This document shows positions 1 to 64,000 of a stretch of 64,000 nt of DNA, in pieces. Below the pieces are notes generated by a model. It made no database searches and was not told the origin of the DNA. It saw nothing but the letters and a program-made list of their open reading frames with translations. Every line of letters begins with the position of its first letter. Position 1 is the stretch's first letter. Made by a program: the position numbers and the translations under genes. The stretch comes from Flavobacteriales bacterium (GTDB lineage: Bacteria > Bacteroidota > Bacteroidia > Flavobacteriales_D > Crocinitomicaceae). Where the stretch lies: the NCBI GenBank assembly GCA_947449575.1, contig CANFRV010000006.1:1-64000 (forward strand), read 5' to 3'.

Positions 1-71
1 TGAAAGATATTAATTCAAAATTATCAACCAATATCTCAGGTAACAATAGTTTAACTAAATCTATATAGGAA

Positions 72-107
72 TTTTGCAATTTTTAATTGTTTTTTTGATT
101 TGCAAAA
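72..107. repeat. 8-bp inverted repeat beside the recombinase 3' end
   Basis: TTTTGCAA at 72-79 is matched by TTGCAAAA at 100-107, 11 bp beyond the recombinase stop codon. It could be a weak terminator for the minus-strand gene or part of an attachment site. No T-run follows, so neither role is established. Nothing coding is seen in the first 117 bases. Confidence 0.3.
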
Positions 108-117
108 ATCGGAATTT

Positions 118-1686
118 TTATATTTCCCCACAAGTTTTAGACTTGATCCGAATTCTTGCAAAAACAGTGTTAACTTCTTTGGTTAGATATTGTCTGTTTT
201 TTGCATCTATCACCAAACCTGTTGGAAATACCGTTTTTTGAATTTTCAACTTTGTGTTTATATTTCCTGAAACCCAGTATTTACTGATGTTATTTGTAAT
301 TGACACGCATTTTTCTATGACTTCATCTTGGTTAGATATTTTATTTTTAACTTTTTCAAGTTCCATGGTTTTGTCTTGAATTTCAGTTTGCATTTTACTA
401 AAATACTTGTCGTAAGTCTGTTTTGGTAAATCATGAAAAATATATTTTTCCTCGAGTTTTTCTAGTTCATCTTTTAAACTTTTAATTTCTTTTGTGATAG
501 CTTTTTCATTTTCAAAATCATCAGAATTTATATAGTCAATTGAAAACCCAAGTTGTTTCTTGAAAAGGTCTACTACTCCCTCTTTTAATTGAAATTCATC
601 CAATAATTTAATAAAAATGTTATTTAATCCTTCTTTTTTAGATTTGTCCAATGTTTCTGCATTCATTGTTGAGCCCTCGCAATTATTTTGGCATGTATAA
701 TAATGTAAGCCCTTGGATTTAACTTCATAGCTAGTTAATTTATGACCACAGGTATTACAAGTGACAAATCCTGTTAATGGACGCTTTTCATTTATTTTGG
801 ATACAGTGTAACCTATATTGTTCTTTTCAATTATTTTCTGGACTTTCATAAAATCATCAGAACTCACCATTGGCTCCCAATTACCCATAACAGCTTCTCC
901 CTCGAGTAATCGATGAACGCTAACTCCACAATAAAATGGTTTACGCCACATATCGCTAAGTTTTTGTTTCGACATAATTAATCCTAAAGAATTTAAATCT
1001 GAAATTATCTCATAATCACGTTTCCCATCAATTTTCCATTGCCATGCTTTTTGAAGAATCTTTCCAGTGTCATTTAGTACTAATTTTTGTTTATGACTCA
1101 ACCTTTCATAATCTTTAACTCTCGGACCATGATGGTCATACCCTAACGGCGCAGTGCCCAACCAGCAACCCTTTCTTAGAAAATTTTTCATTCCAGGAAT
1201 TGTAAATTCAAGTCGCTCAATATTCTCTCTTTCAGCTTCAACTAGTTTTGCTAATATGGCATTTTTTCCTCTTGGTGTTGCAGTCGAAAGTCCAGTATTC
1301 GTTTCAATTAAATGCACACCCATCTTATCTACTAAGTCATGAACTACAGAAATTCCACCTGACCCAGAACGTGAAAATCTACTCATTTTAAAAATCATTA
1401 TTGCAAAAGGTTTCTTTGTTGATTCTCTAACCTCCGCAATCATATTATTGAACTCTTTTCGAGTGAAGTCTCCTTTTGCGCTCTCATAGGTTCCGCCAAA
1501 TTCATGTGTTAGAATATAATTGTTTTCAGCAGCAAACTCATGTGCTACAGATTTTTGGTTTTGAACACTTCCATTTGAAGTGAATTGCTCTTTTGAAGAC
1601 ACTCGGGTGTAGCTCCAAACATCTTCTCTATGAATCTCTTTCGATTCTTCAAACGTGCTAAATTTTTTAAATGCTTCTAAATTCAT
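118..1686 (-). CDS. Large serine recombinase (site-specific integrase)
   Basis: A DNA integrase/excisionase of the large serine recombinase family, 522 aa. The N-terminal resolvase domain carries the YTRVSSKEQ motif (residues 26-34), in which Ser30 is the predicted nucleophile. An MSRFSRSG motif follows, and then a recombinase domain that includes the conserved SDMWRKPFYCG segment. A zinc-ribbon with two Cys pairs (CNTC, then CQNNC) lies near residues 310-340, followed by a Glu/Lys-rich coiled coil and a C-terminal tail. All expected domains are present, so it looks intact. Its start overlaps the end of the small upstream gene by 20 bp, which implies co-transcription. It probably mobilises the island in the first 17.9 kb. 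A damaged relative lies at 17221-17893. The family call is secure; target site and activity are inferred. Confidence 0.9.
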   Translation of the reverse strand: MNLEAFKKFSTFEESKEIHREDVWSYTRVSSKEQFTSNGSVQNQKSVAHEFAAENNYILTHEFGGTYESAKGDFTRKEFNNMIAEVRESTKKPFAIMIFKMSRFSRSGSGGISVVHDLVDKMGVHLIETNTGLSTATPRGKNAILAKLVEAERENIERLEFTIPGMKNFLRKGCWLGTAPLGYDHHGPRVKDYERLSHKQKLVLNDTGKILQKAWQWKIDGKRDYEIISDLNSLGLIMSKQKLSDMWRKPFYCGVSVHRLLEGEAVMGNWEPMVSSDDFMKVQKIIEKNNIGYTVSKINEKRPLTGFVTCNTCGHKLTSYEVKSKGLHYYTCQNNCEGSTMNAETLDKSKKEGLNNIFIKLLDEFQLKEGVVDLFKKQLGFSIDYINSDDFENEKAITKEIKSLKDELEKLEEKYIFHDLPKQTYDKYFSKMQTEIQDKTMELEKVKNKISNQDEVIEKCVSITNNISKYWVSGNINTKLKIQKTVFPTGLVIDAKNRQYLTKEVNTVFARIRIKSKTCGEI

Positions 1687-1858
1687 CTTTGTAAATATTT
1701 AATGTAATTATGCTTAACTGGTAAATCGAATCAATAATTTCTATTCCCTCTTCTTCTGTTAAATTTTTAAATTCTGGACATCTTCTTATGTCATCTATGT
1801 TAATTTTTTTTGGTTTTGAGTTTTTCCCAAAACCAAGTGATAATTCATCACAATTCAT
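1667..1858 (-). CDS. Small hypothetical protein upstream of the recombinase
   Basis: A 63-aa acidic protein that I do not recognise. It is preceded by an inverted repeat and its 3' end overlaps the recombinase start by 20 bp. This arrangement is typical of translationally coupled genes, and of small regulators or directionality factors next to integrases. There is no signal peptide, membrane segment or clear helix-turn-helix. The sequence LTEEEGIEIIDSIYQLS suggests a helical protein. A role as recombination directionality factor is only a guess from position. Confidence 0.55.
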   Translation of the reverse strand: MNCDELSLGFGKNSKPKKINIDDIRRCPEFKNLTEEEGIEIIDSIYQLSIITLNIYKDEFRSI

Positions 1859-1865
1859 TTTAAAC

Positions 1866-1901
1866 CACCATCCCTAACCTCATGTTTTTTTTCGGATGGT
1901 G
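1866..1901. promoter_or_regulatory. Inverted repeat upstream of the recombinase operon
   Basis: CACCATCC (1866-1873) and GGATGGTG (1894-1901) form an 8-bp inverted repeat 8 bp before the start of the minus-strand two-gene unit. It could be an operator or a leader hairpin. The rest of the 1859-2197 intergenic stretch is AT-rich and shows no further gene. It presumably holds divergent promoters for the recombinase unit and the gene at 2198. Confidence 0.35.
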
Positions 1902-2197
1902 AGGTTTATTCCTTTATAGTCGTTCCTGACTCTGAAACATAATAATGCCTCAAATACAACAATTAGTAATTCGTTACAACCGAATCAAATAACTAAAATG
2001 AAAACCGATGATTACGAAGTAGTATTATCCAATCCAATCGATAGTTGTGCAATCTTACTATTTTTTTTCTCATTTGACAACCAGTTTTTTTTTATATAAA
2101 ACAGGATATTTATTATGTTGTAAATCAATCAAATATAAATTGTAATGTTTTTTTGACTTTTAGCTTTTTCGACATATTTATTATTAAAAATAAAAAT

Positions 2198-2596
2198 ATG
2201 TCACAACAAAAAAACAAATTCATTCAGTTTCGAATAGACGAGCTAACGAAACAAAAATTCAAACAGCATTGTAGCTATGTGCTTAGGAAGCCAATGTCAT
2301 TGGTTTTTAATAGATGCATCTTAGAAAATATTTCTAAGTACGAACCAAAATCTGAAATGGAAATCATAAGCACCACCGATGAAGAAAGGTTTGATATTAT
2401 AACTAATTTAAATTTTGCACCAAACTTAAAACATCTTTTATCGGAATTCATGAAATGTAGATACGAAGAAAACTCATGTTTAACAGATGATAGTTTAATG
2501 GAACTCTATCTAGAACTTGAAAGTAATAATCAGCTGCACCTACTTTTTGAAATAGAGCACTTTCATAATCGAGTAAAAAGTGAATGGTCAACTTAA
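2198..2596 (+). CDS. Ribbon-helix-helix-like small protein, MobC-type
   Basis: A 132-aa protein from the ATG at 2198. An upstream in-frame ATG at 2153 would add 15 residues rich in Phe/Ile/Lys that look like untranslated leader. The N-terminus (FIQFRIDELTKQKFKQHC, then a Met-Ser-Leu-Val-Phe-Asn-Arg-Cys stretch) resembles the beta-strand plus two-helix layout of ribbon-helix-helix proteins such as MobC-type relaxosome factors and Arc-like repressors. The acidic C-terminal half is unrecognised. Its place in a mobile island beside a recombinase fits a mobilisation or regulatory role. No relaxase is visible in this window. Confidence 0.5.
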   Translation: MSQQKNKFIQFRIDELTKQKFKQHCSYVLRKPMSLVFNRCILENISKYEPKSEMEIISTTDEERFDIITNLNFAPNLKHLLSEFMKCRYEENSCLTDDSLMELYLELESNNQLHLLFEIEHFHNRVKSEWST

Positions 2597-2852
2597 AAAT
2601 AACGGGGGGAGGGGTGTCATATATGGTACATAGTCCTACCCCTGTGAACTCTTATTCTACCTCCCTGTGGGGTATTGGTTCTAAAGGTGGTTGGATTGCT
2701 CCAAAAAAATTTTGGGATTTTTTTGAGAATTAAAATGGGCTTAGATGTAACGTAAAAGCAGTTGAATAGCACCTGAACCCAATGCGACATAAACTTTAAA
2801 TCGCATAAAAACATCGGTAAAACTAGAATAACATCAGATTGATAAATAAAAA

Positions 2853-3242
2853 ATGATAGAAATTAAATTAAAAAACAAAAAGGTATTGACAATAAGTGAT
2901 TTTCATATCGAGAGTGTACACAATCGTGTACTTGCTTATTCGCCTTTAATGGAACAGGAATTATATGATATTTTTTCTTATCCCCAGTGCCATTGGGGAG
3001 ACGACAGAATTGCGATAGTGAAGCGTGATTTCACAATGATGGTAAATGGGTATTTACCCGAATATTTTATTTCACTATGGGTGAATGGTGAACCAAAAGA
3101 CGAAAAGAAATATGGTTCTTATGTGATAGTTAGCTTCTTCGCTGACTGGAATGGAAAAACACCAATTACCGAATTGATTGAAGAATATTTGTCTGACCTT
3201 GAAGAAGTGTTTCAAAATTTTTCGGTTGATTTTGAATTATAG
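2853..3242 (+). CDS. Hypothetical protein, 129 aa
   Basis: I do not recognise this protein. It is acidic, soluble-looking and has no signal peptide. The middle contains an aromatic-rich beta-type stretch (FISLWVNGE, SYVIVSFFADWNG), and the C-terminus is an acidic helix. It stands alone between a 256-base non-coding gap and a convergent replication-like gene. The compact aromatic, acidic build resembles immunity or anti-defence accessory proteins, but that is impression only. Confidence 0.5.
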   Translation: MIEIKLKNKKVLTISDFHIESVHNRVLAYSPLMEQELYDIFSYPQCHWGDDRIAIVKRDFTMMVNGYLPEYFISLWVNGEPKDEKKYGSYVIVSFFADWNGKTPITELIEEYLSDLEEVFQNFSVDFEL

Positions 3243-3245
3243 CTA

Positions 3246-4052
3246 CTAATCATTTAATGCAGCTGTTTCTGGGTCAATGCGATTGTTATTTCGTTTCCGA
3301 CTGTAGTCGCTTTTTAAATTCAACCAAAATGACTTAGCCTCATAATCCTCACCACCAACATTTTCTGATTTGAAAAAGCGCTTCTCTTTGTAAACTACAT
3401 GTTTTATCTTATCCTCCATCTTTTGAATTACTGATTTTGGATATTTAGATGAATAAAAGTCTATAAGTATTGCCTTCAGATGTTGCACATATTTTGCTTG
3501 GGTTTCAGAAGCAAGAGACTTCAACTCTTTAACACACTCAATGTATTTAGTTTTATCTGTTTGCCATTTTTCCCAAAGGTCATCATTAATATAGTTTATT
3601 GATTTTTTGACAAACTCATTTTCGGCTACCTCATTTGCTAACCATTCTATTTCCTCATGTGTTGGTGGCTCTATGTCTTTTATTGAACTTGAGTTATCAC
3701 TATTATTTTCTACGATATTTAAGTTGCCAAATTCACTTACCGTATAAAAATATAAAATACGATTACTGCCCTTTTTTAATTTCCCAGCAATAGCCTTATC
3801 ACTATCTAATTTTGTGCGCTTGATGTAGCCAGATTTTTCTAATTGCTGAATTGCTGTTGTGAACTGATTCTTCTCCCACCCAAGCCTCTTGCAATATAGT
3901 GATTGAGAAAGTTCAAAACTATCAGAATCGCTCAGGATTGATATCAACAGGATTTTAGCATTTGATGACAAGTTATTGTCTTTTATTATTTTGATATCTA
4001 TGGTTGTGAAGTTCCCAGACTTCTTTTTTGTTCTAATTTTTTTATTATTCAT
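3246..4052 (-). CDS. Winged-helix DNA-binding protein, replication-initiator-like
   Basis: 268 aa from the ATG at 4052. A longer frame to 4190 adds 46 residues of hydrophobic, low-information sequence and is rejected. From about residue 14 the protein reads as a winged-helix domain: a FTTIDIKIIKDNNLSSNAKILL strand/helix start, then a segment around LGWEKNQFTTAIQQLEKSGYI in which the recognition helix and wing can be seen. This layout is common in plasmid and phage replication-organiser proteins and in island-borne regulators of Bacteroidota. The Lys/Glu-rich C-terminal half is unrecognised. The adjacent 0.85 kb palindrome-rich non-coding tract supports an origin-binding role, which remains an inference. 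Confidence 0.55.
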   Translation of the reverse strand: MNNKKIRTKKKSGNFTTIDIKIIKDNNLSSNAKILLISILSDSDSFELSQSLYCKRLGWEKNQFTTAIQQLEKSGYIKRTKLDSDKAIAGKLKKGSNRILYFYTVSEFGNLNIVENNSDNSSSIKDIEPPTHEEIEWLANEVAENEFVKKSINYINDDLWEKWQTDKTKYIECVKELKSLASETQAKYVQHLKAILIDFYSSKYPKSVIQKMEDKIKHVVYKEKRFFKSENVGGEDYEAKSFWLNLKSDYSRKRNNNRIDPETAALND

Positions 4053-4911
4053 AGTGCAATTATTTATTATTAAAATTATTATTAAGAAATTGATGAACAA
4101 AGATTTATTACTCGGTTGAATCATTTCCTTCCTTGTTGATATGGTCTGCGTATTAACTTTAGTGAATTCAATTGAAATTGTAAATACCAAAAAATAAATA
4201 ATTGATATTCATATTGTAAAAGTTAAGTTGGTACGATATGTATCCTATCTAGTAGGTATGCATAGTACCCTAAATAGGGTCTCTTTTGTACCCATATACT
4301 ATATAAGTACTATAACCAATTTATGGTGGTGGTTTCGTTTATACTACACCACTCACCAAAGTGTAACAAACAAAATTTTTATTATTTCTTTTACATAATA
4401 TAAGAATTTACGAAGTGAATCAAAAAAGAACTTACCAATTTTCAATTAAGTTGAAATAGCTTTTATCAATTTTTTTTAATAAGAATTATCAACCCCGAAG
4501 GGTAACTAACCAGTCCATTTTAATTACTATCAACTTTAATTGAATTAAAATCGAATTAATAAACTTATTTCAAAAATAACTATCAATCCCCGAAGGGTAT
4601 ATACCCAGCCCTATACCCAGAGGATTTCAATGGTTCTAAAACCATTGCAGAATAAATAAAATTATGATTTTGATGATGTGGCATCAGCCCTATCGATAAC
4701 TAGCTGATGATTGATATCAACTATACAAATATCCTACTTTTTTAGGAGAATTACAAATTGGTCGCATAACCTAATCAGCAAAAAATGGCTAAATTGATTA
4801 AATATAAAACAGTATTATATATATTGACATATGCGATTGATATTGAGGTATATACGAAATTTAAATTCTAAATAAAAAAATCAACATTTAACAAATAATT
4901 AACATTTAATT
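4053..4911. other. Palindrome-rich non-coding tract, possible origin or transfer region
   Basis: No gene is seen here. The tract holds perfect palindromes or hairpins: ACCCTA-aa-TAGGGT (4267-4280), GGGTATATACCC (4595-4606), CAATGGTT-ctaa-AACCATTG (4628-4647) and CATCAGC/GCTGATG (4682-4709). It also has a direct repeat of CCCCGAAGGGTA at about 4493 and 4588. Such clustering next to a replication-like winged-helix gene is typical of an origin of replication or transfer, but no iteron array or nic site could be proven. Confidence 0.4.
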
Positions 4912-5538
4912 TCACTTCATCCAACTCGTTTTATTGAACGTTACCGCCTTTAAATCTCCACTATCATCAAACGCAAAAACAGAAGTCAAAGCTCCATTTG
5001 TTTTAATATTGAATGACTTTAATTCATTATAATGTTCAACGTACCATTGTTTATAGTCATCACCACCATTTTCCAATAGAATCTCAAACTGTTCTCTGGT
5101 TGATGACTTTTTTTGCGCTGTAAAACGATGAGGTCTGAAGATAGTACTTGCATCATATTCTTGTTGATAGCGATGAAAATGATAATCATTTATTTCAAGA
5201 CAACAAAAGATAATATTAGGATGCAGATGCGTTGCTCGATAATCCAAAGAGAAAGTAAAGGATTCTTTTTGTGCTTGGGTTAAACTTGGGTGAAAAGCGA
5301 AGCAATTATGAAAATTGTTTTCATCTACCCAATCAATAATCTCATACATGATATTGAGTGCCTTTTCGACTTCATTCCATGGCAGTGGTTCTGGCATCAG
5401 TTCATCTTTTTTATGATTGAAAATAGAATATGGTAATGAAGACCAGATGGATAGCGATTCGTCTGTTGCCAAAAGCCAAAAGGAACAAATAATAGTATCC
5501 CAATCATTTTTCAGATATGTCCAATAAACCACTTTCAA
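4912..5538 (-). CDS. Hypothetical protein, 208 aa
   Basis: I do not recognise this Trp/His/Phe-rich soluble protein. The frame opens with TTG at 5538 directly after the stop codon of the upstream gene; GTG at 5532 is an alternative. The zero-base spacing implies translational coupling with the 101-aa gene. Visible stretches include IDWVDENNFHNCFAFHPSLT and a His-rich segment DYHFHRYQQEYDAS. There is no signal peptide or membrane segment. The gene pair has its own palindromic promoter region and could be a two-component accessory module such as toxin-antitoxin or defence. There is no motif to prove this. Confidence 0.5.
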   Translation of the reverse strand: MKVVYWTYLKNDWDTIICSFWLLATDESLSIWSSLPYSIFNHKKDELMPEPLPWNEVEKALNIMYEIIDWVDENNFHNCFAFHPSLTQAQKESFTFSLDYRATHLHPNIIFCCLEINDYHFHRYQQEYDASTIFRPHRFTAQKKSSTREQFEILLENGGDDYKQWYVEHYNELKSFNIKTNGALTSVFAFDDSGDLKAVTFNKTSWMK

Positions 5539-5844
5539 TTAGTTCAGAATTTGAATTTGCATCCAATACTTAAAGTCATTAATTAGCGCATCAGTGTTGT
5601 CTATGTTTTCTGTCAAATGGATTATTTTTTGAAATCTTTCAATTCGCAATACAAGAGTTAGGTCATGATTTATGAAAATGGTGGTGAAATGTGGAATACC
5701 AAATATATTAAAGTCAAATTGCACCACTCGGTGATACTTTTCTGAATAGTCCTTAAAAGAGTCCAATTTATCTGCTAAAATGCTAATGAGAAAATGTTGA
5801 TGCTTTTCTCTGAATAGTTGAACTTTACTTTTCTTGTTTCTCAT
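5539..5844 (-). CDS. Hypothetical protein, 101 aa, first gene of a coupled pair
   Basis: An unrecognised basic N-terminus (MRNKKSKVQLFREKHQHF) leads into a beta-rich body (VVQFDFNIFGIPHFTTIFINH) and an acidic end. Its start codon lies inside the left arm of a perfect 16-bp inverted repeat (5843-5886), so the gene may be controlled by a dimeric DNA-binding protein. It is followed without a gap by the 208-aa gene. A small basic protein followed by a larger one is the usual shape of an autoregulated module, but no DNA-binding fold is evident. Confidence 0.5.
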   Translation of the reverse strand: MRNKKSKVQLFREKHQHFLISILADKLDSFKDYSEKYHRVVQFDFNIFGIPHFTTIFINHDLTLVLRIERFQKIIHLTENIDNTDALINDFKYWMQIQILN

Positions 5845-5886
5845 TACTAATTATATTAATATAAAAATACTAATATAATTAGTAAT
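5843..5886. promoter_or_regulatory. Perfect 16-bp inverted repeat at a start codon
   Basis: ATTACTAATTATATTA (5843-5858) is the exact reverse complement of TAATATAATTAGTAAT (5871-5886), with a 12-base spacer. It overlaps the start codon of the minus-strand gene and lies 111 bp before the Xre gene on the other strand. A dimer operator or recombinase crossover site is likely. The ACTA...TATTA core resembles the palindrome at 7071-7112. Confidence 0.6.
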
Positions 5887-5997
5887 ATAAAAATAAAGTA
5901 TTGAATCATATTTGGATAATTAGACCAATATGATTGCTAAAATGTAAATCAAGGCTGATTAGTTCTTAACTTTAACCAAATTATTTTCAAAAGAATA

Positions 5998-6237
5998 ATG
6001 GCGGTAAAAACACGTATAGGAGAGATATTAAAAGCAGAGGGAAGAACCAGCAAGTGGCTCGCTCTGAAAATGAATAAAACTCAAAATACAATCAGTCTTT
6101 GGGTGAATGGAAGAGTATCTATTACACTCGATGACCTGTACCAAGTAAGTGAAGCGCTCGGCGTTCCTGTCAAAGAACTTTTATATGAAAACCTTATTGA
6201 GGGGCAGTCAAAAATTAATTCTAGAAAGGTTGAGTAG
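5998..6237 (+). CDS. Xre-family HTH regulator paired with the ART-like gene
   Basis: A 79-aa DNA-binding protein of the Xre/Cro-C1 family. The helix-turn-helix spans roughly residues 6-60: a first helix TRIGEILKAEG, then WLALKMNKTQNTISLWVNGR as scaffold and recognition helices, then the family-typical TLDDLYQVSEALGVPVKELL. It ends 10 bp before an ADP-ribosyltransferase-like gene on the same strand, so the two are probably co-transcribed. Xre antitoxins are often encoded next to NAD-using ART-fold toxins of the RES family, which is why a toxin-antitoxin role is plausible here. It could instead be a simple island repressor. Confidence 0.85.
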   Translation: MAVKTRIGEILKAEGRTSKWLALKMNKTQNTISLWVNGRVSITLDDLYQVSEALGVPVKELLYENLIEGQSKINSRKVE

Positions 6238-6247
6238 ATAAAAAATC

Positions 6248-6937
6248 ATGGAAAAATACTGCGTACAATACTCGATGGCTTTGACTGTGATAGGTCAAGG
6301 AAAACAATTTGGGTTAAAGATTGCGAAAGAAATTTTCGAAATCTCAAATAGTGATTTTGAAAATAACGACAATTTTGTTCTATTAATAAACGATTATTTA
6401 AATGGTAAAATAACCTACGAAAACACTGAAAACAAATTATTTAATAATCTCGTTGCAGAATTCAGAACAAAGGGAATTTCTGACTGGTCAATAATTGGCA
6501 CTTACCTTGGCAGAGAAAATATTTTTAAAATATTTAATCATGTGCAAGATGATTTGACAGATAAAGATTATTGGATTGTTCTTGGTGAATGCTATATCAT
6601 GAGTTCTTTTTCGCATTCAACGCATGAATTAATTAAAACATTTTTTAATTCTGACAGACCAGATAAAATGCGCATAATGACTGAGGAAGAAAGGTTGGAG
6701 TTTGATTCACTTCCAAATGAAATTAAAATTTACAGAGGATGCAGTGAACAGGAAATAAAAAGTGAAAATTTTCGATTTAGCTGGACAACTAAAAAAAGTG
6801 TTGCTCATTTTTTTGCAAAAAGAAATAAAACAATGCATGGCATCAAGAGTTCTGTTGTTACAAGAACAATTAAAAAGGAGGAGGTTTTTGCTTATTTTAG
6901 CAGGCGAAATGAATTTGAGATTATTTATTTTCAATAA
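6248..6937 (+). CDS. ADP-ribosyltransferase-like protein
   Basis: 229 aa with no signal peptide. The C-terminal third has the layout of an R-S-E type ADP-ribosyltransferase fold: IYRG with Arg163, a FSWTT strand (Ser178 to Thr181) followed by the helix SVAHFFAKRN, and a final NEFEII strand carrying an E-x-E pair (Glu222, Glu224). These are the positions at which NAD-binding Arg, Ser/Thr and catalytic Glu sit in the family. The N-terminal half is helical and unrecognised. It follows an Xre gene by 10 bp. An NAD-dependent toxin or modifier is inferred; sequence similarity alone cannot show activity. It might also be a phage-type ART without a partner. Confidence 0.5.
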   Translation: MEKYCVQYSMALTVIGQGKQFGLKIAKEIFEISNSDFENNDNFVLLINDYLNGKITYENTENKLFNNLVAEFRTKGISDWSIIGTYLGRENIFKIFNHVQDDLTDKDYWIVLGECYIMSSFSHSTHELIKTFFNSDRPDKMRIMTEEERLEFDSLPNEIKIYRGCSEQEIKSENFRFSWTTKKSVAHFFAKRNKTMHGIKSSVVTRTIKKEEVFAYFSRRNEFEIIYFQ

Positions 6938-7070
6938 AGTTAAATTGAAAATCACATTTCATTTTTTGCCTAAATTAATTTCTATTCTCTTTTGAACAAT
7001 TATAAAATTAGGGTATACCGTAAACTGTAGAAAAAGTAATACCCAAAAAATTTGGAATTCTAGACAAAAA

Positions 7071-7112
7071 ATACTATATTAGATTAAAAATTGTTACATC
7101 CTAATATAGTAT
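7071..7112. promoter_or_regulatory. Perfect 12-bp inverted repeat at the resolvase start
   Basis: ATACTATATTAG (7071-7082) and CTAATATAGTAT (7101-7112) are exact reverse complements with an 18-base spacer. The right arm ends one base before the resolvase ATG. Small serine recombinases commonly bind dimer sites of this kind beside their own gene, so it may be both operator and crossover site. Confidence 0.6.
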
Positions 7113-7113
7113 A

Positions 7114-7740
7114 ATGAAAATACTCTACACCCGTGTTTCAACAGCCGAGCAAAATGCTGAAAGACAAATTCAAAACACTGAATCATTTGATTATGTTTTT
7201 ATAGACAAGTGCAGCGGAATAATTCCTCTTTGGGAGCGCCCTAAAGGGAGGGAATTAAAAAAATTGATAGACAATGGGACATTGAAGCATCTGACCATAC
7301 ACTCAATTGACCGCCTTGGGAGAACCACCCTATCAGTGCTTCAGGTCTGGAAAGAATTAACGGAGATGGCTATTGTTATTGAATGTAGAAATCCCAACCT
7401 CAGGAATCTGGATGATAATGGTAAACCAGACATGTTTTCGGAACTGATGATTTCAATTTTGTCAACAATGGCTTCTTTCGAGAAGAAGATGATTAAAGAA
7501 CGTCAAATGGAAGGTGTTCGAATTGCAAAAGCAAAAGGTGTTTATGTTGGAAGAGCTGTAAATACAAAAGAGAGTTCGGAGAAATTTTTATTGAAATCAA
7601 AAAATAAGAAAATTGCCGAATATCTCTCTGCTGGTTATCCTATGGCCGAGATTGTCAAAATCTTGAAATGTAGTTTCAGTACTGTGAATAAAGTGAACAA
7701 GTATAGGTACGGCAATGATTCAACAGAAATTGTATCGTAA
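7114..7740 (+). CDS. Small serine resolvase/invertase
   Basis: 208 aa, normal for the resolvase/invertase family (Hin, Pin, Tn3 TnpR). The catalytic domain begins ILYTRVSTAEQ with nucleophile Ser9, and the DRLGR motif (residues 66-70) supplies the conserved active-site Arg. The long E-helix region (ISILSTMASFEKKMIKERQMEG) and a C-terminal helix-turn-helix (roughly 165-200, YPMAEIVKILKCSFSTVNKV) complete the fold. The gene appears intact. It stands directly behind a perfect inverted repeat that could be its binding site. It probably inverts or resolves DNA within the island; the partner site is not identified. Confidence 0.92.
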   Translation: MKILYTRVSTAEQNAERQIQNTESFDYVFIDKCSGIIPLWERPKGRELKKLIDNGTLKHLTIHSIDRLGRTTLSVLQVWKELTEMAIVIECRNPNLRNLDDNGKPDMFSELMISILSTMASFEKKMIKERQMEGVRIAKAKGVYVGRAVNTKESSEKFLLKSKNKKIAEYLSAGYPMAEIVKILKCSFSTVNKVNKYRYGNDSTEIVS

Positions 7741-7805
7741 GGTATGGCAAGGCAAAAAAGAAAATTAGCATCACGTATCAACTAGAGAAGACGAAACATT
7801 CATTC

Positions 7806-7907
7806 ATGGTTGTTAATCCTGACCGTCTTTCGAACGATGAAGTCAAAAGGATTTGTTATAGAATGGGAGTGGATAAACTTTTGGTGAATTGGAGATTCTA
7901 CCATTGA
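7806..7907 (+). CDS. Possible 33-aa protein or gene remnant
   Basis: A short frame from ATG 7806 to TGA 7907 encodes a plausible protein-like sequence (MVVNPDRLSNDEVKRICYRM, then GVDKLLVNWRFYH). The open frame extends upstream to 7719 without another ATG and overlaps the resolvase end. It may be the 3' remnant of a larger gene or a true small protein. It ends 3 bp before the convergent MORN/FISUMP gene. Confidence 0.3.
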   Translation: MVVNPDRLSNDEVKRICYRMGVDKLLVNWRFYH

Positions 7908-7909
7908 AA

Positions 7910-9859
7910 TTAATCTATAACGCAACGAACTGAGAATCCAAATTTCTTTTTATCTGTCAACTTATTATCAGATACTAATATTTTTGTTAATAATGGAAGG
8001 AAACTGATTTTATCAGACCCAGAATTCAACGATATGTAATTCACTGCTGATGCACAAAACCAAAATCCGTTAGTGTATTTTGCGCTAAATATTCCTCTTG
8101 ATAATCGCTCTCCCCCTGACACGGCATTAAAGTTCTTTGCTTCTAGAATTCGTATGTCAAAATCATAATTTCCTTCCAAGCACCATGAACCATCCGCTTT
8201 TATTTTTTTACCTGCGATATCTTTTCCCCCAAAATGGTTTGCTAATTTAAGCCATTCTACCTCACTGGCGATGTGCCAACCTTTAGGAGCTAAGCCCCTT
8301 GGGTCATTTACAGCGTACCAATTATACAATTTACCATACTTTGCTTCATTCGATGAGCCATTATCGTAGTAACACCAGGCTGGTTGGCCCCTTTCTCCAG
8401 CCCTTTCCCAATCTTCATTATTTATCGCATGAGGAATTAGGTCGCCATTACGAAATCTATCTACATTGAGATTTTGAGCAATCCAAGTCTGTTCGCCGAT
8501 TTTAATACCTTTAATACCATTAATGTACACGAATTCATTTGTAAGTGGCTTCTCCTTTCCTATGTATATACCTTTTTCATAATACCCGTTTTCTTCTGTC
8601 CTGTCCTGTCTTACCTTCGTTCCAAATCCTTCCCACAGTCCATTTTTCCATTCACCTTTATACTCACTTTTGTCGTTGTATAAAAAATGTCCATATCCAT
8701 CATACCGTCCTGTTAAAAAATTTCCATCGTACCGTTCACCACCATTGTATATAATAGTTCCAATACCATTTGGCAAACCATCTATCGATTGGCCATAGTA
8801 TAAATCTTTGTTAGCATAAAATCTAACCATATATCCATTGCTACCTAAAATAATTAAGTCGAATCCTCTGAGATTTTGCGTTTTCCAATTGCCTGAAGCA
8901 AGTTTGTTTTGAGTTTTGGTTTCGTAAAAACCTCCATGTCCTTCTATTTCATTTGAAACCCAATTTCCTTTGTAGGTTAATCCAAAGTGATAGACAAACT
9001 CACCATAACCCGAACGATTATTTTTTAAGAAATTTCCCGTGTAGACTGAACTGTCGGCGTATATTAATTTCCCTTTTCCCTGCAGACCTTTTAAGTATTC
9101 TCCTTCGTATATATTATGATTAGTGTAACGAATAGTTACATAGCCATTTACCTCGCCATTCACCCAAGTACCTTCATAAATGTTTCCATTGGCATCCGTA
9201 TACTTTCCAAAACCATTTTCGTGGTCATCGAACCAAGAGCCTTCATATATATCATTTAAGGAATCAATATAGGTTCCTTTTCCTTGTCGGTTATCATTAA
9301 CCCAATCACCTTCGTATGTAGCACCAGATTTATAAGTCATCTTCCCAAATCCATTTCTTTTGTCATTCGACCAGCTTCCTGCATAAATCCCCCCATCCTT
9401 ATCTAAAAACTCTCCATATCCTTCTTTTCCTTTATTATACTTTCCCTTGTACAATGCTTTATTGCAATATGCAATAACAACATCACCCAGTAATTCCCCA
9501 TTTGTCCATGTTCCTTCGTAAATATTTTTCTTTTTGTCAGTGTATTTACCTCGGCCATGCTTAGAATCATTTAGCCAAAGACCTTCATGTTTTCCACCAT
9601 CAGAATCAAAATAAGTACCATACCCTTCTTTGATATTCATCTTCCAATCACCTTCATAGGATGAACCATCTTTAAACTGAATCTTACCTTTCCCATTGCG
9701 CATTTTATCATTAAACGCACCAGTGTAAATACTACTATCAGCATATCTGTATGTACCAAACTTATTTCGACAATTACCATCGATACACTTGGGTTTTACA
9801 GTTTGTGCGAAAACTGAAATATTTACGAAGAGTGTTAGAAAATACAATAAATTTCTCAT
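7910..9859 (-). CDS. Secreted MORN-repeat protein with C-terminal FISUMP domain
   Basis: 649 aa. It starts with a signal peptide (MRNLLYFLTLFVNISVFAQ), then a two-Cys cap (KPKCIDGNCRNKFGTY). About 14 MORN repeats of the form Y-x-G-x-(W/F)-x-x-x-x-x-x-G-x-G follow, from residue 40 to 430. The C-terminal third is a FISUMP domain (TIGR02145 family), recognised by IGEQTWIAQNLNVDRFRNGD, LYNWYAVNDPRGLAPKGWHI and the ending FGFSVRCV. Both modules are typical of Bacteroidota surface proteins of unknown function. It is the last gene of a co-directional array. Its N-terminal half is a close paralogue of the 811-aa protein at 14293-16728. Confidence 0.85.
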   Translation of the reverse strand: MRNLLYFLTLFVNISVFAQTVKPKCIDGNCRNKFGTYRYADSSIYTGAFNDKMRNGKGKIQFKDGSSYEGDWKMNIKEGYGTYFDSDGGKHEGLWLNDSKHGRGKYTDKKKNIYEGTWTNGELLGDVVIAYCNKALYKGKYNKGKEGYGEFLDKDGGIYAGSWSNDKRNGFGKMTYKSGATYEGDWVNDNRQGKGTYIDSLNDIYEGSWFDDHENGFGKYTDANGNIYEGTWVNGEVNGYVTIRYTNHNIYEGEYLKGLQGKGKLIYADSSVYTGNFLKNNRSGYGEFVYHFGLTYKGNWVSNEIEGHGGFYETKTQNKLASGNWKTQNLRGFDLIILGSNGYMVRFYANKDLYYGQSIDGLPNGIGTIIYNGGERYDGNFLTGRYDGYGHFLYNDKSEYKGEWKNGLWEGFGTKVRQDRTEENGYYEKGIYIGKEKPLTNEFVYINGIKGIKIGEQTWIAQNLNVDRFRNGDLIPHAINNEDWERAGERGQPAWCYYDNGSSNEAKYGKLYNWYAVNDPRGLAPKGWHIASEVEWLKLANHFGGKDIAGKKIKADGSWCLEGNYDFDIRILEAKNFNAVSGGERLSRGIFSAKYTNGFWFCASAVNYISLNSGSDKISFLPLLTKILVSDNKLTDKKKFGFSVRCVID

Positions 9860-9962
9860 ATCAGGTATTTAATAGTATCAAAAAGTATGAAAACAAGAAG
9901 AACAGATTAAGGATTCATAATATTAAGCTTTACTGAAAGAAAAAATTCAAAATGTAAAATTT

Positions 9963-11411
9963 CTAATCTTTAACGCATCGAACAGAGAATCCATAGCTAT
10001 TGTTCAGGTACTTTTGAGCTTTAATACGGTCTAAGTATGAACTTAACTCATATATTCTAGCGCCGTAATACCAGTCTTTCGTTGTACTCCACCATGAACC
10101 GACTTCATCACCGTTGTAAAAAACTCCATCATTGTCCCTTGCACCTCCAGGTAAACCAGAGAATCCTGAAATATTCGTGCCATTACCTTGATTAAGCCAA
10201 CCATTATTTAGTTTCATGTTTTTACCTGTATTACCAGAGAATCCTCCCAAAAAAACAACCATATTACTCCATTCGTCATCTGATGGAATATGCCATCCAA
10301 ATGGGGCTAATCCTCTTTTATCTGTTAATGCATAAGAATTATAAAGTTTCCCATACTTCAGTCCATTGTCAGGTTTATTCTCATAATAACACCATGCAGG
10401 TTCTCTATTATTACCAGCTTTAATCCATTCTTCAACGGTTTTGGCATGTTTTATTGGGTCACCATTTCTGAATTTATCAACTTCAAGATTTTGAGCCATC
10501 CAAAATTGATTTTCTATTTGAATCAGCTTGAACTCATTTCCATTTTGGTCTTTTTCCATATCATATTTTAATTTGTTATCCCCACCATTGAGTGTTGGTT
10601 CATTATCTTTGAAGCATCTTATATTATAACCTATTTCTTTATATCCATCAATATGAAATTCAGCTTTTTCATTTTGGTTTGAGAGGTGAAGTGAAGTTGG
10701 TTCAGTATCTAGAACCCAATAGCAAGCAAGGCTACCTAATGAAAGAATATTATTACCCCAATAGATATAACCGTTGGGTTGACCATTGAATTTTGAACTA
10801 TTTGTTCCATTGCCATCTCTCTTAATTTTTCCACATGGTCCGCTGTGTTTGCCTCTTTCTGATGGTTTAATCCATAAAATGTTTTTGCAATTTGAGCAAT
10901 GTAAGTCATCGTTCCATTCTTTCCAACCATTAGATGATTTCATCTTATCTCCTGCAATTTCATAACCAAGAGCATTAATGAATTGTGTTAATTCATTGCT
11001 ATTTGGTATATGCCACCCTTCTGGAGCAATTCCTCGTCTATCTTTAATGACATGCCAATTATAATAGATAGAAACTTGACCATTAGTTAATTTTTTTGCA
11101 AAGTATGCTGGAATGTTTTTACGACACGCCAGAAGCCATTCCTCACTGGAGTTTGTTTGCATTATCGTTTCTCCATTTTTAAATGTCACTACATCTAGAT
11201 TCTTAGTTGAAAATTCAAATCCTTCAATCACATTAGTTTCATTTTGAAGCAATGGCTCAGTCGATGAACTTTTCTGAACATTTTTTATTGAATTTTCAGA
11301 GCTTTCCTTTTCAAACTTGTTTTCAATTACATGTTTTTTATCTTTTATTCCATTATTTTCACATGAAATGAGACTTAATGCGATGTAAATTAATAATAAG
11401 GTCCTATTCAT
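9963..11411 (-). CDS. Lipoprotein with two FISUMP domains
   Basis: 482 aa from the ATG at 11411, chosen because the lipoprotein signal MNRTLLLIYIALSLISC starts there. A GTG at 11444, overlapping the upstream stop as TAGTG, would add 11 residues. Two FISUMP-type domains follow. The first (roughly residues 65-275) is divergent: it keeps YYNWHVIKDRRGIAPEGWHI but carries an inserted four-Cys-like segment (HCSNCKNILW, then GPCGK). The second (roughly 290-482) is canonical, with QFWMAQNLEVDKFRNGD, APFGWHIPSDDEW and GFSVRCV. It is predicted to be anchored in the outer membrane or periplasm. Function is unknown. Confidence 0.8.
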   Translation of the reverse strand: MNRTLLLIYIALSLISCENNGIKDKKHVIENKFEKESSENSIKNVQKSSSTEPLLQNETNVIEGFEFSTKNLDVVTFKNGETIMQTNSSEEWLLACRKNIPAYFAKKLTNGQVSIYYNWHVIKDRRGIAPEGWHIPNSNELTQFINALGYEIAGDKMKSSNGWKEWNDDLHCSNCKNILWIKPSERGKHSGPCGKIKRDGNGTNSSKFNGQPNGYIYWGNNILSLGSLACYWVLDTEPTSLHLSNQNEKAEFHIDGYKEIGYNIRCFKDNEPTLNGGDNKLKYDMEKDQNGNEFKLIQIENQFWMAQNLEVDKFRNGDPIKHAKTVEEWIKAGNNREPAWCYYENKPDNGLKYGKLYNSYALTDKRGLAPFGWHIPSDDEWSNMVVFLGGFSGNTGKNMKLNNGWLNQGNGTNISGFSGLPGGARDNDGVFYNGDEVGSWWSTTKDWYYGARIYELSSYLDRIKAQKYLNNSYGFSVRCVKD

Positions 11412-11443
11412 TATTGTGACGAATTTAATATGATTAGTAATCA

Positions 11444-12724
11444 CTAGTTTAATTGAAAATTAATTGGCAATGTAAATTTCATTCTTGATTTTTCGCCATT
11501 TATTGTTCCTGGAATCCAATTTGGCATAGATTTCAAAATCCTTAATGCTTCTGCATTTAATTCTTCTGAGACACCTCTTTTCACTTTAGCATCCGATATT
11601 TTACCGTCACTCTCAATATAAAATTCAATATAAACCCTTCCTTGAATTCTATTTTCGATTGCTGACTGAGGATAATTCAAATGTTCTTGAATGTATTTCA
11701 TTAACGCTGCTGTTCCACCTGGAAATGCAGGCTCTTCAATAACTTGGTTTTTTGTTATTTCTAAATTGTTTTGTTCACTTGACTTTGAGTTGTTTTCTGA
11801 TTGATAATTACTAGATTGTTTGGTTTCATTTTTTTGCGAATTATAATATGCTTGACTTGATTCATATTCGGCCTGTTCTTGTTGGCGGTTATATTCGGCT
11901 TCATCGTATGAATCACCACCATCTTGCCTCCTATTTTGAATTTGGTGATGCCAGGTATCACCAGAAGCAAAAACCTGCAGGAGTTCATTATTTGAAATTT
12001 CGAAAATACAATATTTTCTGCCATCAGATTTTCTCATTTCTAATTGAGAATTTGAAATATAATGTCCAGTAAACTTATGTTCTTTATCTACCATCATCAA
12101 AATATTAACTAAATCATTAGTCAATTCAAAACTCCAAGAAATAATTTTGTTATTTTGCTTTTTTAAATTTCCATTATTTTCTATGTATGAATAATCAGTC
12201 TTAATAAAATAAGTTTTATCCTTAAAACTTTGATTGTCATCTGAAAAACCAGATAACTTCTTTGAGAATTCATGTGCTTTATCATTTTGCTTAAAACTAG
12301 AATTTGAATGAACTGCATTAAAAATCTTCGAATTATTACTTGTAGAGATTAGTTCATTTCTTTGCTTATTATATGTAAACACTTCTTCTTCTGAACTCGT
12401 TATGCCATCTGAAGATTTGTAAGTATAATGAACATAAATCTTACCTTCATTAATCTCCCAGCTCATATCCCCAATATCTTCATGTAAAGTGGTGCTTACA
12501 GTCCAAGCTACATAATATGTTCCAATGCCATTTTTTTTAAATGAAAACTCTTGTTTGGTCTGTCCAAATGAGTCAGTCGATTTATTAGAAAATGTTTGAC
12601 CAATAAAACCCTTAGAAACGATTGTTTCATAGGTCGATTGCCTTTTACCCTCATCATGGGTCGTTGGAGTAGAACAAGAAGCAACACCAAATCCAATCAA
12701 AATGTAAAGAATAATCTTATGCAT
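11444..12724 (-). CDS. Lipoprotein with C-terminal TonB domain
   Basis: About 426 aa from the ATG at 12724; a second ATG lies 9 bp upstream at 12733. The signal MHKIILYILIGFGVASC ends in a lipobox Cys. The central region is beta-rich and then low in complexity (Glu, Gln, Asn and Ser between about residues 270 and 325). The last 100 residues are a TonB C-terminal domain: EEPAFPGGTAALMKYIQEHL, YPQSAIENRIQGRVYIEFYI, PNWIPGTINGEKSRMKFTLP. Free-standing TonB-C lipoproteins are common in Bacteroidota and often accompany surface systems. It lies one base from the FISUMP lipoprotein and probably shares its mRNA. A hybrid copy of its last residues ends the fragment at 12746-12964. Confidence 0.8.
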   Translation of the reverse strand: MHKIILYILIGFGVASCSTPTTHDEGKRQSTYETIVSKGFIGQTFSNKSTDSFGQTKQEFSFKKNGIGTYYVAWTVSTTLHEDIGDMSWEINEGKIYVHYTYKSSDGITSSEEEVFTYNKQRNELISTSNNSKIFNAVHSNSSFKQNDKAHEFSKKLSGFSDDNQSFKDKTYFIKTDYSYIENNGNLKKQNNKIISWSFELTNDLVNILMMVDKEHKFTGHYISNSQLEMRKSDGRKYCIFEISNNELLQVFASGDTWHHQIQNRRQDGGDSYDEAEYNRQQEQAEYESSQAYYNSQKNETKQSSNYQSENNSKSSEQNNLEITKNQVIEEPAFPGGTAALMKYIQEHLNYPQSAIENRIQGRVYIEFYIESDGKISDAKVKRGVSEELNAEALRILKSMPNWIPGTINGEKSRMKFTLPINFQLN

Positions 12725-12745
12725 ATTTATCATTTTAACTTATAT

Positions 12746-12964
12746 TTAATTCAACGAAAAATTTATGGGTAAGGTGAATTCTTGTCTCGCCTTTAAACCA
12801 TTTCGCATTTTATCAATGAATTCTCCTGAATAAATACTGCTGTCAGCATAGATGTATGTTCCGATTTTGTTCCTACAGTTGCGGTCCAGGCATTTTGGTT
12901 TTACTCCTTGTGAGAATGTAATAATAACCTCTAGCAAAAAAAATAACGACAGGATATTTTTCAT
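12746..12964 (-). pseudogene. Chimeric scar: MORN protein N-terminus fused to TonB-C tail
   Basis: A 72-codon frame. The first about 57 residues match the N-terminus of the 811-aa MORN protein: signal peptide, VKPKCLDRNCRNKIGTY and SSIYSGEFIDKMRNG. The last residues switch abruptly to the end of a TonB C-terminal domain (ARQEFTLPINFSLN, compared with SRMKFTLPINFQLN in the neighbouring lipoprotein). No MORN array or TonB-C body remains between them. This is best explained by an internal deletion that joined two tandem genes. The frame is open, so a small secreted peptide could still be made. Confidence 0.75.
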
Positions 12965-12999
12965 AATTAGATTTTTTTAGACTTTATTTATAATCTAGT

Positions 13000-14289
13000 T
13001 TAACGCAAATCATTACTAAGTTCAATCAACATATCTCGATACTTCTGCAAAGAATCCGAATTCTCTAATTCTTCAAATGAAAAAGATTTCTCTGAGCCAT
13101 CATTGTCATAAAAAATAATGTTATCCTCAAATTTACCCATCCATTTATTTGCAATAATTTTCGGCATTCCATTATTATATAATTCCTTATAAATTGCATA
13201 TTTATATTCTAACTCATCATTATGATTTTCTACTTCAGTGTATAAAACAAAACTTTTTGGGAAGCCATTTGAATAATATGTTTCTATACTTTTTGAGGAA
13301 TCTGAGAAATTAATTATTTTATATAACGAATTATTTGTAAATAAAGAATCAATAAGTAAGTTTTTTGAATATGTTCTTGTGAAGAAATAATTTTCAGATT
13401 CAGATTCAAAATATCCTTTCAGATTAAAGCTTTCAGATTCTAATTTCTTGAATAATTCATTCAATAAATTTGCATCGTTATTCAAACTGAAAGGAGATTT
13501 TGCCCCATTTAAATAATCATAATATGATTCAGAATCAATACCATCAAATGGTGTTGATTCAAGAATAAAATTTATAATGTCCACCTCAGATGACCATAGA
13601 TTAGACACAGTATAATTCAATTTGTTACTTTCAATTCTATTAATTTTACCATCTACGAAAAATATCTTTCTATTTATTCCGAACTTTTCTTCAATCAAAG
13701 ACAATGCATTATTCTGAAAGTAATGAATTGAGGTAATATAATCAGCATCTTCGCATGAATGATAGGTTATTTTTTTAAGCTCTCCATTCGTGTCATATTC
13801 TATGACATAATTGGCACTCGAACTTTCATCAATAGCTCCCTCTATTCTTGGGAATTGATTGAATTTATTTGTATCATAAGAGATATGAAGTTTTAAACTA
13901 TTATTTATTGTATAATCACAATCCAATTCAATTGGATTTCTGCCTCCCCAAATTTTTGTATCATCTCTTTTAACGCCAATTAAAAAATTCTTTTCAAAAT
14001 TATATTTATACTCATGCACTCCTAAACTAATTGCAGCTTGGTCATTTATTTCTTTGAATTCTTCTTTAAATTCAATTTTCCAACCTGAAATTATTTCTTC
14101 ATGTTTTTTTAGTTTTGTAATTAGATTTGTCTGGAAATTAATATCACAAACTAAGATTCCGTTCTCATTAAATTCTTGATAATGACCATATCTTAATCCA
14201 TTATTTCTTTTAATCTTTATTACCTGATTTTGAGAAATTAAACAAAATGAGAAAGTGAATTGAAGAAAAGTTAGTATAAGATTTTTCAT
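13000..14289 (-). CDS. Secreted protein, paralogue of the C-terminal half of the 811-aa neighbour
   Basis: 429 aa with a signal peptide (MKNLILTFLQFTFSFCLISQ). It begins with a YwqK/MORN-like element (NGLRYGHYQEFNENGILVC). Its C-terminal half parallels the end of the upstream 811-aa protein: both have an IDSLFTNN/VDSIYSNN element, an ETYYSNGFPKS/ITHYFPTGKLKS element and a final ...YDNDGSEKSFSFEELENS / IYDQNGNKQEYSEKELSE. It is therefore a truncated paralogue that lacks the MORN array. It starts 3 bp after the 811-aa gene stop, so the two are co-transcribed. Function unknown; extracytoplasmic location predicted. Confidence 0.65.
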   Translation of the reverse strand: MKNLILTFLQFTFSFCLISQNQVIKIKRNNGLRYGHYQEFNENGILVCDINFQTNLITKLKKHEEIISGWKIEFKEEFKEINDQAAISLGVHEYKYNFEKNFLIGVKRDDTKIWGGRNPIELDCDYTINNSLKLHISYDTNKFNQFPRIEGAIDESSSANYVIEYDTNGELKKITYHSCEDADYITSIHYFQNNALSLIEEKFGINRKIFFVDGKINRIESNKLNYTVSNLWSSEVDIINFILESTPFDGIDSESYYDYLNGAKSPFSLNNDANLLNELFKKLESESFNLKGYFESESENYFFTRTYSKNLLIDSLFTNNSLYKIINFSDSSKSIETYYSNGFPKSFVLYTEVENHNDELEYKYAIYKELYNNGMPKIIANKWMGKFEDNIIFYDNDGSEKSFSFEELENSDSLQKYRDMLIELSNDLR

Positions 14290-14292
14290 AAT

Positions 14293-16728
14293 TTATTTTT
14301 GACCGTTATGTTCATGATGGTTATTTTTTATTTCCCTTAAAAGTGATTTGTATGTTTCTGAAAGTTCTTTTTCAGAATATTCTTGCTTATTACCATTCTG
14401 GTCATAAATAATAATTTTCTTTAAAATTTCTCCTTTATCAAAAAGAACAGACATATTAACCTTTCCATTATCGAAGAAGCCTATAAGTTCCCCATCTGGG
14501 ACAAAAGTATTATAGTCAGATATCTTGAAACAATAATTTTCATTATAATCAATATATCTACAGGAGGACTTCAACTTACCAGTGGGAAAATAATGTGTGA
14601 TTGTTAATTCATTGTTTTCAGACAAAACAATCACATCACACAAAATATTGTTAGAATAAATTGAATCCACCATAAATGAATTCATTATATATCTTTTAAA
14701 AGAATATTTATTTTTTTTCGAATCTGTGTAACTCCCTGATATTTTGAACTTACCTATATTCAAATATAAAATAATTGAAGTATAATCACTTCTATCACCT
14801 AGTTCCTTTATAAATTCATATTCTTGAATCAATCTTTGTCTAATACCTTCATTTGATGACTCTTTTTCAATATAATTTATTTCATAACTGTAAAAAGGGC
14901 TTTCAATTTTTTTTATTTTTCCATTTTCTAGAAACATTTTCTCATCATAGCTAGAACCTTCGGCATCTCCTTGATAATAATCTGTTTTTTCATTTATAAT
15001 TACCTCTTCTTTTTTTATCTGATTTTCATATATCACCTTTTTTTTTGTTGAATTTTCATTTAGTCCGTCACCCTCTATTATTTCCCAACCTGATATAATT
15101 TTACTTTCATTAAAAACCTCTACATATTCAAGTGTTTCGTAGAGAAGTTCGGCAATTAAATTACCTTTTTCATCATATCTAGATAAATTACCATATCTCT
15201 CTCTGTCAAAAACTGAGCATTGTTCACTTATTACTCCATTTTGGTGAAAACCAATAAATTTTGCTGGGACATTACATCTTTCAAAAGGATTTATATTGTA
15301 AATAAATTTATGTAACATGAACACTTTACTGAAATATGCATGTTCGTGTAATTCATTTGTGTCAAAAACTAAAATATATCTTAAAAAATATTTTTCTCTT
15401 TCGTCACCCGTAGAATAATTATATGCGGTATCTATTAATTTTCCTTTATCATATTTACACTTATAACGGATTTTTCCATCTTCTCGGTAAGTGATTTTAT
15501 CACCTTCAAGTAAACCATTTCTATATTTTTTAATTTCTTCAATTTTACCGTTTCTATAATAATCAGTTTGCGTTCCCTCAAGAATTCCATTTCTGAAGTT
15601 TTGGATTCTAAGTACTCTTCCATTTTCATCAATATCTTTCCATTCTCCTTCTTTTATTCCGTTAATACAATTCCCTAATCTCTTGTCGGCAATAGTGCTA
15701 GAATTCCATTCTTCATCGCACGATTCTATACATTGAATAAACGTTGCTAATTCGACCCTTTTCTTTGCACCAATATAATTATCTACTCTCCAATAACCTT
15801 TAATAATAGACTTATCCGAATTAGTGAAAACACCATAACCATCTTTTAGATTATCCTTCCATTCTCCGTCGTATTCACTTTTATCTGAATTATAAAAATG
15901 CCCATTGCCGTTATATTTTCCATCAGAAAATTCACCATCATAATAAGCTCCATTTTTATAAACAATTCTTCCATGTCCATTATAAACTCCATTACGAGTA
16001 TTTCCTAAAAACATATCTTTATTTGAAGAGTAATAAATCAAATATCCATCAGTATTCATGAACTTTAATTCTATTTCCTTTGATTTCTCTGTTTTCCAAT
16101 TACCCGATGCTAAAAGCTTTTGTGTTGATGTTTCATAAAATTCACCTGTTCCTTCAACTTCATTTGCATTCCAATTTCCTCTATATGTAATTCCAAATGG
16201 ATAAATCATTTCACCATAACTAAAGTGCAAGTTTTTATTCCAATTTCCTTTGTATACAGAGCCGTCTGAATATGTCAAAGTACCTTTACCATTGAGACCA
16301 TTGACATATTCTCCTTGATAAACATCGTTGTTTTTGAATTGAATCCTAACATTACCTATTAATATTCCATCATTCCAACTTCCGTTGTATATATCTCCAT
16401 TTACATCTATTTGTTTACCAAAGCCATTTTGTTTGTCATTAGACCAAAGTCCTTCGTATTTATTCCCTTTTGAATCAATATATGTACCAGTGCCGCTTCT
16501 TTTATCTAAAAGCCACGTGCCTTCATAATATGAGCCGTCTTTGTATAATATTTTACCTTGTCCATTTCGCATTTTATCGGTAAATTCTCCTGAATAGATG
16601 CTACTATCTTCATATAAATAGGTGCCAATTTTGTTTCTACAATTACCGTCTAAACACTTAGGTTTTACTACTTGTGAGAATAAATTTATGCCATTTAATA
16701 AAATAAATATTGTAAGTATGTTTTTCAT
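14293..16728 (-). CDS. Secreted MORN and YwqK-like repeat protein, 811 aa
   Basis: It opens with a signal peptide (MKNILTIFILLNGINLFSQ) and the two-Cys cap KPKCLDGNCRNKIGTY. About 12 MORN repeats follow (roughly residues 40-325). Three or four longer YwqK-family repeats come next (roughly 345-440: NCINGIKEGEWKDIDENGR, FRNGILEGTQTDYYRNGK, YRNGLLEGDKITYREDGK). The C-terminal 350 residues are shared with the next gene. MORN and YwqK repeats form beta-hairpin solenoids that often scaffold interactions; no enzyme motif is seen. It is the first gene of the array, so the operon promoter should lie between 16729 and the divergent Xre gene. Confidence 0.75.
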   Translation of the reverse strand: MKNILTIFILLNGINLFSQVVKPKCLDGNCRNKIGTYLYEDSSIYSGEFTDKMRNGQGKILYKDGSYYEGTWLLDKRSGTGTYIDSKGNKYEGLWSNDKQNGFGKQIDVNGDIYNGSWNDGILIGNVRIQFKNNDVYQGEYVNGLNGKGTLTYSDGSVYKGNWNKNLHFSYGEMIYPFGITYRGNWNANEVEGTGEFYETSTQKLLASGNWKTEKSKEIELKFMNTDGYLIYYSSNKDMFLGNTRNGVYNGHGRIVYKNGAYYDGEFSDGKYNGNGHFYNSDKSEYDGEWKDNLKDGYGVFTNSDKSIIKGYWRVDNYIGAKKRVELATFIQCIESCDEEWNSSTIADKRLGNCINGIKEGEWKDIDENGRVLRIQNFRNGILEGTQTDYYRNGKIEEIKKYRNGLLEGDKITYREDGKIRYKCKYDKGKLIDTAYNYSTGDEREKYFLRYILVFDTNELHEHAYFSKVFMLHKFIYNINPFERCNVPAKFIGFHQNGVISEQCSVFDRERYGNLSRYDEKGNLIAELLYETLEYVEVFNESKIISGWEIIEGDGLNENSTKKKVIYENQIKKEEVIINEKTDYYQGDAEGSSYDEKMFLENGKIKKIESPFYSYEINYIEKESSNEGIRQRLIQEYEFIKELGDRSDYTSIILYLNIGKFKISGSYTDSKKNKYSFKRYIMNSFMVDSIYSNNILCDVIVLSENNELTITHYFPTGKLKSSCRYIDYNENYCFKISDYNTFVPDGELIGFFDNGKVNMSVLFDKGEILKKIIIYDQNGNKQEYSEKELSETYKSLLREIKNNHHEHNGQK

Positions 16729-16964
16729 GTTTCAAAAATTAATCGCAACAACAAATATCTTTTACATCTTGAAAATCAGCTTCAGTGCTTTCAATTTTTG
16801 GATTCATTTATCAATAAAATATTTTCATCTTTTTCAAATCATATATTTTAACTTCCATCTTGATTTTCAGTTTTCATTGCAGCCTAAATCAAAAATAATA
16901 AAATTACATCGTCATATCAAATTATGACTATAATTTGTTAACAAAAGAGGAATTTAGCGTCATA

Positions 16965-17207
16965 ATGAAATTTGACGCCGATAAACTATCCAAAGAACAA
17001 TTATCACAAAAAATAGGTCAACAAATCAAGCATTATCGCCAAAAAATTGGAATAAGCCAGGCTGAACTTGCAAGACGGTGCGAAAAAGACAAACAGCACT
17101 TAGAGCTTATAGAAAATGGTAAGGTATCATCTAACAGTTATTCTTTATATCTAATTTCATTAGCTCTCGGAATAGAATTATCTGAGTTGCTGCATTTGAA
17201 AGATTAA
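16965..17207 (+). CDS. Xre-family HTH regulator divergent from the MORN operon
   Basis: 80 aa from the ATG at 16965; an in-frame TTG at 16935 would add ten residues. The Xre fold is clear: IGQQIKHYRQKIGISQAELA then RRCEKDKQHLELIENGK for the scaffold and recognition helices, closed by YSLYLISLALGIELSELLHL. The 236-bp gap to the divergent 811-aa gene makes it the natural candidate regulator of the MORN/FISUMP/TonB-C operon. No operator was identified. It could also be an orphan phage-type repressor of the island. Confidence 0.85.
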   Translation: MKFDADKLSKEQLSQKIGQQIKHYRQKIGISQAELARRCEKDKQHLELIENGKVSSNSYSLYLISLALGIELSELLHLKD

Positions 17208-17220
17208 AAATTTCACAAAC

Positions 17221-17893
17221 TTAAAAATCAATTAAATTTAACGTCAAATAATCTGCTAATATGTTCAATCGAAAAATATCTTCTTTAAACTTATTTTTGT
17301 TAGATAATTCAGATAGGTAGTCTACAAAGCCATAAGGCAACGAAAAAAGCAATCTAGAAATAGGTTGCTTTTTGTCATTTATACCCATTGTATCCCTTGA
17401 TAATGCTGAACTAATCAAAAAAAGATTTACATTTTTGGTTAGATATCGCCTATTTTTAATGTCCAATGACAAAACTTCTGGAAACACTAATTCTTGTGTT
17501 CTCTTTTTTACCTCGATGTTATTTAAACCCCAGTATTTACTGATGTTTGAAACTACATCAACTGACATATCAATGTATTTATCTAGGTTAGATATTTTTG
17601 AATCCGTTTGAATTAACTTTAGTTTCAAATCTTCTATCTTACCTTCTAATTTTGATTTTAGTACGTTATAAATCTTTTTATCATCTATTAAACCTTTTGC
17701 ATTTCTAACTACCTTTTACAACATCACCATCCAACAATTTATGAGCTACCAATCCAGCATAAAATAGATTTCTCCATATATCACTCAATGCTAGAAGTTT
17801 CCACTGCCATACCATTTTATTATTTCCCCTGGGCAGCAGATTAGAAATGTGAAATCTTTTTAAGTATTCCAATATACTATTTTCCATTTTCAA
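17221..17893 (-). pseudogene. Decayed large serine recombinase
   Basis: Two fragments in the same order as the intact enzyme at 118-1686. The 5' piece (17893-17705) preserves MVWQWK...LSDIWRNLFYAGLVAHKLLDGDVVKGS, matching WQWK...LSDMWRKPFYCGVSVHRLLEGEAVMGN. After a stop, the 3' piece (from about 17691 on) preserves the coiled coil and the tail NISKYWGLNNIEVKKRTQEL...DIKNRRYLTKNVN. The catalytic N-terminal domain and the zinc ribbon are gone. The tail continues about 60 residues beyond that of the intact enzyme. It marks an older integration at or near the right edge of the island. Confidence 0.8.
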
Positions 17894-17927
17894 TCGTATT
17901 AAGGAGAGTAACTAAAACCAAAACGCT

Positions 17928-18593
17928 ATGAAAAAAGTAATTCTAATAATTGTTCTGCTGCTGAATGTTTATTTTCAAGCCCATTCACAGATATATTCAT
18001 ACACTGGCAAGGCTTGGGGTTTTAGTACTTCTCTTCAACCGTTTATTTGTTTATATCAGAAAAATGCAAAATTACAATGCGATGCATTTTCTGGGTCACT
18101 TGCTTTTTCAAAGAAAATAGCGAAAGGAATCTATCCTACAATTGGTTATTCATTTACAAAAACAACGCAAGAAAAAAATACTAATGGAGAGAGAATTGAC
18201 GGTAATGCTTTAGGTTTTAATGTGGGGCATTCTATAAACTCTTCAATTTTAATTCAAAAACATTTGCTTGTAACGCAAAGCAGACGTATTTCATCTGGCT
18301 GTTTCGTGCAAAGTTTGAGTTTAATTGTAGCGCCCGAATATAATTATATGTTCATTGATGGCAATCGAACAAATGTGTCAAAGGGCGAGTTTGCATTAAA
18401 AGCAGGAATTTGTTTATTTAATAGTTACTCAGGTACTGTTTCTAGAAATGTGTTGTGGGATTTGTATTATAGAAAAGGATTTACTCCTATCGTTGCGTAT
18501 GATGATCAGTTTGGGAAACAACAATTTTACAAAGATGAAATTGGAATTCAAGTAAGATATATCTTTCGTCAACGCTACGATTTTAGCAAATAA
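17928..18593 (+). CDS. Putative outer-membrane beta-barrel protein
   Basis: 221 aa with a signal peptide (MKKVILIIVLLLNVYFQAHSQ). The mature part alternates polar and aromatic or aliphatic residues in strand-like stretches (SLAFSKKIAKGIYPTIGYSF, ALGFNVGHSI, EIGIQVRYIF), consistent with a small outer-membrane barrel. The terminal RYDF is compatible with outer-membrane insertion, although it is followed by Ser-Lys. It starts 34 bp beyond the recombinase remnant and is the first gene outside the presumed island. No specific family was recognised. Confidence 0.55.
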   Translation: MKKVILIIVLLLNVYFQAHSQIYSYTGKAWGFSTSLQPFICLYQKNAKLQCDAFSGSLAFSKKIAKGIYPTIGYSFTKTTQEKNTNGERIDGNALGFNVGHSINSSILIQKHLLVTQSRRISSGCFVQSLSLIVAPEYNYMFIDGNRTNVSKGEFALKAGICLFNSYSGTVSRNVLWDLYYRKGFTPIVAYDDQFGKQQFYKDEIGIQVRYIFRQRYDFSK

Positions 18594-18683
18594 ATAAGGT
18601 ACTATGGTATTTTTATCATCGATAATGAGTAGATCTTCTCAAAAATAAACCTAAATTTAGCATCTATCTAATAAATTTGGAGA

Positions 18684-18809
18684 ATGGCAAGAATTTCATC
18701 ACTGCATACTGAACTTTTCAAAATTCAAGTATTAACTGGCTTGGAATTAAAAATGAAAAAATTGGTAAGTAGCAATTTTGAAGGTTTTTCTCATAAAGAA
18801 ATGATATGA
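18684..18809 (+). CDS. Small 41-aa protein translationally coupled to the SDR gene
   Basis: A short ORF of 41 codons starting MARISSLHTELFKIQVLTGL and ending at TGA 18809. Its end overlaps the start of the next gene in an ATATGA arrangement: the SDR ATG is at 18806-18808 and the stop at 18807-18809. A purine-rich GGAGA lies just upstream of its ATG. The coupling makes real translation likely. It has a helical, weakly amphipathic composition with no membrane segment. It could be a small partner protein or a leader that sets SDR translation. I do not recognise it. Confidence 0.5.
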   Translation: MARISSLHTELFKIQVLTGLELKMKKLVSSNFEGFSHKEMI

Positions 18810-19804
18810 TTTTAGTTACAGGAGGAACTGGATTATTGGGGAGTCATTTACTTTTTAAATTGACAGAAAAAAATAGTCGTATCAAAGCACTTTTTAGAAA
18901 TGAAAAAAAAATAGAAGTCGTGCGCCGATTATTCATTTACTATGACCCTGTGAATGGCCAGAATAGATTTGATACGATTGAGTGGGTTCTATGTGATGTT
19001 CTTGATGTTATCAACTTGCATGAGACAATGGTCGACTGCCAATACGTATATCATTGTGCAGCAATTGTTTCTTTTCAAAAGCGTGATTTTTTCGCAATGA
19101 TGAAAACAAATAGACAAGGCACAGCAAATATTGTAAACAGTTGTCTTGAAAATGGGATTCTTAAATTATGCTACGTTAGTTCAACAGCAGCAATTGGTGG
19201 TGAAGGAGAAGTGTCAATTTCAGAAGAAACTAAATGGAAACAATCTCCTCAAACTTCAGGATATTCTATTACAAAATATTCTGCAGAAAAAGAGGTTTGG
19301 CGAGGAGTTGAAGAAGGATTGGATGTTGTAATTGTCAATCCATGTGTAATTATTGGTGCTGGCGATTGGAATGAAAGTTCTTTAACCATTTTTAAAACCA
19401 TTGCATCTGGATTAACATTTTATACCAACGGGGCAAATGCTTTTGTTGATGTTCGAGATGTATCTGATATCATGGTTCAATTGATGGAAAGCGCTATTAA
19501 AAATGAACGCTTTTTATGTATCGGGGAAAATAATTCATTTAAAAACCTCTTTGATTTAATTGCCTTAAAATTGAATAAAAAAGCGCCTTCTGTATTAATT
19601 AAGCCATGGTTAATGGGTATTACGTGGCGTTTCATTTGGCTTTTCACAACCCTTCTAGGTAAGAAGTCTGCCATTACGAGAGAAACGGCCAGAAGTGCAT
19701 TTGGTACTACGATTTATGAATCATCCAAAATCAAAAAACAGTTGAATTTTCAATTTCGTTCCTTACATGAAATGGTCGAAAATGCGATCAAAGGGAGGAT
19801 GTAA
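18806..19804 (+). CDS. NAD(P)-dependent epimerase/dehydratase (extended SDR)
   Basis: 332 aa. The N-terminal Rossmann motif GGTGLLG (residues 6-12) binds NAD(P), and the catalytic pair is in YSITK (Tyr153, Lys157), with Ser residues in YVSSTAAIGG at 123-132. The IIGAGDW and FVDVRDVSD segments are typical of the dihydroflavonol-4-reductase-like branch. It probably reduces or epimerises a small carbonyl or sugar nucleotide; the substrate cannot be read from sequence. It is coupled to the 41-aa ORF and stands apart from the downstream sulfur-metabolism gene. Confidence 0.85.
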   Translation: MILVTGGTGLLGSHLLFKLTEKNSRIKALFRNEKKIEVVRRLFIYYDPVNGQNRFDTIEWVLCDVLDVINLHETMVDCQYVYHCAAIVSFQKRDFFAMMKTNRQGTANIVNSCLENGILKLCYVSSTAAIGGEGEVSISEETKWKQSPQTSGYSITKYSAEKEVWRGVEEGLDVVIVNPCVIIGAGDWNESSLTIFKTIASGLTFYTNGANAFVDVRDVSDIMVQLMESAIKNERFLCIGENNSFKNLFDLIALKLNKKAPSVLIKPWLMGITWRFIWLFTTLLGKKSAITRETARSAFGTTIYESSKIKKQLNFQFRSLHEMVENAIKGRM

Positions 19805-19897
19805 TTTTATAACCTCAGTTGTTTAATTTCATTCGGTAAATGATAATAAGATAAAAACAACGTTAGTATCCGATCAATTTTTACCTTGTTATTGTTG

Positions 19898-19930
19898 AAT
19901 CGAGAAATAATTTATAATTCTTTCTCGATT
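19898..19930. repeat. 10-bp inverted repeat upstream of the transsulfuration gene
   Basis: AATCGAGAAA (19898-19907) and TTTCTCGATT (19921-19930) are exact reverse complements with a 13-base spacer, about 100 bp before the cystathionine gamma-synthase/lyase start. No T-run follows. It may be an operator or leader hairpin, or a terminator for the SDR gene. Confidence 0.4.
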
Positions 19931-20026
19931 GCTAAAGTACTACATAGCTTGCAACGTGTTTGTTTTTGATGCTTTTTCTATTAATTTTACGCTACCAAAA
20001 ACAAAATAAACACAATACTAATAATT

Positions 20027-21166
20027 ATGAAATTCGGTACAAAAGCAATACATGCTGGTGTTCATCCAGATGAATCAACAGGCGCAATTATGACACCAAT
20101 CTATCAAACATCAACGTATGTGCAAGATGGCGTTGGGAATCATAAAGGATACGAGTACTCTCGAACTTTAAATCCAACGCGTCATGCCTTAGAAAAAAAT
20201 ATTGCGGCCATTGAAAACGGGAAGCATGGTGCTTGTTTTGGTTCTGGTTTAGCAGCGATTGATTGCGTTATTAAAATGTTGAATCCTGGCGATGAGGTAA
20301 TTTCTACAAATGATTTATACGGAGGTTCATATCGACTTTTCAATACTATTTTTGGAAAATATGGAATTAAATTTCATTACGTTGGTATGGAGAATCCCGG
20401 GGCTGTTGAGGCATTGGTAAATGAAAATACAAAATTGATATGGGTTGAAACTCCGACAAACCCTATGATGAATATTATCGATATCGAAGCAATGGCTAAA
20501 ATTGCTAAAAAGGCAAATGCTTGGCTTTGTGTTGATAATACATTCGCTACTCCTTATTTACAAAATCCGTTGGATTTAGGGGCTGATATTGTAATGCACT
20601 CGGTAACAAAATATCTTGGTGGTCACTCCGATGTTGTGATGGGTGCTTTGGTCACTTCAGATGATGCGATTGCAGGGGAAATGTATCGAATTCAAAATTC
20701 ATCGGGTGCAGTGTGTGGTCCAATGGATTCATTTTTAGTACTTCGTGGAATTAAAACACTTCATTTACGTGTTCAACGTCATTGTGAAAATGGAGTTGTT
20801 GTTGCTCATTTCTTAGCAACTCATCCAAAAGTTGATAAAGTATATTGGCCAGGGTTTGAAACGCATCCGAATCATGCAGTAGCCAAAAAGCAAATGCGTG
20901 GGTTTGGGGGAATGATTTCCTTTACGTTAAAAGGAAACAAAATAGAAGATGCACACAGAATTGTGAAAGATATGAAGATTTTTGTTTTAGCGGAATCGTT
21001 AGGCGGTGTTGAATCTTTAATTGGTCATCCAGCAACAATGACACATGCGTCCATTCCAAAAGAAGAAAGAGAAAAAACAGGAGTGGTAGATTCTTTAATT
21101 CGCTTAAGTGTAGGAATCGAAGATGTGGAAGATTTAATAGAAGATTTAAAACAAGCGCTGGCTTAA
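20027..21166 (+). CDS. Cystathionine gamma-synthase/lyase family PLP enzyme
   Basis: 379 aa, the usual length of the Cys/Met-metabolism PLP family (MetB, MccB/CTH). The cofactor lysine is Lys195 in SVTKYLGGHSD; Asp170 (CVDNTFATPY) pairs with the PLP ring nitrogen, and YSRTLNPTR (44-52) supplies the phosphate-binding Tyr/Arg. The SLGGVESLIGHPATMTH motif is intact. It either makes cystathionine from an activated homoserine and cysteine, or cleaves cystathionine to cysteine; sequence reading does not separate the two. It is a single-gene unit closed by a strong terminator. metK and mtnB in the same window belong to the same sulfur network. Confidence 0.88.
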   Translation: MKFGTKAIHAGVHPDESTGAIMTPIYQTSTYVQDGVGNHKGYEYSRTLNPTRHALEKNIAAIENGKHGACFGSGLAAIDCVIKMLNPGDEVISTNDLYGGSYRLFNTIFGKYGIKFHYVGMENPGAVEALVNENTKLIWVETPTNPMMNIIDIEAMAKIAKKANAWLCVDNTFATPYLQNPLDLGADIVMHSVTKYLGGHSDVVMGALVTSDDAIAGEMYRIQNSSGAVCGPMDSFLVLRGIKTLHLRVQRHCENGVVVAHFLATHPKVDKVYWPGFETHPNHAVAKKQMRGFGGMISFTLKGNKIEDAHRIVKDMKIFVLAESLGGVESLIGHPATMTHASIPKEEREKTGVVDSLIRLSVGIEDVEDLIEDLKQALA

Positions 21167-21185
21167 TAAAATGGAACTAGTGTGA

Positions 21186-21219
21186 ATCCACGATTGAGTT
21201 TCTCGATCGTGGATTTTTT
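21186..21219 (+). terminator. Rho-independent terminator after the transsulfuration gene
   Basis: A 13-bp stem (ATCCACGATTGAG / CTCGATCGTGGAT, with one G-U pair) and a 3-base loop, followed by TTTTTT. It begins 20 bp after the stop codon. Confidence 0.9.
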
Positions 21220-21249
21220 ATTTATAATTGGAAAAAACACTTCATTCCT

Positions 21250-24200
21250 CTAATGCGCATTTACTTCTTCCAATGCTTCTTCTCCAATAGTGTCGCAATG
21301 AAAATGTCCTTTTTTCTTTTTTAGAAAAGGTTGTTTTGAATCGCCTTCTTCATTGGATTCAAGCATTTTTGAAATAATTCTTGCTTTTTCTTCTTGATTT
21401 TTTATTTGCATCACTGAATCGCGCTCCATATCATAGAGGATTTCTCCATCAATAACAGTCATCTGAACTTTTGCTTCAATACTGAGCGGGTTGTCGGTCC
21501 ACAGCACAATATCAGCATCTTTCCCAACCAACAAACTTCCCATTTTTGTATCTAAATGGAGTAATTTTGCAGGATTGAGTGTCACCATCTTCCAAGCCTC
21601 TTCTTCAGACATTCCGCCATATTTAACACTTTTTGCCGCTTCTTGATTTAGCCTTCTTCCCATTTCTGCATCATCCGAATTAATCGCTACGACTACTCCT
21701 TGATCTGACATAATTTTAGCATTGTAAGGAATGGCATCATTTACTTCAAATTTATACGCCCACCAATCTGAAAAAGTAGAGGCACCTGCTCCATGTGCGG
21801 CCATTTTATCAGCGACTTTGTATCCTTCCAAAATATGAGTAAAAGTATTTACTTTGAATCCCATGGAATCAGCAACGTGCATTAACATCATAATTTCAGA
21901 TTGCACATAGGAATGACAGGTTATAAATCGTTCATGGTTTAAAATTTCCCATAAAGCTTCTAGTTCCAAGTCTTTTCTTGGAGCAACTCTAGCATTTTTA
22001 TTCCCTTCCTTGTAGCTAACCCATTCGTTATGATAAGCGTTTGCACGTGTAAATCCATCATAAAAAATTTGTTCTACACCCATTCTCGTCTGAGGAAAAC
22101 GTACACCATCTCCATAATTTGATTGTTTTACATTCTCGCCCAAGGCACACTTAATAAATTTAGGTGCATTTGGAATCAACATATCATTGGGTGAATATCC
22201 CCATTTCAGTTTTATTAAAGCGGATTGACCTCCAATGGTGTTGGCAGAACCATGCAATAATTGCGCTGCGGTAACACCACCTGCAATTTGACGGTAAATG
22301 GAAATATCGTCATTGGTAACTACTTCGCTGACATTAACTTCCGCAGTTATCGATTGCCCGCCTTCATTAACACCTTTTGAAATGGCAATATGAGAATGCT
22401 CGTCAATAATCCCAGAAGTAACATGTTGTCCATTTGCGTCCATTTCTACTGCCCCCAACGGAACTGTAAAATCGTCTGTTCCTACATAGGTAATCTTACC
22501 TTTTTCACAAACAATCGTTGCCTTTTTTAAAATTCCTTCTTTTTCGTTGGTCCAAATGGTCGCATTTCTAATTACAAGTGGTTTATTTCCTGGCAAACTG
22601 TCAAAGCCATACGCCATGTTCGGATACCAAATTTTTGAATTGAAGGTAGAATCTATTTTAACTTTAGTACTTTCATTCGTTGCTTTTGGGTCTTTAGAAT
22701 TTTTAATGGCTGACCATTTTATCCATTTTCCCGTTGGTAATATTCCATCTCCTTCAAATATCCCTAATTTACTATTAACAACGCCATGAAGGTTAACGCT
22801 TCCTTTCCAATTTTTATCATCAACATTGAACTGAATAGTTACGTCATTATCAATTAATTTTGTATTTGCTGTGGCAAAAACGGTATCGATTTTAGTAATT
22901 CCAGTTCTGAGATCTGTCGTTTGTTTAAGCGTTAGTACTTTTCCAATGGGATGATCAAGGGTTCCTGTATATTCCAGCGGATATTGAAAACCTTCCACTA
23001 AGATATTGTATTTTCCTCGCAGATCATGAGAAATTGTCTCCTCGAATACTTTTTGCACTCCAAGGATCCATGTTTCCATCACTTTGGCCTCTTCCTCAAA
23101 TGGATTCTTGTCAAAAACCGTAAAACTAGCTTTTTTACCTACTTCAATGCTTCCAAAATCTTTTTCAATTTTTAGGAGTTTGGCCGGTTCAAGTGTTAAT
23201 GCGTTCAATGCTTGTGACGCAGTAAAACCTCTTTCAATCGATTTTCGCATATTTTTCCAGAAACTTTCTGCGTTTTTTTGACCAAAGGAAGAAATGGAAA
23301 AAGAAATTTTATTTTGAGCTAATAAAAACGGATTCGAAGGTGCTAAGTCCCAATGCTTCAATTCGCTCAAGGGTATTTCTTTTGAAACATATGGATCCTG
23401 AATCTCAAATGCTTCAGGGAAGTTTAATGGAATAATCAGGTGATTTTTAATAGATTTTAGCTGATCAATAACCGCATACTCATCTCCAGAACCGAAAATC
23501 GAAAAATTATAATTGAATTCACTTCCAATTTTTGCCGCTCGGAATATTTCCCATTTATCTTCTACTTTAAAGATCATCGGAAGGAGTACTTGTTTTTCTA
23601 ATGCGTTTAAGGAAAGATTTCCTTCCAATTTAGTTGAATTTACATACCATTGGAGGTCATAAAAAGCTTGACGAAGTAAGGCAATACTTCCCATTTGTGA
23701 GGATGGATATGTTTGAGTGGAAGTTCCTGTTTTAAAAGAGAAAAAACTAGCCGCTGAAGGTTGAATCATTTGTTGATTAATAGCTGCATCGCCCAAAGAA
23801 ACCAATGCCCCCGTTCCTCTTGCAATTCCATCTTGAACATGGGTTACCGCTAATCCAAATCCCATTTTTATCAGTTCATCATTGGCTTTCGCATTGATTT
23901 CATAGATGGAACTGGCTTCTATCTCTGGATGTATACTTTCGTTCCAATAATAAGATCCTTTCTTAGTGGTTTCAATTGAATTTTTATTTCTGTAAGAAGT
24001 CAAGCCCTTTGATTCTTGCAATCCAACGCTGCTGTAGCTTTCAATAAATGCTGGAATAATTGTCTTTCCTGAATAATCGATGATTACGGCATCTTTAGGA
24101 GCAGAGACAGTTATTCCTACTTCAATTATTTCATTATTTTTTATTAATATCGAGCCATTTTTAATTGTTTTCGTTGGAGAAACTAGTATCGTAGCATTTT

Positions 24201-24309
24201 TTAAAACATAAGAGGATGAAATGGATGCTTTTAAGCCATTCGTAGGAGCAATATCTTGACAGTAAACGGTCGAAATATAAAGTGTAATGACGGATAAAAA
24301 GTATTTCAT
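21250..24309 (-). CDS. Very large secreted amidohydrolase, two-domain
   Basis: About 1019 aa. The start at 24309 is preferred because the signal peptide (MKYFLSVITLYISTVYCQ) begins there; an ATG at 24327 adds six basic residues. Two tandem amidohydrolase/imidazolonepropionase-like halves are present. In the first, the expected metal HxH is replaced (IIPAFIESYSS, about residue 90), so it is probably inactive. The second keeps IIDEHSH (His about 638 and 640), later His positions (FITCHSYVQSE, NTFTHILEG) and the INSDDAEM Asp. Both halves keep the ...NPAKLL...G.I.VGK.A closing motif. A periplasmic metal-dependent hydrolase of cyclic amides or peptides is likely; the substrate is unknown. Confidence 0.85.
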   Translation of the reverse strand: MKYFLSVITLYISTVYCQDIAPTNGLKASISSSYVLKNATILVSPTKTIKNGSILIKNNEIIEVGITVSAPKDAVIIDYSGKTIIPAFIESYSSVGLQESKGLTSYRNKNSIETTKKGSYYWNESIHPEIEASSIYEINAKANDELIKMGFGLAVTHVQDGIARGTGALVSLGDAAINQQMIQPSAASFFSFKTGTSTQTYPSSQMGSIALLRQAFYDLQWYVNSTKLEGNLSLNALEKQVLLPMIFKVEDKWEIFRAAKIGSEFNYNFSIFGSGDEYAVIDQLKSIKNHLIIPLNFPEAFEIQDPYVSKEIPLSELKHWDLAPSNPFLLAQNKISFSISSFGQKNAESFWKNMRKSIERGFTASQALNALTLEPAKLLKIEKDFGSIEVGKKASFTVFDKNPFEEEAKVMETWILGVQKVFEETISHDLRGKYNILVEGFQYPLEYTGTLDHPIGKVLTLKQTTDLRTGITKIDTVFATANTKLIDNDVTIQFNVDDKNWKGSVNLHGVVNSKLGIFEGDGILPTGKWIKWSAIKNSKDPKATNESTKVKIDSTFNSKIWYPNMAYGFDSLPGNKPLVIRNATIWTNEKEGILKKATIVCEKGKITYVGTDDFTVPLGAVEMDANGQHVTSGIIDEHSHIAISKGVNEGGQSITAEVNVSEVVTNDDISIYRQIAGGVTAAQLLHGSANTIGGQSALIKLKWGYSPNDMLIPNAPKFIKCALGENVKQSNYGDGVRFPQTRMGVEQIFYDGFTRANAYHNEWVSYKEGNKNARVAPRKDLELEALWEILNHERFITCHSYVQSEIMMLMHVADSMGFKVNTFTHILEGYKVADKMAAHGAGASTFSDWWAYKFEVNDAIPYNAKIMSDQGVVVAINSDDAEMGRRLNQEAAKSVKYGGMSEEEAWKMVTLNPAKLLHLDTKMGSLLVGKDADIVLWTDNPLSIEAKVQMTVIDGEILYDMERDSVMQIKNQEEKARIISKMLESNEEGDSKQPFLKKKKGHFHCDTIGEEALEEVNAH

Positions 24310-24396
24310 AGTTTTTTTACATCTCATAAGATGGTGAAATTAGTGAAAAGCAATTAATTGTTTACTATTTCTAGTAGGTCAATTGGTCTTTTTGCT

Positions 24397-24404
24397 TATT
24401 TTTG
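24397..24404 (+). promoter_or_regulatory. Bacteroidota-type -7 box
   Basis: TATTTTTG fits the Bacteroidota TAnnTTTG consensus and lies 15 bp before the ATG of the cytochrome b-like gene. No convincing -33 TTG is seen at the usual distance, so only the -7 element is claimed. Confidence 0.4.
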
Positions 24405-24419
24405 TTAAAAACATAGATA

Positions 24420-24860
24420 ATGAACGATATACTTTTACACACACACTCTGTTTTTAGATGGGTGGCATTATTATTTTTAATTCTGGCAATTTTTAACGCA
24501 GTTGTACGAAAAAGCAAAGGTGAATATACAAATAGAGATAAAAAGCTCAATTTATTTGCAATGCTGTTTTTTCATATTCAAGCGTTAGGTGGTGTTTTCG
24601 TCTATTTAAATTCTTCCAGAGTTTCATTTGATGCAGGATGGATGAGAAACGCTGGATCCCGCTTTTTTACAATGGAACATGGATTATTAATGCTGGTGGC
24701 TGTCGTATTAATAACTATAGGAAGGAAAAAAGCTGAAAAATCACTTGCACCAATCGTGAAGCATAAAAAAATAGTTGCGTGGTACACAATTTCATTACTG
24801 ATCGTCTTATTATCAATCCCTTGGCCATTTAGGGAAGTTTGTAATGGAGCATGGTTTTAA
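24420..24860 (+). CDS. Cytochrome b-like small membrane protein
   Basis: 146 aa with four hydrophobic segments: roughly 10-28, 46-64, 84-102 and 117-135. It starts LLHTHSVFRWVALLFLILAI, and conserved-looking His residues sit at the membrane faces (HTHS, FFHIQ, MEHGL, KHKK). Proteins of this shape in Flavobacteriia are usually annotated as cytochrome B-like. The heme ligation is inferred. It overlaps a monoheme cytochrome c gene by 10 bp, which supports a redox role for the pair. Confidence 0.6.
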   Translation: MNDILLHTHSVFRWVALLFLILAIFNAVVRKSKGEYTNRDKKLNLFAMLFFHIQALGGVFVYLNSSRVSFDAGWMRNAGSRFFTMEHGLLMLVAVVLITIGRKKAEKSLAPIVKHKKIVAWYTISLLIVLLSIPWPFREVCNGAWF

Positions 24861-25174
24861 AGATTTTCATCGTAGGACTAGTTTTAAGCTGTCTTTCTTG
24901 TTCTTCTGACGCATCCATTGAACCTCTGGAGAATAAGCCTTTTACCGAAAGCGATGCCGCTAATTTATATACAGTAAAATGCAGTTCTTGCCATGGTTCG
25001 GATGGGAAATTAGGATTGTCCGGAGCGAAAGATTTATCTATCAGTAAATTGTCGGATGATCAGATTTTACAAACCATTAAAATGGGGAAAAATGTGATGC
25101 CTTCTTTTGAAGAATCGATTTCTGTTGAACAAATGAAAATGTTAATACCGGTTGTCAAATCACTAAGGAAATAA
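24851..25174 (+). CDS. Monoheme cytochrome c lipoprotein
   Basis: 107 aa. The signal sequence ends in a lipobox-like SCLSC (Cys17), so it is probably membrane-anchored in the periplasm. The heme site is CSSCH (Cys44, Cys47, His48) and Met83 in KNVMPSF is the likely sixth ligand, as in class I c-type cytochromes. It overlaps the cytochrome b-like gene by 10 bp, and its stop codon shares a base with the hflX start. It presumably transfers electrons in a short respiratory side chain; the partner is unproven. Confidence 0.85.
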   Translation: MVLKIFIVGLVLSCLSCSSDASIEPLENKPFTESDAANLYTVKCSSCHGSDGKLGLSGAKDLSISKLSDDQILQTIKMGKNVMPSFEESISVEQMKMLIPVVKSLRK

Positions 25175-26373
25175 TGGAAAACGGTCACATACTTATAGAT
25201 GCTGTTGAAGAAAGGTGCATTTTAGTAGGGGTAATTACCCAAAAAATGACTGAAGAATTAGCGCTTGAATATATTGAAGAATTGCGATTCTTAGCAGAAA
25301 CTGCTGGGGCAACTACGCAACATGTTTTTTTACAAAAAGTGACCATCGAAAACTCGAAGACCTTTGTTGGAACTGGTAAATTAGAGGAAATAAAAAGATA
25401 CGTTCTGGAAAATGAGATCGATTTAGCCATTTTTGACGATGAACTTTCTCCTTCTCAATTAAGAAATATTGAAACTTCTCTTCAAATAAAAGTACTTGAT
25501 CGAAATAATCTGATTTTAGATATTTTTGCTAGTCGTGCACGTACTTCTAGCGCAAAAACACAAGTGGAACTAGCGCAACTTCAATATTTATTGCCGCGAT
25601 TAACAAATCTTTGGACACATCTTGAACGTCAAAAAGGAGGAATCGGTATGCGTGGTCCGGGTGAAACTCAAATTGAAACAGATAGAAGAATTATTCACAC
25701 TAAAATTTCTCTTCTAAAAGAAAAATTAAAGGATATCGACAAACAAACAAGTATTCAAAGAGGTAACAGAGGACAATTAGTTCGTGCTGCGTTGGTTGGA
25801 TATACGAATGTTGGCAAAAGTACCTTGATGAATTTGTTGAGTAAATCTGAAGTTTTCGCTGAGAATAAGTTATTTGCAACCTTGGATACAACTGTTCGAA
25901 AAGTGGTTATTGAAAATCTCCCATTTTTATTAACCGATACAGTCGGTTTTATTCGAAAACTTCCGCACCAGTTGGTAGAATCATTTAAATCTACGTTGGA
26001 TGAGGTAAGAGAGGCTGATTTATTAATTCATATTTTGGATATTTCTCATGCTGGTTTCGAAGATCAATACCATGTCGTGAATGAAACGTTAGCGGAAATC
26101 GACAAAGTGGAAAAGCCAACGATTCTTGTATTTAATAAAATTGACGCCTACAAATATGTTCCTAAGGATGAATTGGATCCTTCTCCGATGCTGAAAGAAA
26201 ATTATTCCTTAGAGGAATTGAAACGCACATGGATGTCAAAACTAAATGGACAGCTGTGTGTTTTTATTTCTTGTCAAGAAAAAGAAAATATTGAAGAATT
26301 AAAAAAAGTAATATATGAGGAAGTAAAACGAATTTTTAAAGTTCGTTACCCTTACAATGACTTTCTATTTTAA
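25174..26373 (+). CDS. hflX: GTPase HflX
   Basis: 399 aa, a ribosome-associated GTPase that in other bacteria splits or rescues stalled 70S ribosomes under stress. The N-terminal HflX domain ends in the family signature GGIGMRGPGETQIETDRR. The G domain has G1 GYTNVGKST, G3 DTVGFIRKLP and G4 NKID. Length and motif order are normal. It overlaps the cytochrome c stop by one base, so it is read from the same message, although its function is unrelated to the upstream redox genes. Confidence 0.96.
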   Translation: MENGHILIDAVEERCILVGVITQKMTEELALEYIEELRFLAETAGATTQHVFLQKVTIENSKTFVGTGKLEEIKRYVLENEIDLAIFDDELSPSQLRNIETSLQIKVLDRNNLILDIFASRARTSSAKTQVELAQLQYLLPRLTNLWTHLERQKGGIGMRGPGETQIETDRRIIHTKISLLKEKLKDIDKQTSIQRGNRGQLVRAALVGYTNVGKSTLMNLLSKSEVFAENKLFATLDTTVRKVVIENLPFLLTDTVGFIRKLPHQLVESFKSTLDEVREADLLIHILDISHAGFEDQYHVVNETLAEIDKVEKPTILVFNKIDAYKYVPKDELDPSPMLKENYSLEELKRTWMSKLNGQLCVFISCQEKENIEELKKVIYEEVKRIFKVRYPYNDFLF

Positions 26374-26482
26374 AATGAATCGTACTAAATAGTGCAATAA
26401 AAATAGGTGTTCACGCATCGTCTTTATGCATAGATTTTTTATTTTTTAATAGCTTTATATTCACCAAAAAGACACCGATAAC

Positions 26483-29400
26483 ATGAAAAAAGTATTTACG
26501 TTTTCAGCAATAACCCTTCTCTCATTTTCAATTTTGGGGCAAAAGAAATCCGTTGAAAAAGATTCATCTTTATTAAGTAAAGAAACAGTTGCTGGACTTA
26601 ATTTTAGATTGGTTAGTCCTGCTAGTACTTCTGGTAGAATCGCTGACATTGCCATTCACCCAAAAAATCCAAATACATGGTATGTTGCCGCGGCTTCTGG
26701 TGGAGTGTGGAAAACGTCGAATCACGGTACCACTTTCGCTCCGATTTTTGATAATTATGGCTCTTTTTCAATTGCTTGCGTTGAAATTGCTCCTTCTAAT
26801 CCGAACACAATTTGGGTGGGAACGGGTGAAAATAATAACCAACGGGCAGTATCATACGGTGATGGCGTTTATAAATCATTGGACGGAGGAAAGACGTTTA
26901 CCAATATGGGGTTAAAATTATCTGAGCATATCGGAAATATAATCATTCATCCAACAGATGAAAATACGATTTGGGTTGCTGCTTACGGTCCTGTGTGGAG
27001 TGCCGGTGGCGAAAGAGGTGTATACAAAACAATCGACGGTGGAAAAACATGGGAAAGAACTTTGTTCGTATCAGATAATACTGGAATTTCTGAAATTGCG
27101 ATAGATCCAACAAATCCAAATATCTTGTATGCGGCTGCTCATCAAAGACGTAGGCAAGAATGGACGTATATTGGTGGAGGACCTGAATCTAATTTATTTA
27201 AGTCAATTGACGCAGGAAAGACGTGGTTTGAAAGTAATACTGGTTTACCTGCAGGTGAAATGGGAAGAATAGGAATTGCTGTTTCTCCTGTGGATGAAAA
27301 TTATGTGTATGCAATTGTGGAAGGGAAAGCGGATAAAGGTGGATTTTTTAAGTCAATCAATAAAGGTATAAATTGGGTAAAAATGTCCAGTTTTAGTACA
27401 AGTGGGAATTATTATCAAGAAATTATGTGTGATTTATCCAACCGTGATAAGATCTTCGCAATGGACACTTGGTTGCACCACTCAATGGATGGAGGAAAAA
27501 CATTTATTGAAACAGGGGAAGAACTAAAACACGTTGATAATCATTGTATTTGGATTGATCCACTAGATGGAAATCATTGGATTGTGGGCTGCGATGGCGG
27601 AATATATGAAACATATAACCAGGCAAAAGAATGGAATTATTATGATAATTTACCGATAATTCAATTTTATAAAGTGGCTACTGATAATGCAAGTCCATTC
27701 TACAATATCTATGGAGGAACCCAGGATAATAATTCTTTAGGAGGACCTTCAGGTACAATTAACAATGCTGGAATATTGAATTCAGATTGGTACATTACCT
27801 GCGGTGGGGATGGTTTTGAATCTGCTATTGATCCAACAAATCCAAATATTGCGTACTCTGAATCTCAATATGGCGGTTTAGTCAGATACGACAAAGCTTC
27901 AGGTGAAAAAATAGCGATTCAGCCTCTGGTAGGCAAAGGAGAACCTGCGTTTCGATGGAATTGGGATGCTCCACTTTTAATTTCTCCACATGATCACAAC
28001 ACCTTATATTTCGCGGCAAACAAAGTGTTTAAATCATCTAATCAAGGCAATGATTGGAGCACAATTTCGCCTGATTTAACGCAACAAATGGATAGAAATA
28101 AGCTAAAAGTGATGGGGCAAGTGTGGTCGATTGATGCGGTGATGAAAAACCAATCTACGACCATCTATGGAAATATTATCGCTTTAGATGAATCTCCTAA
28201 AAAAGTGGGTTTATTGTATGCAGGAACAGATGATGGTGTGATACAAATTTCAGATAATTCAGGGTCAAGTTGGACGAAAATAGCAACGTTTACAGGTGTT
28301 CCTGCGAACACGCGAGTAAACATGATCACGGCGTCTCTTTTTAATGAAAATGAAGTATTTGCAGTTTTTAATAATCACCGTTCGGGAGATTTCAAACCTT
28401 ATCTTTTTAAAAGCATCGACAAAGGGAAAACATGGTCAAGTATCTCCGGAAATTTACCCGTTAGAGGTTCCGCTTATTGCATTAAACAAGATTTTATAGA
28501 CCCAAATTTATTATTTGCTGGAACAGAATTTGGAGCATATTTTTCAATTGATGGAGGAAAAATCTGGACTAAATTAAGCGGCCTTCCTACAATCGCTGTT
28601 TACGATTTAGACATTCAAAAACGTGAAAATGACCTAGTCGCAGCAACTTTTGGAAGAGGTTTTTATGTGTTAGACAACTACACGCCTTTGAGAAATCTTA
28701 CCAATCAAACCTTCGCTAAAAAAGCATTTTTATATCCAGTGAAGGATGCTCTTTTATTTGTACCAACAGCTCCTTTAGGGTTAACAGGAGTTGGAACACA
28801 GGGTGCTAATTATTTTTCTGCTCAAAATCCGACGTTTGGCGCTGTTTTTTCAATTTATATCAAAGATAATTACCCAATGTTGAAAGCGAACCGTGCGGAA
28901 AAAGAAAAGGAGTTAGAAAAGGCAAAGAAAGATATACTTTATCCAACAATGGATGAATTGCGAAAAGAAGAACAAGAAGAGGCTGCTCAATTAATTTGGA
29001 TTATTAGAGATAGTGTAGGAAGAGAAATTAAAAAAATGGTCAACACGCCTTCGAGAGGGATTACTCGTACAAGTTGGAATTTACGAATGGAAACTACTTC
29101 TCCAATTAATCCAAATAAGCCTAAGCCAGGAAGATATGATTCAGGGGATGAAGGGTTTTTAGTGACTCCAGGTATCTATTCTGTTGAAGTTCTTTTAGTG
29201 AAAAATGGAATTTCAGAGTTGATAGTTCCAGCAACTGCTTTTCATGTGAAGAGTTTGAATAATCTATCGACAGCGAAACCAAATAACACAGAGTTATTGG
29301 CTTTTAGAAAAGAAGTCGGGGAGTTAAGTAGGAGTATCGCAGGAGCAGGAAAATTAATGCAAGAAAATGTGGAGAAATTGAATCTATTGAAAATTGCAAT

Positions 29401-29755
29401 TACCAATTATCCCAACACTGAGATTAAATTATTGGAAGAAGTGAGGGCAATTAATTTAGGTTTTGAAGAATGCTCAGTATTACTGAACGGAGATGGGCTG
29501 AAAGCATCCAAGGAATTTGAAACACCGCCTAGCTTTTCAAGTCGATTGGGAAATGTAGAATACCAATTATATGAAAGTACAACGGCGATTACGGCTTCAC
29601 AAAAATTAAATGTGCAAATTTCAAGGGAGGAATATCAACAGTTTAGATTGAAATTAGACCCATTGCTTATTCAAGTGAAAGCGTTGGAACAAAAATTGAT
29701 AGGTGCTTCAATTCCATATATTAAAGGAAAGGATGAGAAATGGAAAAAAGATTAA
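26483..29755 (+). CDS. Secreted BNR/sortilin-like beta-propeller protein
   Basis: 1090 aa with a signal peptide (MKKVFTFSAITLLSFSILGQ). Residues about 30-720 carry many BNR/Asp-box repeats (GGVWKTSNHG, GVYKSLDGGKTFT, GVYKTIDGGKTWE, LFKSIDAGKTWF, KSIDKGKTWSS, FSIDGGKIWTK), forming one or two beta-propellers of the VPS10/sortilin and YCF48-like type. The C-terminal 350 residues include a charged coiled-coil segment (KANRAEKEKELEKAKK) and a helical end. Propellers of this class bind glycans or peptides. Bacteroidota homologues are common, usually called glycosyl hydrolase or WD40/YVTN/BNR-like protein, and their activity is generally unknown. Confidence 0.8.
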   Translation: MKKVFTFSAITLLSFSILGQKKSVEKDSSLLSKETVAGLNFRLVSPASTSGRIADIAIHPKNPNTWYVAAASGGVWKTSNHGTTFAPIFDNYGSFSIACVEIAPSNPNTIWVGTGENNNQRAVSYGDGVYKSLDGGKTFTNMGLKLSEHIGNIIIHPTDENTIWVAAYGPVWSAGGERGVYKTIDGGKTWERTLFVSDNTGISEIAIDPTNPNILYAAAHQRRRQEWTYIGGGPESNLFKSIDAGKTWFESNTGLPAGEMGRIGIAVSPVDENYVYAIVEGKADKGGFFKSINKGINWVKMSSFSTSGNYYQEIMCDLSNRDKIFAMDTWLHHSMDGGKTFIETGEELKHVDNHCIWIDPLDGNHWIVGCDGGIYETYNQAKEWNYYDNLPIIQFYKVATDNASPFYNIYGGTQDNNSLGGPSGTINNAGILNSDWYITCGGDGFESAIDPTNPNIAYSESQYGGLVRYDKASGEKIAIQPLVGKGEPAFRWNWDAPLLISPHDHNTLYFAANKVFKSSNQGNDWSTISPDLTQQMDRNKLKVMGQVWSIDAVMKNQSTTIYGNIIALDESPKKVGLLYAGTDDGVIQISDNSGSSWTKIATFTGVPANTRVNMITASLFNENEVFAVFNNHRSGDFKPYLFKSIDKGKTWSSISGNLPVRGSAYCIKQDFIDPNLLFAGTEFGAYFSIDGGKIWTKLSGLPTIAVYDLDIQKRENDLVAATFGRGFYVLDNYTPLRNLTNQTFAKKAFLYPVKDALLFVPTAPLGLTGVGTQGANYFSAQNPTFGAVFSIYIKDNYPMLKANRAEKEKELEKAKKDILYPTMDELRKEEQEEAAQLIWIIRDSVGREIKKMVNTPSRGITRTSWNLRMETTSPINPNKPKPGRYDSGDEGFLVTPGIYSVEVLLVKNGISELIVPATAFHVKSLNNLSTAKPNNTELLAFRKEVGELSRSIAGAGKLMQENVEKLNLLKIAITNYPNTEIKLLEEVRAINLGFEECSVLLNGDGLKASKEFETPPSFSSRLGNVEYQLYESTTAITASQKLNVQISREEYQQFRLKLDPLLIQVKALEQKLIGASIPYIKGKDEKWKKD

Positions 29756-29914
29756 ATAGACACTATCAACGTTCTTTAGACTAACATTTCGCTCTTGGAT
29801 ATAAAATAAAGACACATATACAATTAGGATAGTGTATAAGAAGTGTGAGTCTTATATAAAGAATTAAAATTGACGGAGAAAAAATGGAAATCAGACACCA
29901 TTTTAAAAAACGTA

Positions 29915-29931
29915 GCCTGCACAAAGCAGGC
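29915..29931. repeat. Small perfect hairpin upstream of the repeat-protein gene
   Basis: GCCTGC (29915-29920), a 5-base loop and GCAGGC (29926-29931), 27 bp before the ATG at 29958. It could form in the leader of that gene. No T-run follows, so it is not a terminator of normal type. Confidence 0.35.
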
Positions 29932-29957
29932 ATTGGATTTGGAAAAAATAGATTAAA

Positions 29958-30377
29958 ATGAAAAAAATAATTTTAGCTGTGACAATTTTGCTAACTGTAG
30001 TTGAGTCATATGCTCAAACTGTTAGATCCAAAGATTCTTATGGAGAAAAAGTAGTTTACATTGACGGAAACACATTAAGATCAAAGGATTCGTATGGCAA
30101 TAAATTGTTTTACATGGATGGTAGTACTATTAGAAGAACTGATTCTTATGGAGAAAAAGTATTTTACATGGATGGACAAACCGTTCGTGTAAAAGATTCA
30201 TATGGAGAAAAGTTATATTTCTTCGATGGACAAACGATTCGTTCAAAAGATTCTTATGGAGAAAAACTATACTTCTTAGATGGTCAAACATTGAGATATA
30301 AGGATTCCTATGGTGAAAAAGTGTACTATTTTGAAGGTATTCCGGAAAAGTGGGTAATTATTTGTTTGATTCGATAA
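29958..30377 (+). CDS. Secreted protein of six 18-residue repeats
   Basis: 139 aa. After a signal peptide (MKKIILAVTILLTVVESYAQ) come six nearly perfect 18-residue repeats of the form (T)-(V/L/I)-R-x-K-D-S-Y-G-E-K-(V/L)-x-(Y/F)-x-D-G-(Q/N/S). The last is capped by FEGIPEKWVIICLIR. Alternating Tyr/Phe and Gly at turns suggest each repeat is a beta-hairpin, giving a small propeller or flower fold. Short-repeat beta-flower proteins of this kind are known in Bacteroidota, though I cannot confirm membership. Expected periplasmic or surface location; no partner gene is adjacent. Confidence 0.65.
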   Translation: MKKIILAVTILLTVVESYAQTVRSKDSYGEKVVYIDGNTLRSKDSYGNKLFYMDGSTIRRTDSYGEKVFYMDGQTVRVKDSYGEKLYFFDGQTIRSKDSYGEKLYFLDGQTLRYKDSYGEKVYYFEGIPEKWVIICLIR

Positions 30378-30742
30378 GTCAAGCCTTAGATTATTAGATT
30401 CGAACTGGAGTATAGTAACTTCAGTTCGATTAATATTTTACATTCAGATTTCAATTTACTTTGGAAAGAAAAGGCGTATTTTGCAGTTTTAACTGGTTAA
30501 ATCGAAGAAATACAACGAAGGATTTTCGAACTAAATTGAAAAGTATTTTAATGACCCACCTATAAATTGCGATTTACTTCCCTAAAACCTATTGAAATAA
30601 CTAGTTATTGCTTCAATGCTTTCAGTCGTATCTCACTATTTATAAGCGTTCTGATTGCAAAGTAGTAATCGAACTGAAGTTAATAACCTCTGATTCTGTG
30701 TTACTATTCTAGTAAAAAATAGATTCTTACTACTTTGATCGG
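30378..30742. repeat. Non-coding stretch with nested inverted repeats
   Basis: No gene is seen. A 17-mer TAATCGAACTGAAGTTA at 30666-30682 recurs as its exact reverse complement at 30416-30432. Together with TCGAACTGGAGT at 30400-30411, the latter forms an 11/12-bp hairpin that may terminate the repeat-protein gene. CAAAGTAGTAA (30658-30668) pairs with TTACTACTTTG (30727-30737). The pattern suggests a small non-autonomous repeat or a structured RNA. Confidence 0.5.
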
Positions 30743-30756
30743 TTGCAAGCTTGCAA
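30743..30756. promoter_or_regulatory. Perfect 14-bp palindrome (operator candidate)
   Basis: TTGCAAGCTTGCAA is a perfect palindrome placed 7 bp upstream of the predicted -33 element of the vWA operon. This is a typical activator or repressor site position. The cognate regulator is unknown. Confidence 0.5.
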
Positions 30757-30763
30757 GGATTGG

Positions 30764-30792
30764 TTGGATGGAATACTAAGGAGATATATTTG
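30764..30792 (+). promoter_or_regulatory. Bacteroidota-type promoter of the vWA two-gene unit
   Basis: A -33 TTG (30764-30766) is followed after 18 bp by TATATTTG (30785-30792), a full match to TAnnTTTG. The ATG is 24 bp further on. Confidence 0.6.
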
Positions 30793-30815
30793 TCAAACAT
30801 TAAAAACAAAATCTT

Positions 30816-31475
30816 ATGAAAAACAAAACAACACTTTACCATTTTATCGTAGATCAAAGTGGTTCAATGGCTGGATTAGAGAGTCAAACCATCGCTGGAT
30901 TCAATACGCAATTGAAAACTATTCAAGAGCTAAATTTAGAATTTCCAGATCAAGAATACTTGTGTTCACTCACTTTTTTTAATCACGATGTGCATGATCG
31001 AATCCGCTTTTCAGATGTAACCTCTCTTGAATTTTTAACGATAGAAAAATATGTTCCTGATGGGACCACCGCCTTACTTGATGCCGTTGGAAAATCTATT
31101 TATGGTATTAAGAATAAGTATGGAAAAGACTTAGAGGAAGATAAGATGTCTGTCGTATTGATAATAATCACTGATGGACAAGAAAATGCTTCTAGAATGT
31201 ATACCTATCATGATGTGGCACAACTAATTAAAGAATTAGATGAAACAGAAAAATGGACATTTAGTTTCTTAGGGGCAGATTTCGATGCAATACATACATC
31301 ACACATGTTAAATATTCGAAAAGAGAATGTAATGAATTTTAGCAAAAGTGGTTATGCTTCTTTCATGGGAGATGTCAGTGATTCAATACGCACCTATGCA
31401 GAAGAAAAATCAAAAGGTAATCAAAAGAGAGATATTTTTGATATCTTTAGAAACAAAGATAGAAGGAATATTTAA
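30816..31475 (+). CDS. Cytoplasmic von Willebrand factor A domain protein
   Basis: 219 aa, essentially one vWA domain without a signal peptide. The metal-ion-dependent adhesion site is complete: DQSGS (Asp13, Ser15, Ser17), DGTTALLD (Thr84/85) and ITDGQENAS (Asp120). Such soluble single-domain vWA proteins usually organise metal-dependent complexes, for example TerY-type proteins or partners of MoxR ATPases and phosphatases. No MoxR ATPase is nearby. It is followed 11 bp later by a Cys-knuckle protein, and the two share a promoter, so they probably work together. Confidence 0.85.
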   Translation: MKNKTTLYHFIVDQSGSMAGLESQTIAGFNTQLKTIQELNLEFPDQEYLCSLTFFNHDVHDRIRFSDVTSLEFLTIEKYVPDGTTALLDAVGKSIYGIKNKYGKDLEEDKMSVVLIIITDGQENASRMYTYHDVAQLIKELDETEKWTFSFLGADFDAIHTSHMLNIRKENVMNFSKSGYASFMGDVSDSIRTYAEEKSKGNQKRDIFDIFRNKDRRNI

Positions 31476-31486
31476 TAGTAAAACTC

Positions 31487-32629
31487 ATGAAGGTACATCT
31501 CATCCGCTCTCAAGGATATTCAGTAGAAGATTTTAACAACGTATTAAATCTTCTTCGTAAGCACCGAGGAAGTATTGAATATGTACCTTCTGAGCCCATT
31601 ATTTTACCAGAATCTGAAACAGAAATCACCTATCTAGATAAGAAAGCTTTTGAGAAAAAGGATACTAGAATGATGTATTCAATGTCAGAAAGTCGTAGTT
31701 TTTTTGAAAAAAAAATTACCTTCCCTCATAGCGTTCCTGTTTTGACATGGGATCAATTATTTTCTGTGTGTGTAAAATTCCGAACAGACAACGACATTGA
31801 TCCAAAAGATCATGTAATGCTTTTATCGGATATTGATAATACACATAATTGGTTTGGAGGTATTGATTCTTCATTAAAAAATTATTTTATTCATACCAAC
31901 AATTGGAGGCATTACCTTGGAAGTAGCATTGACGACCGTTTTCCAATTTCATACGTAATTGCTGCCTGGTTATTAAGGAGTTTAATGTATCGTTCACAGA
32001 GCGAAATTTTTGATAATTTGCACACAACACCTCGAGGATGTCTGATGGATTTATGTATGGACAAAACGGAAATCATATTAAAAATGAGAACTGGAGATAT
32101 TTGTGAAGATTGTATGCAGGCGATAGCCGATCGAGATGTAAATCTAAGCTATGTGCGGCAACTGATTGAAATTATTGATGGATTGCGAGAAAATATCTTA
32201 TTTCGACAACGCTCGAGTATATTAATGCAGAATAGCAGAATGGAAATACGTGGATTGAATAAAAACATTTTCCTAACTGAATTAGGTGATTTACAAATTA
32301 ATTTAAATCCGAAAGAGAAAGCGCTCTATCTATTGTATTTAAATCATCCTGAAGGAATTACAAGAAGTTATTTAGTAGACCACAAATCCGAACTTCGATC
32401 GTATTACGCTATACTCTGCAGTCAGCCTTCAAACAAGATGATTGATCAAGCGGTTGAGAGGCTGACCGATATTATTGACAACAATATGAATGAGGTAATG
32501 GCTAGAATTAGAGCCAAATTTAAAATCGCCGTTGGAGAAGAACAAGCCAAGGATTACTCAATTGTATCTACGCCAGAAGGAACGCATAAAATTTTATTAA
32601 ACCGCGAGTTGATTCGCTTTTTGAATTAA
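31487..32629 (+). CDS. Uncharacterised Cys-knuckle protein, partner of the vWA gene
   Basis: 380 aa, soluble, not recognised as a named family. The middle holds a likely zinc site of pattern C-x4-C-x15-C-x2-C (Cys185, Cys190, Cys206, Cys209), inside HTTPRGCLMDLC and RTGDICEDC, with His179 close by. An upstream segment (LLSDIDNTHNWFGGID, YFIHTNNW) and the amphipathic helix PISYVIAAWLLRSLMY resemble the core of small metal-dependent domains, but no HExxH is present. The C-terminal 110 residues (from LNPKEKALYLLYLNHPEGI) are a helical, winged-helix-like module seen in other Bacteroidota proteins. The pairing with vWA is the best clue; function is unknown. Confidence 0.6.
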   Translation: MKVHLIRSQGYSVEDFNNVLNLLRKHRGSIEYVPSEPIILPESETEITYLDKKAFEKKDTRMMYSMSESRSFFEKKITFPHSVPVLTWDQLFSVCVKFRTDNDIDPKDHVMLLSDIDNTHNWFGGIDSSLKNYFIHTNNWRHYLGSSIDDRFPISYVIAAWLLRSLMYRSQSEIFDNLHTTPRGCLMDLCMDKTEIILKMRTGDICEDCMQAIADRDVNLSYVRQLIEIIDGLRENILFRQRSSILMQNSRMEIRGLNKNIFLTELGDLQINLNPKEKALYLLYLNHPEGITRSYLVDHKSELRSYYAILCSQPSNKMIDQAVERLTDIIDNNMNEVMARIRAKFKIAVGEEQAKDYSIVSTPEGTHKILLNRELIRFLN

Positions 32630-32707
32630 TGAACAAAAATTGAATGATGAAGTAACGCTACAAATGCAACTTTTGGGTAACCCGATAAATGTATAAATTC
32701 ACTATCA

Positions 32708-33745
32708 TTAATATTTATCAAAGAAATGTTTTTCCACATCAAAAGATGATTTTAACCCAACTAAATGAAATTCATTTTCTAACCATTTCTCAGCATAAAG
32801 TCGGCCTTTGTTTTTAAGGTCGGATAAAAATTCCCAAGAAGTATTCATTTTACTAGAATATTTTAAGTGACCTAAAGCTTCATGTGCAGAGATTGAATGA
32901 ACATAAATTTCTCTTGATGTTAAATTATTATCTTCATCCAATTGAATACCTTTTCTTACCAATTCATTTCTGTAATGAATCAAATGCATTTCGTTTATTA
33001 AACTGCTGTTAAAAGAAATTTCATTTATTCTGTCTGAAATATCACGAGCAGTTGTCGGAACTTCATCAATATTAATAGAGTTTATCTTTATCAAAACTAA
33101 ATCTGTAACGGATGTGTTCTCTATTAATGGAAATAAAGGTGGATTCCCCATATAGCCACCATCCCAATAATGTTGACCATCTATCTCAATTGCTTGAAAA
33201 AATTGAGGTAAACAGGTAGATGCTAAAACGGCTTCAACTGAAATTTCTTTATTTGAAAAAACTCTCGCTCTATTTGTTTTTACATTCGTTGCGCAAACGA
33301 ATAATTTTTTTTGATTGTACTGTTTTAATTCTTCAAAATCAACTAAATCAGTTAAGATTTCTCTGAGTGGGTTTGTATTGGATGGATTAAATTGATAGGG
33401 AGAAAACATTTGTGACATTGAATTGAAAAACATGTAACCAAAAGAATTATACATATCTCCACCCGAAAAGAATTTATCCATCATAGAAGGTGTAAACATA
33501 ACACTTCCCGAATCTGATATTTTTCTCCAAAGTTGTTCTAATAATTCTTTTGCTTTTTCTTTCCCGCCAATATGAAGTCCATAAGCTGTTACAACTGCAT
33601 TAATTGCACCTGCACTTGTTCCGCAAATACCATCAGCTATGATACTATCTTCTTCAAGAAGTCGATCTAATACTCCCCAAGTGAAAGCACCATGTGCCCC
33701 ACCTCCCTGCATTGCTAAGGCAACATGTTTCGCTTTTTCTTTCAT
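32708..33745 (-). CDS. Patatin-like phospholipase in the PHB locus
   Basis: 345 aa. The oxyanion loop is QGGGAHGAF (residues 13-21), the nucleophile is Ser44 in GTSAG, and the catalytic Asp is Asp195 in DGG, giving the Ser-Asp dyad of the patatin family. No signal peptide is visible, so it is cytoplasmic. It is the last gene of the phaJ-hydrolase-bdh-patatin unit, 6 bp after bdh. The context suggests action on polyhydroxybutyrate granules or their lipid coat, as a depolymerase-like esterase. The enzyme class is clear and the substrate is inferred. Confidence 0.85.
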   Translation of the reverse strand: MKEKAKHVALAMQGGGAHGAFTWGVLDRLLEEDSIIADGICGTSAGAINAVVTAYGLHIGGKEKAKELLEQLWRKISDSGSVMFTPSMMDKFFSGGDMYNSFGYMFFNSMSQMFSPYQFNPSNTNPLREILTDLVDFEELKQYNQKKLFVCATNVKTNRARVFSNKEISVEAVLASTCLPQFFQAIEIDGQHYWDGGYMGNPPLFPLIENTSVTDLVLIKINSINIDEVPTTARDISDRINEISFNSSLINEMHLIHYRNELVRKGIQLDEDNNLTSREIYVHSISAHEALGHLKYSSKMNTSWEFLSDLKNKGRLYAEKWLENEFHLVGLKSSFDVEKHFFDKY

Positions 33746-33751
33746 ATATAA

Positions 33752-34519
33752 TTATTGGGCTGTCCAACCTCCATCTACAGGCATTGCCGTCCCTGTTATT
33801 AAACTTGCATCTTTTGATGCAAGAAATACTGCTAATTTACCTAATGATTGAACAGAAACAAATTCTTTTACAGCATGTTTTTCAAGCATAATTTTAGAAA
33901 TAACTTCATCTTCTGAAATGCCATGTGATTTAGCTTGCTCTACTATTTGTTTTTCTACAAGAGGAGTTTTTACATATCCTGGACAAATCGAATTGGCTGT
34001 TATTCCTAGTTTAGAACCCTCTAAAGCTAATACTTTCGTTAAGCCTAATACACCGTGTTTTGCAGCAACATAAGCAGCTTTGTATTCAGAAGCAACCAAT
34101 CCATGAGCAGATGCAATATTGATAATTCGTCCAAAGCCTCTTTCTTTCATTCCTTTCCAAACAAATTTAGAAGCGTAAAACACTGCATTTAAATTTAATT
34201 GAATAATAGCATTCCATTTATCAATTGGAAATTCATCAATAGGTGAAACAAATTGAATACCAGCATTGTTGACTAATACATCTATCGCACCAAAATCTTT
34301 TTCAATAGCAATAATCATCTCTTCTATTTGATGAACGTCTGATAGATTTGCTCCATAAAAACCAGTTTTAATGTTGAATTCTTTACCAACATTTTCCGCA
34401 ATTTCAGCAGCATTATCTTCTAATCCGTTAAATGCTATAGAATAACCTGCTTTTGCAAATTCTCTTGCTATTCCTAACCCAATTCCGCTAGTACTTCCTG
34501 TAATTAATACTGTTTGCAT
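33752..34519 (-). CDS. bdhA: 3-hydroxybutyrate dehydrogenase (SDR)
   Basis: 255 aa classical SDR. Cofactor motif TGSTSGIG (residues 7-14), NNAG at 84-87, and catalytic Ser137, Tyr150 and Lys154. The segments GLVASEYKAAYVAAKHG and ICPGYVKTPLVEKQI, together with the VPVDGGWTAQ-type ending, are characteristic of D-beta-hydroxybutyrate dehydrogenases. It oxidises 3-hydroxybutyrate released from PHB to acetoacetate with NAD. It sits between an alpha/beta hydrolase and a patatin, both plausible PHB-mobilising enzymes. A generic SDR role is the alternative. Confidence 0.85.
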   Translation of the reverse strand: MQTVLITGSTSGIGLGIAREFAKAGYSIAFNGLEDNAAEIAENVGKEFNIKTGFYGANLSDVHQIEEMIIAIEKDFGAIDVLVNNAGIQFVSPIDEFPIDKWNAIIQLNLNAVFYASKFVWKGMKERGFGRIINIASAHGLVASEYKAAYVAAKHGVLGLTKVLALEGSKLGITANSICPGYVKTPLVEKQIVEQAKSHGISEDEVISKIMLEKHAVKEFVSVQSLGKLAVFLASKDASLITGTAMPVDGGWTAQ

Positions 34520-34527
34520 AAAATAAA

Positions 34528-35328
34528 TTAATCAACTTTAATAAAATCAACTATCGAATTTGCCACTTTATCAACCGCTTCAATATTTAAAGTGTGACCT
34601 GCATTTTCGATTATTGTAAACATACTGTTTTTTATTTGATCAGCAATTACTTCTCCTAAATATACGGGGAAAAGAGTATCTAATCGCCCATGTATAACAA
34701 GAGTTGAGGTTTTTATTTTTGTTAATTCTGATCTGTAGTCTTTTCTATCGGCAGTTGCTTGCATTAATTTTGCTAATGATGCGGGATCAACAAAATCTTT
34801 TTTTGTTGCTTTGAAAAAGTCAATCGGAATTGATGGTTTTTCAAAATACACATCACTAAGCACATAAGGGAGCATTACGTCAAGCATTAAAGAATATCCA
34901 CCAAGTGCAAGCGCATTTTTCCAAGATAATTCAATCGCTTCATAATAAGGTGTTTTATGAGCGAATGAAGAAATAAGAATTAATTTTTTTATCCTATCAG
35001 GATAATTTACAGCAAAATGTTGCCCAACAAGGCTACCGTAAGATATACCACATAAAATAACCTCATTTATACCTAAAATATCTAAAATAGAAAGTACATC
35101 CCTTGCATGAGTATCAAAATCTCTCACCGGACTATCTGTATCTGATTGACCTTGAAAAATAAAATCCATTAAAATAATTTTATATTTTTTTTCAAAGTAG
35201 GGAGTTATTAATCCCCAAGCAGCTGTAGATTGAGATAAACCATTTAAAAAAATGATTGTTTCATTCGCCGTTAAATTCCCTTTTACTTCGTAGTAGATGT
35301 TTTTATCATCCGTTGTTTTTGCAATCAT
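34528..35328 (-). CDS. Alpha/beta hydrolase in the PHB locus
   Basis: 266 aa. The nucleophile elbow is GISYGS (Ser near residue 98), an HGRLDTLFP segment supplies the acid, and NAGHTLNIE supplies the histidine, so the triad is complete. There is no signal peptide. It starts 2 bp after the phaJ stop and ends 8 bp before bdhA. It probably cleaves an ester, a lactone or a 3-hydroxybutyrate oligomer during PHB turnover. Alternatives within the family (thioesterase, haloperoxidase) cannot be excluded. Confidence 0.8.
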   Translation of the reverse strand: MIAKTTDDKNIYYEVKGNLTANETIIFLNGLSQSTAAWGLITPYFEKKYKIILMDFIFQGQSDTDSPVRDFDTHARDVLSILDILGINEVILCGISYGSLVGQHFAVNYPDRIKKLILISSFAHKTPYYEAIELSWKNALALGGYSLMLDVMLPYVLSDVYFEKPSIPIDFFKATKKDFVDPASLAKLMQATADRKDYRSELTKIKTSTLVIHGRLDTLFPVYLGEVIADQIKNSMFTIIENAGHTLNIEAVDKVANSIVDFIKVD

Positions 35329-35330
35329 TT

Positions 35331-35741
35331 TTAGTGTATAGCTTCTGTGTTCATAATTGTTGCTTCACCACTTAAGACCGATTTCCCTTCGCTATTAATA
35401 ATCGTAGTAGAAATAATCGCCCTATTTTTATCAATAATCAATTCTTTGACTTCAAAAACGGCTTCATACACTTCTTCCACATACATAGGTCTCAAAAAGT
35501 TTAATGTTTGATTGAGGTATATGGTACCATTTCCAGGAAAGAGTGTTCCGAAAACTTTAGAAAGAATTGAAGCGCCCAACATTCCATGCGCAATTCTTCT
35601 TTTGAAAATTGATTTTGAAGCAAATTCCTCATCTAAATGAACAGGATTATTATCTCCTGTAACTCGAGCAAAATCATTTACTTGTTCTTGGGTATATGAA
35701 AATGAATGTGAATATTTTTGTCCTATTTCTAACATTGCCAT
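35331..35741 (-). CDS. phaJ: (R)-specific enoyl-CoA hydratase, MaoC-like
   Basis: 136 aa hotdog-fold hydratase. The hydratase-2 motif is complete: ARVTGDNNPVHLDEEFA contains the catalytic Asp and His, and it is followed by RRIAHGMLGASILSKVFG. The length equals that of classic PhaJ. PhaJ supplies (R)-3-hydroxyacyl-CoA to PHA synthase from fatty-acid oxidation. It heads the leftward operon, divergent from phaB across a 318-bp gap. The assignment is supported by family motif and locus. Confidence 0.85.
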   Translation of the reverse strand: MAMLEIGQKYSHSFSYTQEQVNDFARVTGDNNPVHLDEEFASKSIFKRRIAHGMLGASILSKVFGTLFPGNGTIYLNQTLNFLRPMYVEEVYEAVFEVKELIIDKNRAIISTTIINSEGKSVLSGEATIMNTEAIH

Positions 35742-36059
35742 TTTATTTTACTTTCACTTTATTGTGGTAAAGATGCTAATAAATTATTAGAATTAAAATA
35801 AAAAAAGTTGTATCAATGAACAAGGATAAAAAATAATAGGTAAAGCACTCATAAAGATTAAATTAATTTTGGTAATAATTTTTTTTATTGTAAATTGTCG
35901 CTAACGTTAATTTTTAAATAATTGAAATGGGAGTTGATTTTTACGTTATACTTATTTATTATTTTTTTTATTAAAAAACATTCAACAAAAATAGAAATGC
36001 TATTAATTTTGCAGAAAATTGGAACATACACACAAAATAACTAAACTTTAATTCATAAA
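35742..36059. promoter_or_regulatory. Divergent control region of the PHB locus
   Basis: A 318-bp AT-rich gap with no gene. TAATTTTG, a match to the TAnnTTTG -7 consensus, occurs at 35864-35871 and 36004-36011; the second is suited to phaB with a leader of about 45 bases. A short palindrome TAACGTTA (35902-35909) lies between them and could bind a shared regulator. No clear -33 box is seen. Confidence 0.4.
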
Positions 36060-36806
36060 ATGACAACACAAAAAAGTAAGAAAATCGCACTGGTAACAGG
36101 TGGTTCAAGAGGAATTGGCGCTGCCATTTCATTAGAATTAGCATCTCCTGATTTTGTAGTAATTGTGAATTACAACCACAGTAAGTCTCACGCAGATTTA
36201 ATTGTTGACGCGATTATAAAAAAAGGGGGAGAAGCAATTGCTGTTCAAGCAAACATTGCAGACGAAAATCAATGTAAAAAAATGTTTGAAGAAATTGAAA
36301 AATCAGTTGGATCTGTAGATGTATTAATAAATAACGCTGGAATTACTAGGGATAAATCATTTCGAAAGATGGAATTATCAGAGTGGAATGAAGTTATCAA
36401 TACAAATTTAAGCAGCGCTTTTAATACTTCTAAATTAGTCCTACCTTCGATGATAGAAAATAAATATGGAAGAATTATTAATATTAGTTCAGTAATAGGT
36501 CAATCTGGTGGTTTTGGTCAAACGAATTATGCAGCTGCAAAATCTGGGTTAATTGGATTTTCTAAATCGTTGGCAATAGAAACAGCAAAATATGGAATTA
36601 CAGTTAATTCAATTTGTCCAGGATTTATTGGTACAGAGATGGTTGCAGCAATGCCTGAAGATGTATTAAAATCAATTGTTTCTAAAATCCCAGTAAATAG
36701 ACTAGGAGATCCTTCAGAGATTGCAAAAGGAGTAAAATTTTTAATTGAGTCAGCGTATATTACAGGTCAATCGTTAAATATTAACGGTGGATTATATATG
36801 ATGTAA
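36060..36806 (+). CDS. phaB: Acetoacetyl-CoA reductase (SDR)
   Basis: 248 aa SDR. Cofactor motif TGGSRGIG (residues 13-20), NNAG at 91-94, with GITRDKSFRKM just after it as in PhaB proteins; catalytic Ser143/144, Tyr157 and Lys161. It would reduce acetoacetyl-CoA to (R)-3-hydroxybutyryl-CoA with NADPH. It belongs to the FabG superfamily, but the position upstream of phaE-phaC makes PhaB the best call. No phaA thiolase gene is present in the window, so that step must be encoded elsewhere. Confidence 0.87.
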   Translation: MTTQKSKKIALVTGGSRGIGAAISLELASPDFVVIVNYNHSKSHADLIVDAIIKKGGEAIAVQANIADENQCKKMFEEIEKSVGSVDVLINNAGITRDKSFRKMELSEWNEVINTNLSSAFNTSKLVLPSMIENKYGRIINISSVIGQSGGFGQTNYAAAKSGLIGFSKSLAIETAKYGITVNSICPGFIGTEMVAAMPEDVLKSIVSKIPVNRLGDPSEIAKGVKFLIESAYITGQSLNINGGLYMM

Positions 36807-36857
36807 CCGTTTAATTTAATTTTATTAAAAAAATCACAATAAAATAATTGTAATTTA

Positions 36858-36888
36858 TTGTGTGTTAACGAATAATGTCATAAATTTG
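36858..36888 (+). promoter_or_regulatory. Promoter of the phaE-like gene
   Basis: A -33 TTG (36858-36860) and a -7 TAAATTTG (36881-36888, exact TAnnTTTG match) are 20 bp apart and end 18 bp before the ATG. The phaE-like gene can therefore be expressed separately from phaB. Confidence 0.6.
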
Positions 36889-36906
36889 TCGAAAAATTAA
36901 AAAAAA

Positions 36907-38295
36907 ATGAGTAACACGAACGAAATTTTCGAAACGATTGTTGATACACAAAAGAAGTCTATTGAGACTTTAGTTGATACAACAAGTAAAATTCAAGAAG
37001 CATTGAAATCTGGTAATGCTGTAGAAAAAACAACTGAGTTATACCAAAATTGGTGGAACACTCAATTGTCATTATTGAACAATGTAACTTCTAAAACTAA
37101 AACAGAAGTTGAAAACACGCAAACAACAACAGAAGACTTTTATAAAAAAGGATATGAGACTCAAATTGATGCAATTAAAAAAGCATCTGATTTTAATTTG
37201 AATTTCTTTAATACATTATCAAATTTTGGTAAAAAATCTACTGATGCAAATGATCAATTACAAGCAACTTACTCTCAATGGAATACTTTGTTTGAATCTT
37301 GGACAAAATCGTTAAATACAACTTTTGAGTCATTGAATACATCTTATCCTAAAGCGTTTAGCCCAGAATTGTTTCAAAATACAATGAATACAAATACGTT
37401 GTTTTTGAAATTACAAAATTTTTACCAACCGTATTTTAATGCAGTTAAAGGTGGAAATTTCTCAGCTGATTCTATGAAAAAGTTATTTGATCCTGCTCAA
37501 TACAAAAAAATCACTGAAGAAACTTTTTCTAATTTCTTTCAAGGTCAAAACTTAAATACGTTGATTGAGACGAATACGAAGTCAATTCACGATTTCTTTC
37601 AAAAACAGCAAAATACAACGAAAGAATACAAAGAATTCTGGAATGTATTCACTGAAAAATTCCCAACAATCATTTCTGCTGATTATACTAAATTCAATGA
37701 TTCTTTTAAAAATATCAATGGATCTTATAAAGACTTATTTGAACCAGCTTTAAAATTGATTTCAAATGCTAAAGACAAAGAAAATATCGAATTAGCAGTT
37801 GAGTCTTTAGATAAATCAACGACTTATAGTATCAAATTGGCTCAAATTCAATATTTATTGAATAAAACTGGTGAAAATGTTGCTGAAGAAGTAGGTAAAT
37901 TAATTGTAGAAAAATCAAAAAAATTAGAATTAACAAATTCTTTTCAAACATTTTTTAATGATTGGGTTACTATAAATGAAAAGCATTACACTAAATTGTA
38001 TGCAACAAAGGAGTTCTCAAAATTAAAAGCTGATTTGACAACTTTATCTTTAGATGTTAAGAAAAATATCGAACAACAATTCGAAAATAAAATTGAGCAT
38101 TTACCTTTAGTTGTAAAATCTGAATTAAATGAATTATACCAAACAATTCACGATTTGAAAAAAACGATTAAAGCATTAGAATCTAAAGTAAATACTACTT
38201 CAAAAACTACTGCTGCAACAACTACAAAAACTACCGCTGCAACAGCTACTGCAACAACAACTGCAACAGCTACGGCTAAAAAAGCTACAGTTTAA
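36907..38295 (+). CDS. phaE: PhaE-like PHA synthase subunit / phasin
   Basis: 462 aa, helical and free of signal peptide. The long central region rich in Asn, Thr, Phe and Lys with repeated FxxFxxFW-like helices resembles class III PHA synthase subunit PhaE and phasins. It ends in a low-complexity tail of alternating Thr, Ala and Lys (roughly residues 430-462), as in granule-associated proteins. PhaE is the obligate partner of class III PhaC, which follows 69 bp later. It is longer than typical PhaE, so a combined PhaE/phasin role is possible. The family call rests mostly on context. Confidence 0.7.
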   Translation: MSNTNEIFETIVDTQKKSIETLVDTTSKIQEALKSGNAVEKTTELYQNWWNTQLSLLNNVTSKTKTEVENTQTTTEDFYKKGYETQIDAIKKASDFNLNFFNTLSNFGKKSTDANDQLQATYSQWNTLFESWTKSLNTTFESLNTSYPKAFSPELFQNTMNTNTLFLKLQNFYQPYFNAVKGGNFSADSMKKLFDPAQYKKITEETFSNFFQGQNLNTLIETNTKSIHDFFQKQQNTTKEYKEFWNVFTEKFPTIISADYTKFNDSFKNINGSYKDLFEPALKLISNAKDKENIELAVESLDKSTTYSIKLAQIQYLLNKTGENVAEEVGKLIVEKSKKLELTNSFQTFFNDWVTINEKHYTKLYATKEFSKLKADLTTLSLDVKKNIEQQFENKIEHLPLVVKSELNELYQTIHDLKKTIKALESKVNTTSKTTAATTTKTTAATATATTTATATAKKATV

Positions 38296-38314
38296 TTAAG
38301 TTAACATACTTTTG

Positions 38315-38343
38315 AAAAGGGAAATTAACGTTTCCCTTTTTTT
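38315..38343 (+). terminator. Intercistronic terminator between phaE and phaC
   Basis: A 10-bp stem AAAAGGGAAA / TTTCCCTTTT with a 6-base loop, continued by TTT. It lies 20 bp after the phaE stop and 21 bp before the phaC ATG. It should let phaE transcripts outnumber phaC transcripts through partial read-through. Confidence 0.8.
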
Positions 38344-38364
38344 ATACAATAAATTATTTTCAAA

Positions 38365-39420
38365 ATGAATTTAAATAACATAGATTTCTTAAATGAATTA
38401 ACTGCAAATACCTCTAAAATTGTAAAAGGATTTGAAACTCTAAAAGAGGTAAAAGAGGTTGATATTGCTACAACTCCAAAAACAGTTGTTTATTCTGAAG
38501 ATAAATTAAAACTTTACAGATATAATAGAGATACTAAAGCAACTTATAAAACTCCTGTATTAATCGTTTATGCGTTGGTAAATACATACCAAATGTTAGA
38601 TTTACAGCCAGATAGAAGTTATATTAAAAATCTTTTGGATGCTGGCTTAGATGTTTATTTAATTGATTGGGGATACCCGAAGCAAATTGATAAATATTTA
38701 ACTATGGATGACTACATCAATGGGTATATAGACAATTGTGTAGATTATATTCGCGATGAACATAAATTGGATAAAATTAATATTTTAAGTATTTGCCAAG
38801 GAGGTACATTTAGTTTAATTTATTCCGCATTGCATCCTGAAAAGGTCAAAAATTTAGTTCCTCACGTGACTCCAGTAGATTTCTCTGTAAATGATGGATT
38901 ATTATTTAAATGGAGTAAGGATATGGATTTTAAATCGCTTGTTAGAGGCTTCGATGGAATTATACCTGGAAGTTTCTTAAACGAGGGATTTGATATGTTA
39001 AAACCAATGATGAAGTTTCATAAAACATCTGGTTTAATGAATTCGTTGGAAGATCAAACTAAATTGACGAATTTCTTGAGAATGGAGAAATGGATTGCAG
39101 ATAGTCCAGATCAAGCGGGTGCATGTTTCTTACAATTTATGGAAGATTTGTATCAACAGAATAAATTAATTGCTGGAGAATTGGTTGTTGGTTCAGGTAA
39201 AGTGAATTTAAAAAATTTAACGATGCCTATATTAAATATTTATGCAACTGAGGATCATTTAGTTCCACCTAGTGCTACTAAACCATTAGGAGAATATGTG
39301 GGAACGAAAGATTATGAAATTTATCCTTTTCAGGGTGGACATATCGGAGTTTTCGTAGGAAATAGATCTCAAAAAGAATTAGCGCCTAAAGTAACTAAAT
39401 GGTTGAAAGATAGAGATTAA
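38365..39420 (+). CDS. phaC: Class III polyhydroxyalkanoate synthase PhaC
   Basis: 351 aa, the size of class III synthases (about 355) and well short of class I/II (about 560). The lipase-like box SICQGGTF contains nucleophile Cys144. The triad is completed by Asp297 (YATEDHLVPP) and His326 (FQGGHIGVF), matching the positions of the Allochromatium vinosum enzyme. The stretch after the nucleophile (ALHPEKVKNL, HVTPVDF) is also characteristic. It polymerises (R)-3-hydroxybutyryl-CoA with PhaE on granule surfaces. A terminator follows the gene. Confidence in class and function is high. Confidence 0.95.
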   Translation: MNLNNIDFLNELTANTSKIVKGFETLKEVKEVDIATTPKTVVYSEDKLKLYRYNRDTKATYKTPVLIVYALVNTYQMLDLQPDRSYIKNLLDAGLDVYLIDWGYPKQIDKYLTMDDYINGYIDNCVDYIRDEHKLDKINILSICQGGTFSLIYSALHPEKVKNLVPHVTPVDFSVNDGLLFKWSKDMDFKSLVRGFDGIIPGSFLNEGFDMLKPMMKFHKTSGLMNSLEDQTKLTNFLRMEKWIADSPDQAGACFLQFMEDLYQQNKLIAGELVVGSGKVNLKNLTMPILNIYATEDHLVPPSATKPLGEYVGTKDYEIYPFQGGHIGVFVGNRSQKELAPKVTKWLKDRD

Positions 39421-39440
39421 GTGTTTTATATATTGAATTC

Positions 39441-39474
39441 AAAGGGAAAGGTATTGTACTTTTCCCTTTTTTAT
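39441..39474 (+). terminator. Rho-independent terminator after phaC
   Basis: A stem of AAAGGGAAA pairing with TTTCCCTTT, extended inward by GTA/TAC to a 3-base TTG loop, followed by a T-rich run. It begins 21 bp after the stop codon. Confidence 0.88.
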
Positions 39475-39537
39475 TTACTATAATTCACAATACCAGAATC
39501 ATTTTGTACTATTTTCTTTGATCATTTGAACCAACGA

Positions 39538-40644
39538 TTATTTACAAAATTCCAATAATAATTCAATTGCTTTTTCATATCCTAACTCATCCGCTTTTGT
39601 AAAATCGAGACAAGCTTCCGCTTTTTTCTTTAACTTAAGTTCCGCAAGTCCCCTGTTACTATAAGCGATGGCTAATTTTGGATTTAATTCACTTGCTTTA
39701 GTATATTCAAGTATGGCACCCTTATACTCTTTTAATGCGAATTTTGAAAGTCCTCTGTTGCAATAAGCGATGGCTAAACCGGGATTCAATTCAATCGCTT
39801 TGGAATAATCTGTGATGGCGTTTGTAAAATCTTCTAGGTTATATTTCGCGATTCCCCTATTATTATATGCCATTGCAAAGTTTGAATCTAATTCTATTGC
39901 TTTCGTACAATCTAAAATAGCTCCTTTATAGTCGGTGATTTCATTTTTTGCAAAACAGCGATTATTATAGGCAATTGTCAAGTGAGAATTAATTTCCAAG
40001 GCTTTAGAATAATCAGAAATTGCACCTTCAAAATCTTTTAAATACTGTCTTTCAAGTCCTCTGTTGTTATATGCATTGAAATTGTTTGAATCTAACTCAA
40101 TCACTTTTGAATAATCTACAATTGCTCCAGCAAAGTCTAATAATTCATTTTTTGCAAGCCCTCGATTGTAATAAGAAATTGGATATTCGGGACTAATTTC
40201 AATCGCCTTTGTGCAATCTTCTATTGTTCCTTGGTAATCTTTCGCGTTCATTCGGGCGATTCCTCTGTTGTAATACACTTCAAAATCTTTTGGATTCAGC
40301 TCTAAAGAGAATGTATAATCAGCAATTGCACCAATGTAGTCTTTCATTTCATCTTTAGCGAACCCTCTGTTACTATACGCATTCGAATAAGTAGGTTCTA
40401 ATTCAATCGCTTTGCTAAAATCTGCAATTGCCCCAATATTATTCTGTGTGTAGTATTTTGCAAGTCCTCTGTTGTTATAAGCGTTCGCAAATGATGGATT
40501 TATTTCTATCGCTTTCGTGTAGTACATGATTGCTTCTTTGTATTTTTCTTGTCCAAAAGCTCCATTCCCATTCATTAAATAATCTTCACTTGTTTGAGAA
40601 AAAGCTAACGAACTAAAAAAGATAATAATGATGCAAAATTTCAT
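39538..40644 (-). CDS. Secreted tetratricopeptide-repeat protein
   Basis: 368 aa from the ATG at 40644, chosen because the signal peptide (MKFCIIIIFFSSLAFSQ) begins there; a longer frame starts at 40662. About ten regular 34-residue TPRs follow, with the pattern (A/S)YNNRG-L-AK-----GAI-D(Y/F)(S/T)KAIEL(N/D)-. The consensus is so regular that the repeats look recently duplicated. TPR solenoids bind protein partners; the family has no fixed activity. It is expected to be periplasmic or surface-exposed. It is a single-gene unit beside a second TPR protein. Confidence 0.9.
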   Translation of the reverse strand: MKFCIIIIFFSSLAFSQTSEDYLMNGNGAFGQEKYKEAIMYYTKAIEINPSFANAYNNRGLAKYYTQNNIGAIADFSKAIELEPTYSNAYSNRGFAKDEMKDYIGAIADYTFSLELNPKDFEVYYNRGIARMNAKDYQGTIEDCTKAIEISPEYPISYYNRGLAKNELLDFAGAIVDYSKVIELDSNNFNAYNNRGLERQYLKDFEGAISDYSKALEINSHLTIAYNNRCFAKNEITDYKGAILDCTKAIELDSNFAMAYNNRGIAKYNLEDFTNAITDYSKAIELNPGLAIAYCNRGLSKFALKEYKGAILEYTKASELNPKLAIAYSNRGLAELKLKKKAEACLDFTKADELGYEKAIELLLEFCK

Positions 40645-40732
40645 GGTAGATTTATAAATCAAAAGTAAAACAAAAAACAGAGGGTAAAATATTGATGGAA
40701 ATTAAATGCGTATAAATAAGTACATATAGCTT

Positions 40733-42556
40733 TCAAAGTTCTTCTGGCTTATCACCTCGAAGTGCTCTAAACCTTTTTCTAGCCTCTACAACATATAAAC
40801 TTCCTTTGTAATTAAAAAGTATACGTTTATAAAATTCGGCTGCCTTTTCTTTATCGTTTAATTGGTTTTCATACATATCTCCCAATTGAAATAATGCATC
40901 ATCGGCCAAAATATCTTCTGAATAATACTTCAACAATTCTTCTAAATAAGTTGCCGCTTCCACCCATTTTCCTTGTAATTGCATAGCGCGTGATTTTTTC
41001 AATAAAATTTCATCACTCAAACTATGGTATGAAAAATTTTTTAAAATACTGTCAAAAAGGGAAAATGCTTCTTCATACCTATGTTGTTCAATTAATAAAT
41101 CTCCATTTGCAAACCATGTCATTGCTGTGTAATTGCTATCTATTCCGAAATTATCGGTTATCAAAAGAGATAATTTCATGGCATCATTCGCAATTAACTT
41201 TGATGTCGACTCTTTTAACACACTCAACTGTGACTGAGCAAAATCAAATTCTCCATCATAATAAAATATACGTGCATTTTTGAACTTTGCCTCATGTCCA
41301 ATTGGCTCAAATTTAAAATCTTTATCTATTTGCATGTAATATAAAGATGCTTCCCAAATGTCTCCTTTTAGAACTAAAATATCAGCCAATTGCATTTTCA
41401 CATCTCCTCTTTCCATGTCTGTTAATCCAGGTAATTTTAATGCATCTTCCAAATTTTTGATAGCAATGGGAGCTTGGTTAGAATAAAATGCTTGTATGTG
41501 CGCTAGCTCAATAATCAAAGAAAGAGTCGCTCTTCTTTTTCCAGCGCGCACTAACGCTTTTTCATATTCTACAACCGTAGCATCCAACTCTTCTTTTGAG
41601 TACGTTCTAAAAGTTGTTACTTCTAAAAAACGTGTATTTAGCAATGCTTTTTCAGCCTGATAATAAAACTGTAAATCTTCTCCTAATTGAAGGATATATT
41701 GAAAAGCTTTTCGTGCCGTTTCATATTCCTTATTTTCAACACAGATTTCTCCCAATTCAAAAACTCTTCGCCCTTGCGCGTCTTCTCTTTTATCGAGTGC
41801 CTGAACTTGAATAAGAGCCGCAGAAAAATTCTTTTTTTGGATAAATAACCAAATTAACATCTCTGAATATACCGTCTCATTTGGCTTCTTCTGAATCCTT
41901 ACTAATAATTTTTGGCGAAGAATATCATATTCAGCTACAGAATCCTGACTAAAATCAATTTGTTTTGATAACAAATCTTGAATGGTTTCTTCGTAATTTG
42001 ACTGAAAGTCTAGTAAATCAAGGTACTCATTGATCATATTTTCTATTTCACCTTTCAAAGCATATAATTCAGCAAATTGAATGTTTAACGGATAGGTGTT
42101 TTTTAACGCTTTTCTACCTTTTACTAAAGTTTTATAGGCATAATCATTTTTTCCTTTACTCTTAAAAGCTTGATATACCTCAAGAACAGTCGTTGGATTA
42201 TCTGAGAGTTCATCAATTAAATAATCATACATTTTATTTGCCTTTTCTGCATCTCCACCTTGCTCGTAAAATTCCCCCAATTGAACCTTGTATTCATAAT
42301 TCGTTTTATTTTGAAAGATCTGTTTTTTTAATAATTTTTCAGCATCTTTTCTATTTTCTGTTTTGATCAAACATTCATAATAACGTGTGAAATTAACTTT
42401 ACTATTTTCCTTAGAATACAATCTTTCGTAATAGGAAACAGCTTTATCAAATTCCCCATTTGAAAAATAATATTGAGCTAATTGTTGCTCAGTACCTTCC
42501 TGTGAAAATAAAAAAGGGGAATAACAAATAAGTAATAAAAACAGAAACCTTTTCAT
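40733..42556 (-). CDS. Secreted large TPR protein
   Basis: 607 aa with a signal peptide (MKRFLFLLLICYSPFLFSQ). Divergent TPR motifs run through the whole protein (QLAQYYFSNGEFDKAVSYYE, YQAFKSKGKNDYAYKTL, RARKAFQYIL-like and YKRILFNYKGSLYVVEARKR). The C-terminal part resembles outer-membrane assembly TPRs that recognise short partner motifs. It is preceded by a small lipoprotein gene 30 bp upstream on the same strand, probably co-transcribed. The exact family is not identified. Confidence 0.8.
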   Translation of the reverse strand: MKRFLFLLLICYSPFLFSQEGTEQQLAQYYFSNGEFDKAVSYYERLYSKENSKVNFTRYYECLIKTENRKDAEKLLKKQIFQNKTNYEYKVQLGEFYEQGGDAEKANKMYDYLIDELSDNPTTVLEVYQAFKSKGKNDYAYKTLVKGRKALKNTYPLNIQFAELYALKGEIENMINEYLDLLDFQSNYEETIQDLLSKQIDFSQDSVAEYDILRQKLLVRIQKKPNETVYSEMLIWLFIQKKNFSAALIQVQALDKREDAQGRRVFELGEICVENKEYETARKAFQYILQLGEDLQFYYQAEKALLNTRFLEVTTFRTYSKEELDATVVEYEKALVRAGKRRATLSLIIELAHIQAFYSNQAPIAIKNLEDALKLPGLTDMERGDVKMQLADILVLKGDIWEASLYYMQIDKDFKFEPIGHEAKFKNARIFYYDGEFDFAQSQLSVLKESTSKLIANDAMKLSLLITDNFGIDSNYTAMTWFANGDLLIEQHRYEEAFSLFDSILKNFSYHSLSDEILLKKSRAMQLQGKWVEAATYLEELLKYYSEDILADDALFQLGDMYENQLNDKEKAAEFYKRILFNYKGSLYVVEARKRFRALRGDKPEEL

Positions 42557-42586
42557 AGTGTTCTAAAAGTACAAATTAAAGACTAA

Positions 42587-43123
42587 TTATTTTGCTATAA
42601 GATTAAACGAGTATTCATCAATTTCATTGTATAATTTCTGATGAGTTTCAATGGTTTTCTTTCTTTCAGTGACATAATCACCCAATGATTTTCGTATTTG
42701 TTGAATTTTTATTCTTTCAAAATGAATGAATTCCTGATATTTAGATCTTTCTCCATTTCCATTTACAATATCATCTTTCAATTTCATTAAGATTGTCTTT
42801 TCTTTTTTAGTGTTATTTAACAAAAGGGAATATGCCTTTTTTAAAGGTTGAAAAGAAAGAAGCATATCTCGATACGAATCCAATTTTTTTGCAAACTCCA
42901 AGTTAATGGTATCAGAACTATAATTATCTTTAATTTTCTGGGCAACCTCTAGTGATTCAAACGAAAAATCATCAATGGTGGTCATATTATTTTCAATTAA
43001 TACGGTGCTAACACTATCTAATGATTTTTGAAACGATTCAATTGATGCGATTTGCCCTCCCTTATGCATGTCAGCGCATGAGAACAAGAGAAAAAGTAAA
43101 AAAATTACATTGAAAAATTTCAT
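42587..43123 (-). CDS. Small lipoprotein upstream of the TPR gene
   Basis: 178 aa. The signal MKFFNVIFLLFLLFSC ends in a lipobox Cys. The mature part is helical and charged, with a long predicted coiled-coil stretch (KKEKTILMKLKDDIVNGNGE, FIHFERIKIQQIRKS). I do not recognise a family. It lies 30 bp before the TPR gene and may anchor or assist that protein at the membrane. The role is inferred from position only. Confidence 0.6.
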   Translation of the reverse strand: MKFFNVIFLLFLLFSCADMHKGGQIASIESFQKSLDSVSTVLIENNMTTIDDFSFESLEVAQKIKDNYSSDTINLEFAKKLDSYRDMLLSFQPLKKAYSLLLNNTKKEKTILMKLKDDIVNGNGERSKYQEFIHFERIKIQQIRKSLGDYVTERKKTIETHQKLYNEIDEYSFNLIAK

Positions 43124-43238
43124 TTTCTATTTTTTGTTTTAGTAAAGTTAAGTAAAAGATTTACGAAATATAGACATTAGATGGGAAGACAATTGATATT
43201 AGATTGAAAAAAGCAGCAAAACCGTATTGTTCTGCAAG

Positions 43239-43270
43239 AAAAAACCCGTTTAAGCGAGGCTCAAACGGGT
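43239..43270 (-). terminator. Rho-independent terminator after metK
   Basis: On the minus strand ACCCGTTT pairs with AAACGGGT (43263-43270 and 43244-43251). The stem is extended by AGC/GCT around a GAG loop with one mismatch, and is followed by TTTTTT. It begins 23 bp after the metK stop. Confidence 0.9.
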
Positions 43271-43293
43271 ATCAAAACCTTTTTATCGTTTTC

Positions 43294-44550
43294 TTATAAG
43301 TTAAATGCTGCTTTTACTTTATCTACGAAATCTAATTTCTCCCACGTAAACAATTCAACTTCTCTTTCTATGAAAGATCCATCTGGAGATTTAAAACGTT
43401 TTGTAACAATTTCATTTTTTCTTCCCATATGACCGTATGCTGCTGTTTCAGAATAAATTGGATTACGCAATTTTAAACGTTGTTCTATAAAGTATGGACG
43501 CATATCAAAAATTCCAGAAACAATCTTAGCCATTTCACCTTCAGACATGTCGACTTTTGAAGTTCCGTTTGTAGTGATAAATAGACCACATGGTTCAGCA
43601 ACACCAATCGCATACGAAACTTGTACGAGAACTTCATCACAAACACCTGCAGCCACTAAATTTTTAGCAATGTGTCTAGTGGCATACGCTCCAGATCTAT
43701 CTACTTTTGATGGATCTTTTCCAGAAAATGCTCCACCTCCGTGAGCACCCTTTCCTCCATACGTATCTACAATAATCTTACGACCTGTCAAACCAGTATC
43801 CCCGTGAGGTCCACCAATTACAAATTTCCCTGTTGGGTTAATATGGTAGGTAATTTTATCATTAAACAAAGCTTGTAATTCTGGTTTCAATTTCGCTTTC
43901 ACTCTCGGAATTGCTATATTGATTATATCCGCTTTAATTTTAGCTAACATAGCTGGCTCTGAATCGAAGTCGTCATGTTGAGTTGATACTACGATTGAAT
44001 CAATTCTTTGCGGAACATTGTCATCTGAATATTCAATCGTTACTTGAGACTTAGCATCAGGACGTAAATAGCCAATTAATTCACTGTGATTATTTCTAAT
44101 ATCTGAAAGTTCTTGTAATATTTTATGAGCTAAATCGAGTGCCAAAGGCATATAATTTTCCGTCTCTTTTGTAGCATAACCAAACATCATTCCTTGATCA
44201 CCAGCTCCTTGTTCTTCAGGACTTTTACGATCAACACCTTGATTAATATCTGCAGACTGCTCATGAATTGCAGAAATAATTCCACAAGAATTAGCCTCAA
44301 ACATATACTCTGCTTTTGTGTATCCAATTTTTGAAATTACATCACGAGCAATTGATTGTACATCTAAGTATGTTGAAGTGTTAACCTCTCCCGCAAGAAC
44401 AACTAGTCCAGTTGTAACAAGTGTTTCACAAGCTACTTTTGATTGTGGGTCAAAAGCCATGAAGTTATCAATTAAAGCATCTGAAATTTGATCAGCGATT
44501 TTATCTGGATGTCCTTCTGAAACCGATTCTGATGTAAATAAATATGACAT
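43294..44550 (-). CDS. metK: S-adenosylmethionine synthase
   Basis: 418 aa, normal length for Bacteroidota MetK. Both family signatures are present: [12 protein letters not shown] and [34 protein letters not shown] at the N-terminus carries the ATP/methionine-binding residues. It makes SAM from ATP and methionine in the cytoplasm. It has its own promoter and terminator, so expression need not depend on the mtnB unit upstream. No SAM riboswitch is visible in the 22-base leader. Confidence 0.98.
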
Positions 44551-44578
44551 TTTTTATAATTTTTAAAATATTAAGCTA

Positions 44579-44607
44579 CGAAAGTAATAAAAATTTATTG
44601 GATACAA
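44579..44607 (-). promoter_or_regulatory. Promoter of metK
   Basis: On the minus strand a TTG (44607-44605) and TACTTTCG (44586-44579, one mismatch to TAnnTTTG) are 18 bp apart. Transcription would start about 20 bases before the metK ATG. Confidence 0.5.
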
Positions 44608-44636
44608 TGATTTGGAATTGAGAATAAAAAAAAGAG

Positions 44637-45251
44637 CTAATCATTCCGACTCATCCATTCACATTGACACAAATATTCGAGCGTTTCTAGATGTCTTTTC
44701 GCTTCAAAAAGAGTTTCCCCCCAAGCATACGTACCATGTTTTTTTATTATAAAAGAATGGTTATCCAACGCTGCTTTGTTATCAATTAGTACCCTAGAGA
44801 ATGCTGTCATATCTTGCGTGTTTTCAAATATTGGAATAGAAATCTCATCTGCATGCGAAATTTGCCCCGAAAATCCCTTTTGAATTTCATATCCTGTAAA
44901 GTGTATGTTATTCTGCAATTTCTGAGATATTAATACAGGGTAGACTGAATGACTATGCAGGATGACACCTGTTTCTGGAAATAGGTCATACAGAACGCAA
45001 TGAATTAAAGTTTCAGCGGAAGGAATTGCGATATTATTCCCGCTTTTTGGTTGTCCTAAACGGTCAATTTCTATAAAATCAGTTTCCGAAAAAAGTGATT
45101 TGTCAACCCCTGATCGTGAAACATAAATCAGCTCAGTATCCAATTTTGTTCGAAAAGAATAATTTGTTGAAGTTGCTGGAGACCAGCCTTTTAAATTGTA
45201 TGCTCTGATAGTTGCAGCAAGCTCTTGTTTAAGTATCTCAATTTCATTCAT
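44637..45251 (-). CDS. mtnB: Methylthioribulose-1-phosphate dehydratase-like protein
   Basis: 204 aa from the ATG at 45251; the frame is open to 45293 but the extra N-terminus (YYFFLYFW) is implausible. It belongs to the class II aldolase/adducin fold: WSPATSTNYSFR near the N-terminus, SGVDKSLFSETDF, and zinc ligands in LHSHSVYP (His99, His101) plus the KKHGTYAWG histidine. This combination is typical of MtnB in the methionine salvage pathway, which recycles methylthioadenosine formed from SAM. Neighbouring metK fits. No other mtn gene is present, so an aldolase role is possible. Confidence 0.85.
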   Translation of the reverse strand: MNEIEILKQELAATIRAYNLKGWSPATSTNYSFRTKLDTELIYVSRSGVDKSLFSETDFIEIDRLGQPKSGNNIAIPSAETLIHCVLYDLFPETGVILHSHSVYPVLISQKLQNNIHFTGYEIQKGFSGQISHADEISIPIFENTQDMTAFSRVLIDNKAALDNHSFIIKKHGTYAWGETLFEAKRHLETLEYLCQCEWMSRND

Positions 45252-45292
45252 ACGCCAAAAATACAAGAAAAAATAGTACAATGTGCCATGCA

Positions 45293-45661
45293 CTAGTAGT
45301 TATCAATCGAAAGCATCACCAAAGTGCAAGCTTCTATAGTTTCGATGTGGTTATTATGAGCCAATTGCATCAGTTCTTCATTTTCAGTACCAGGATTAAA
45401 GATGATCCTCTTTGGTTTCAAGGACAGAATATATTCGTACCAATTTGGCTGATTTTTTGCTCCAACATACAACGTTACGGTGTCGATATCTTTGTATGGT
45501 TTTCTGTCAATGGAAATAGGGATAGCATCATTTATGATTCCCTTCCTTTGACCTTCTGCGTATACTAAATGGCCTTTATTTGTTAGGCTTATAATAGCTT
45601 TATACGCATATCTATCAGGATTATCTGATGCTCCAATAACAACTGTTGTTTTATGACTCAT
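45293..45661 (-). CDS. CoA-binding domain protein
   Basis: 122 aa, a single Rossmann-like CoA-binding domain (family PF13380). It begins TTVVIGASDNPDRYAYKAI and contains YVGAKNQPNWYEYILSLKPKRIIFNPGTENEEL; the conserved Cys near the end (EACTLVML) is present. Such free-standing domains are homologous to the N-terminus of succinyl-CoA synthetase alpha. Their function is mostly unknown and may be redox- or CoA-dependent regulation. It lies upstream of mtnB on the same strand and is separated from yqeY by a terminator. Confidence 0.85.
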   Translation of the reverse strand: MSHKTTVVIGASDNPDRYAYKAIISLTNKGHLVYAEGQRKGIINDAIPISIDRKPYKDIDTVTLYVGAKNQPNWYEYILSLKPKRIIFNPGTENEELMQLAHNNHIETIEACTLVMLSIDNY

Positions 45662-45681
45662 TCCTTTTGCGTTTCTCTTTC

Positions 45682-45712
45682 AAAAAAAAAATCGTCTCTT
45701 GTGAGACGATTT
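45682..45712 (-). terminator. Rho-independent terminator after the YqeY gene
   Basis: AAATCGTCTC and GAGACGATTT (45689-45698, 45703-45712) form a perfect 10-bp stem with a 4-base loop. On the minus strand it is followed by a T-run, and it stands 21 bp after the yqeY stop. Confidence 0.9.
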
Positions 45713-45733
45713 CAAGCAAATATTGTGTTCCGT

Positions 45734-46180
45734 TTATTTGGCTAATTCTTCTTTTACCAGCGTAGAAATTAATTTTCCATCTGCTTTTCCAGCTAATTTT
45801 CCGGTTAAAACCCCCATCACTTTACCCATTTCTTGTGGTCCTTTAGCTCCAGTTGAAGCAATTGCAGCAATAACTTCCACTCTAACTTCTTCTTCGCTCA
45901 TCATTTTAGGAAGATATTCCTCCATAACTTTCGCTTGAAACAATTCGTCAACAGCAAGATCTTCTCGATTTTGAGCAACATACAGCGCGTGGGTTTCAAC
46001 ACGTTGTTTGTGCAATTTCATAACGATTTTAATCGCTGCTTCTTCTGTAACATCTCCATTACCAGAAGTTGCTTCCAATAATAATTTAGATTTTATATCT
46101 CGTAATGCAGCTAAACGATCTTTATCTTTTGCAAGCATTGCCGTTTTGATATCTGCATTAATTTTTTCTGTAAAACTCAT
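45734..46180 (-). CDS. yqeY: GatB/YqeY domain protein
   Basis: 148 aa, the standard length of YqeY. It shows the usual N-terminus (MSFTEKINADIKTAMLAKDK), ALRDIKSKLLL, and the C-terminal AGKADGKLISTLVKEEL. The C-terminal half is homologous to the tail of GatB, which contacts tRNA in the amidotransferase complex. YqeY itself has no settled function. It is the only gene between its terminator and the ftsZ end, so it forms its own unit. Confidence 0.9.
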   Translation of the reverse strand: MSFTEKINADIKTAMLAKDKDRLAALRDIKSKLLLEATSGNGDVTEEAAIKIVMKLHKQRVETHALYVAQNREDLAVDELFQAKVMEEYLPKMMSEEEVRVEVIAAIASTGAKGPQEMGKVMGVLTGKLAGKADGKLISTLVKEELAK

Positions 46181-46241
46181 TTCTTATTAATTATAGATTA
46201 CAAATTGCAAACTTGCTAGATTGAAAATTTATATAATTTTT

Positions 46242-46255
46242 CAATTTGTAATTTG
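46242..46255. repeat. 14-mer intergenic repeat, copy 1
   Basis: CAATTTGTAATTTG, also found exactly at 62736-62749. It lies in an AT-rich gap downstream of ftsZ that contains the near-inverted ATTACAAATTGCAAA (46196-46210) and the hairpin ATTGAAAA/TTTTCAAT (46220-46245). Confidence 0.45.
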
Positions 46256-46266
46256 CAATTTTCCAA

Positions 46267-47931
46267 TCAGTCGACGTTATCGTGTAAGAAAGAATTATTT
46301 CCTCGTAAAACAGTTCCATTTTCATCCTTTGTTAATCCAAAACGACTAACTCGACTTTCAGAACTATATTTAGAATTATCCAACTGAATATTTTGACGAA
46401 CGTAAGCCGGTTCTTTCTCAAATTCAGAGATTCCATCTGCTTTTTTTAATTTAGCAGTATATTCTTGAATACGTACTAATCTTTCTTGTGTTCTTCTTTG
46501 TTGCTCTTCACTTGAAAGTACAGTTCTTGTACTTATTTCTACAACCTTATCTTCAATAGGGCTTTCAAGATCATACTTTACGACTTCAACTTTCACGCCT
46601 TCTTCCGCAACAGGAGTTGTAATTTCCCAATCATACGTCTCTGTTTTTTCTTCAAAAAACAATTCTTTATTTATAAGTTCTTTTATCTCTTCATTTTCAA
46701 CTTCTTCTTTTTTCATGAAAGGATCAGTTAAAAGCTCAGTTGATTCTACAGTATTAGTTGATGTATTTACAATTTCAACTTGATTAGAAGCAAAAGGAGT
46801 AACCTCTTCGACTATTTTTAGGAAAGGTTCTACACTTAATGTTTCATCAGCAGGAATCCATGTATTGACTTGTGTTGGAGAATCCAATGGGCGAATAATT
46901 TCATTTTTAGGCTCATCTTCCAAAGGTCTAACAATGCGTTGAGGCTCTTTTTCAAAGCCAGTTATTGGTGCAGAATTAAACCCAGTTGCTATAATAGTAA
47001 CACTTAATTTATCTCCTAAAGTACCGTCGAAACCATGACCCCAAATAACATCAGCAGTAGAACCCGCTTCATCTTGAATAAAGTCAGTAATGGCAGTAAT
47101 TTCATCCATCAATACTTCTTGCGCGCCATATGTTATGTTTAACAATACATATTTCGCACCGCTAATATCATTGTCATTTAATAGTGGAGAAGAAAGTGCA
47201 TGCTGAACCGCTTCGATTGCACGATTTTCACCTTCAGCAGTTGCGCTACCCATTATCGCTACTCCACTGTTTTTCATGACCGTATTTACGTCATTGAAAT
47301 CTACGTTTATGTTTCCAGTAACCGATATAACTTCGGCAATTCCTTTTGCAGCCATTGCTAAAACATCATCAGCTTGTGAAAAAGCATTTCCAATTGAAAG
47401 GTTACCACTTATTTCTCGCAAACGCTCATTATTGATAACCAATAAAGTATCGACATTTTTACGCATCTCATCTAAACCTTCTTCCGCTTGTTGACGACGT
47501 TTACGTCCTTCAAAACCGAAAGGAACAGTAACGATTCCAACCGTTAGAATTCCCATTTCTTTCGCTATTTGAGCAACAATAGGTGCAGCACCAGTTCCAG
47601 TTCCACCGCCCATTCCAGCAGTAACAAAAACCATTTTAGTACCATTACTTAAAATTGAACGGATTTCCTCAATATTTTCAATTGCAGAATTTTTCCCAAT
47701 TTCAGGAATTGAACCAGCTCCACAACCATCTGTAAGAGAAGCTCCTAATTGTATTTTCAAAGGAACTGGAGATACGTCCAAAGCCTGTCTATCAGTGTTA
47801 CAAACAATGAAGTCCACCCCAACAATTCCTTGATTGAACATGTGGTTCACTGCGTTGCTTCCACCTCCACCAACACCAATTACTTTAATAATTGACGTTG
47901 TTTCTTTTGGTAAATCAAATTCTAATGGCAT
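46267..47931 (-). CDS. ftsZ: Cell division protein FtsZ
   Basis: 554 aa tubulin-like GTPase that forms the Z ring. GTP-binding motifs are intact: GVGGGGSNAVNHM near the N-terminus and the tubulin signature GGGTGTGAAP near residue 110, with the synergy-loop region DVIWGHGFDGTLGDKL. The globular core ends near residue 330. A long acidic linker of about 200 residues follows and ends in NSFLHDNVD, as in other Bacteroidota FtsZ proteins. It is the last gene of the dcw unit, 25 bp after ftsA. Confidence 0.98.
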   Translation of the reverse strand: MPLEFDLPKETTSIIKVIGVGGGGSNAVNHMFNQGIVGVDFIVCNTDRQALDVSPVPLKIQLGASLTDGCGAGSIPEIGKNSAIENIEEIRSILSNGTKMVFVTAGMGGGTGTGAAPIVAQIAKEMGILTVGIVTVPFGFEGRKRRQQAEEGLDEMRKNVDTLLVINNERLREISGNLSIGNAFSQADDVLAMAAKGIAEVISVTGNINVDFNDVNTVMKNSGVAIMGSATAEGENRAIEAVQHALSSPLLNDNDISGAKYVLLNITYGAQEVLMDEITAITDFIQDEAGSTADVIWGHGFDGTLGDKLSVTIIATGFNSAPITGFEKEPQRIVRPLEDEPKNEIIRPLDSPTQVNTWIPADETLSVEPFLKIVEEVTPFASNQVEIVNTSTNTVESTELLTDPFMKKEEVENEEIKELINKELFFEEKTETYDWEITTPVAEEGVKVEVVKYDLESPIEDKVVEISTRTVLSSEEQQRRTQERLVRIQEYTAKLKKADGISEFEKEPAYVRQNIQLDNSKYSSESRVSRFGLTKDENGTVLRGNNSFLHDNVD

Positions 47932-47956
47932 TTTTCTTAATTTTAGTTTCTGTTAA

Positions 47957-49240
47957 TTATTTTTCTTCTGCAAACCAATCTTTCCCTTTCGAAATTATTG
48001 AATCGAAAAAAGAACCACGGTTCTTCTGTGAATGCCCTTTCACTTCTGTTGTAGTTGACGTTGAAGCAGGCATGTCTAATTGTGACATATTTTCAAAGCC
48101 TTTTAATACAAGTCCAATACCAGTTGAATACATAGGGCTTGTTAAATTTTCAATATGATTGTTGTTTGCCAAATGTTCTGTTGGATAACCTATTCTCGTA
48201 TCCATTGCAGTTATATATTCAAACAACTGAGTAATGTGTTTCAATTGAGAACCACCACCAGTCACCACAATTCCACCAATCAACTTTTTCTCGTATCCTG
48301 AATTTTGAATTTCATAATATACTAGTTCAATGATTTCTTCCATTCGAGCTTGAATGATCGAAGCCAAATTACGAACAGAGATCTCTTTTGCAAGATGCCC
48401 TCGCAATCCTGGAATACATACTATTTCATTATCAAGACTTTCACTTGCTAGAGCAGAACCAAATTTCATCTTTAACATTTCAGCTTGTCGCGGCATAATT
48501 GTACACCCTTCCTTAATATCATCTGTGATAATATTTCCTCCGAAAGGTATAACGGCAGTGTGACGAATAATACCCTCATGGAAAATAGCAATATCTGTTG
48601 TGCCCCCACCTATATCAACCAATACAACGCCTGCCTCTTTTTCTTCTTCAGATAAAACAGCATCAGCGGAAGCAATAGGTTCTAATATAATATGTTGTAC
48701 TTGTAAACCTGCTCTTTGAACACATTTGTGGATATTCGATGAAGCAGCAATATTTCCTGTAATTATATGGAAATTAGCTTCTAAACGAACTCCTGCCATC
48801 CCAATAGGATCTCTTATTCCCTGTTCACTATCTACGATATATTCTTGAGGTAGAACAGTAATAATTGCTTCGCCCGAATTCATTACGGTTTTATACATGT
48901 CTTCAATTAAAGCATCGATGTCTTTTTGAGAAATCTCATCTTCTGTTTGACTGCGTGTATGTATGCCTCTAGTTTGTAAGCTTTTAATATGTTGCCCAGC
49001 GATACCAACATTCACAACATTGATTGTTAGTTCTCCTTCTACTCTTTGCTGTGCTTCTTTTACGGCCTCTTGAATAGAGTTAACAGTTTGATGAATATTT
49101 GAAACAATACCACGTTTTACCCCAAGAGATTCACTAGTCCCCATAGATAAAATCTCAATTTTGCCATGCTCATTTTTTCTGCCAACAAAACAGGCAATCT
49201 TCGTAGTTCCAATATCTAGTCCAACAATTACTTTCGCCAT
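47957..49240 (-). CDS. ftsA: Cell division protein FtsA
   Basis: 427 aa from the ATG at 49240; an upstream ATG at 49264 would overlap ftsQ. Actin-like ATPase that tethers FtsZ to the membrane. It shows the phosphate-1 motif VGLDIGTTKIACFVG and the phosphate-2 motif VVLVDIGGGTTDIAIF. The expected C-terminal amphipathic helix lies in DSIISKGKDWFAE. It follows ftsQ by one base and precedes ftsZ, the standard dcw order. Confidence 0.97.
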   Translation of the reverse strand: MAKVIVGLDIGTTKIACFVGRKNEHGKIEILSMGTSESLGVKRGIVSNIHQTVNSIQEAVKEAQQRVEGELTINVVNVGIAGQHIKSLQTRGIHTRSQTEDEISQKDIDALIEDMYKTVMNSGEAIITVLPQEYIVDSEQGIRDPIGMAGVRLEANFHIITGNIAASSNIHKCVQRAGLQVQHIILEPIASADAVLSEEEKEAGVVLVDIGGGTTDIAIFHEGIIRHTAVIPFGGNIITDDIKEGCTIMPRQAEMLKMKFGSALASESLDNEIVCIPGLRGHLAKEISVRNLASIIQARMEEIIELVYYEIQNSGYEKKLIGGIVVTGGGSQLKHITQLFEYITAMDTRIGYPTEHLANNNHIENLTSPMYSTGIGLVLKGFENMSQLDMPASTSTTTEVKGHSQKNRGSFFDSIISKGKDWFAEEK

Positions 49241-49241
49241 A

Positions 49242-50045
49242 TTATTCTTTTTTCTTACAAACAATTTGTTTGTCGTATTTCAAACTGATTTCGTCATATT
49301 TAGCCCACCCTTCGAAAGGCATTGCTTCCTTGTAAAAAACTTTTAACTTCAAAAATTTGTCACTTACCTCTTGGTCTGTGAGTGCTGTCCCAAAATTAAT
49401 AATTTGCTCTCCAACCTGCGGTATTAGTATAAAATCGCCATTCGTTTCGCAATGAATTTGACCTATCTGCGCTTGCAATAACTCATCGTTACAAACATAA
49501 TGAGAAATACGGTACAAATCGTCTAATTTTTGATTAGTTTTCAAGGTTTCATTGTTAATAATTTTTGATACAGGTTTCGAATTTATTCGGTCTGGCACGT
49601 CACCTGTAACTACCACAATTCTAGCTGTATATAAGCTGGAAGGAACCATCACACAACCTAGCTCGTCCAAATAAAAGTTTTCTCCGTATTTATTAAAAAT
49701 TCTAGCAATCGGTTTTCTTATTTCAACTTCAATTGTCCATGTTGGACCAATATTTGTAAAAACTTTTGCTTTTTTCACTTCACTCATTGACATCAGATAT
49801 TCTTCTGTTGCATTTACTTTTAAGCCTTTGTATTTCTGTCCCGCATAAATCAACCCTTTTCGCTCCAGTCTAGAATATAATTCATCTTCAGTCAAGAATG
49901 CATTCTCACCATTTACGCGTATTATAATGTGTGGCTTTTTTAGAACTGTTTTCTCCTGCGCAGCTTTCACCATAGCCATTAAAATCAGCACAGTTACTGC
50001 GAATAATGACCACAATGTTATTTTAACCCATCTCTTCATTCTCAT
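49242..50045 (-). CDS. ftsQ: Cell division protein FtsQ
   Basis: 267 aa divisome protein with a short cytoplasmic N-terminus, a single membrane segment (ITLWSLFAVTVLILMAMVKA, residues 9-28) and a periplasmic POTRA-plus-beta domain. It contains VNATEEYLMSMSEVKKAKVF, NKYGENFYLDELG and a typical LKVFYKEAMPFEGWAKYDEI ending. It starts inside the end of murC (23 bp overlap). The family is fast-evolving; position and topology settle the call. Confidence 0.9.
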   Translation of the reverse strand: MRMKRWVKITLWSLFAVTVLILMAMVKAAQEKTVLKKPHIIIRVNGENAFLTEDELYSRLERKGLIYAGQKYKGLKVNATEEYLMSMSEVKKAKVFTNIGPTWTIEVEIRKPIARIFNKYGENFYLDELGCVMVPSSLYTARIVVVTGDVPDRINSKPVSKIINNETLKTNQKLDDLYRISHYVCNDELLQAQIGQIHCETNGDFILIPQVGEQIINFGTALTDQEVSDKFLKLKVFYKEAMPFEGWAKYDEISLKYDKQIVCKKKE

Positions 50046-51417
50046 GTAATGCTTGCGTTAATGGTTTTACAATTTTATCGATATCGCCTGCACCAATGGT
50101 CAGAATAACTCCTTCGGAGATTTCTTTCAAATACAATAAGGCTAGTTCAGGTGTTAAAATTTGTTTCTTCTTGCAGCTAATTTTCTCTAGTAAGGCATCA
50201 CTCGTGACTCCAGCAATCGGTTCTTCGCGTGCTGGGTAAATTGGTAATAAAATTACCTCATCTAACTTTGATAATTCAGTTACAAATCCTTCAAAGAAAT
50301 CTCGTGTTCTTGAAAATAAATGTGGCTGAAAAACACCGACGATCTTTTTAGTGGGGTACATCATTCTCACAGAGGACACCAGTGCGTTTATTTCTGTTGG
50401 ATGATGCGCATAATCATCTATGTATACGATTTTATTCGACCTCACTTGAAATTCAAATCTGCGCTTTACGCCTTTAAAACTTTTTAATCCAAATCGGATT
50501 TCTTGTTCTTCTAGTTGTAATTTTTGACATAAAGCAATACATGCGAGTGCATTTTCAGCATTATGAATACCAGGAAGTCCAAATTCTACATCTTTCCATT
50601 CTCCTTGGGGAAAAGTAACGTCAAATAAGAAAGCGCCATTGTCAAAACGCAGATTATGTGCGGAATAATTGGCACTAGAGTCGTCTACTCCATACGTCGT
50701 AATTTGTGCTTTTGAAGTTAAGTGTAGACCATGCCTTAAAATCAAATGTCCTTCAGGATGAATTAAATTTGCATATTCTTGGAACCCTTGAAGTAGAAGG
50801 GAAGCGTCACCATAAATATCCAAATGATCTGCGTCTGTTGATGTTATAATAGAAGCATAAGGAGCCAACTGTAAAAAAGATCGGTCAAATTCATCCGCTT
50901 CAATTACCGTATATTCTGATGTTGAAGAGGTAAGTAAATTGGAGTTAAAATTACTAGAAATACCCCCTAAAAAGGCATTACATTTAACGTTTGATTCATT
51001 TAAAATATGAGCTAGCAGCGTACTAGTCGTTGTTTTTCCGTGTGTGCCGGCAACCCCTAATCCTTTTGAATTATGAGTTAATAATCCCAAAACTTGCGAT
51101 CTTTTCAGGATTTGAAAATTGTTGTTTTGAAAAAATAACAATTCGCCATTGTTTTTTGGTATTGCTGGTGTATAAATAATTAACGTTGATTCTATGTCTT
51201 TACATTTACTCGGAATATTATCACCCAAATCATCGAAATGAATTGCAACACCTTCCTCTTTTAGGGAAATTGTAAGTGGTGTTTCTGTTTTATCATATCC
51301 ATATACTTCCCAACCTAATGAAATAAAATAGCGAGCTAGTGCAGACATACCAATCCCGCCGACTCCTAAAAAATAGGCTCGTTTGAACGTTGTGAGTTGT
51401 ATGTTTTTTAAATCCAT
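50023..51417 (-). CDS. murC: UDP-N-acetylmuramate--L-alanine ligase
   Basis: 464 aa Mur ligase that adds L-Ala to UDP-MurNAc. The N-terminal Rossmann domain starts at FLGVGGIGMSALARYF. The ATP site is GVAGTHGKTTTSTLL, the central domain has IEADEFDRSF and TSTDADHLDIYGD, and the C-terminal domain includes DDYAHHPTEINALV. All catalytic motifs are intact and the length is normal. It is followed by ftsQ with a 23-bp overlap. Confidence 0.97.
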   Translation of the reverse strand: MDLKNIQLTTFKRAYFLGVGGIGMSALARYFISLGWEVYGYDKTETPLTISLKEEGVAIHFDDLGDNIPSKCKDIESTLIIYTPAIPKNNGELLFFQNNNFQILKRSQVLGLLTHNSKGLGVAGTHGKTTTSTLLAHILNESNVKCNAFLGGISSNFNSNLLTSSTSEYTVIEADEFDRSFLQLAPYASIITSTDADHLDIYGDASLLLQGFQEYANLIHPEGHLILRHGLHLTSKAQITTYGVDDSSANYSAHNLRFDNGAFLFDVTFPQGEWKDVEFGLPGIHNAENALACIALCQKLQLEEQEIRFGLKSFKGVKRRFEFQVRSNKIVYIDDYAHHPTEINALVSSVRMMYPTKKIVGVFQPHLFSRTRDFFEGFVTELSKLDEVILLPIYPAREEPIAGVTSDALLEKISCKKKQILTPELALLYLKEISEGVILTIGAGDIDKIVKPLTQALHENEEMG

Positions 51418-51433
51418 TCTGTCTACTTTTTTG

Positions 51434-51497
51434 AACCATATAAGGAATATAAGGTCATATAAGAAATGAGTTAATAACTTATATGCCGTATATGGTT
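51434..51497. repeat. Long imperfect hairpin between murG and murC
   Basis: AACCATATA (51434-51442) pairs with TATATGGTT (51489-51497), and inside it CATATAAG (51456-51463) pairs with CTTATATG (51478-51485). It fills the only sizeable gap (79 bp) in the otherwise compact dcw run. It could act on mRNA processing or as a regulatory hairpin upstream of murC. Confidence 0.5.
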
Positions 51498-52600
51498 TAA
51501 ATTATTTTTTCTATTTCATCCACTATTGAAAAGGTAGCCATTGGTTTCCCCAACTTGGTAATCTCTTCAATTAACTTATTTTGCTCTTCGCTCGAATTAA
51601 TAATTTGAATTGCAGCCGGTATCAATTTCTCGCGTGCCTCACTATCTTTTACTAATATTGCGGCATTTTTACTTACCAATGCCATTGCATTTTTCGTTTG
51701 ATGATCTTCTGAAACATTGGGTGATGGCACTAATATAACAGGTTTTTTAATTAAGCATAATTCGGAGACAGATATTGCGCCAGCTCTTGAAATAATAACA
51801 TCTGCCAGCGCGTATGCTAAATCCATTCTCGCAATAAACAGCACCATTTTAATTCCTGTCAAGTCAGTTGTGTTAAATTCTGCTGTGAGTGTTTGAAAAT
51901 AGCTTTTACCACATTGCCACAATAGCTGCACATTATTATCTTGGAGGGTTTTGATATGTTCCTTCGCACTTTCATTTAAGGTTCTCGCGCCTAAACTTCC
52001 TCCTATGATCAATATCGTTTTCTTATTGGGGTCTAATTCATAAAAGTCAAAAGCTTCCTTGCGTTTTCCCTCCACATCGACCATTTCTGAACGAACTGGA
52101 TTTCCAGTTACTACAATTTTATCCCCTGGAAAAAATCGCTCTAAACCTTCATAGGCAGTACAAATTATTTTAACTTTCTTCGATAATATTTTATTGGTTT
52201 TACCAGGAAAAGAATTTTGCTCTTGAATTAAAGTAGGGATTTTTAAAAAATTTGCTGCTTGCAGTGTTGGACCTGAAGCATATCCGCCTACACCAATTAC
52301 TACTTGCGGATTAAACTTTTTGATAATTTTATATGCAGTAACAAGACTTCCTATAATTTTAAATGGCAATAAAAAGTTAGAAAACGTCAGTCTCCTCTGA
52401 AATCCTGCGATATTTAATCCTATAATTTTATATCCTGTATCTGGCACTTTTTCCATTTCCATTTTTCCATTTGCGCCAACAAATAATATGTCCACATTTG
52501 GATTACGTCTTTTAATTTCATCAGCAATAGCAATAGCAGGAAAAATATGACCTCCTGTTCCTCCTCCTGATATTATTACACGTTCTATTTTACTTTTCAT
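51497..52600 (-). CDS. murG: UDP-GlcNAc transferase MurG
   Basis: 367 aa glycosyltransferase that converts lipid I to lipid II at the inner membrane face. The glycine-rich loop SGGGTGGHIFPAIAIADE, GVGGYASGP, EQNSFPGKTNKIL and the UDP-binding SRAGAISVSELC are all present. It is 12 bp downstream of ftsW. The FtsW-MurG pairing supports coordinated lipid II supply at the septum. Confidence 0.97.
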   Translation of the reverse strand: MKSKIERVIISGGGTGGHIFPAIAIADEIKRRNPNVDILFVGANGKMEMEKVPDTGYKIIGLNIAGFQRRLTFSNFLLPFKIIGSLVTAYKIIKKFNPQVVIGVGGYASGPTLQAANFLKIPTLIQEQNSFPGKTNKILSKKVKIICTAYEGLERFFPGDKIVVTGNPVRSEMVDVEGKRKEAFDFYELDPNKKTILIIGGSLGARTLNESAKEHIKTLQDNNVQLLWQCGKSYFQTLTAEFNTTDLTGIKMVLFIARMDLAYALADVIISRAGAISVSELCLIKKPVILVPSPNVSEDHQTKNAMALVSKNAAILVKDSEAREKLIPAAIQIINSSEEQNKLIEEITKLGKPMATFSIVDEIEKII

Positions 52601-52612
52601 AAAGTCTTTTTT

Positions 52613-53824
52613 TCAATTTTCACGTGATCCATTCGTGCTGTTCAATTCATTTTCAATAGTATCTGTTTGTCCTACTGAATGTTCCTCTTTTCCTTTATTT
52701 TTTTTATTGGCAATGCTTTGAACTAAGCCAAGTGCTACACACGTCATGATAAGTGCTGATCCTCCCATCGCTAAAAGCGGCATATTTTGCCCTGTTACTG
52801 GAAATATTCCCGTGCACACAAGCATATTAACAGAAGCTTGTGTAAGCAATAATACGCCAATTCCAATGCATAAATAGGTTTCAAACATACTTGCTGATTG
52901 CAATCCTATTTGGAAAATCCTATAAAGTAAGATCAAATAAAGGAATACTAAAATGACCGAAGATATCGAACCAAATTCTTCTACATAACTAGAATAATAA
53001 AAATCAGCATATGCTTCTGGAAGGTATTCTTTCAATTTTCCATCTCCTACACCTTGTCCAAAAACTCCTCCATTGTAGATTGCCAATTTAGCATTCATTG
53101 CTTGTGCATTCGCTACTAATTCATTTTCACCATCCGACATACTTCCTATACGATGCATCCAGGTGTCAAACCTAGGAAGTAACTCTAATTTCGGCGCTAA
53201 AACATGTAGACCAATAACTACTAATAAAAGGGCAATGCAACCTCCGACAATTGAAAGAAGTTTTAAAAAGGGTACTTTTCCAACAAAAAGAAGGATGAAA
53301 CAAATCAAGAATAATAAGGCAGAAGTAGAAAAGTTATCTTTTAATATTAATCCACAAATAACGACAATGGGAAAGATCAAAGTTCCAAGTCCTCCTCTCC
53401 ATTGATTTAAAAGATCTTTTTTTACAACCAATAATCTTGAAATAGTTAGTATCAGCGCCAATTTAGCAAAGTCTGAAGCTTGAAATGTAAGACCAACAAA
53501 AGGAATCTGAACCCAACGGCCAGCATCATTTACTTTTACTCCGAAAAAAAAAGTAAATATTAAGATGCAAATCGAAAGGTAATACCCAAATTTTGAAATC
53601 TGAAAAAAATATTTCGGGTCTTTTTTATGCAGCCAAAACATAGCTAAAAAAGCTAGAACTACATATGTGAAATGTTTAAATAAATATTTAAATGGAGTTC
53701 CTCCGGCAGTTTTAACCAAAATGGGTACAAAACTATAAACGCTGACCAACGAAAAAGCCAACATTAATAGTGTAATGATCCAAATTACCCGATCACCTTT
53801 TAAATATTTTAAATATTCTTTCAC
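52613..53824 (-). CDS. ftsW: Peptidoglycan glycosyltransferase FtsW
   Basis: 403 aa SEDS-family polytopic membrane protein with about ten transmembrane segments. The family motifs are seen: FQASDFAKLALIL, GQGVGDGKLKEYLPEAYADF, and TGIFPVTGQNMPLLAMGGSA. It polymerises septal glycan together with the transpeptidase FtsI. The hydrophilic C-terminal tail (about 25 residues) is unremarkable. It starts immediately after the stop codon of the 158-aa orphan gene, with no intervening base. Confidence 0.96.
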   Translation of the reverse strand: MKEYLKYLKGDRVIWIITLLMLAFSLVSVYSFVPILVKTAGGTPFKYLFKHFTYVVLAFLAMFWLHKKDPKYFFQISKFGYYLSICILIFTFFFGVKVNDAGRWVQIPFVGLTFQASDFAKLALILTISRLLVVKKDLLNQWRGGLGTLIFPIVVICGLILKDNFSTSALLFLICFILLFVGKVPFLKLLSIVGGCIALLLVVIGLHVLAPKLELLPRFDTWMHRIGSMSDGENELVANAQAMNAKLAIYNGGVFGQGVGDGKLKEYLPEAYADFYYSSYVEEFGSISSVILVFLYLILLYRIFQIGLQSASMFETYLCIGIGVLLLTQASVNMLVCTGIFPVTGQNMPLLAMGGSALIMTCVALGLVQSIANKKNKGKEEHSVGQTDTIENELNSTNGSREN

Positions 53825-54301
53825 TTATTTTGTTTGATATATGTTTAAAAATTCTTCGAACGATTCTCTGTTTTCTTTCCAATTTTCACCCGATGCTGAA
53901 AATAAAAAGACGGCGTTTTTAATTTTTATTGACTTTAACATCATGAAAGCATCATCAAGCGTGTTAACTCCAACAATATTTTCAATCTTTTCTAAAGCTT
54001 CAATCGATACATTAATTTTCGAATTATCGCATACAATGACTGTTTTTAATTGAAGGCATACAGATGAATCTTCAAGTATTGTATTATTAATATCTTTCGA
54101 ATTACCAATCCAGACGATTGGAAATGGGAAAGCATGTAATGTATTAGCAACTAAATTAATATTGGGTTGATACCACGAAAAAGTATCCATGCCCCATAAT
54201 TTGCCATGTGGACGCAAAGACGTCTCTTTCATGTTTTTTAAGCCTTCGTTTCTAGCTTCCTTTAAACGATCACTTAAATGTATGTTTAGTTTACTTTCCA
54301 T
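53825..54301 (-). CDS. Orphan protein resembling the C-terminal domain of MurD
   Basis: 158 aa with no named family. Residues about 60-155 run in parallel with the C-terminal domain of MurD encoded next door: PIVWIGNSKDIN against PTVWIVGGVDKGND, VIVCDNSKI against AIICLGLDNQKI, NIVGVNTLDDAFMML against TIVEAKSAMEAVAYG, and AVFLFSASGENWKENRESFEEFL against [28 protein letters not shown]. The ATP-binding and central domains are absent and LLSPA has become LFSAS, so it cannot be a ligase. Residues 1-60 (LRPHGKLWGMDTFSWYQPNI) are unique. The position between murD and ftsW suggests a retained accessory role. Confidence 0.6.
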   Translation of the reverse strand: MESKLNIHLSDRLKEARNEGLKNMKETSLRPHGKLWGMDTFSWYQPNINLVANTLHAFPFPIVWIGNSKDINNTILEDSSVCLQLKTVIVCDNSKINVSIEALEKIENIVGVNTLDDAFMMLKSIKIKNAVFLFSASGENWKENRESFEEFLNIYQTK

Positions 54302-54316
54302 ACTTATTATAATAAA

Positions 54317-55660
54317 TTATAATTTTCTAACTGCTTCTTTAAATAAGTCACCTCTGTGTTCATAGTTTTCGAACAAATCAAAACTAGCGCAAGCGGGAGA
54401 AAGTAAAACAGTTTCATCTTTAGACGCCAAACGGTATCCATATGCCACTGCTTCCATTGCTGATTTAGCTTCAACAATTGTTTCTACTGAACTTGAAAAA
54501 GTATCAATAATTTTTTGATTGTCCAGTCCTAAACAGATGATTGCTTTGACTTTATTCTTAACTAAGTCGAGCAGTTCTGAATAGTCATTTCCTTTATCGA
54601 CTCCTCCAACAATCCAAACAGTTGGTTTGTCCATTGATTCCAAAGCGAACCAAGTTGAATTAATATTTGTCGCTTTTGAGTCGTTAATGAATTCGATTCC
54701 ATGAACTTTCGCTACAAATTCTAAGCGGTGCTCAACATTTACGAAATCTTCTAAACTCTCGCGGATTACTGAACTTCGGATGTCAAGTAATCTTGCAGCA
54801 ATTCCTGATGCCATGGAATTCTGGGCATTGTGCTTGCCTTTTAAGGCTAAATCGTGGATTGACATAGTTAATTTTTCGTTTATATTTATTGTTATTTGTT
54901 CTTCTTTTACAAAAGCTCCCACTTTCATTTCTGTTAGGAGAGAAAAAGGTGCTTTTTTCGCAGCAATTTCTCTTTTTGCCATCTCACCTGCAATAATTGA
55001 ATCTTCATGGTTATATATAAACCAATCGTTACTTGTTTGATTTTGCAAGATTCTAAACTTAGAATCTACATAATTTTGCATTTGATAATCATAGCGATCT
55101 AAATGATCAGGTGTGATATTTAAAATCATTGCAATATCTGCTCTAAACTCAAACATATCATCTAATTGAAATGAACTTAATTCAAGTACATACCAATCAA
55201 ACTCCTCAGTTGCAATTTGTTTTGCAAAACTCTTCCCAACATTTCCAGCTAATCCTACATTAATTCCCGCCTTGCGAAGAATATGATAGGTTAACATAGT
55301 GGTTGTTGTTTTACCGTTACTCCCTGTGATACAGATCGTTTTTGCTTTCAAATAATAGCCGCCAAATTCAATTTCAGAGATAATTTTAATTCCTTTCTCT
55401 TTCAATTTTTTTATAACTGGCGATTTATCTGGTATCCCAGGTGACTTTATTATTAGATCAGATTTTAATAGAATATCTTCCGAATGTTGGTTTTCTTCCC
55501 ATTTCAAATCATATGTATCTAATTCATCTTTAAATTCTTGTTTAATTTTTCCGAAATCTGATACAAACACATTCCAACCCTGCTTTTTAGCAAGAATAGC
55601 AGCTCCCACTCCGCTTTCGCCAGCTCCTAAGATTGAAATATGTTTTTGTTCTTTTTTCAT
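54317..55660 (-). CDS. murD: UDP-MurNAc-L-Ala--D-glutamate ligase
   Basis: 447 aa Mur ligase adding D-Glu. Motifs seen: ILGAGESGVGAAILA in the N-terminal domain, the ATP site CITGSNGKTTTTMLTYHIL, LELSSFQLDDM, NITPDHLDRYD, and C-terminal GGVDKGNDYSEL and LLSPACASFDLFENYEHRG. All catalytic residues appear intact. It lies 26 bp downstream of mraY and 15 bp upstream of an orphan gene that copies its C-terminal domain. Confidence 0.97.
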   Translation of the reverse strand: MKKEQKHISILGAGESGVGAAILAKKQGWNVFVSDFGKIKQEFKDELDTYDLKWEENQHSEDILLKSDLIIKSPGIPDKSPVIKKLKEKGIKIISEIEFGGYYLKAKTICITGSNGKTTTTMLTYHILRKAGINVGLAGNVGKSFAKQIATEEFDWYVLELSSFQLDDMFEFRADIAMILNITPDHLDRYDYQMQNYVDSKFRILQNQTSNDWFIYNHEDSIIAGEMAKREIAAKKAPFSLLTEMKVGAFVKEEQITININEKLTMSIHDLALKGKHNAQNSMASGIAARLLDIRSSVIRESLEDFVNVEHRLEFVAKVHGIEFINDSKATNINSTWFALESMDKPTVWIVGGVDKGNDYSELLDLVKNKVKAIICLGLDNQKIIDTFSSSVETIVEAKSAMEAVAYGYRLASKDETVLLSPACASFDLFENYEHRGDLFKEAVRKL

Positions 55661-55686
55661 TTTATTTTTTTTAATTATTACGAATG

Positions 55687-56931
55687 TTATCGTAATTTTA
55701 ATGATACAATGGTAACTACCGCTAGTAAGATGGACACAATCCAGAATCTTGCTACGATCTTTGCTTCATGTATTCCTTTCTTTTGATAATGGTGGTGCAA
55801 TGGAGCCATTAAGAATATTCTTCGACCTTCCCCAAATCTTTTCTTTGTGAATTTAAAATAGGCTACTTGTAAAATCACGGATAAATTTTCGATTAAGAAA
55901 ACACCGCAAAGAACTGGAATCATCAATTCTTTTCGAATTACAATGGCGAAAACAGCAATAATTCCTCCCAATGCCAAACTTCCCGTATCCCCCATGAAAA
56001 TTTGAGCTGGATAAGAATTGTACCATAAGAATCCGACACAAGCTCCAACAAAAGCAGCGATGAAAATTACCATCTCTTCTGTGCCAGGAATGTACATTAC
56101 ATTTAGATAGTCGGCGAAATGAACATTGGAACTAATATAGGCTAAAACGGCCAGTGCAATTCCAATTATTGCAGAAGAACCGGTGGCCAAACCATCTAAT
56201 CCGTCCGTAAGATTAGCACCATTTGAGACAGATATTACGATTAATATCACCAAAGGGATAAATAGTAGCCAACCATATGAACTACCTCCGATAAAGTCAG
56301 AGTAATTTAACTCATTGTCTTTTACGAAAGGAATGGTGGTGGTCATTGCGTCTGTTTTGATCCATTTTGTTTGCTTGTCAGAGGTGATGTCTGAATGTAA
56401 ATGTGAAACCAATGTTTCATGTGCATGCAGTTTATAATTCAGTGGAACTTGTTTATGAACTTGCACATCATTACTAAAATAAAGTATTCCACCAACTAAT
56501 ATTCCAACACCAATTTGTCCAATGACTTTGAATCGTCCTTTCAGGCCTTCTTTGTTCTTTTTAAAAACTTTAATATAATCATCTAAAAACCCTATAGCTC
56601 CAAGCCATACTGTAGAAATCAACATAGTAATCACATAAATATTATGCAATTTTGAGAATAATAAAGTGGGAATTAGAATAGAGCCAAGAATGATCAAACC
56701 TCCCATCGTAGGCGTTCCTTGTTTTTCCACTTGCCCCGTTAATCCAAGGTCGCGAACGGTTTCACCAATTTGTTGACGTCTCAATAAATTAATGATTCTT
56801 TTCCCAAAAAAGATGGAAATAATCAATGAGGTAATTAAAGCCATTGCAGCTCTAAATGAAATAAAATTGAATAATCCCGCCCCAGGGAAATTCAGTGTTG
56901 AATCCAGGTACTTAAATAAATAGTATAACAT
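55687..56931 (-). CDS. mraY: Phospho-MurNAc-pentapeptide translocase MraY
   Basis: 414 aa, longer than the usual 360 because of an insertion of about 60 residues (roughly 165-220) after the fifth segment, common in Bacteroidota. Catalytic motifs: [35 protein letters not shown] and [11 protein letters not shown], with the conserved [12 protein letters not shown] loop. It makes lipid I from UDP-MurNAc-pentapeptide and undecaprenyl phosphate. Its start shares a base with the murE end. Confidence 0.97.
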
Positions 56932-58394
56932 TATTTCTCCATTTTATTAAACATTTCAGTTACTTGTTCCATATCATCAAAGTGATGTTTAACTCCTTTG
57001 ATTTCCTGGTATTTTTCATGCCCTTTTCCAGCAATAAGAATAATATCTCCTTTTTCTGCCATTACTACTGCTGTTTTTATTGCCTGTGCTCGATCGACTA
57101 TGGAAAGTGTTTTTTTGAAGTGCTGACCTTCCACACCTGTCATCATTTCTTCAATAATTCTATCTGGATCTTCAGAACGAGGGTTATCGGAAGTGATAAT
57201 CACTTTATCGCTTAATTCGCAAGCAATTCCTGCCATTTTTGGACGTTTTGTTGTGTCTCTATCGCCTCCGCAACCCACAACGGTGAAAACCGTTTCATTT
57301 TTTGTTCGAATGGAAGAAATCGTTTTTAGAACATTTTCTAGCGCATCCGGTGTGTGGGCATAATCAACAATTGCTGTGATTCCCGTTGTACTTGTAATGT
57401 ACTGGAAACGTCCTTCAACAGATTCAAGACTGCTTAGAGCTGTCAAAATTTCTAATTTATCTTGTCCTAACAATTCACTTACAGCATAAATTGTCACTAA
57501 ATTATATGCATTGAAATCACCAATCAATCTAGACCACACTTCTTCTCCGCACAAGTTTAATACGAGGCCTGAAAATTGATTTTCAAGAACTTTTACTTTA
57601 AAATCTGCTGGCGATTTAAGTGCATACGAATATTTGGTGGCTTTTGTGTTTTGCAACATCACCATTCCATTTTTATCATCACCATTTGTCAATGCGAAAG
57701 CAGTGGAAGGTAATCCATCGAAAAAAGCTTTTTTCACACGGATATATTCTTTGAAAGTTGAATGATAATCTAAATGATCATGCGTAATATTTGTGAAAAC
57801 ACCTCCCTCAAATACTAATCCTTCAACTCGATTTTGATGAATTGCATGCGAGCTAACTTCCATAAAACAATGCGTGCATCCCGCTTCCACCATTTCATGC
57901 AATAAAGCATTTAGAGAAACAGGATCTGGCGTTGTATGCGTTGCGGCAATTTCTAACGCACCAATTTTATTGACTACGGTGGATAGCAAACCACATGAAT
58001 ACCCCAATTTCGTAAACAAATTATAGAGCAAGGTGGTGGTTGTCGTTTTGCCATTGGTACCCGTGATTCCAATCAACTTTAATTTGCTTGAGGGTTGATC
58101 ATAAAAGTTAGTAGCCATGATAGCTAGTGCTCGATGAGAATTATCTGTAATTAAAAGTGTAACATCTGGCGGTACATCTATTTTCTTTTCAGCAACAATC
58201 ACCTTACATCCATTTTTGATCACAGATGAAATAAATTCATGCCCATCAACAACGGTTCCTTTTATTGCTATAAATACACTATCCTCAGCCGCTTTTCTTG
58301 AATCAAAAACGATAGAATTAATCGTCACATCTATTGAACCATTTCTAGAAAGAATAGTGACATTAGAAAGTATTTCATGAAGCGTTTTTTTCAT
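56931..58394 (-). CDS. murE: UDP-MurNAc-tripeptide synthetase, meso-DAP type
   Basis: 487 aa Mur ligase adding the third stem residue. ATP motif [34 protein letters not shown], and the acceptor-specificity motif [17 protein letters not shown] at this place marks enzymes that use meso-diaminopimelate. The product therefore has DAP-type peptidoglycan, as expected in Bacteroidota. It overlaps ftsI by one base and mraY by one base. Confidence 0.97.
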
Positions 58395-60508
58395 TATTTA
58401 AGCGTTAATTCTATTAAACCTCCATTAAAAGCAGGACTTCCAGCAGGGATAGATTGATTAATAACTTTTCCATACCCAATAATATTGACACTCATTCCAT
58501 TCGATTCAATTAAATAAACCGCGTCTCTTGCGCTCATGCCAAGCACGTCTGGAACTTGTCCTTTCTTAAAACTTCTTCTTGAAAATGCAATCTCATTTTT
58601 ATCTGTTGCAATATTTACCCATTCATCATGAACATTATTTGTATACTGAATGTGCAGTTTATTCATGACGATTAATAAATCATGCAGGTTTCCATCCTTA
58701 AAAGTTGGAAAATCTAATGACTTAATTCTATGTTCATTGACAGCTCGATGATATTTCAAACTCGTAGCATAAACTTTATTAGCAATTGCAGCGAAGACTG
58801 TTCCTGACACCGTAGCTCCATAAATATTTTCACCTGAAGCAGCAATCGAAACAATACACGAATAAATGGGGTCTTTTACAGGGAAATATCCAACAAAAGA
58901 AGCTAAATATTTTTTTTCACCCTTATTCCCATAGCGCATATCATCGTTTAATATCTCAGCTGTTCCTGTCTTTCCTGCAATGTCGAAGTAGGAGGAAGTT
59001 AAGCGTTTTCCAGTCCCCTCCTTCATAACTCCAGCAAGACAACTCTGCAGTATTTTTAGTGTATTATCTGAACAAATTTTTGGATTTATTACCACAGGTT
59101 GAAATTCTTTCAATACTTCAGCACCTCGACGAATTTCTTTCACAAATTGAGGTTTCACAAATTTCCCATTGTTAGCAACCGCATTGTAAAAAGCCAATGT
59201 TTGAAGCGGCGTCTGTTGTATTTCATATCCGACAGCCATCCAAGCTAAAGAAATTCCTGACCAGCTTTTTGAACCAGGTTCGTACATTGTTGGACTTGCT
59301 TCACCCTCAATATCAAGTCCTAAAGGGGCACTTAAACCAAATGATTTTAATCGGTCAACAAATAATTTAGGATCATTTTTATACGCGTTGTAAATAACTT
59401 TTGAAATTACATTTGATGACTTTTCGAATGCGCTTTTTATTGTAATATCTCCATAATTTGCATTGTGAGCCTCATTTAATGATTTATTAAAAAAAGTATA
59501 TTTTGGACCAGCCCTCACAATATCAGTTATTAAAAACTTTTTGTCTTCTAAACCTGCCATCAGAGAAGCTAATTTAAACGTTGAACCTGGTACTTCTCGC
59601 GTTCCTATCGCATGATTATAGGTTTCATAATAGTCACCATTTACTGATAACGTTAAATTTATAATCGCTTTTACGAACCCTGTTTTGACATCCATAACTA
59701 CAGCACATCCATGTTTTGCTCCTTGCGCTTTTAATTGAGCTAATAATTCTGAATGAGCAACTTCTTGGATTTCTTTATCAATTGACGTTATGACATCAGC
59801 TCCTTCTACTGCTTCCTTAATAATTTGTCCGGTTTTTTTCCAACCAGTAGAAATTTCTTGCTCAATTTCTTGACCAGGAACTCCTGCTAAATATTCATTA
59901 TATGCACCTTCAATTCCAACTCTAAGTTCTTTGCTTTTTTTATTAGCAGGTTGATAATATCCTAAAGTCCTTTTTAAAAGCTCATTATATGGACGTTTTC
60001 GCGTAGACGTAACTTGATTGTCAATCAAACCACCTTTCATTCTCCCTAAATTGAAAATAGGTAATTTATTAAGTAACCGCCTTTCTTCATTGGTAGCTTT
60101 ACTCTTTATTTTTAAAAATCTATTTTTTAAAAATCTTGCACGCTGAATTTCTTCCTGCCATTCTCGAGATGATTTAGCAGGGAAAATTTCAGAAAGACCT
60201 CTTGATAAATCAGTTATTGAATCATCAAATATTTTTTGATCCACAACCGTTGCGTCTAAATGAATTTCATAAAAAGAAATAGACGTTACTAAGGGCGTTG
60301 AATTAATATCCAATATTTCTCCTCTTCTTGGGAACCTTAAACTGATACGTTTTGGGATTTTATCATCTGATGCAGTAAGGGTATTTGAAGTAGAAGTTTT
60401 TGTGTTCATTTGAATGGAGATGGTTTTAAAAATAACCACCAACAGGACAATAACGAACCCAAAATAGACGAGGTACGCTCTCCAAAAGATATCCTTTTTC
60501 TCACTCAT
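58394..60508 (-). CDS. ftsI: Penicillin-binding protein FtsI (PBP3) with PASTA domain
   Basis: 704 aa septal transpeptidase. An N-terminal membrane anchor (residues 11-30) is followed by the dimerisation domain with RGEILDINSTPL. The transpeptidase domain carries STFK (Ser309, Lys312), SSN (364-366) and KTG (513-515), all intact. One PASTA domain closes the protein (VPDVLGMSARDAVYLIESNG to the C-terminus), as in Bacteroidota and Gram-positive relatives. It works with FtsW and is the beta-lactam target. It overlaps ftsL by 4 bp. Confidence 0.97.
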   Translation of the reverse strand: MSEKKDIFWRAYLVYFGFVIVLLVVIFKTISIQMNTKTSTSNTLTASDDKIPKRISLRFPRRGEILDINSTPLVTSISFYEIHLDATVVDQKIFDDSITDLSRGLSEIFPAKSSREWQEEIQRARFLKNRFLKIKSKATNEERRLLNKLPIFNLGRMKGGLIDNQVTSTRKRPYNELLKRTLGYYQPANKKSKELRVGIEGAYNEYLAGVPGQEIEQEISTGWKKTGQIIKEAVEGADVITSIDKEIQEVAHSELLAQLKAQGAKHGCAVVMDVKTGFVKAIINLTLSVNGDYYETYNHAIGTREVPGSTFKLASLMAGLEDKKFLITDIVRAGPKYTFFNKSLNEAHNANYGDITIKSAFEKSSNVISKVIYNAYKNDPKLFVDRLKSFGLSAPLGLDIEGEASPTMYEPGSKSWSGISLAWMAVGYEIQQTPLQTLAFYNAVANNGKFVKPQFVKEIRRGAEVLKEFQPVVINPKICSDNTLKILQSCLAGVMKEGTGKRLTSSYFDIAGKTGTAEILNDDMRYGNKGEKKYLASFVGYFPVKDPIYSCIVSIAASGENIYGATVSGTVFAAIANKVYATSLKYHRAVNEHRIKSLDFPTFKDGNLHDLLIVMNKLHIQYTNNVHDEWVNIATDKNEIAFSRRSFKKGQVPDVLGMSARDAVYLIESNGMSVNIIGYGKVINQSIPAGSPAFNGGLIELTLK

Positions 60509-60924
60509 TTGTCCTTATTATTCTTTTTAATTCGAATCACTTTTGTAGGATTTACAGTCTCATTCAATCCTACTGGGCTCAATTTTTCAATTAATTTATA
60601 CCTTCTCGTTTCCTCCTCTAATTTTGTTTTTGTTTCTACATAATTAGAGTTCAATTCATTTAGCTCCATTTGTGCTTTTTCAGCATCTTTTGATAATTGC
60701 TTTCCATAATATCCTTTTGCCACTAAAAGAAGCAGAAGAAAAATGATGAAAAAAATGAAATTCAAATTATTCAACATAAACTCTTTCGTTAAAAAGTCAC
60801 CATTCATAATCTGAACCAAAGAACTTGGTCTCGATTTTTTTGTTGGCTCTTTTTTTTTCTTTGGTTCCGGTTTTTTTGGAACTTCAGGAATCGAGTCTTT
60901 ATCTATGTAAACATTATCCTTCAT
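60505..60924 (-). CDS. ftsL: Cell division protein FtsL-like
   Basis: 139 aa bitopic protein. A basic Pro/Lys-rich cytoplasmic part (PEVPKKPEPKKKKEPTKKSR) leads to one membrane span (FIFFIIFLLLLLVAKGYYG, about residues 56-74). A periplasmic leucine/heptad coiled coil follows (QLSKDAEKAQMELNELNSNY), as in FtsL, which joins FtsQ and FtsB. The family is weakly conserved, so position between rsmH and ftsI is the main evidence. It overlaps both neighbours (11 bp and 4 bp). No ftsB gene is present here. Confidence 0.88.
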   Translation of the reverse strand: MKDNVYIDKDSIPEVPKKPEPKKKKEPTKKSRPSSLVQIMNGDFLTKEFMLNNLNFIFFIIFLLLLLVAKGYYGKQLSKDAEKAQMELNELNSNYVETKTKLEEETRRYKLIEKLSPVGLNETVNPTKVIRIKKNNKDK

Positions 60925-61840
60925 TCCTAATCGCTATTCTTAATTTTGCACTTCTAGATCTTGGATTCTTCTCGATTTCTTCTTCATCAGGAGCAATTGG
61001 ATGTCGAATCACTTCCGTAAAAGGCTTGAGGACATTTCCGTAAAAATCCTTCTTGATTTCTCCCTCAATAGAGCCACGTTTCATGAAATTTTTCACCAAG
61101 CGATCTTCTAAAGAATGGTAAGACATGACTACCAACTTACCTCCAGAAGCTAGTACATCAGCCGTTTGATTTAAAAAACGTTCCAGTACATCTATTTCTT
61201 GGTTGACCTCAATTCTCAATGCCTGAAAAACTTGCGCAAAAAACTTATGCTCTTTATGTTTTGGCGCACAAGATTCAAGAACGGTCATTAACTCCCCCGT
61301 TGTTTTTATTTTTCTATTTTCCCTAGCCATCACTATTACATTGGCAACCTTGAAAGCATTCGGAAGTTCACCATAAAGCCGGAAAATCTGTGTTAATTCC
61401 CTCAAACTATATGTTTGAATAATTGATCTTGCAGAAATATCTCCAGCTTGGTTCATTCTCATATCTAGGGGATCGTTTGAACGAATAGAAAAACCGCGAT
61501 TACCAGCGTCAAATTGATGAGAAGAAACGCCTAAATCAGCTAGTATTCCATCAACTTTTGGGAACCCCATCATTTTAAGATGATTGGATAAAAAAGAAAA
61601 ATTAGAGGCAACAAAGTGAAAATTTTCAGCTTCCCATGCATTTTTGCGCGCATCAGGATCTTGATCAAAAACAATTAATTGACCTTTTGAAGAAAGTTGT
61701 TTGAAAATTTCACGAGAATGTCCACCTCCACCAAAAGTAACGTCCACATAAACACCGTCTGGATTAATCGTTAATCCATCGAGACATTGTTGCAGCATTA
61801 CCGGTACGTGGTACTCTTCGTGTTTATTCGTTGTCGTCAT
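60914..61840 (-). CDS. rsmH: 16S rRNA (cytosine-1402-N4) methyltransferase
   Basis: 308 aa SAM-dependent enzyme that methylates C1402 of 16S rRNA. The start HVPVMLQQCLDGL and the SAM-binding VDVTFGGGGHSREIF, plus LADLGVSSHQFDAGNRGFS and the C-terminal VVMSYHSLEDRLVKNFMKR, are all family hallmarks. It overlaps mraZ by 17 bp and ftsL by 11 bp, confirming tight coupling at the head of the cluster. Confidence 0.97.
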   Translation of the reverse strand: MTTTNKHEEYHVPVMLQQCLDGLTINPDGVYVDVTFGGGGHSREIFKQLSSKGQLIVFDQDPDARKNAWEAENFHFVASNFSFLSNHLKMMGFPKVDGILADLGVSSHQFDAGNRGFSIRSNDPLDMRMNQAGDISARSIIQTYSLRELTQIFRLYGELPNAFKVANVIVMARENRKIKTTGELMTVLESCAPKHKEHKFFAQVFQALRIEVNQEIDVLERFLNQTADVLASGGKLVVMSYHSLEDRLVKNFMKRGSIEGEIKKDFYGNVLKPFTEVIRHPIAPDEEEIEKNPRSRSAKLRIAIRNEG

Positions 61841-62285
61841 TTAAGTCACCCATTACTTCATCCGCCAAATCAGCGAAATCTGCCATGTTTCCTTCGATCA
61901 TTTCGAAGTATCTAGACTTATCCCAAATTTCTATTCGATCATTGTAGGCAATGATCATTGCGTCCTTATTCAAACCGACACGCTCCATGTGCGTAACAGG
62001 GACATGAATTCTACCAACATTGTCCAAAGAAACCAATTTGGCTCCTTGGTGAAAAAGACGGTAGAACATCCTGTTTTTAGGTTTGAACAGATTCATTTTA
62101 GAAAGCTTTGCACTTACTTTCTCCCATTCATTCATAGGATAAAGTGTCAAACAATCCTCAAAACCTTTGTTCAGCATAAAATTTTCTTGGGCAGCAGGAG
62201 ACAGTTGCTTCCGTAATCCGGAAGGAAATAAGAAACGCCCTTTCGCGTCCAACTTAACTTCAAATTCTCCTACTAGTCCTATCAT
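61824..62285 (-). CDS. mraZ: Transcriptional regulator MraZ
   Basis: 153 aa from the ATG at 62285. The longer frame to 62324 is rejected because MraZ proteins begin with this M-x-G-x-x-G-E-x-E-x-x-L-D-x-K-G-R pattern (MIGLVGEFEVKLDAKGRFLFP). Two AbrB-like SpoVT halves are visible; the second is LVSLDNVGRIHVPVTHMERVG, then AMIIAYNDRIEIWDKSRYFE. In other bacteria MraZ is a ring-forming repressor of its own dcw operon. Matching box-like repeats stand upstream at 62318-62344. An acidic tail ends the protein. Confidence 0.95.
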   Translation of the reverse strand: MIGLVGEFEVKLDAKGRFLFPSGLRKQLSPAAQENFMLNKGFEDCLTLYPMNEWEKVSAKLSKMNLFKPKNRMFYRLFHQGAKLVSLDNVGRIHVPVTHMERVGLNKDAMIIAYNDRIEIWDKSRYFEMIEGNMADFADLADEVMGDLNDDNE

Positions 62286-62300
62286 AGCATTAATAACGAG

Positions 62301-62308
62301 CAAAAATA
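62301..62308 (-). promoter_or_regulatory. -7 box of the dcw promoter
   Basis: On the minus strand TATTTTTG matches TAnnTTTG exactly and lies 15 bp before the mraZ ATG. The MraZ-box repeats begin 9 bp upstream of it, in the -20 to -45 region. No clear -33 TTG is at standard spacing. Confidence 0.5.
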
Positions 62309-62317
62309 GTAGATTTA

Positions 62318-62344
62318 TTACCACTTTTTACCACCAATAAACAC
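62318..62344 (-). promoter_or_regulatory. MraZ-box-like direct repeats
   Basis: On the minus strand GTGGTAA occurs twice with a 10-bp period (plus-strand TTACCAC at 62318-62324 and 62328-62334). A weaker third copy GTGTTTA sits one more period upstream (62338-62344). Known MraZ operators are short GTGG-type repeats at 10-bp spacing upstream of mraZ, so autoregulation is likely. The rest of the 62345-62768 gap is AT-rich and contains no gene. Confidence 0.6.
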
Positions 62345-62632
62345 ATTGTTCATAAGTTGTAACGATTAACACGAAAAAAGGTTTCATTACTTTAATAGTA
62401 ATTATAGTATTTATAAGGTTTTATGAAAAAAATAGGTTGTGGTAATTTGTGGGATATTTTTTTAATTGTTAATAAAAACTCACATTGTTAACAACCAGAT
62501 CAAGAAAAATTAATGGTTGCGAATAAAACACAATAATCATATATACAGATAGTTAGATCTTTCTATTTTGAATTTGACTTTAAATAGTATAAAAATAGTT
62601 TTTAAAGAAAGTCAAGGTGAAAGTGGGAGAAG

Positions 62633-62755
62633 AGATTTCAAATTTTCAGATTTCAAATTAAAGTGTGAGAGTTGGAAGATTCAATAAAATAAATTACTCT
62701 ATGGAAATATAAACTTGACAAATTCATAAAATCTGCAATTTGTAATTTGAAATCT
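62633..62755. repeat. Intergenic repeats upstream of mraZ, including 14-mer copy 2
   Basis: AGATTTCAAATT occurs twice (62633-62644, 62648-62659) and as its reverse complement AATTTGAAATCT (62744-62755), so the stretch can form a hairpin. CAATTTGTAATTTG (62736-62749) is identical to the copy at 46242-46255 on the far side of the dcw cluster. It also reaches to within 13 bp of the transporter start. Confidence 0.45.
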
Positions 62756-62768
62756 GTAATTTTAGCCT

Positions 62769-63701
62769 ATGGGAAACGATAAAAAAAATTGGGGATTGCT
62801 TCTTTTACTCGCTTGTGTCTGGGGAAGCTCTTTTATCCTTATGAAACGTGGAATGTTCACGGTCAGTAATGATCCAATATTTTCAGATTCTCAAGTTGCT
62901 TCATTGCGCATGACAATTGCGGCATTGGTGCTTCTTCCATTCGCAATCAATGGACTGAAAAGTATAAAATCACTGAAAGAATTTGCTCTTTTATCAGTTG
63001 TTGGATTCACAGGGAATTTTATTCCAGCATACTTGTTTACTTTTTCCGAAACTGGTATATCTTCAGGATATGCAGGGATGTTAAATAGTTTTACGCCCAT
63101 TTTTTCGATGCTCATTGGGTTGTTCATTTTTAATGTTCGAATTACATTGGTGCAATTTGTTGGCTTAATTATAGGAACTTTAGGTATTATTCTTTTGGTT
63201 TTAGCGGGAAGTAATAGTGGAGAAAACCTAAATTTGGTCGGTAATTGGAAACACGTTGCGGCAATTATTTTTGCGACTTTTCTTTATGGAATTAGTCTCA
63301 ATACAATAAAACACACACTTCAAAAATTCAAAGCAATTGAAATCACGTCTTTGGCGTTTCTCATAGTATTAATTCCATCCATAGCCGCAAATATTAAGTT
63401 TGGGACATACCATACGATAAGTAGCAATTCACATGCCCTAGAAGGATTAGGATATATTGCCATTTTAAGTATTATTGGCACTGCATTTGCCGTCATTCTT
63501 TTCAATAAACTGATAACCGCAACTTCCACTCTTTTCGCCAGTAGTGTAACATATTTCATACCGATTGTAGCAGTTTTTATTGGAATATCGTTTGGTGAAA
63601 CGATCAATTTTGGACAAATTGCTGCAATGATGATTATATTAATAGGTGTGTTTATTGCCAATTATTGGGGACTAATTTTTCCTCAAAAATCTGTGAAATA
63701 G
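62769..63701 (+). CDS. EamA/DMT-family transporter
   Basis: 310 aa with ten predicted membrane segments in two EamA halves. It starts WGLLLLLACVWGSSFILMKRG, where the WGSSF motif is typical of the drug/metabolite transporter superfamily. The second half begins near WKHVAAIIFATFLYGIS. These inner-membrane proteins export amino acids or metabolites by a proton-coupled mechanism; the substrate cannot be read from sequence. Single gene, divergent from mraZ across a 483-bp gap. Confidence 0.9.
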   Translation: MGNDKKNWGLLLLLACVWGSSFILMKRGMFTVSNDPIFSDSQVASLRMTIAALVLLPFAINGLKSIKSLKEFALLSVVGFTGNFIPAYLFTFSETGISSGYAGMLNSFTPIFSMLIGLFIFNVRITLVQFVGLIIGTLGIILLVLAGSNSGENLNLVGNWKHVAAIIFATFLYGISLNTIKHTLQKFKAIEITSLAFLIVLIPSIAANIKFGTYHTISSNSHALEGLGYIAILSIIGTAFAVILFNKLITATSTLFASSVTYFIPIVAVFIGISFGETINFGQIAAMMIILIGVFIANYWGLIFPQKSVK

Positions 63702-63777
63702 ATAATCTTGTCGTTCAGTTGTTTATACTATCGAATTATTTATTTACATTTATAAAAATATTTTAAACTAATATATC

Positions 63778-63882
63778 ATGGCAAAAAGTCAAGACGCAAA
63801 GAAAAACGTTAAAAAAGAAGCAACAAAAACAACAAAAGAAAAAAAAGCGGAGAAAAATCTAAAAAAAGCGGCTAAAGCTTAA
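63778..63882 (+). CDS. 34-aa Lys/Ala-rich small protein
   Basis: A short ORF from ATG 63778 to TAA 63882, starting MAKSQDAKKNVKKEATKTTK; 15 of 34 residues are lysine and the rest mostly Ala, Thr and Glu. The composition and even helical charge pattern resemble histone-H1-like tails and small Lys-rich proteins that recur in Flavobacteriia. A nucleic-acid-binding role is possible. The composition is not expected from random AT-rich DNA, which supports coding. Confidence 0.5.
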   Translation: MAKSQDAKKNVKKEATKTTKEKKAEKNLKKAAKA

Positions 63883-63893
63883 ATAATTCGATT

Positions 63894-64000
63894 TTAAAAA
63901 TTCATGTAATTCAAAGGATTTACAGGAGATTGATTATACCATAATTCAAAATGTAGATGTGGTTTATTTATTTTTTCACCACTATTTCCTACGATTGCAA
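63894..64000 (-). CDS. M23 family metallopeptidase, C-terminal end (partial)
   Basis: The window cuts through this minus-strand gene. The visible last 34 codons read AIVGNSGEKINKPHLHFELW, then YNQSPVNPLNYMNF and a stop at 63894-63896. HLHFELW is the C-terminal zinc-site motif of LytM/M23 endopeptidases, which cut peptidoglycan cross-links, and NPLNY is the usual closing element. Whether this is a hydrolase or a divisome activator such as EnvC cannot be seen from the fragment. Confidence 0.85.
   Translation of the reverse strand, partial: AIVGNSGEKINKPHLHFELWYNQSPVNPLNYMNF

Follow-up and report, generated by a model that had tools for sequence, protein, structure and literature searches.

What is the run of co-directional genes at 7910-16728 in the 64,000-nucleotide stretch of Crocinitomicaceae DNA analysed here (hereafter, the window), and how did its members come to be made of the same few parts? 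An earlier note on this DNA had described a six-gene array of secreted proteins or lipoproteins, composed of four modules, lying in a mobile island and possibly diversifying by recombination. The answer that we prefer, and to which we give an even chance, is a horizontally moving array of exported proteins with a predicted binding role, which diversifies by recombination and has its home beside a polymorphic sensor. The features on which the argument draws are collected in Table 1.

Table 1. Features of the array and of its surroundings in the window.
Feature	Position	Strand	Description
Large serine recombinase of island	118..1686	-	Island gene
Small serine resolvase/invertase	7114..7740	+	Convergent with array; Pfam
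Gene F	7910..9859	-	VKPKC cap + MORN + FISUMP; exported-looking
Gene E	9963..11411	-	Lipoprotein, two FISUMP stretches
Gene D	11444..12733	-	Lipoprotein N-domain, linker EYNRQQEQAEYESSQAYYNS, C-terminal TonB_C
Exchanged segment	11838..12799	-	93% DNA identity to L064:9905-10866 (G087, another genus)
ORF C, in-frame chimera	12746..12964	-	MORN cap + end of TonB_C gene; 72 residues
Gene B	13000..14289	-	Free-standing copy of A's C-terminal region
Gene A	14293..16728	-	VKPKC cap + MORN repeats + MORN_2 + family-specific C-terminal region; exported-looking
Remnant of 3' end of "G" lipoprotein gene	16739..16778	-	ADFQDVKDICCCD-stop, directly before A
Promoter-like match	16890..16921	-	TTTG-N20-TANNTTTG, upstream of A
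Xre-type regulator gene	16935..17207	+	Divergent; HTH_3 E=1e-9 (Pfam)
Recombinase fragment	17221..17628	-	43% over 80 residues to C-terminus of 118-1686 protein

All six ORFs lie on the minus strand and are tightly spaced, with gaps of 103, 32, 12, 35 and 3 nt when read from F to A, and the G+C content of the array is 31%. The products are 811 (A), 429 (B), 72 (C), 429 (D) and 649 (F) residues long, while E has 493 residues if a GTG start is used (9963-11444) and 482 if translation begins at the ATG at 11411. As ORF C is a recombination scar and not an intact gene (see below), the array consists of five full-length genes rather than the six that had been counted. The Xre gene reported at its head is present, 206 nt from A. 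One consensus-like promoter is found ~160 nt upstream of A and, together with the tight spacing, might serve a single transcript; such matches were no commoner than chance (2 observed vs 6.2 expected), and its assignment to A is suggestive only.

The four modules were recovered by Pfam, namely MORN (PF02493) in A and F, MORN_2/YwqK (PF07661) in A (58.8 bits, cut-off 29.6), FISUMP (PF09603) in E and F (192.2 and 105 bits, cut-off 33.9) and TonB_C (PF03544) in D (64.4 bits), all above the curated cut-offs, and no Pfam family was found for B or C. These families are here combined with one another and with family-specific exported parts. The VKPKC-x-D-x-NCRNK-x-GTY cap occurs three times, in A, C and F. 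Across two stretches of the MORN part, A shows 41-42% identity to F, and B aligns with the C-terminal half of A (24% identity, 60/253 columns, E=2e-7).

Export calls, made by inspection by eye and with a crude script, gave signal-peptide-like N-termini for A, B, C and F and a lipobox for D and E; the script's call of B as a lipoprotein was judged wrong. The description of the products as secreted proteins or lipoproteins is thus borne out at the level of export signals, whereas surface exposure goes beyond these signals. The YwqK antitoxin is a cytoplasmic partner of a YwqJ-type toxin; A belongs to that family by its MORN_2 score but has an export-type N-terminus, and no toxin domain was recognised among the 18 window ORFs. 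Similarly, the TonB energy transducer has an N-terminal inner-membrane anchor where D has a lipobox, TonB_C being present in both. To our knowledge, most MORN, YwqK-like and FISUMP proteins in this bacterial group have no known role. Structural modelling gave poor results for both D and B (mean pLDDT of 51.5 and 48.4), with weak fold matches except for TonB_C, and a binding role is therefore predicted from domain type only. Comparison of the B model with teneurin/Rhs shells gave TM values of 0.13-0.19, too low to use. Sequence searches of the PDB gave nothing convincing for the A/B profile, and the matches of the D N-domain to the BP39L lectin (short, with no single stretch passing alone) and to CitA (weak) were rejected; F matched eukaryotic MORN proteins (24 sequences, E<=0.001).

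The proposal that the array diversifies by recombination is supported at the DNA level. The segment that is 93% identical to the array L064 of G087 has sharp ends, one within the tail of a TonB_C gene and one in D, at codon 299; at this codon identity to G087 stops and the C-terminal domain has been exchanged, and the remaining array DNA matches of >300 nt reach only 65-69% identity. In ORF C, the cap matches A at 79% identity across 56 aa and the last 18 residues match, at 89% identity, the end of a TonB_C gene (L064:9584-9958) that is complete in the relative, although the chimera could be an assembly error. Further gene ends survive as remnants of the G gene, found before A in the window and, in L066, ahead of the MORN-FISUMP gene, a complete G gene occupying the equivalent place in L064 and L063. 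The D N-domain, which is 89% identical between the window and L064, has a dN/dS of 0.27 between G000 and G087, indicating purifying selection, that is, constraint and not diversifying selection.

Among the 240 family genomes, four others (G059, G087, G130 and G147) have related arrays, likewise co-directional but with the modules combined differently, and the D N-domain is present in the same four and in the window's own genome. Module K occurs in two of the 240 (G059 and G130) and module G in three (G059, as a fragment, G087 and G147), neither being present in any genome that lacks a match to the D N-domain. It should be noted that these very loci served to define K and G, so that only their absence elsewhere is informative. 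L063, L064, L066 and L085 are co-directional arrays with modules in common. The D N-domain is joined to TonB_C in the window, to a CSCGxxDCG module in L064 and to a DnaJ-like zinc module in L085, where the domain is only 29% identical over 103 residues; in L063 the match is limited to its second half. K follows MORN-FISUMP in L066 and LamG in L085. Copies of K, and likewise of the zinc module, are 71% identical, and those of G 61%. Thus, the rarer modules are linked in the relatives found, and the single, unlinked genes that the earlier note would have counted against itself were not seen there for these modules; genes of the FISUMP and plain MORN kinds are also found singly or outside arrays.

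At the level of the order, the D N-domain search matched 7 of 399 genomes, all in the window's family and G147 not among them. The matches in G208 and G226 were set aside, as they cover no more than the part that forms the zinc tail in the L085 protein, as was that in G149, confined to a weak N-terminal part of the domain. Also dropped were L067 and L068 (G081 and G173), with MORN proteins outside recognisable arrays, and L065 (G084), matching B at E=4e-4 with no array by eye. A contig search with A found no relative, and one with F found 10 MORN relatives in other bacteria. In the viral collection there was no D N-domain, and the A profile matched two places on one contig with a YwqK-type array of its own, a different thing. 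Among plasmids, F matched 4 records and D 15, the latter via TonB_C in the 10 matches listed; among phages, F matched one record via its FISUMP part.

What the earlier note missed is the position of several such arrays on the downstream side of a two-component pair of LytTR type, itself variable. Genes for a response regulator and a Reg_prop/His_kinase protein stand directly upstream of the arrays in L063 and L085, of C14, which is another array of the window's own genome, and of a partial fourth array, L147; L064 lies at a contig start and is uninformative here. The L063 regulator is of the LytTR type by Pfam, those of C14 and L147 are 70-72% identical to it and that of L085 is 35% identical, the L085 kinase being recognised by Pfam. 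The pair is absent beside the window array and L066, and a further kinase homologue (L146) had no module match in the stretch examined. Between G147 and G232, the DNA beside the pair is 92-96% identical, whereas the kinases are only 41% identical. In C14, the kinase 3' end recurs between small genes, in matches of 769 columns (88%) and 215 columns (75%); among the loci searched, such kinase tails were found only there, the window holding remnants of other gene ends. Displaced modules that keep parent-gene sequence, perhaps comparable to these tails, and variable 3' modules replaced by recombination are described for CDI/Rhs loci with orphan modules (PMC4927057); in our case, however, neither a CdiA/Rhs parent nor a toxin/immunity pair was recognised, and the repeated tail is that of a histidine kinase.

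The window copy does lie in a mobile or variable region, in line with the island that had been claimed, with serine recombinases near the array. Window positions 17817-20342 are 97.7% identical to G008, the closest relative compared, while 1-17816 have no match within the 36.5 kb of G008 examined. A clean empty site could not be demonstrated, as G008, a genome 86% complete, has other DNA left of this edge. The fragment at 17221-17628 has no Pfam match of its own. As to invertible DNA on which the small resolvase could act, 150 inverted pairs were obtained, and the longest 25 of them included none that looked like invertase sites beside the array.

Other known systems could account for such a locus. 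An orphan-immunity array of the rAID type, a kind that neutralises T6SS effectors, is a reading that we consider unlikely; it would also be a co-directional, low-GC and variable array of exchangeable genes near recombinases, and the small lipoproteins and SHOCT/membrane proteins of L064 and L085, together with a tyrosine recombinase at the far (3') end of L085, agree with it. As characterised in PMC12247911, the rAID of Bacteroidales has a tyrosine recombinase upstream of the array, co-oriented genes of ~100-300 codons and conserved intergenic motifs. The array is below the 41% G+C bound, but the 18 window ORFs scanned include serine recombinases only, the six ORFs of the array are mostly much longer (72, 429, 429, 482, 649 and 811 aa, 0/6 within 100-300 codons), and in the 60 nt ahead of each of 39 array genes no 6-8-mer exceeded the shuffle maximum, a scan of ungapped words that a gapped or more distant motif would escape. 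Moreover, Pfam, run on 25 of the 41 array proteins, recognised no toxin domain, and PADLOC matched 0/10 window proteins. For diversification of the FISUMP domains by a diversity-generating retroelement, one can cite that FISUMP is a reported target of such elements, Fib_succ_major being listed in 9 of their putative variable proteins (PMC4159848), but this explanation is scarcely credible, as there is neither a reverse transcriptase among the 18 window ORFs scanned nor a template/variable repeat pair among the repeat families shown for 7800-17850.

One may also doubt that the array means anything at all. If these were ordinary envelope paralogues lying together by chance, linkage would be uninformative, since FISUMP, MORN and TonB_C are common, and indeed MORN, YwqK-like and FISUMP proteins abound in this bacterial group. 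F has matches at E<=1e-20 in 91 of 200 family genomes, mostly via FISUMP, and the A/B-region profile in 38 of 395 class genomes, where the matches listed outside the window's own genome are to the MORN_2 part (positions 7-205 of 517). FISUMP genes can also be numerous and variable elsewhere, with up to 17 per genome and no two samples of fully identical complement in 'Candidatus Ornithobacterium hominis', for which the cited passage (PMC6421346) describes neither MORN/TonB_C module arrays nor a two-component pair. The confinement of the D N-domain, G and K to the same loci in 5 of 240 genomes and the DNA-level exchange between genera make chance distinctly unlikely. Alternatively, the window copy may be a non-functional relic trapped in the recombinase island; having lost parts, as seen in chimera C and the truncated G gene, and lying near a recombinase fragment, it could be decaying. 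To this we assign a low probability, as five long ORFs are intact with export-type N-termini and the D N-domain appears to be under purifying selection.

In the horizontally moving array that we favour, the locus would be one copy of a rare set of genes for exported beta-repeat proteins and lipoproteins, whose conserved N-terminal parts (the VKPKC cap with MORN; the D N-domain) persist while recombination swaps the C-terminal modules and the genes alongside. With one breakpoint often near a gene 3' end, tails and heads of genes remain as scars. The probable home, and perhaps the original one, lies downstream of the LytTR response regulator and propeller histidine kinase, a strain-variable pair that may regulate the arrays; the window copy lies in a serine-recombinase island, behind the Xre gene and without the pair. 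The products, predicted to reside in the periplasm or outer membrane, may act as binding proteins. The constant part would supply export and a scaffold, the choice of partner would fall to the variable module, and selection could arise where the cell meets other bacteria or phages.

A bolder version, which we regard as quite improbable, sees a polymorphic recognition cassette, in which a variable extracellular sensor kinase and a matching envelope array would be exchanged as a unit. Older arrays would then either be displaced downstream, behind scars of kinase tails, or be copied onto mobile islands. If this were true, strains would differ in their sets for identity or contact sensing, and these sets would not match one another. 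Module exchange with readable scars, and arrays that in relatives stand beside a variable kinase, offer a concrete site at which binding and variation can be tested.

The genome under study comprises 3.5 Mb in 69 contigs, and the window covers positions 1-64,000 of contig C6. Six ORFs occupy 7910-16728, all on one strand, with intergenic gaps of 3-103 nt. The exchangeable modules, the paralogous N-termini with the cap motif VKPKC-x-D-x-NCRNK-x-GTY (three copies), the C-terminal sequence common to A and B and the divergent Xre gene, all described in the earlier note, were confirmed, with the correction that C cannot count as an intact gene. Identity between A and F is 41-42% across stretches of the MORN part, and 24% between B and the C-terminal half of A; the Xre gene lies 206 nt upstream of A. 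When the genome was searched with A, no match beyond the window array covered the cap residues.

ORFs of the array in the window and their domains
ORF	Coordinates	Strand	Domains
A	14293-16728	minus	MORN + MORN_2 (Pfam), VKPKC cap
B	13000-14289	minus	no Pfam family; resembles C-terminal half of A
C	12746-12964	minus	no Pfam family; VKPKC cap
D	11444-12733	minus	TonB_C (Pfam)
E	9963-11444	minus	FISUMP, two stretches (Pfam)
F	7910-9859	minus	MORN + FISUMP (Pfam), VKPKC cap

That such loci may diversify by recombination, as had been proposed, is borne out by a chimera and an exchanged segment. The N-terminal 56 residues of C are 79% identical to A, and its last 18 share 89% identity with the end of a complete, exported-looking TonB_C protein of 124 residues in G087 (L064:9584-9958), a genome of a different genus (g17, as against g1); the in-frame join is evident from the DNA on both sides. 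At this join begins a segment (window 12799-11838, L064:9905-10866) with 93% DNA identity, whereas the remaining matches >300 nt between the two loci show 65-69%, and two short ones 79% (63 nt) and 71% (102 nt). The identity ends abruptly at codon 299 of D, beyond which the window has TonB_C and L064 an unrelated CSCGxxDCG module. As dN/dS in the shared part of D is 0.27 (0.51 in the first half, 0.10 in the second), the front is under selection to be kept while the tail is exchanged.

The N-terminal domain of lipoprotein D was found in five of the 240 family genomes, namely our own, G059, G087, G130 and G147, and its loci in the other four (L066, L064, L085 and L063) are all co-directional arrays. 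Lipoproteins and exported proteins are among the products of the 41 array genes tabulated (six in the window, 35 elsewhere), and L064 and L085 also contribute SHOCT-domain or membrane proteins, as assigned by a crude classification script. Between arrays, the K module stands behind either MORN-FISUMP or LamG (71% identity), a DnaJ-like zinc module is also 71% identical, the G module 61% and the H module 37% across 62 residues. The D domain itself is joined to three different tails; it is just 29% identical in L085, and only its second half is matched in L063. K and G, both defined from these loci, turned up in none of the remaining genomes of the 240 searched. The linkage described in the earlier note recurs in relatives as co-directional arrays with new module combinations (L063, L064, L066, L085), but MORN or FISUMP genes also occur outside recognisable arrays (L067, L068, L087).

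In wider samples, the D-domain profile matched 7 of 399 genomes of the order, all of the same family and three by partial matches; the A/B region matched 38 of 395 genomes of the class, outside our own solely via MORN_2. F had matches in 91 of 200 genomes, most of those listed being FISUMP, and FISUMP genes are widespread. In a genome of the same genus (G010, L029), array modules are fused into a single lipoprotein-like protein of 810 residues (MORN cap, MORN, FISUMP, MORN and a cysteine-rich tail). In L064:2606-6071, membrane proteins with SHOCT N-termini, three paralogues of 59-87% identity with glycine-rich membrane segments, alternate with lipoproteins. Adjoining the G147 array (L063:4529-7390) are three paralogous genes, one short, which combine related N- and C-terminal parts differently and which we take to be KilA/RhuM-like. 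A 116-kb virus-collection contig (IMGVR_UViG_3300031963_008158; L121, L122) carries more than 20 co-directional ORFs of ~80-200 aa, nearly all of YwqK/MORN_2-type repeats, lacking export signals by eye and with many 4-nt overlaps, a striking expanding gene family.

Immediately ahead of A, a remnant of the G module survives at window 16778-16739, encoding its C-terminal ADFQDVKDICCCD and the stop; at the corresponding place in L064 and L063 the module is complete. In L066, roughly 27 C-terminal residues of G are left before the MORN-FISUMP gene. The window remnant agrees with L064 at 43 of 60 bases at the best shift, where 2000 shuffles reach at most 31. The order of G followed by cap-MORN therefore looks old, G having apparently been cut away in the window and in L066.

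In keeping with the suggestion of a mobile island, the region is mobile or variable. The array is surrounded by serine recombinases, and window 17817-20342 is 97.7% identical to G008, the closest relative among the genomes compared, with no match to G008 DNA to the left (36.5 kb compared). Searches with A, B and the D domain had no match in G008 either. However, as G008 is only 86% complete and has other DNA on its left side, what is seen here is the margin of a variable region and not a clean empty site. At 5998-6937, an Xre gene stands before a gene for a 229-aa protein that matches no Pfam family at E<=1 and whose YRG...SWT...E-like pattern is reminiscent of ADP-ribosyltransferases; the two are possibly a toxin-antitoxin pair.

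The arrays of L063 and L085 come immediately downstream of two genes, one encoding a response regulator and the other a protein with propeller repeats and a histidine kinase domain; the two regulators are 35% identical, LytTR being Pfam-confirmed in that of L063 only. A second array in our own genome (contig C14), found via a zinc-module match, also follows such a pair. Of the arrays whose discovery did not depend on the kinase, these three have the pair upstream, and the window and L066 lack it; L064, at a contig start, is left out of this tally. The L063 kinase, searched against 51 genomes of the G147 genus (E<=1e-150), retrieved G147 and two more: in G232 (L147), a WG-repeat gene and a VKPKC-cap MORN gene lie downstream before the contig end cuts the stretch, and in G233 (L146) the homologue stands without any module match in the stretch compared. 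G147 and G232 are 92-96% identical in regulator-side DNA, while their kinase proteins are 41% identical, and the kinase of G232 shares 78% identity with the one in our own genome, of another genus; the downstream genes differ except for a cap-MORN gene (45%). In C14, the kinase 3' end recurs among small genes as direct copies of 769 (88%) and 215 (75%) alignment columns, and in no other locus searched. The arrangement is reminiscent of CDI loci with their displaced orphan modules (PMC4927057). Within C14:8000-18500 (L148/L149), 126-nt direct repeats (95%) flank the kinase-array block, one upstream of the regulator gene and the other ~10 kb downstream, and further short repeats of ~75-210 nt are dispersed nearby.

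No shared intergenic motif was found at the arrays, and no sign of a retroelement within the window. The simplest account is stepwise exchange via homologous or short-homology recombination, with breakpoints often near gene ends, which would yield new pairings of N- and C-termini plus tail scars. Recombining, strain-variable envelope loci are, as a kind, already known. In the open-licence literature (titles and abstract openings, with subscription journals mostly outside), we found no paper on FISUMP/Fib_succ_major, MORN, YwqK, SHOCT or LytTR-propeller arrays of this kind, and neither the module composition nor its association with a variable kinase pair seems to have been described there. Predicted structures are too weak to add to a functional reading. 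The export-type N-termini, the beta-repeat and lectin-like domain types and the constant front with a variable rear suggest that the array products may be binding proteins of the cell envelope.
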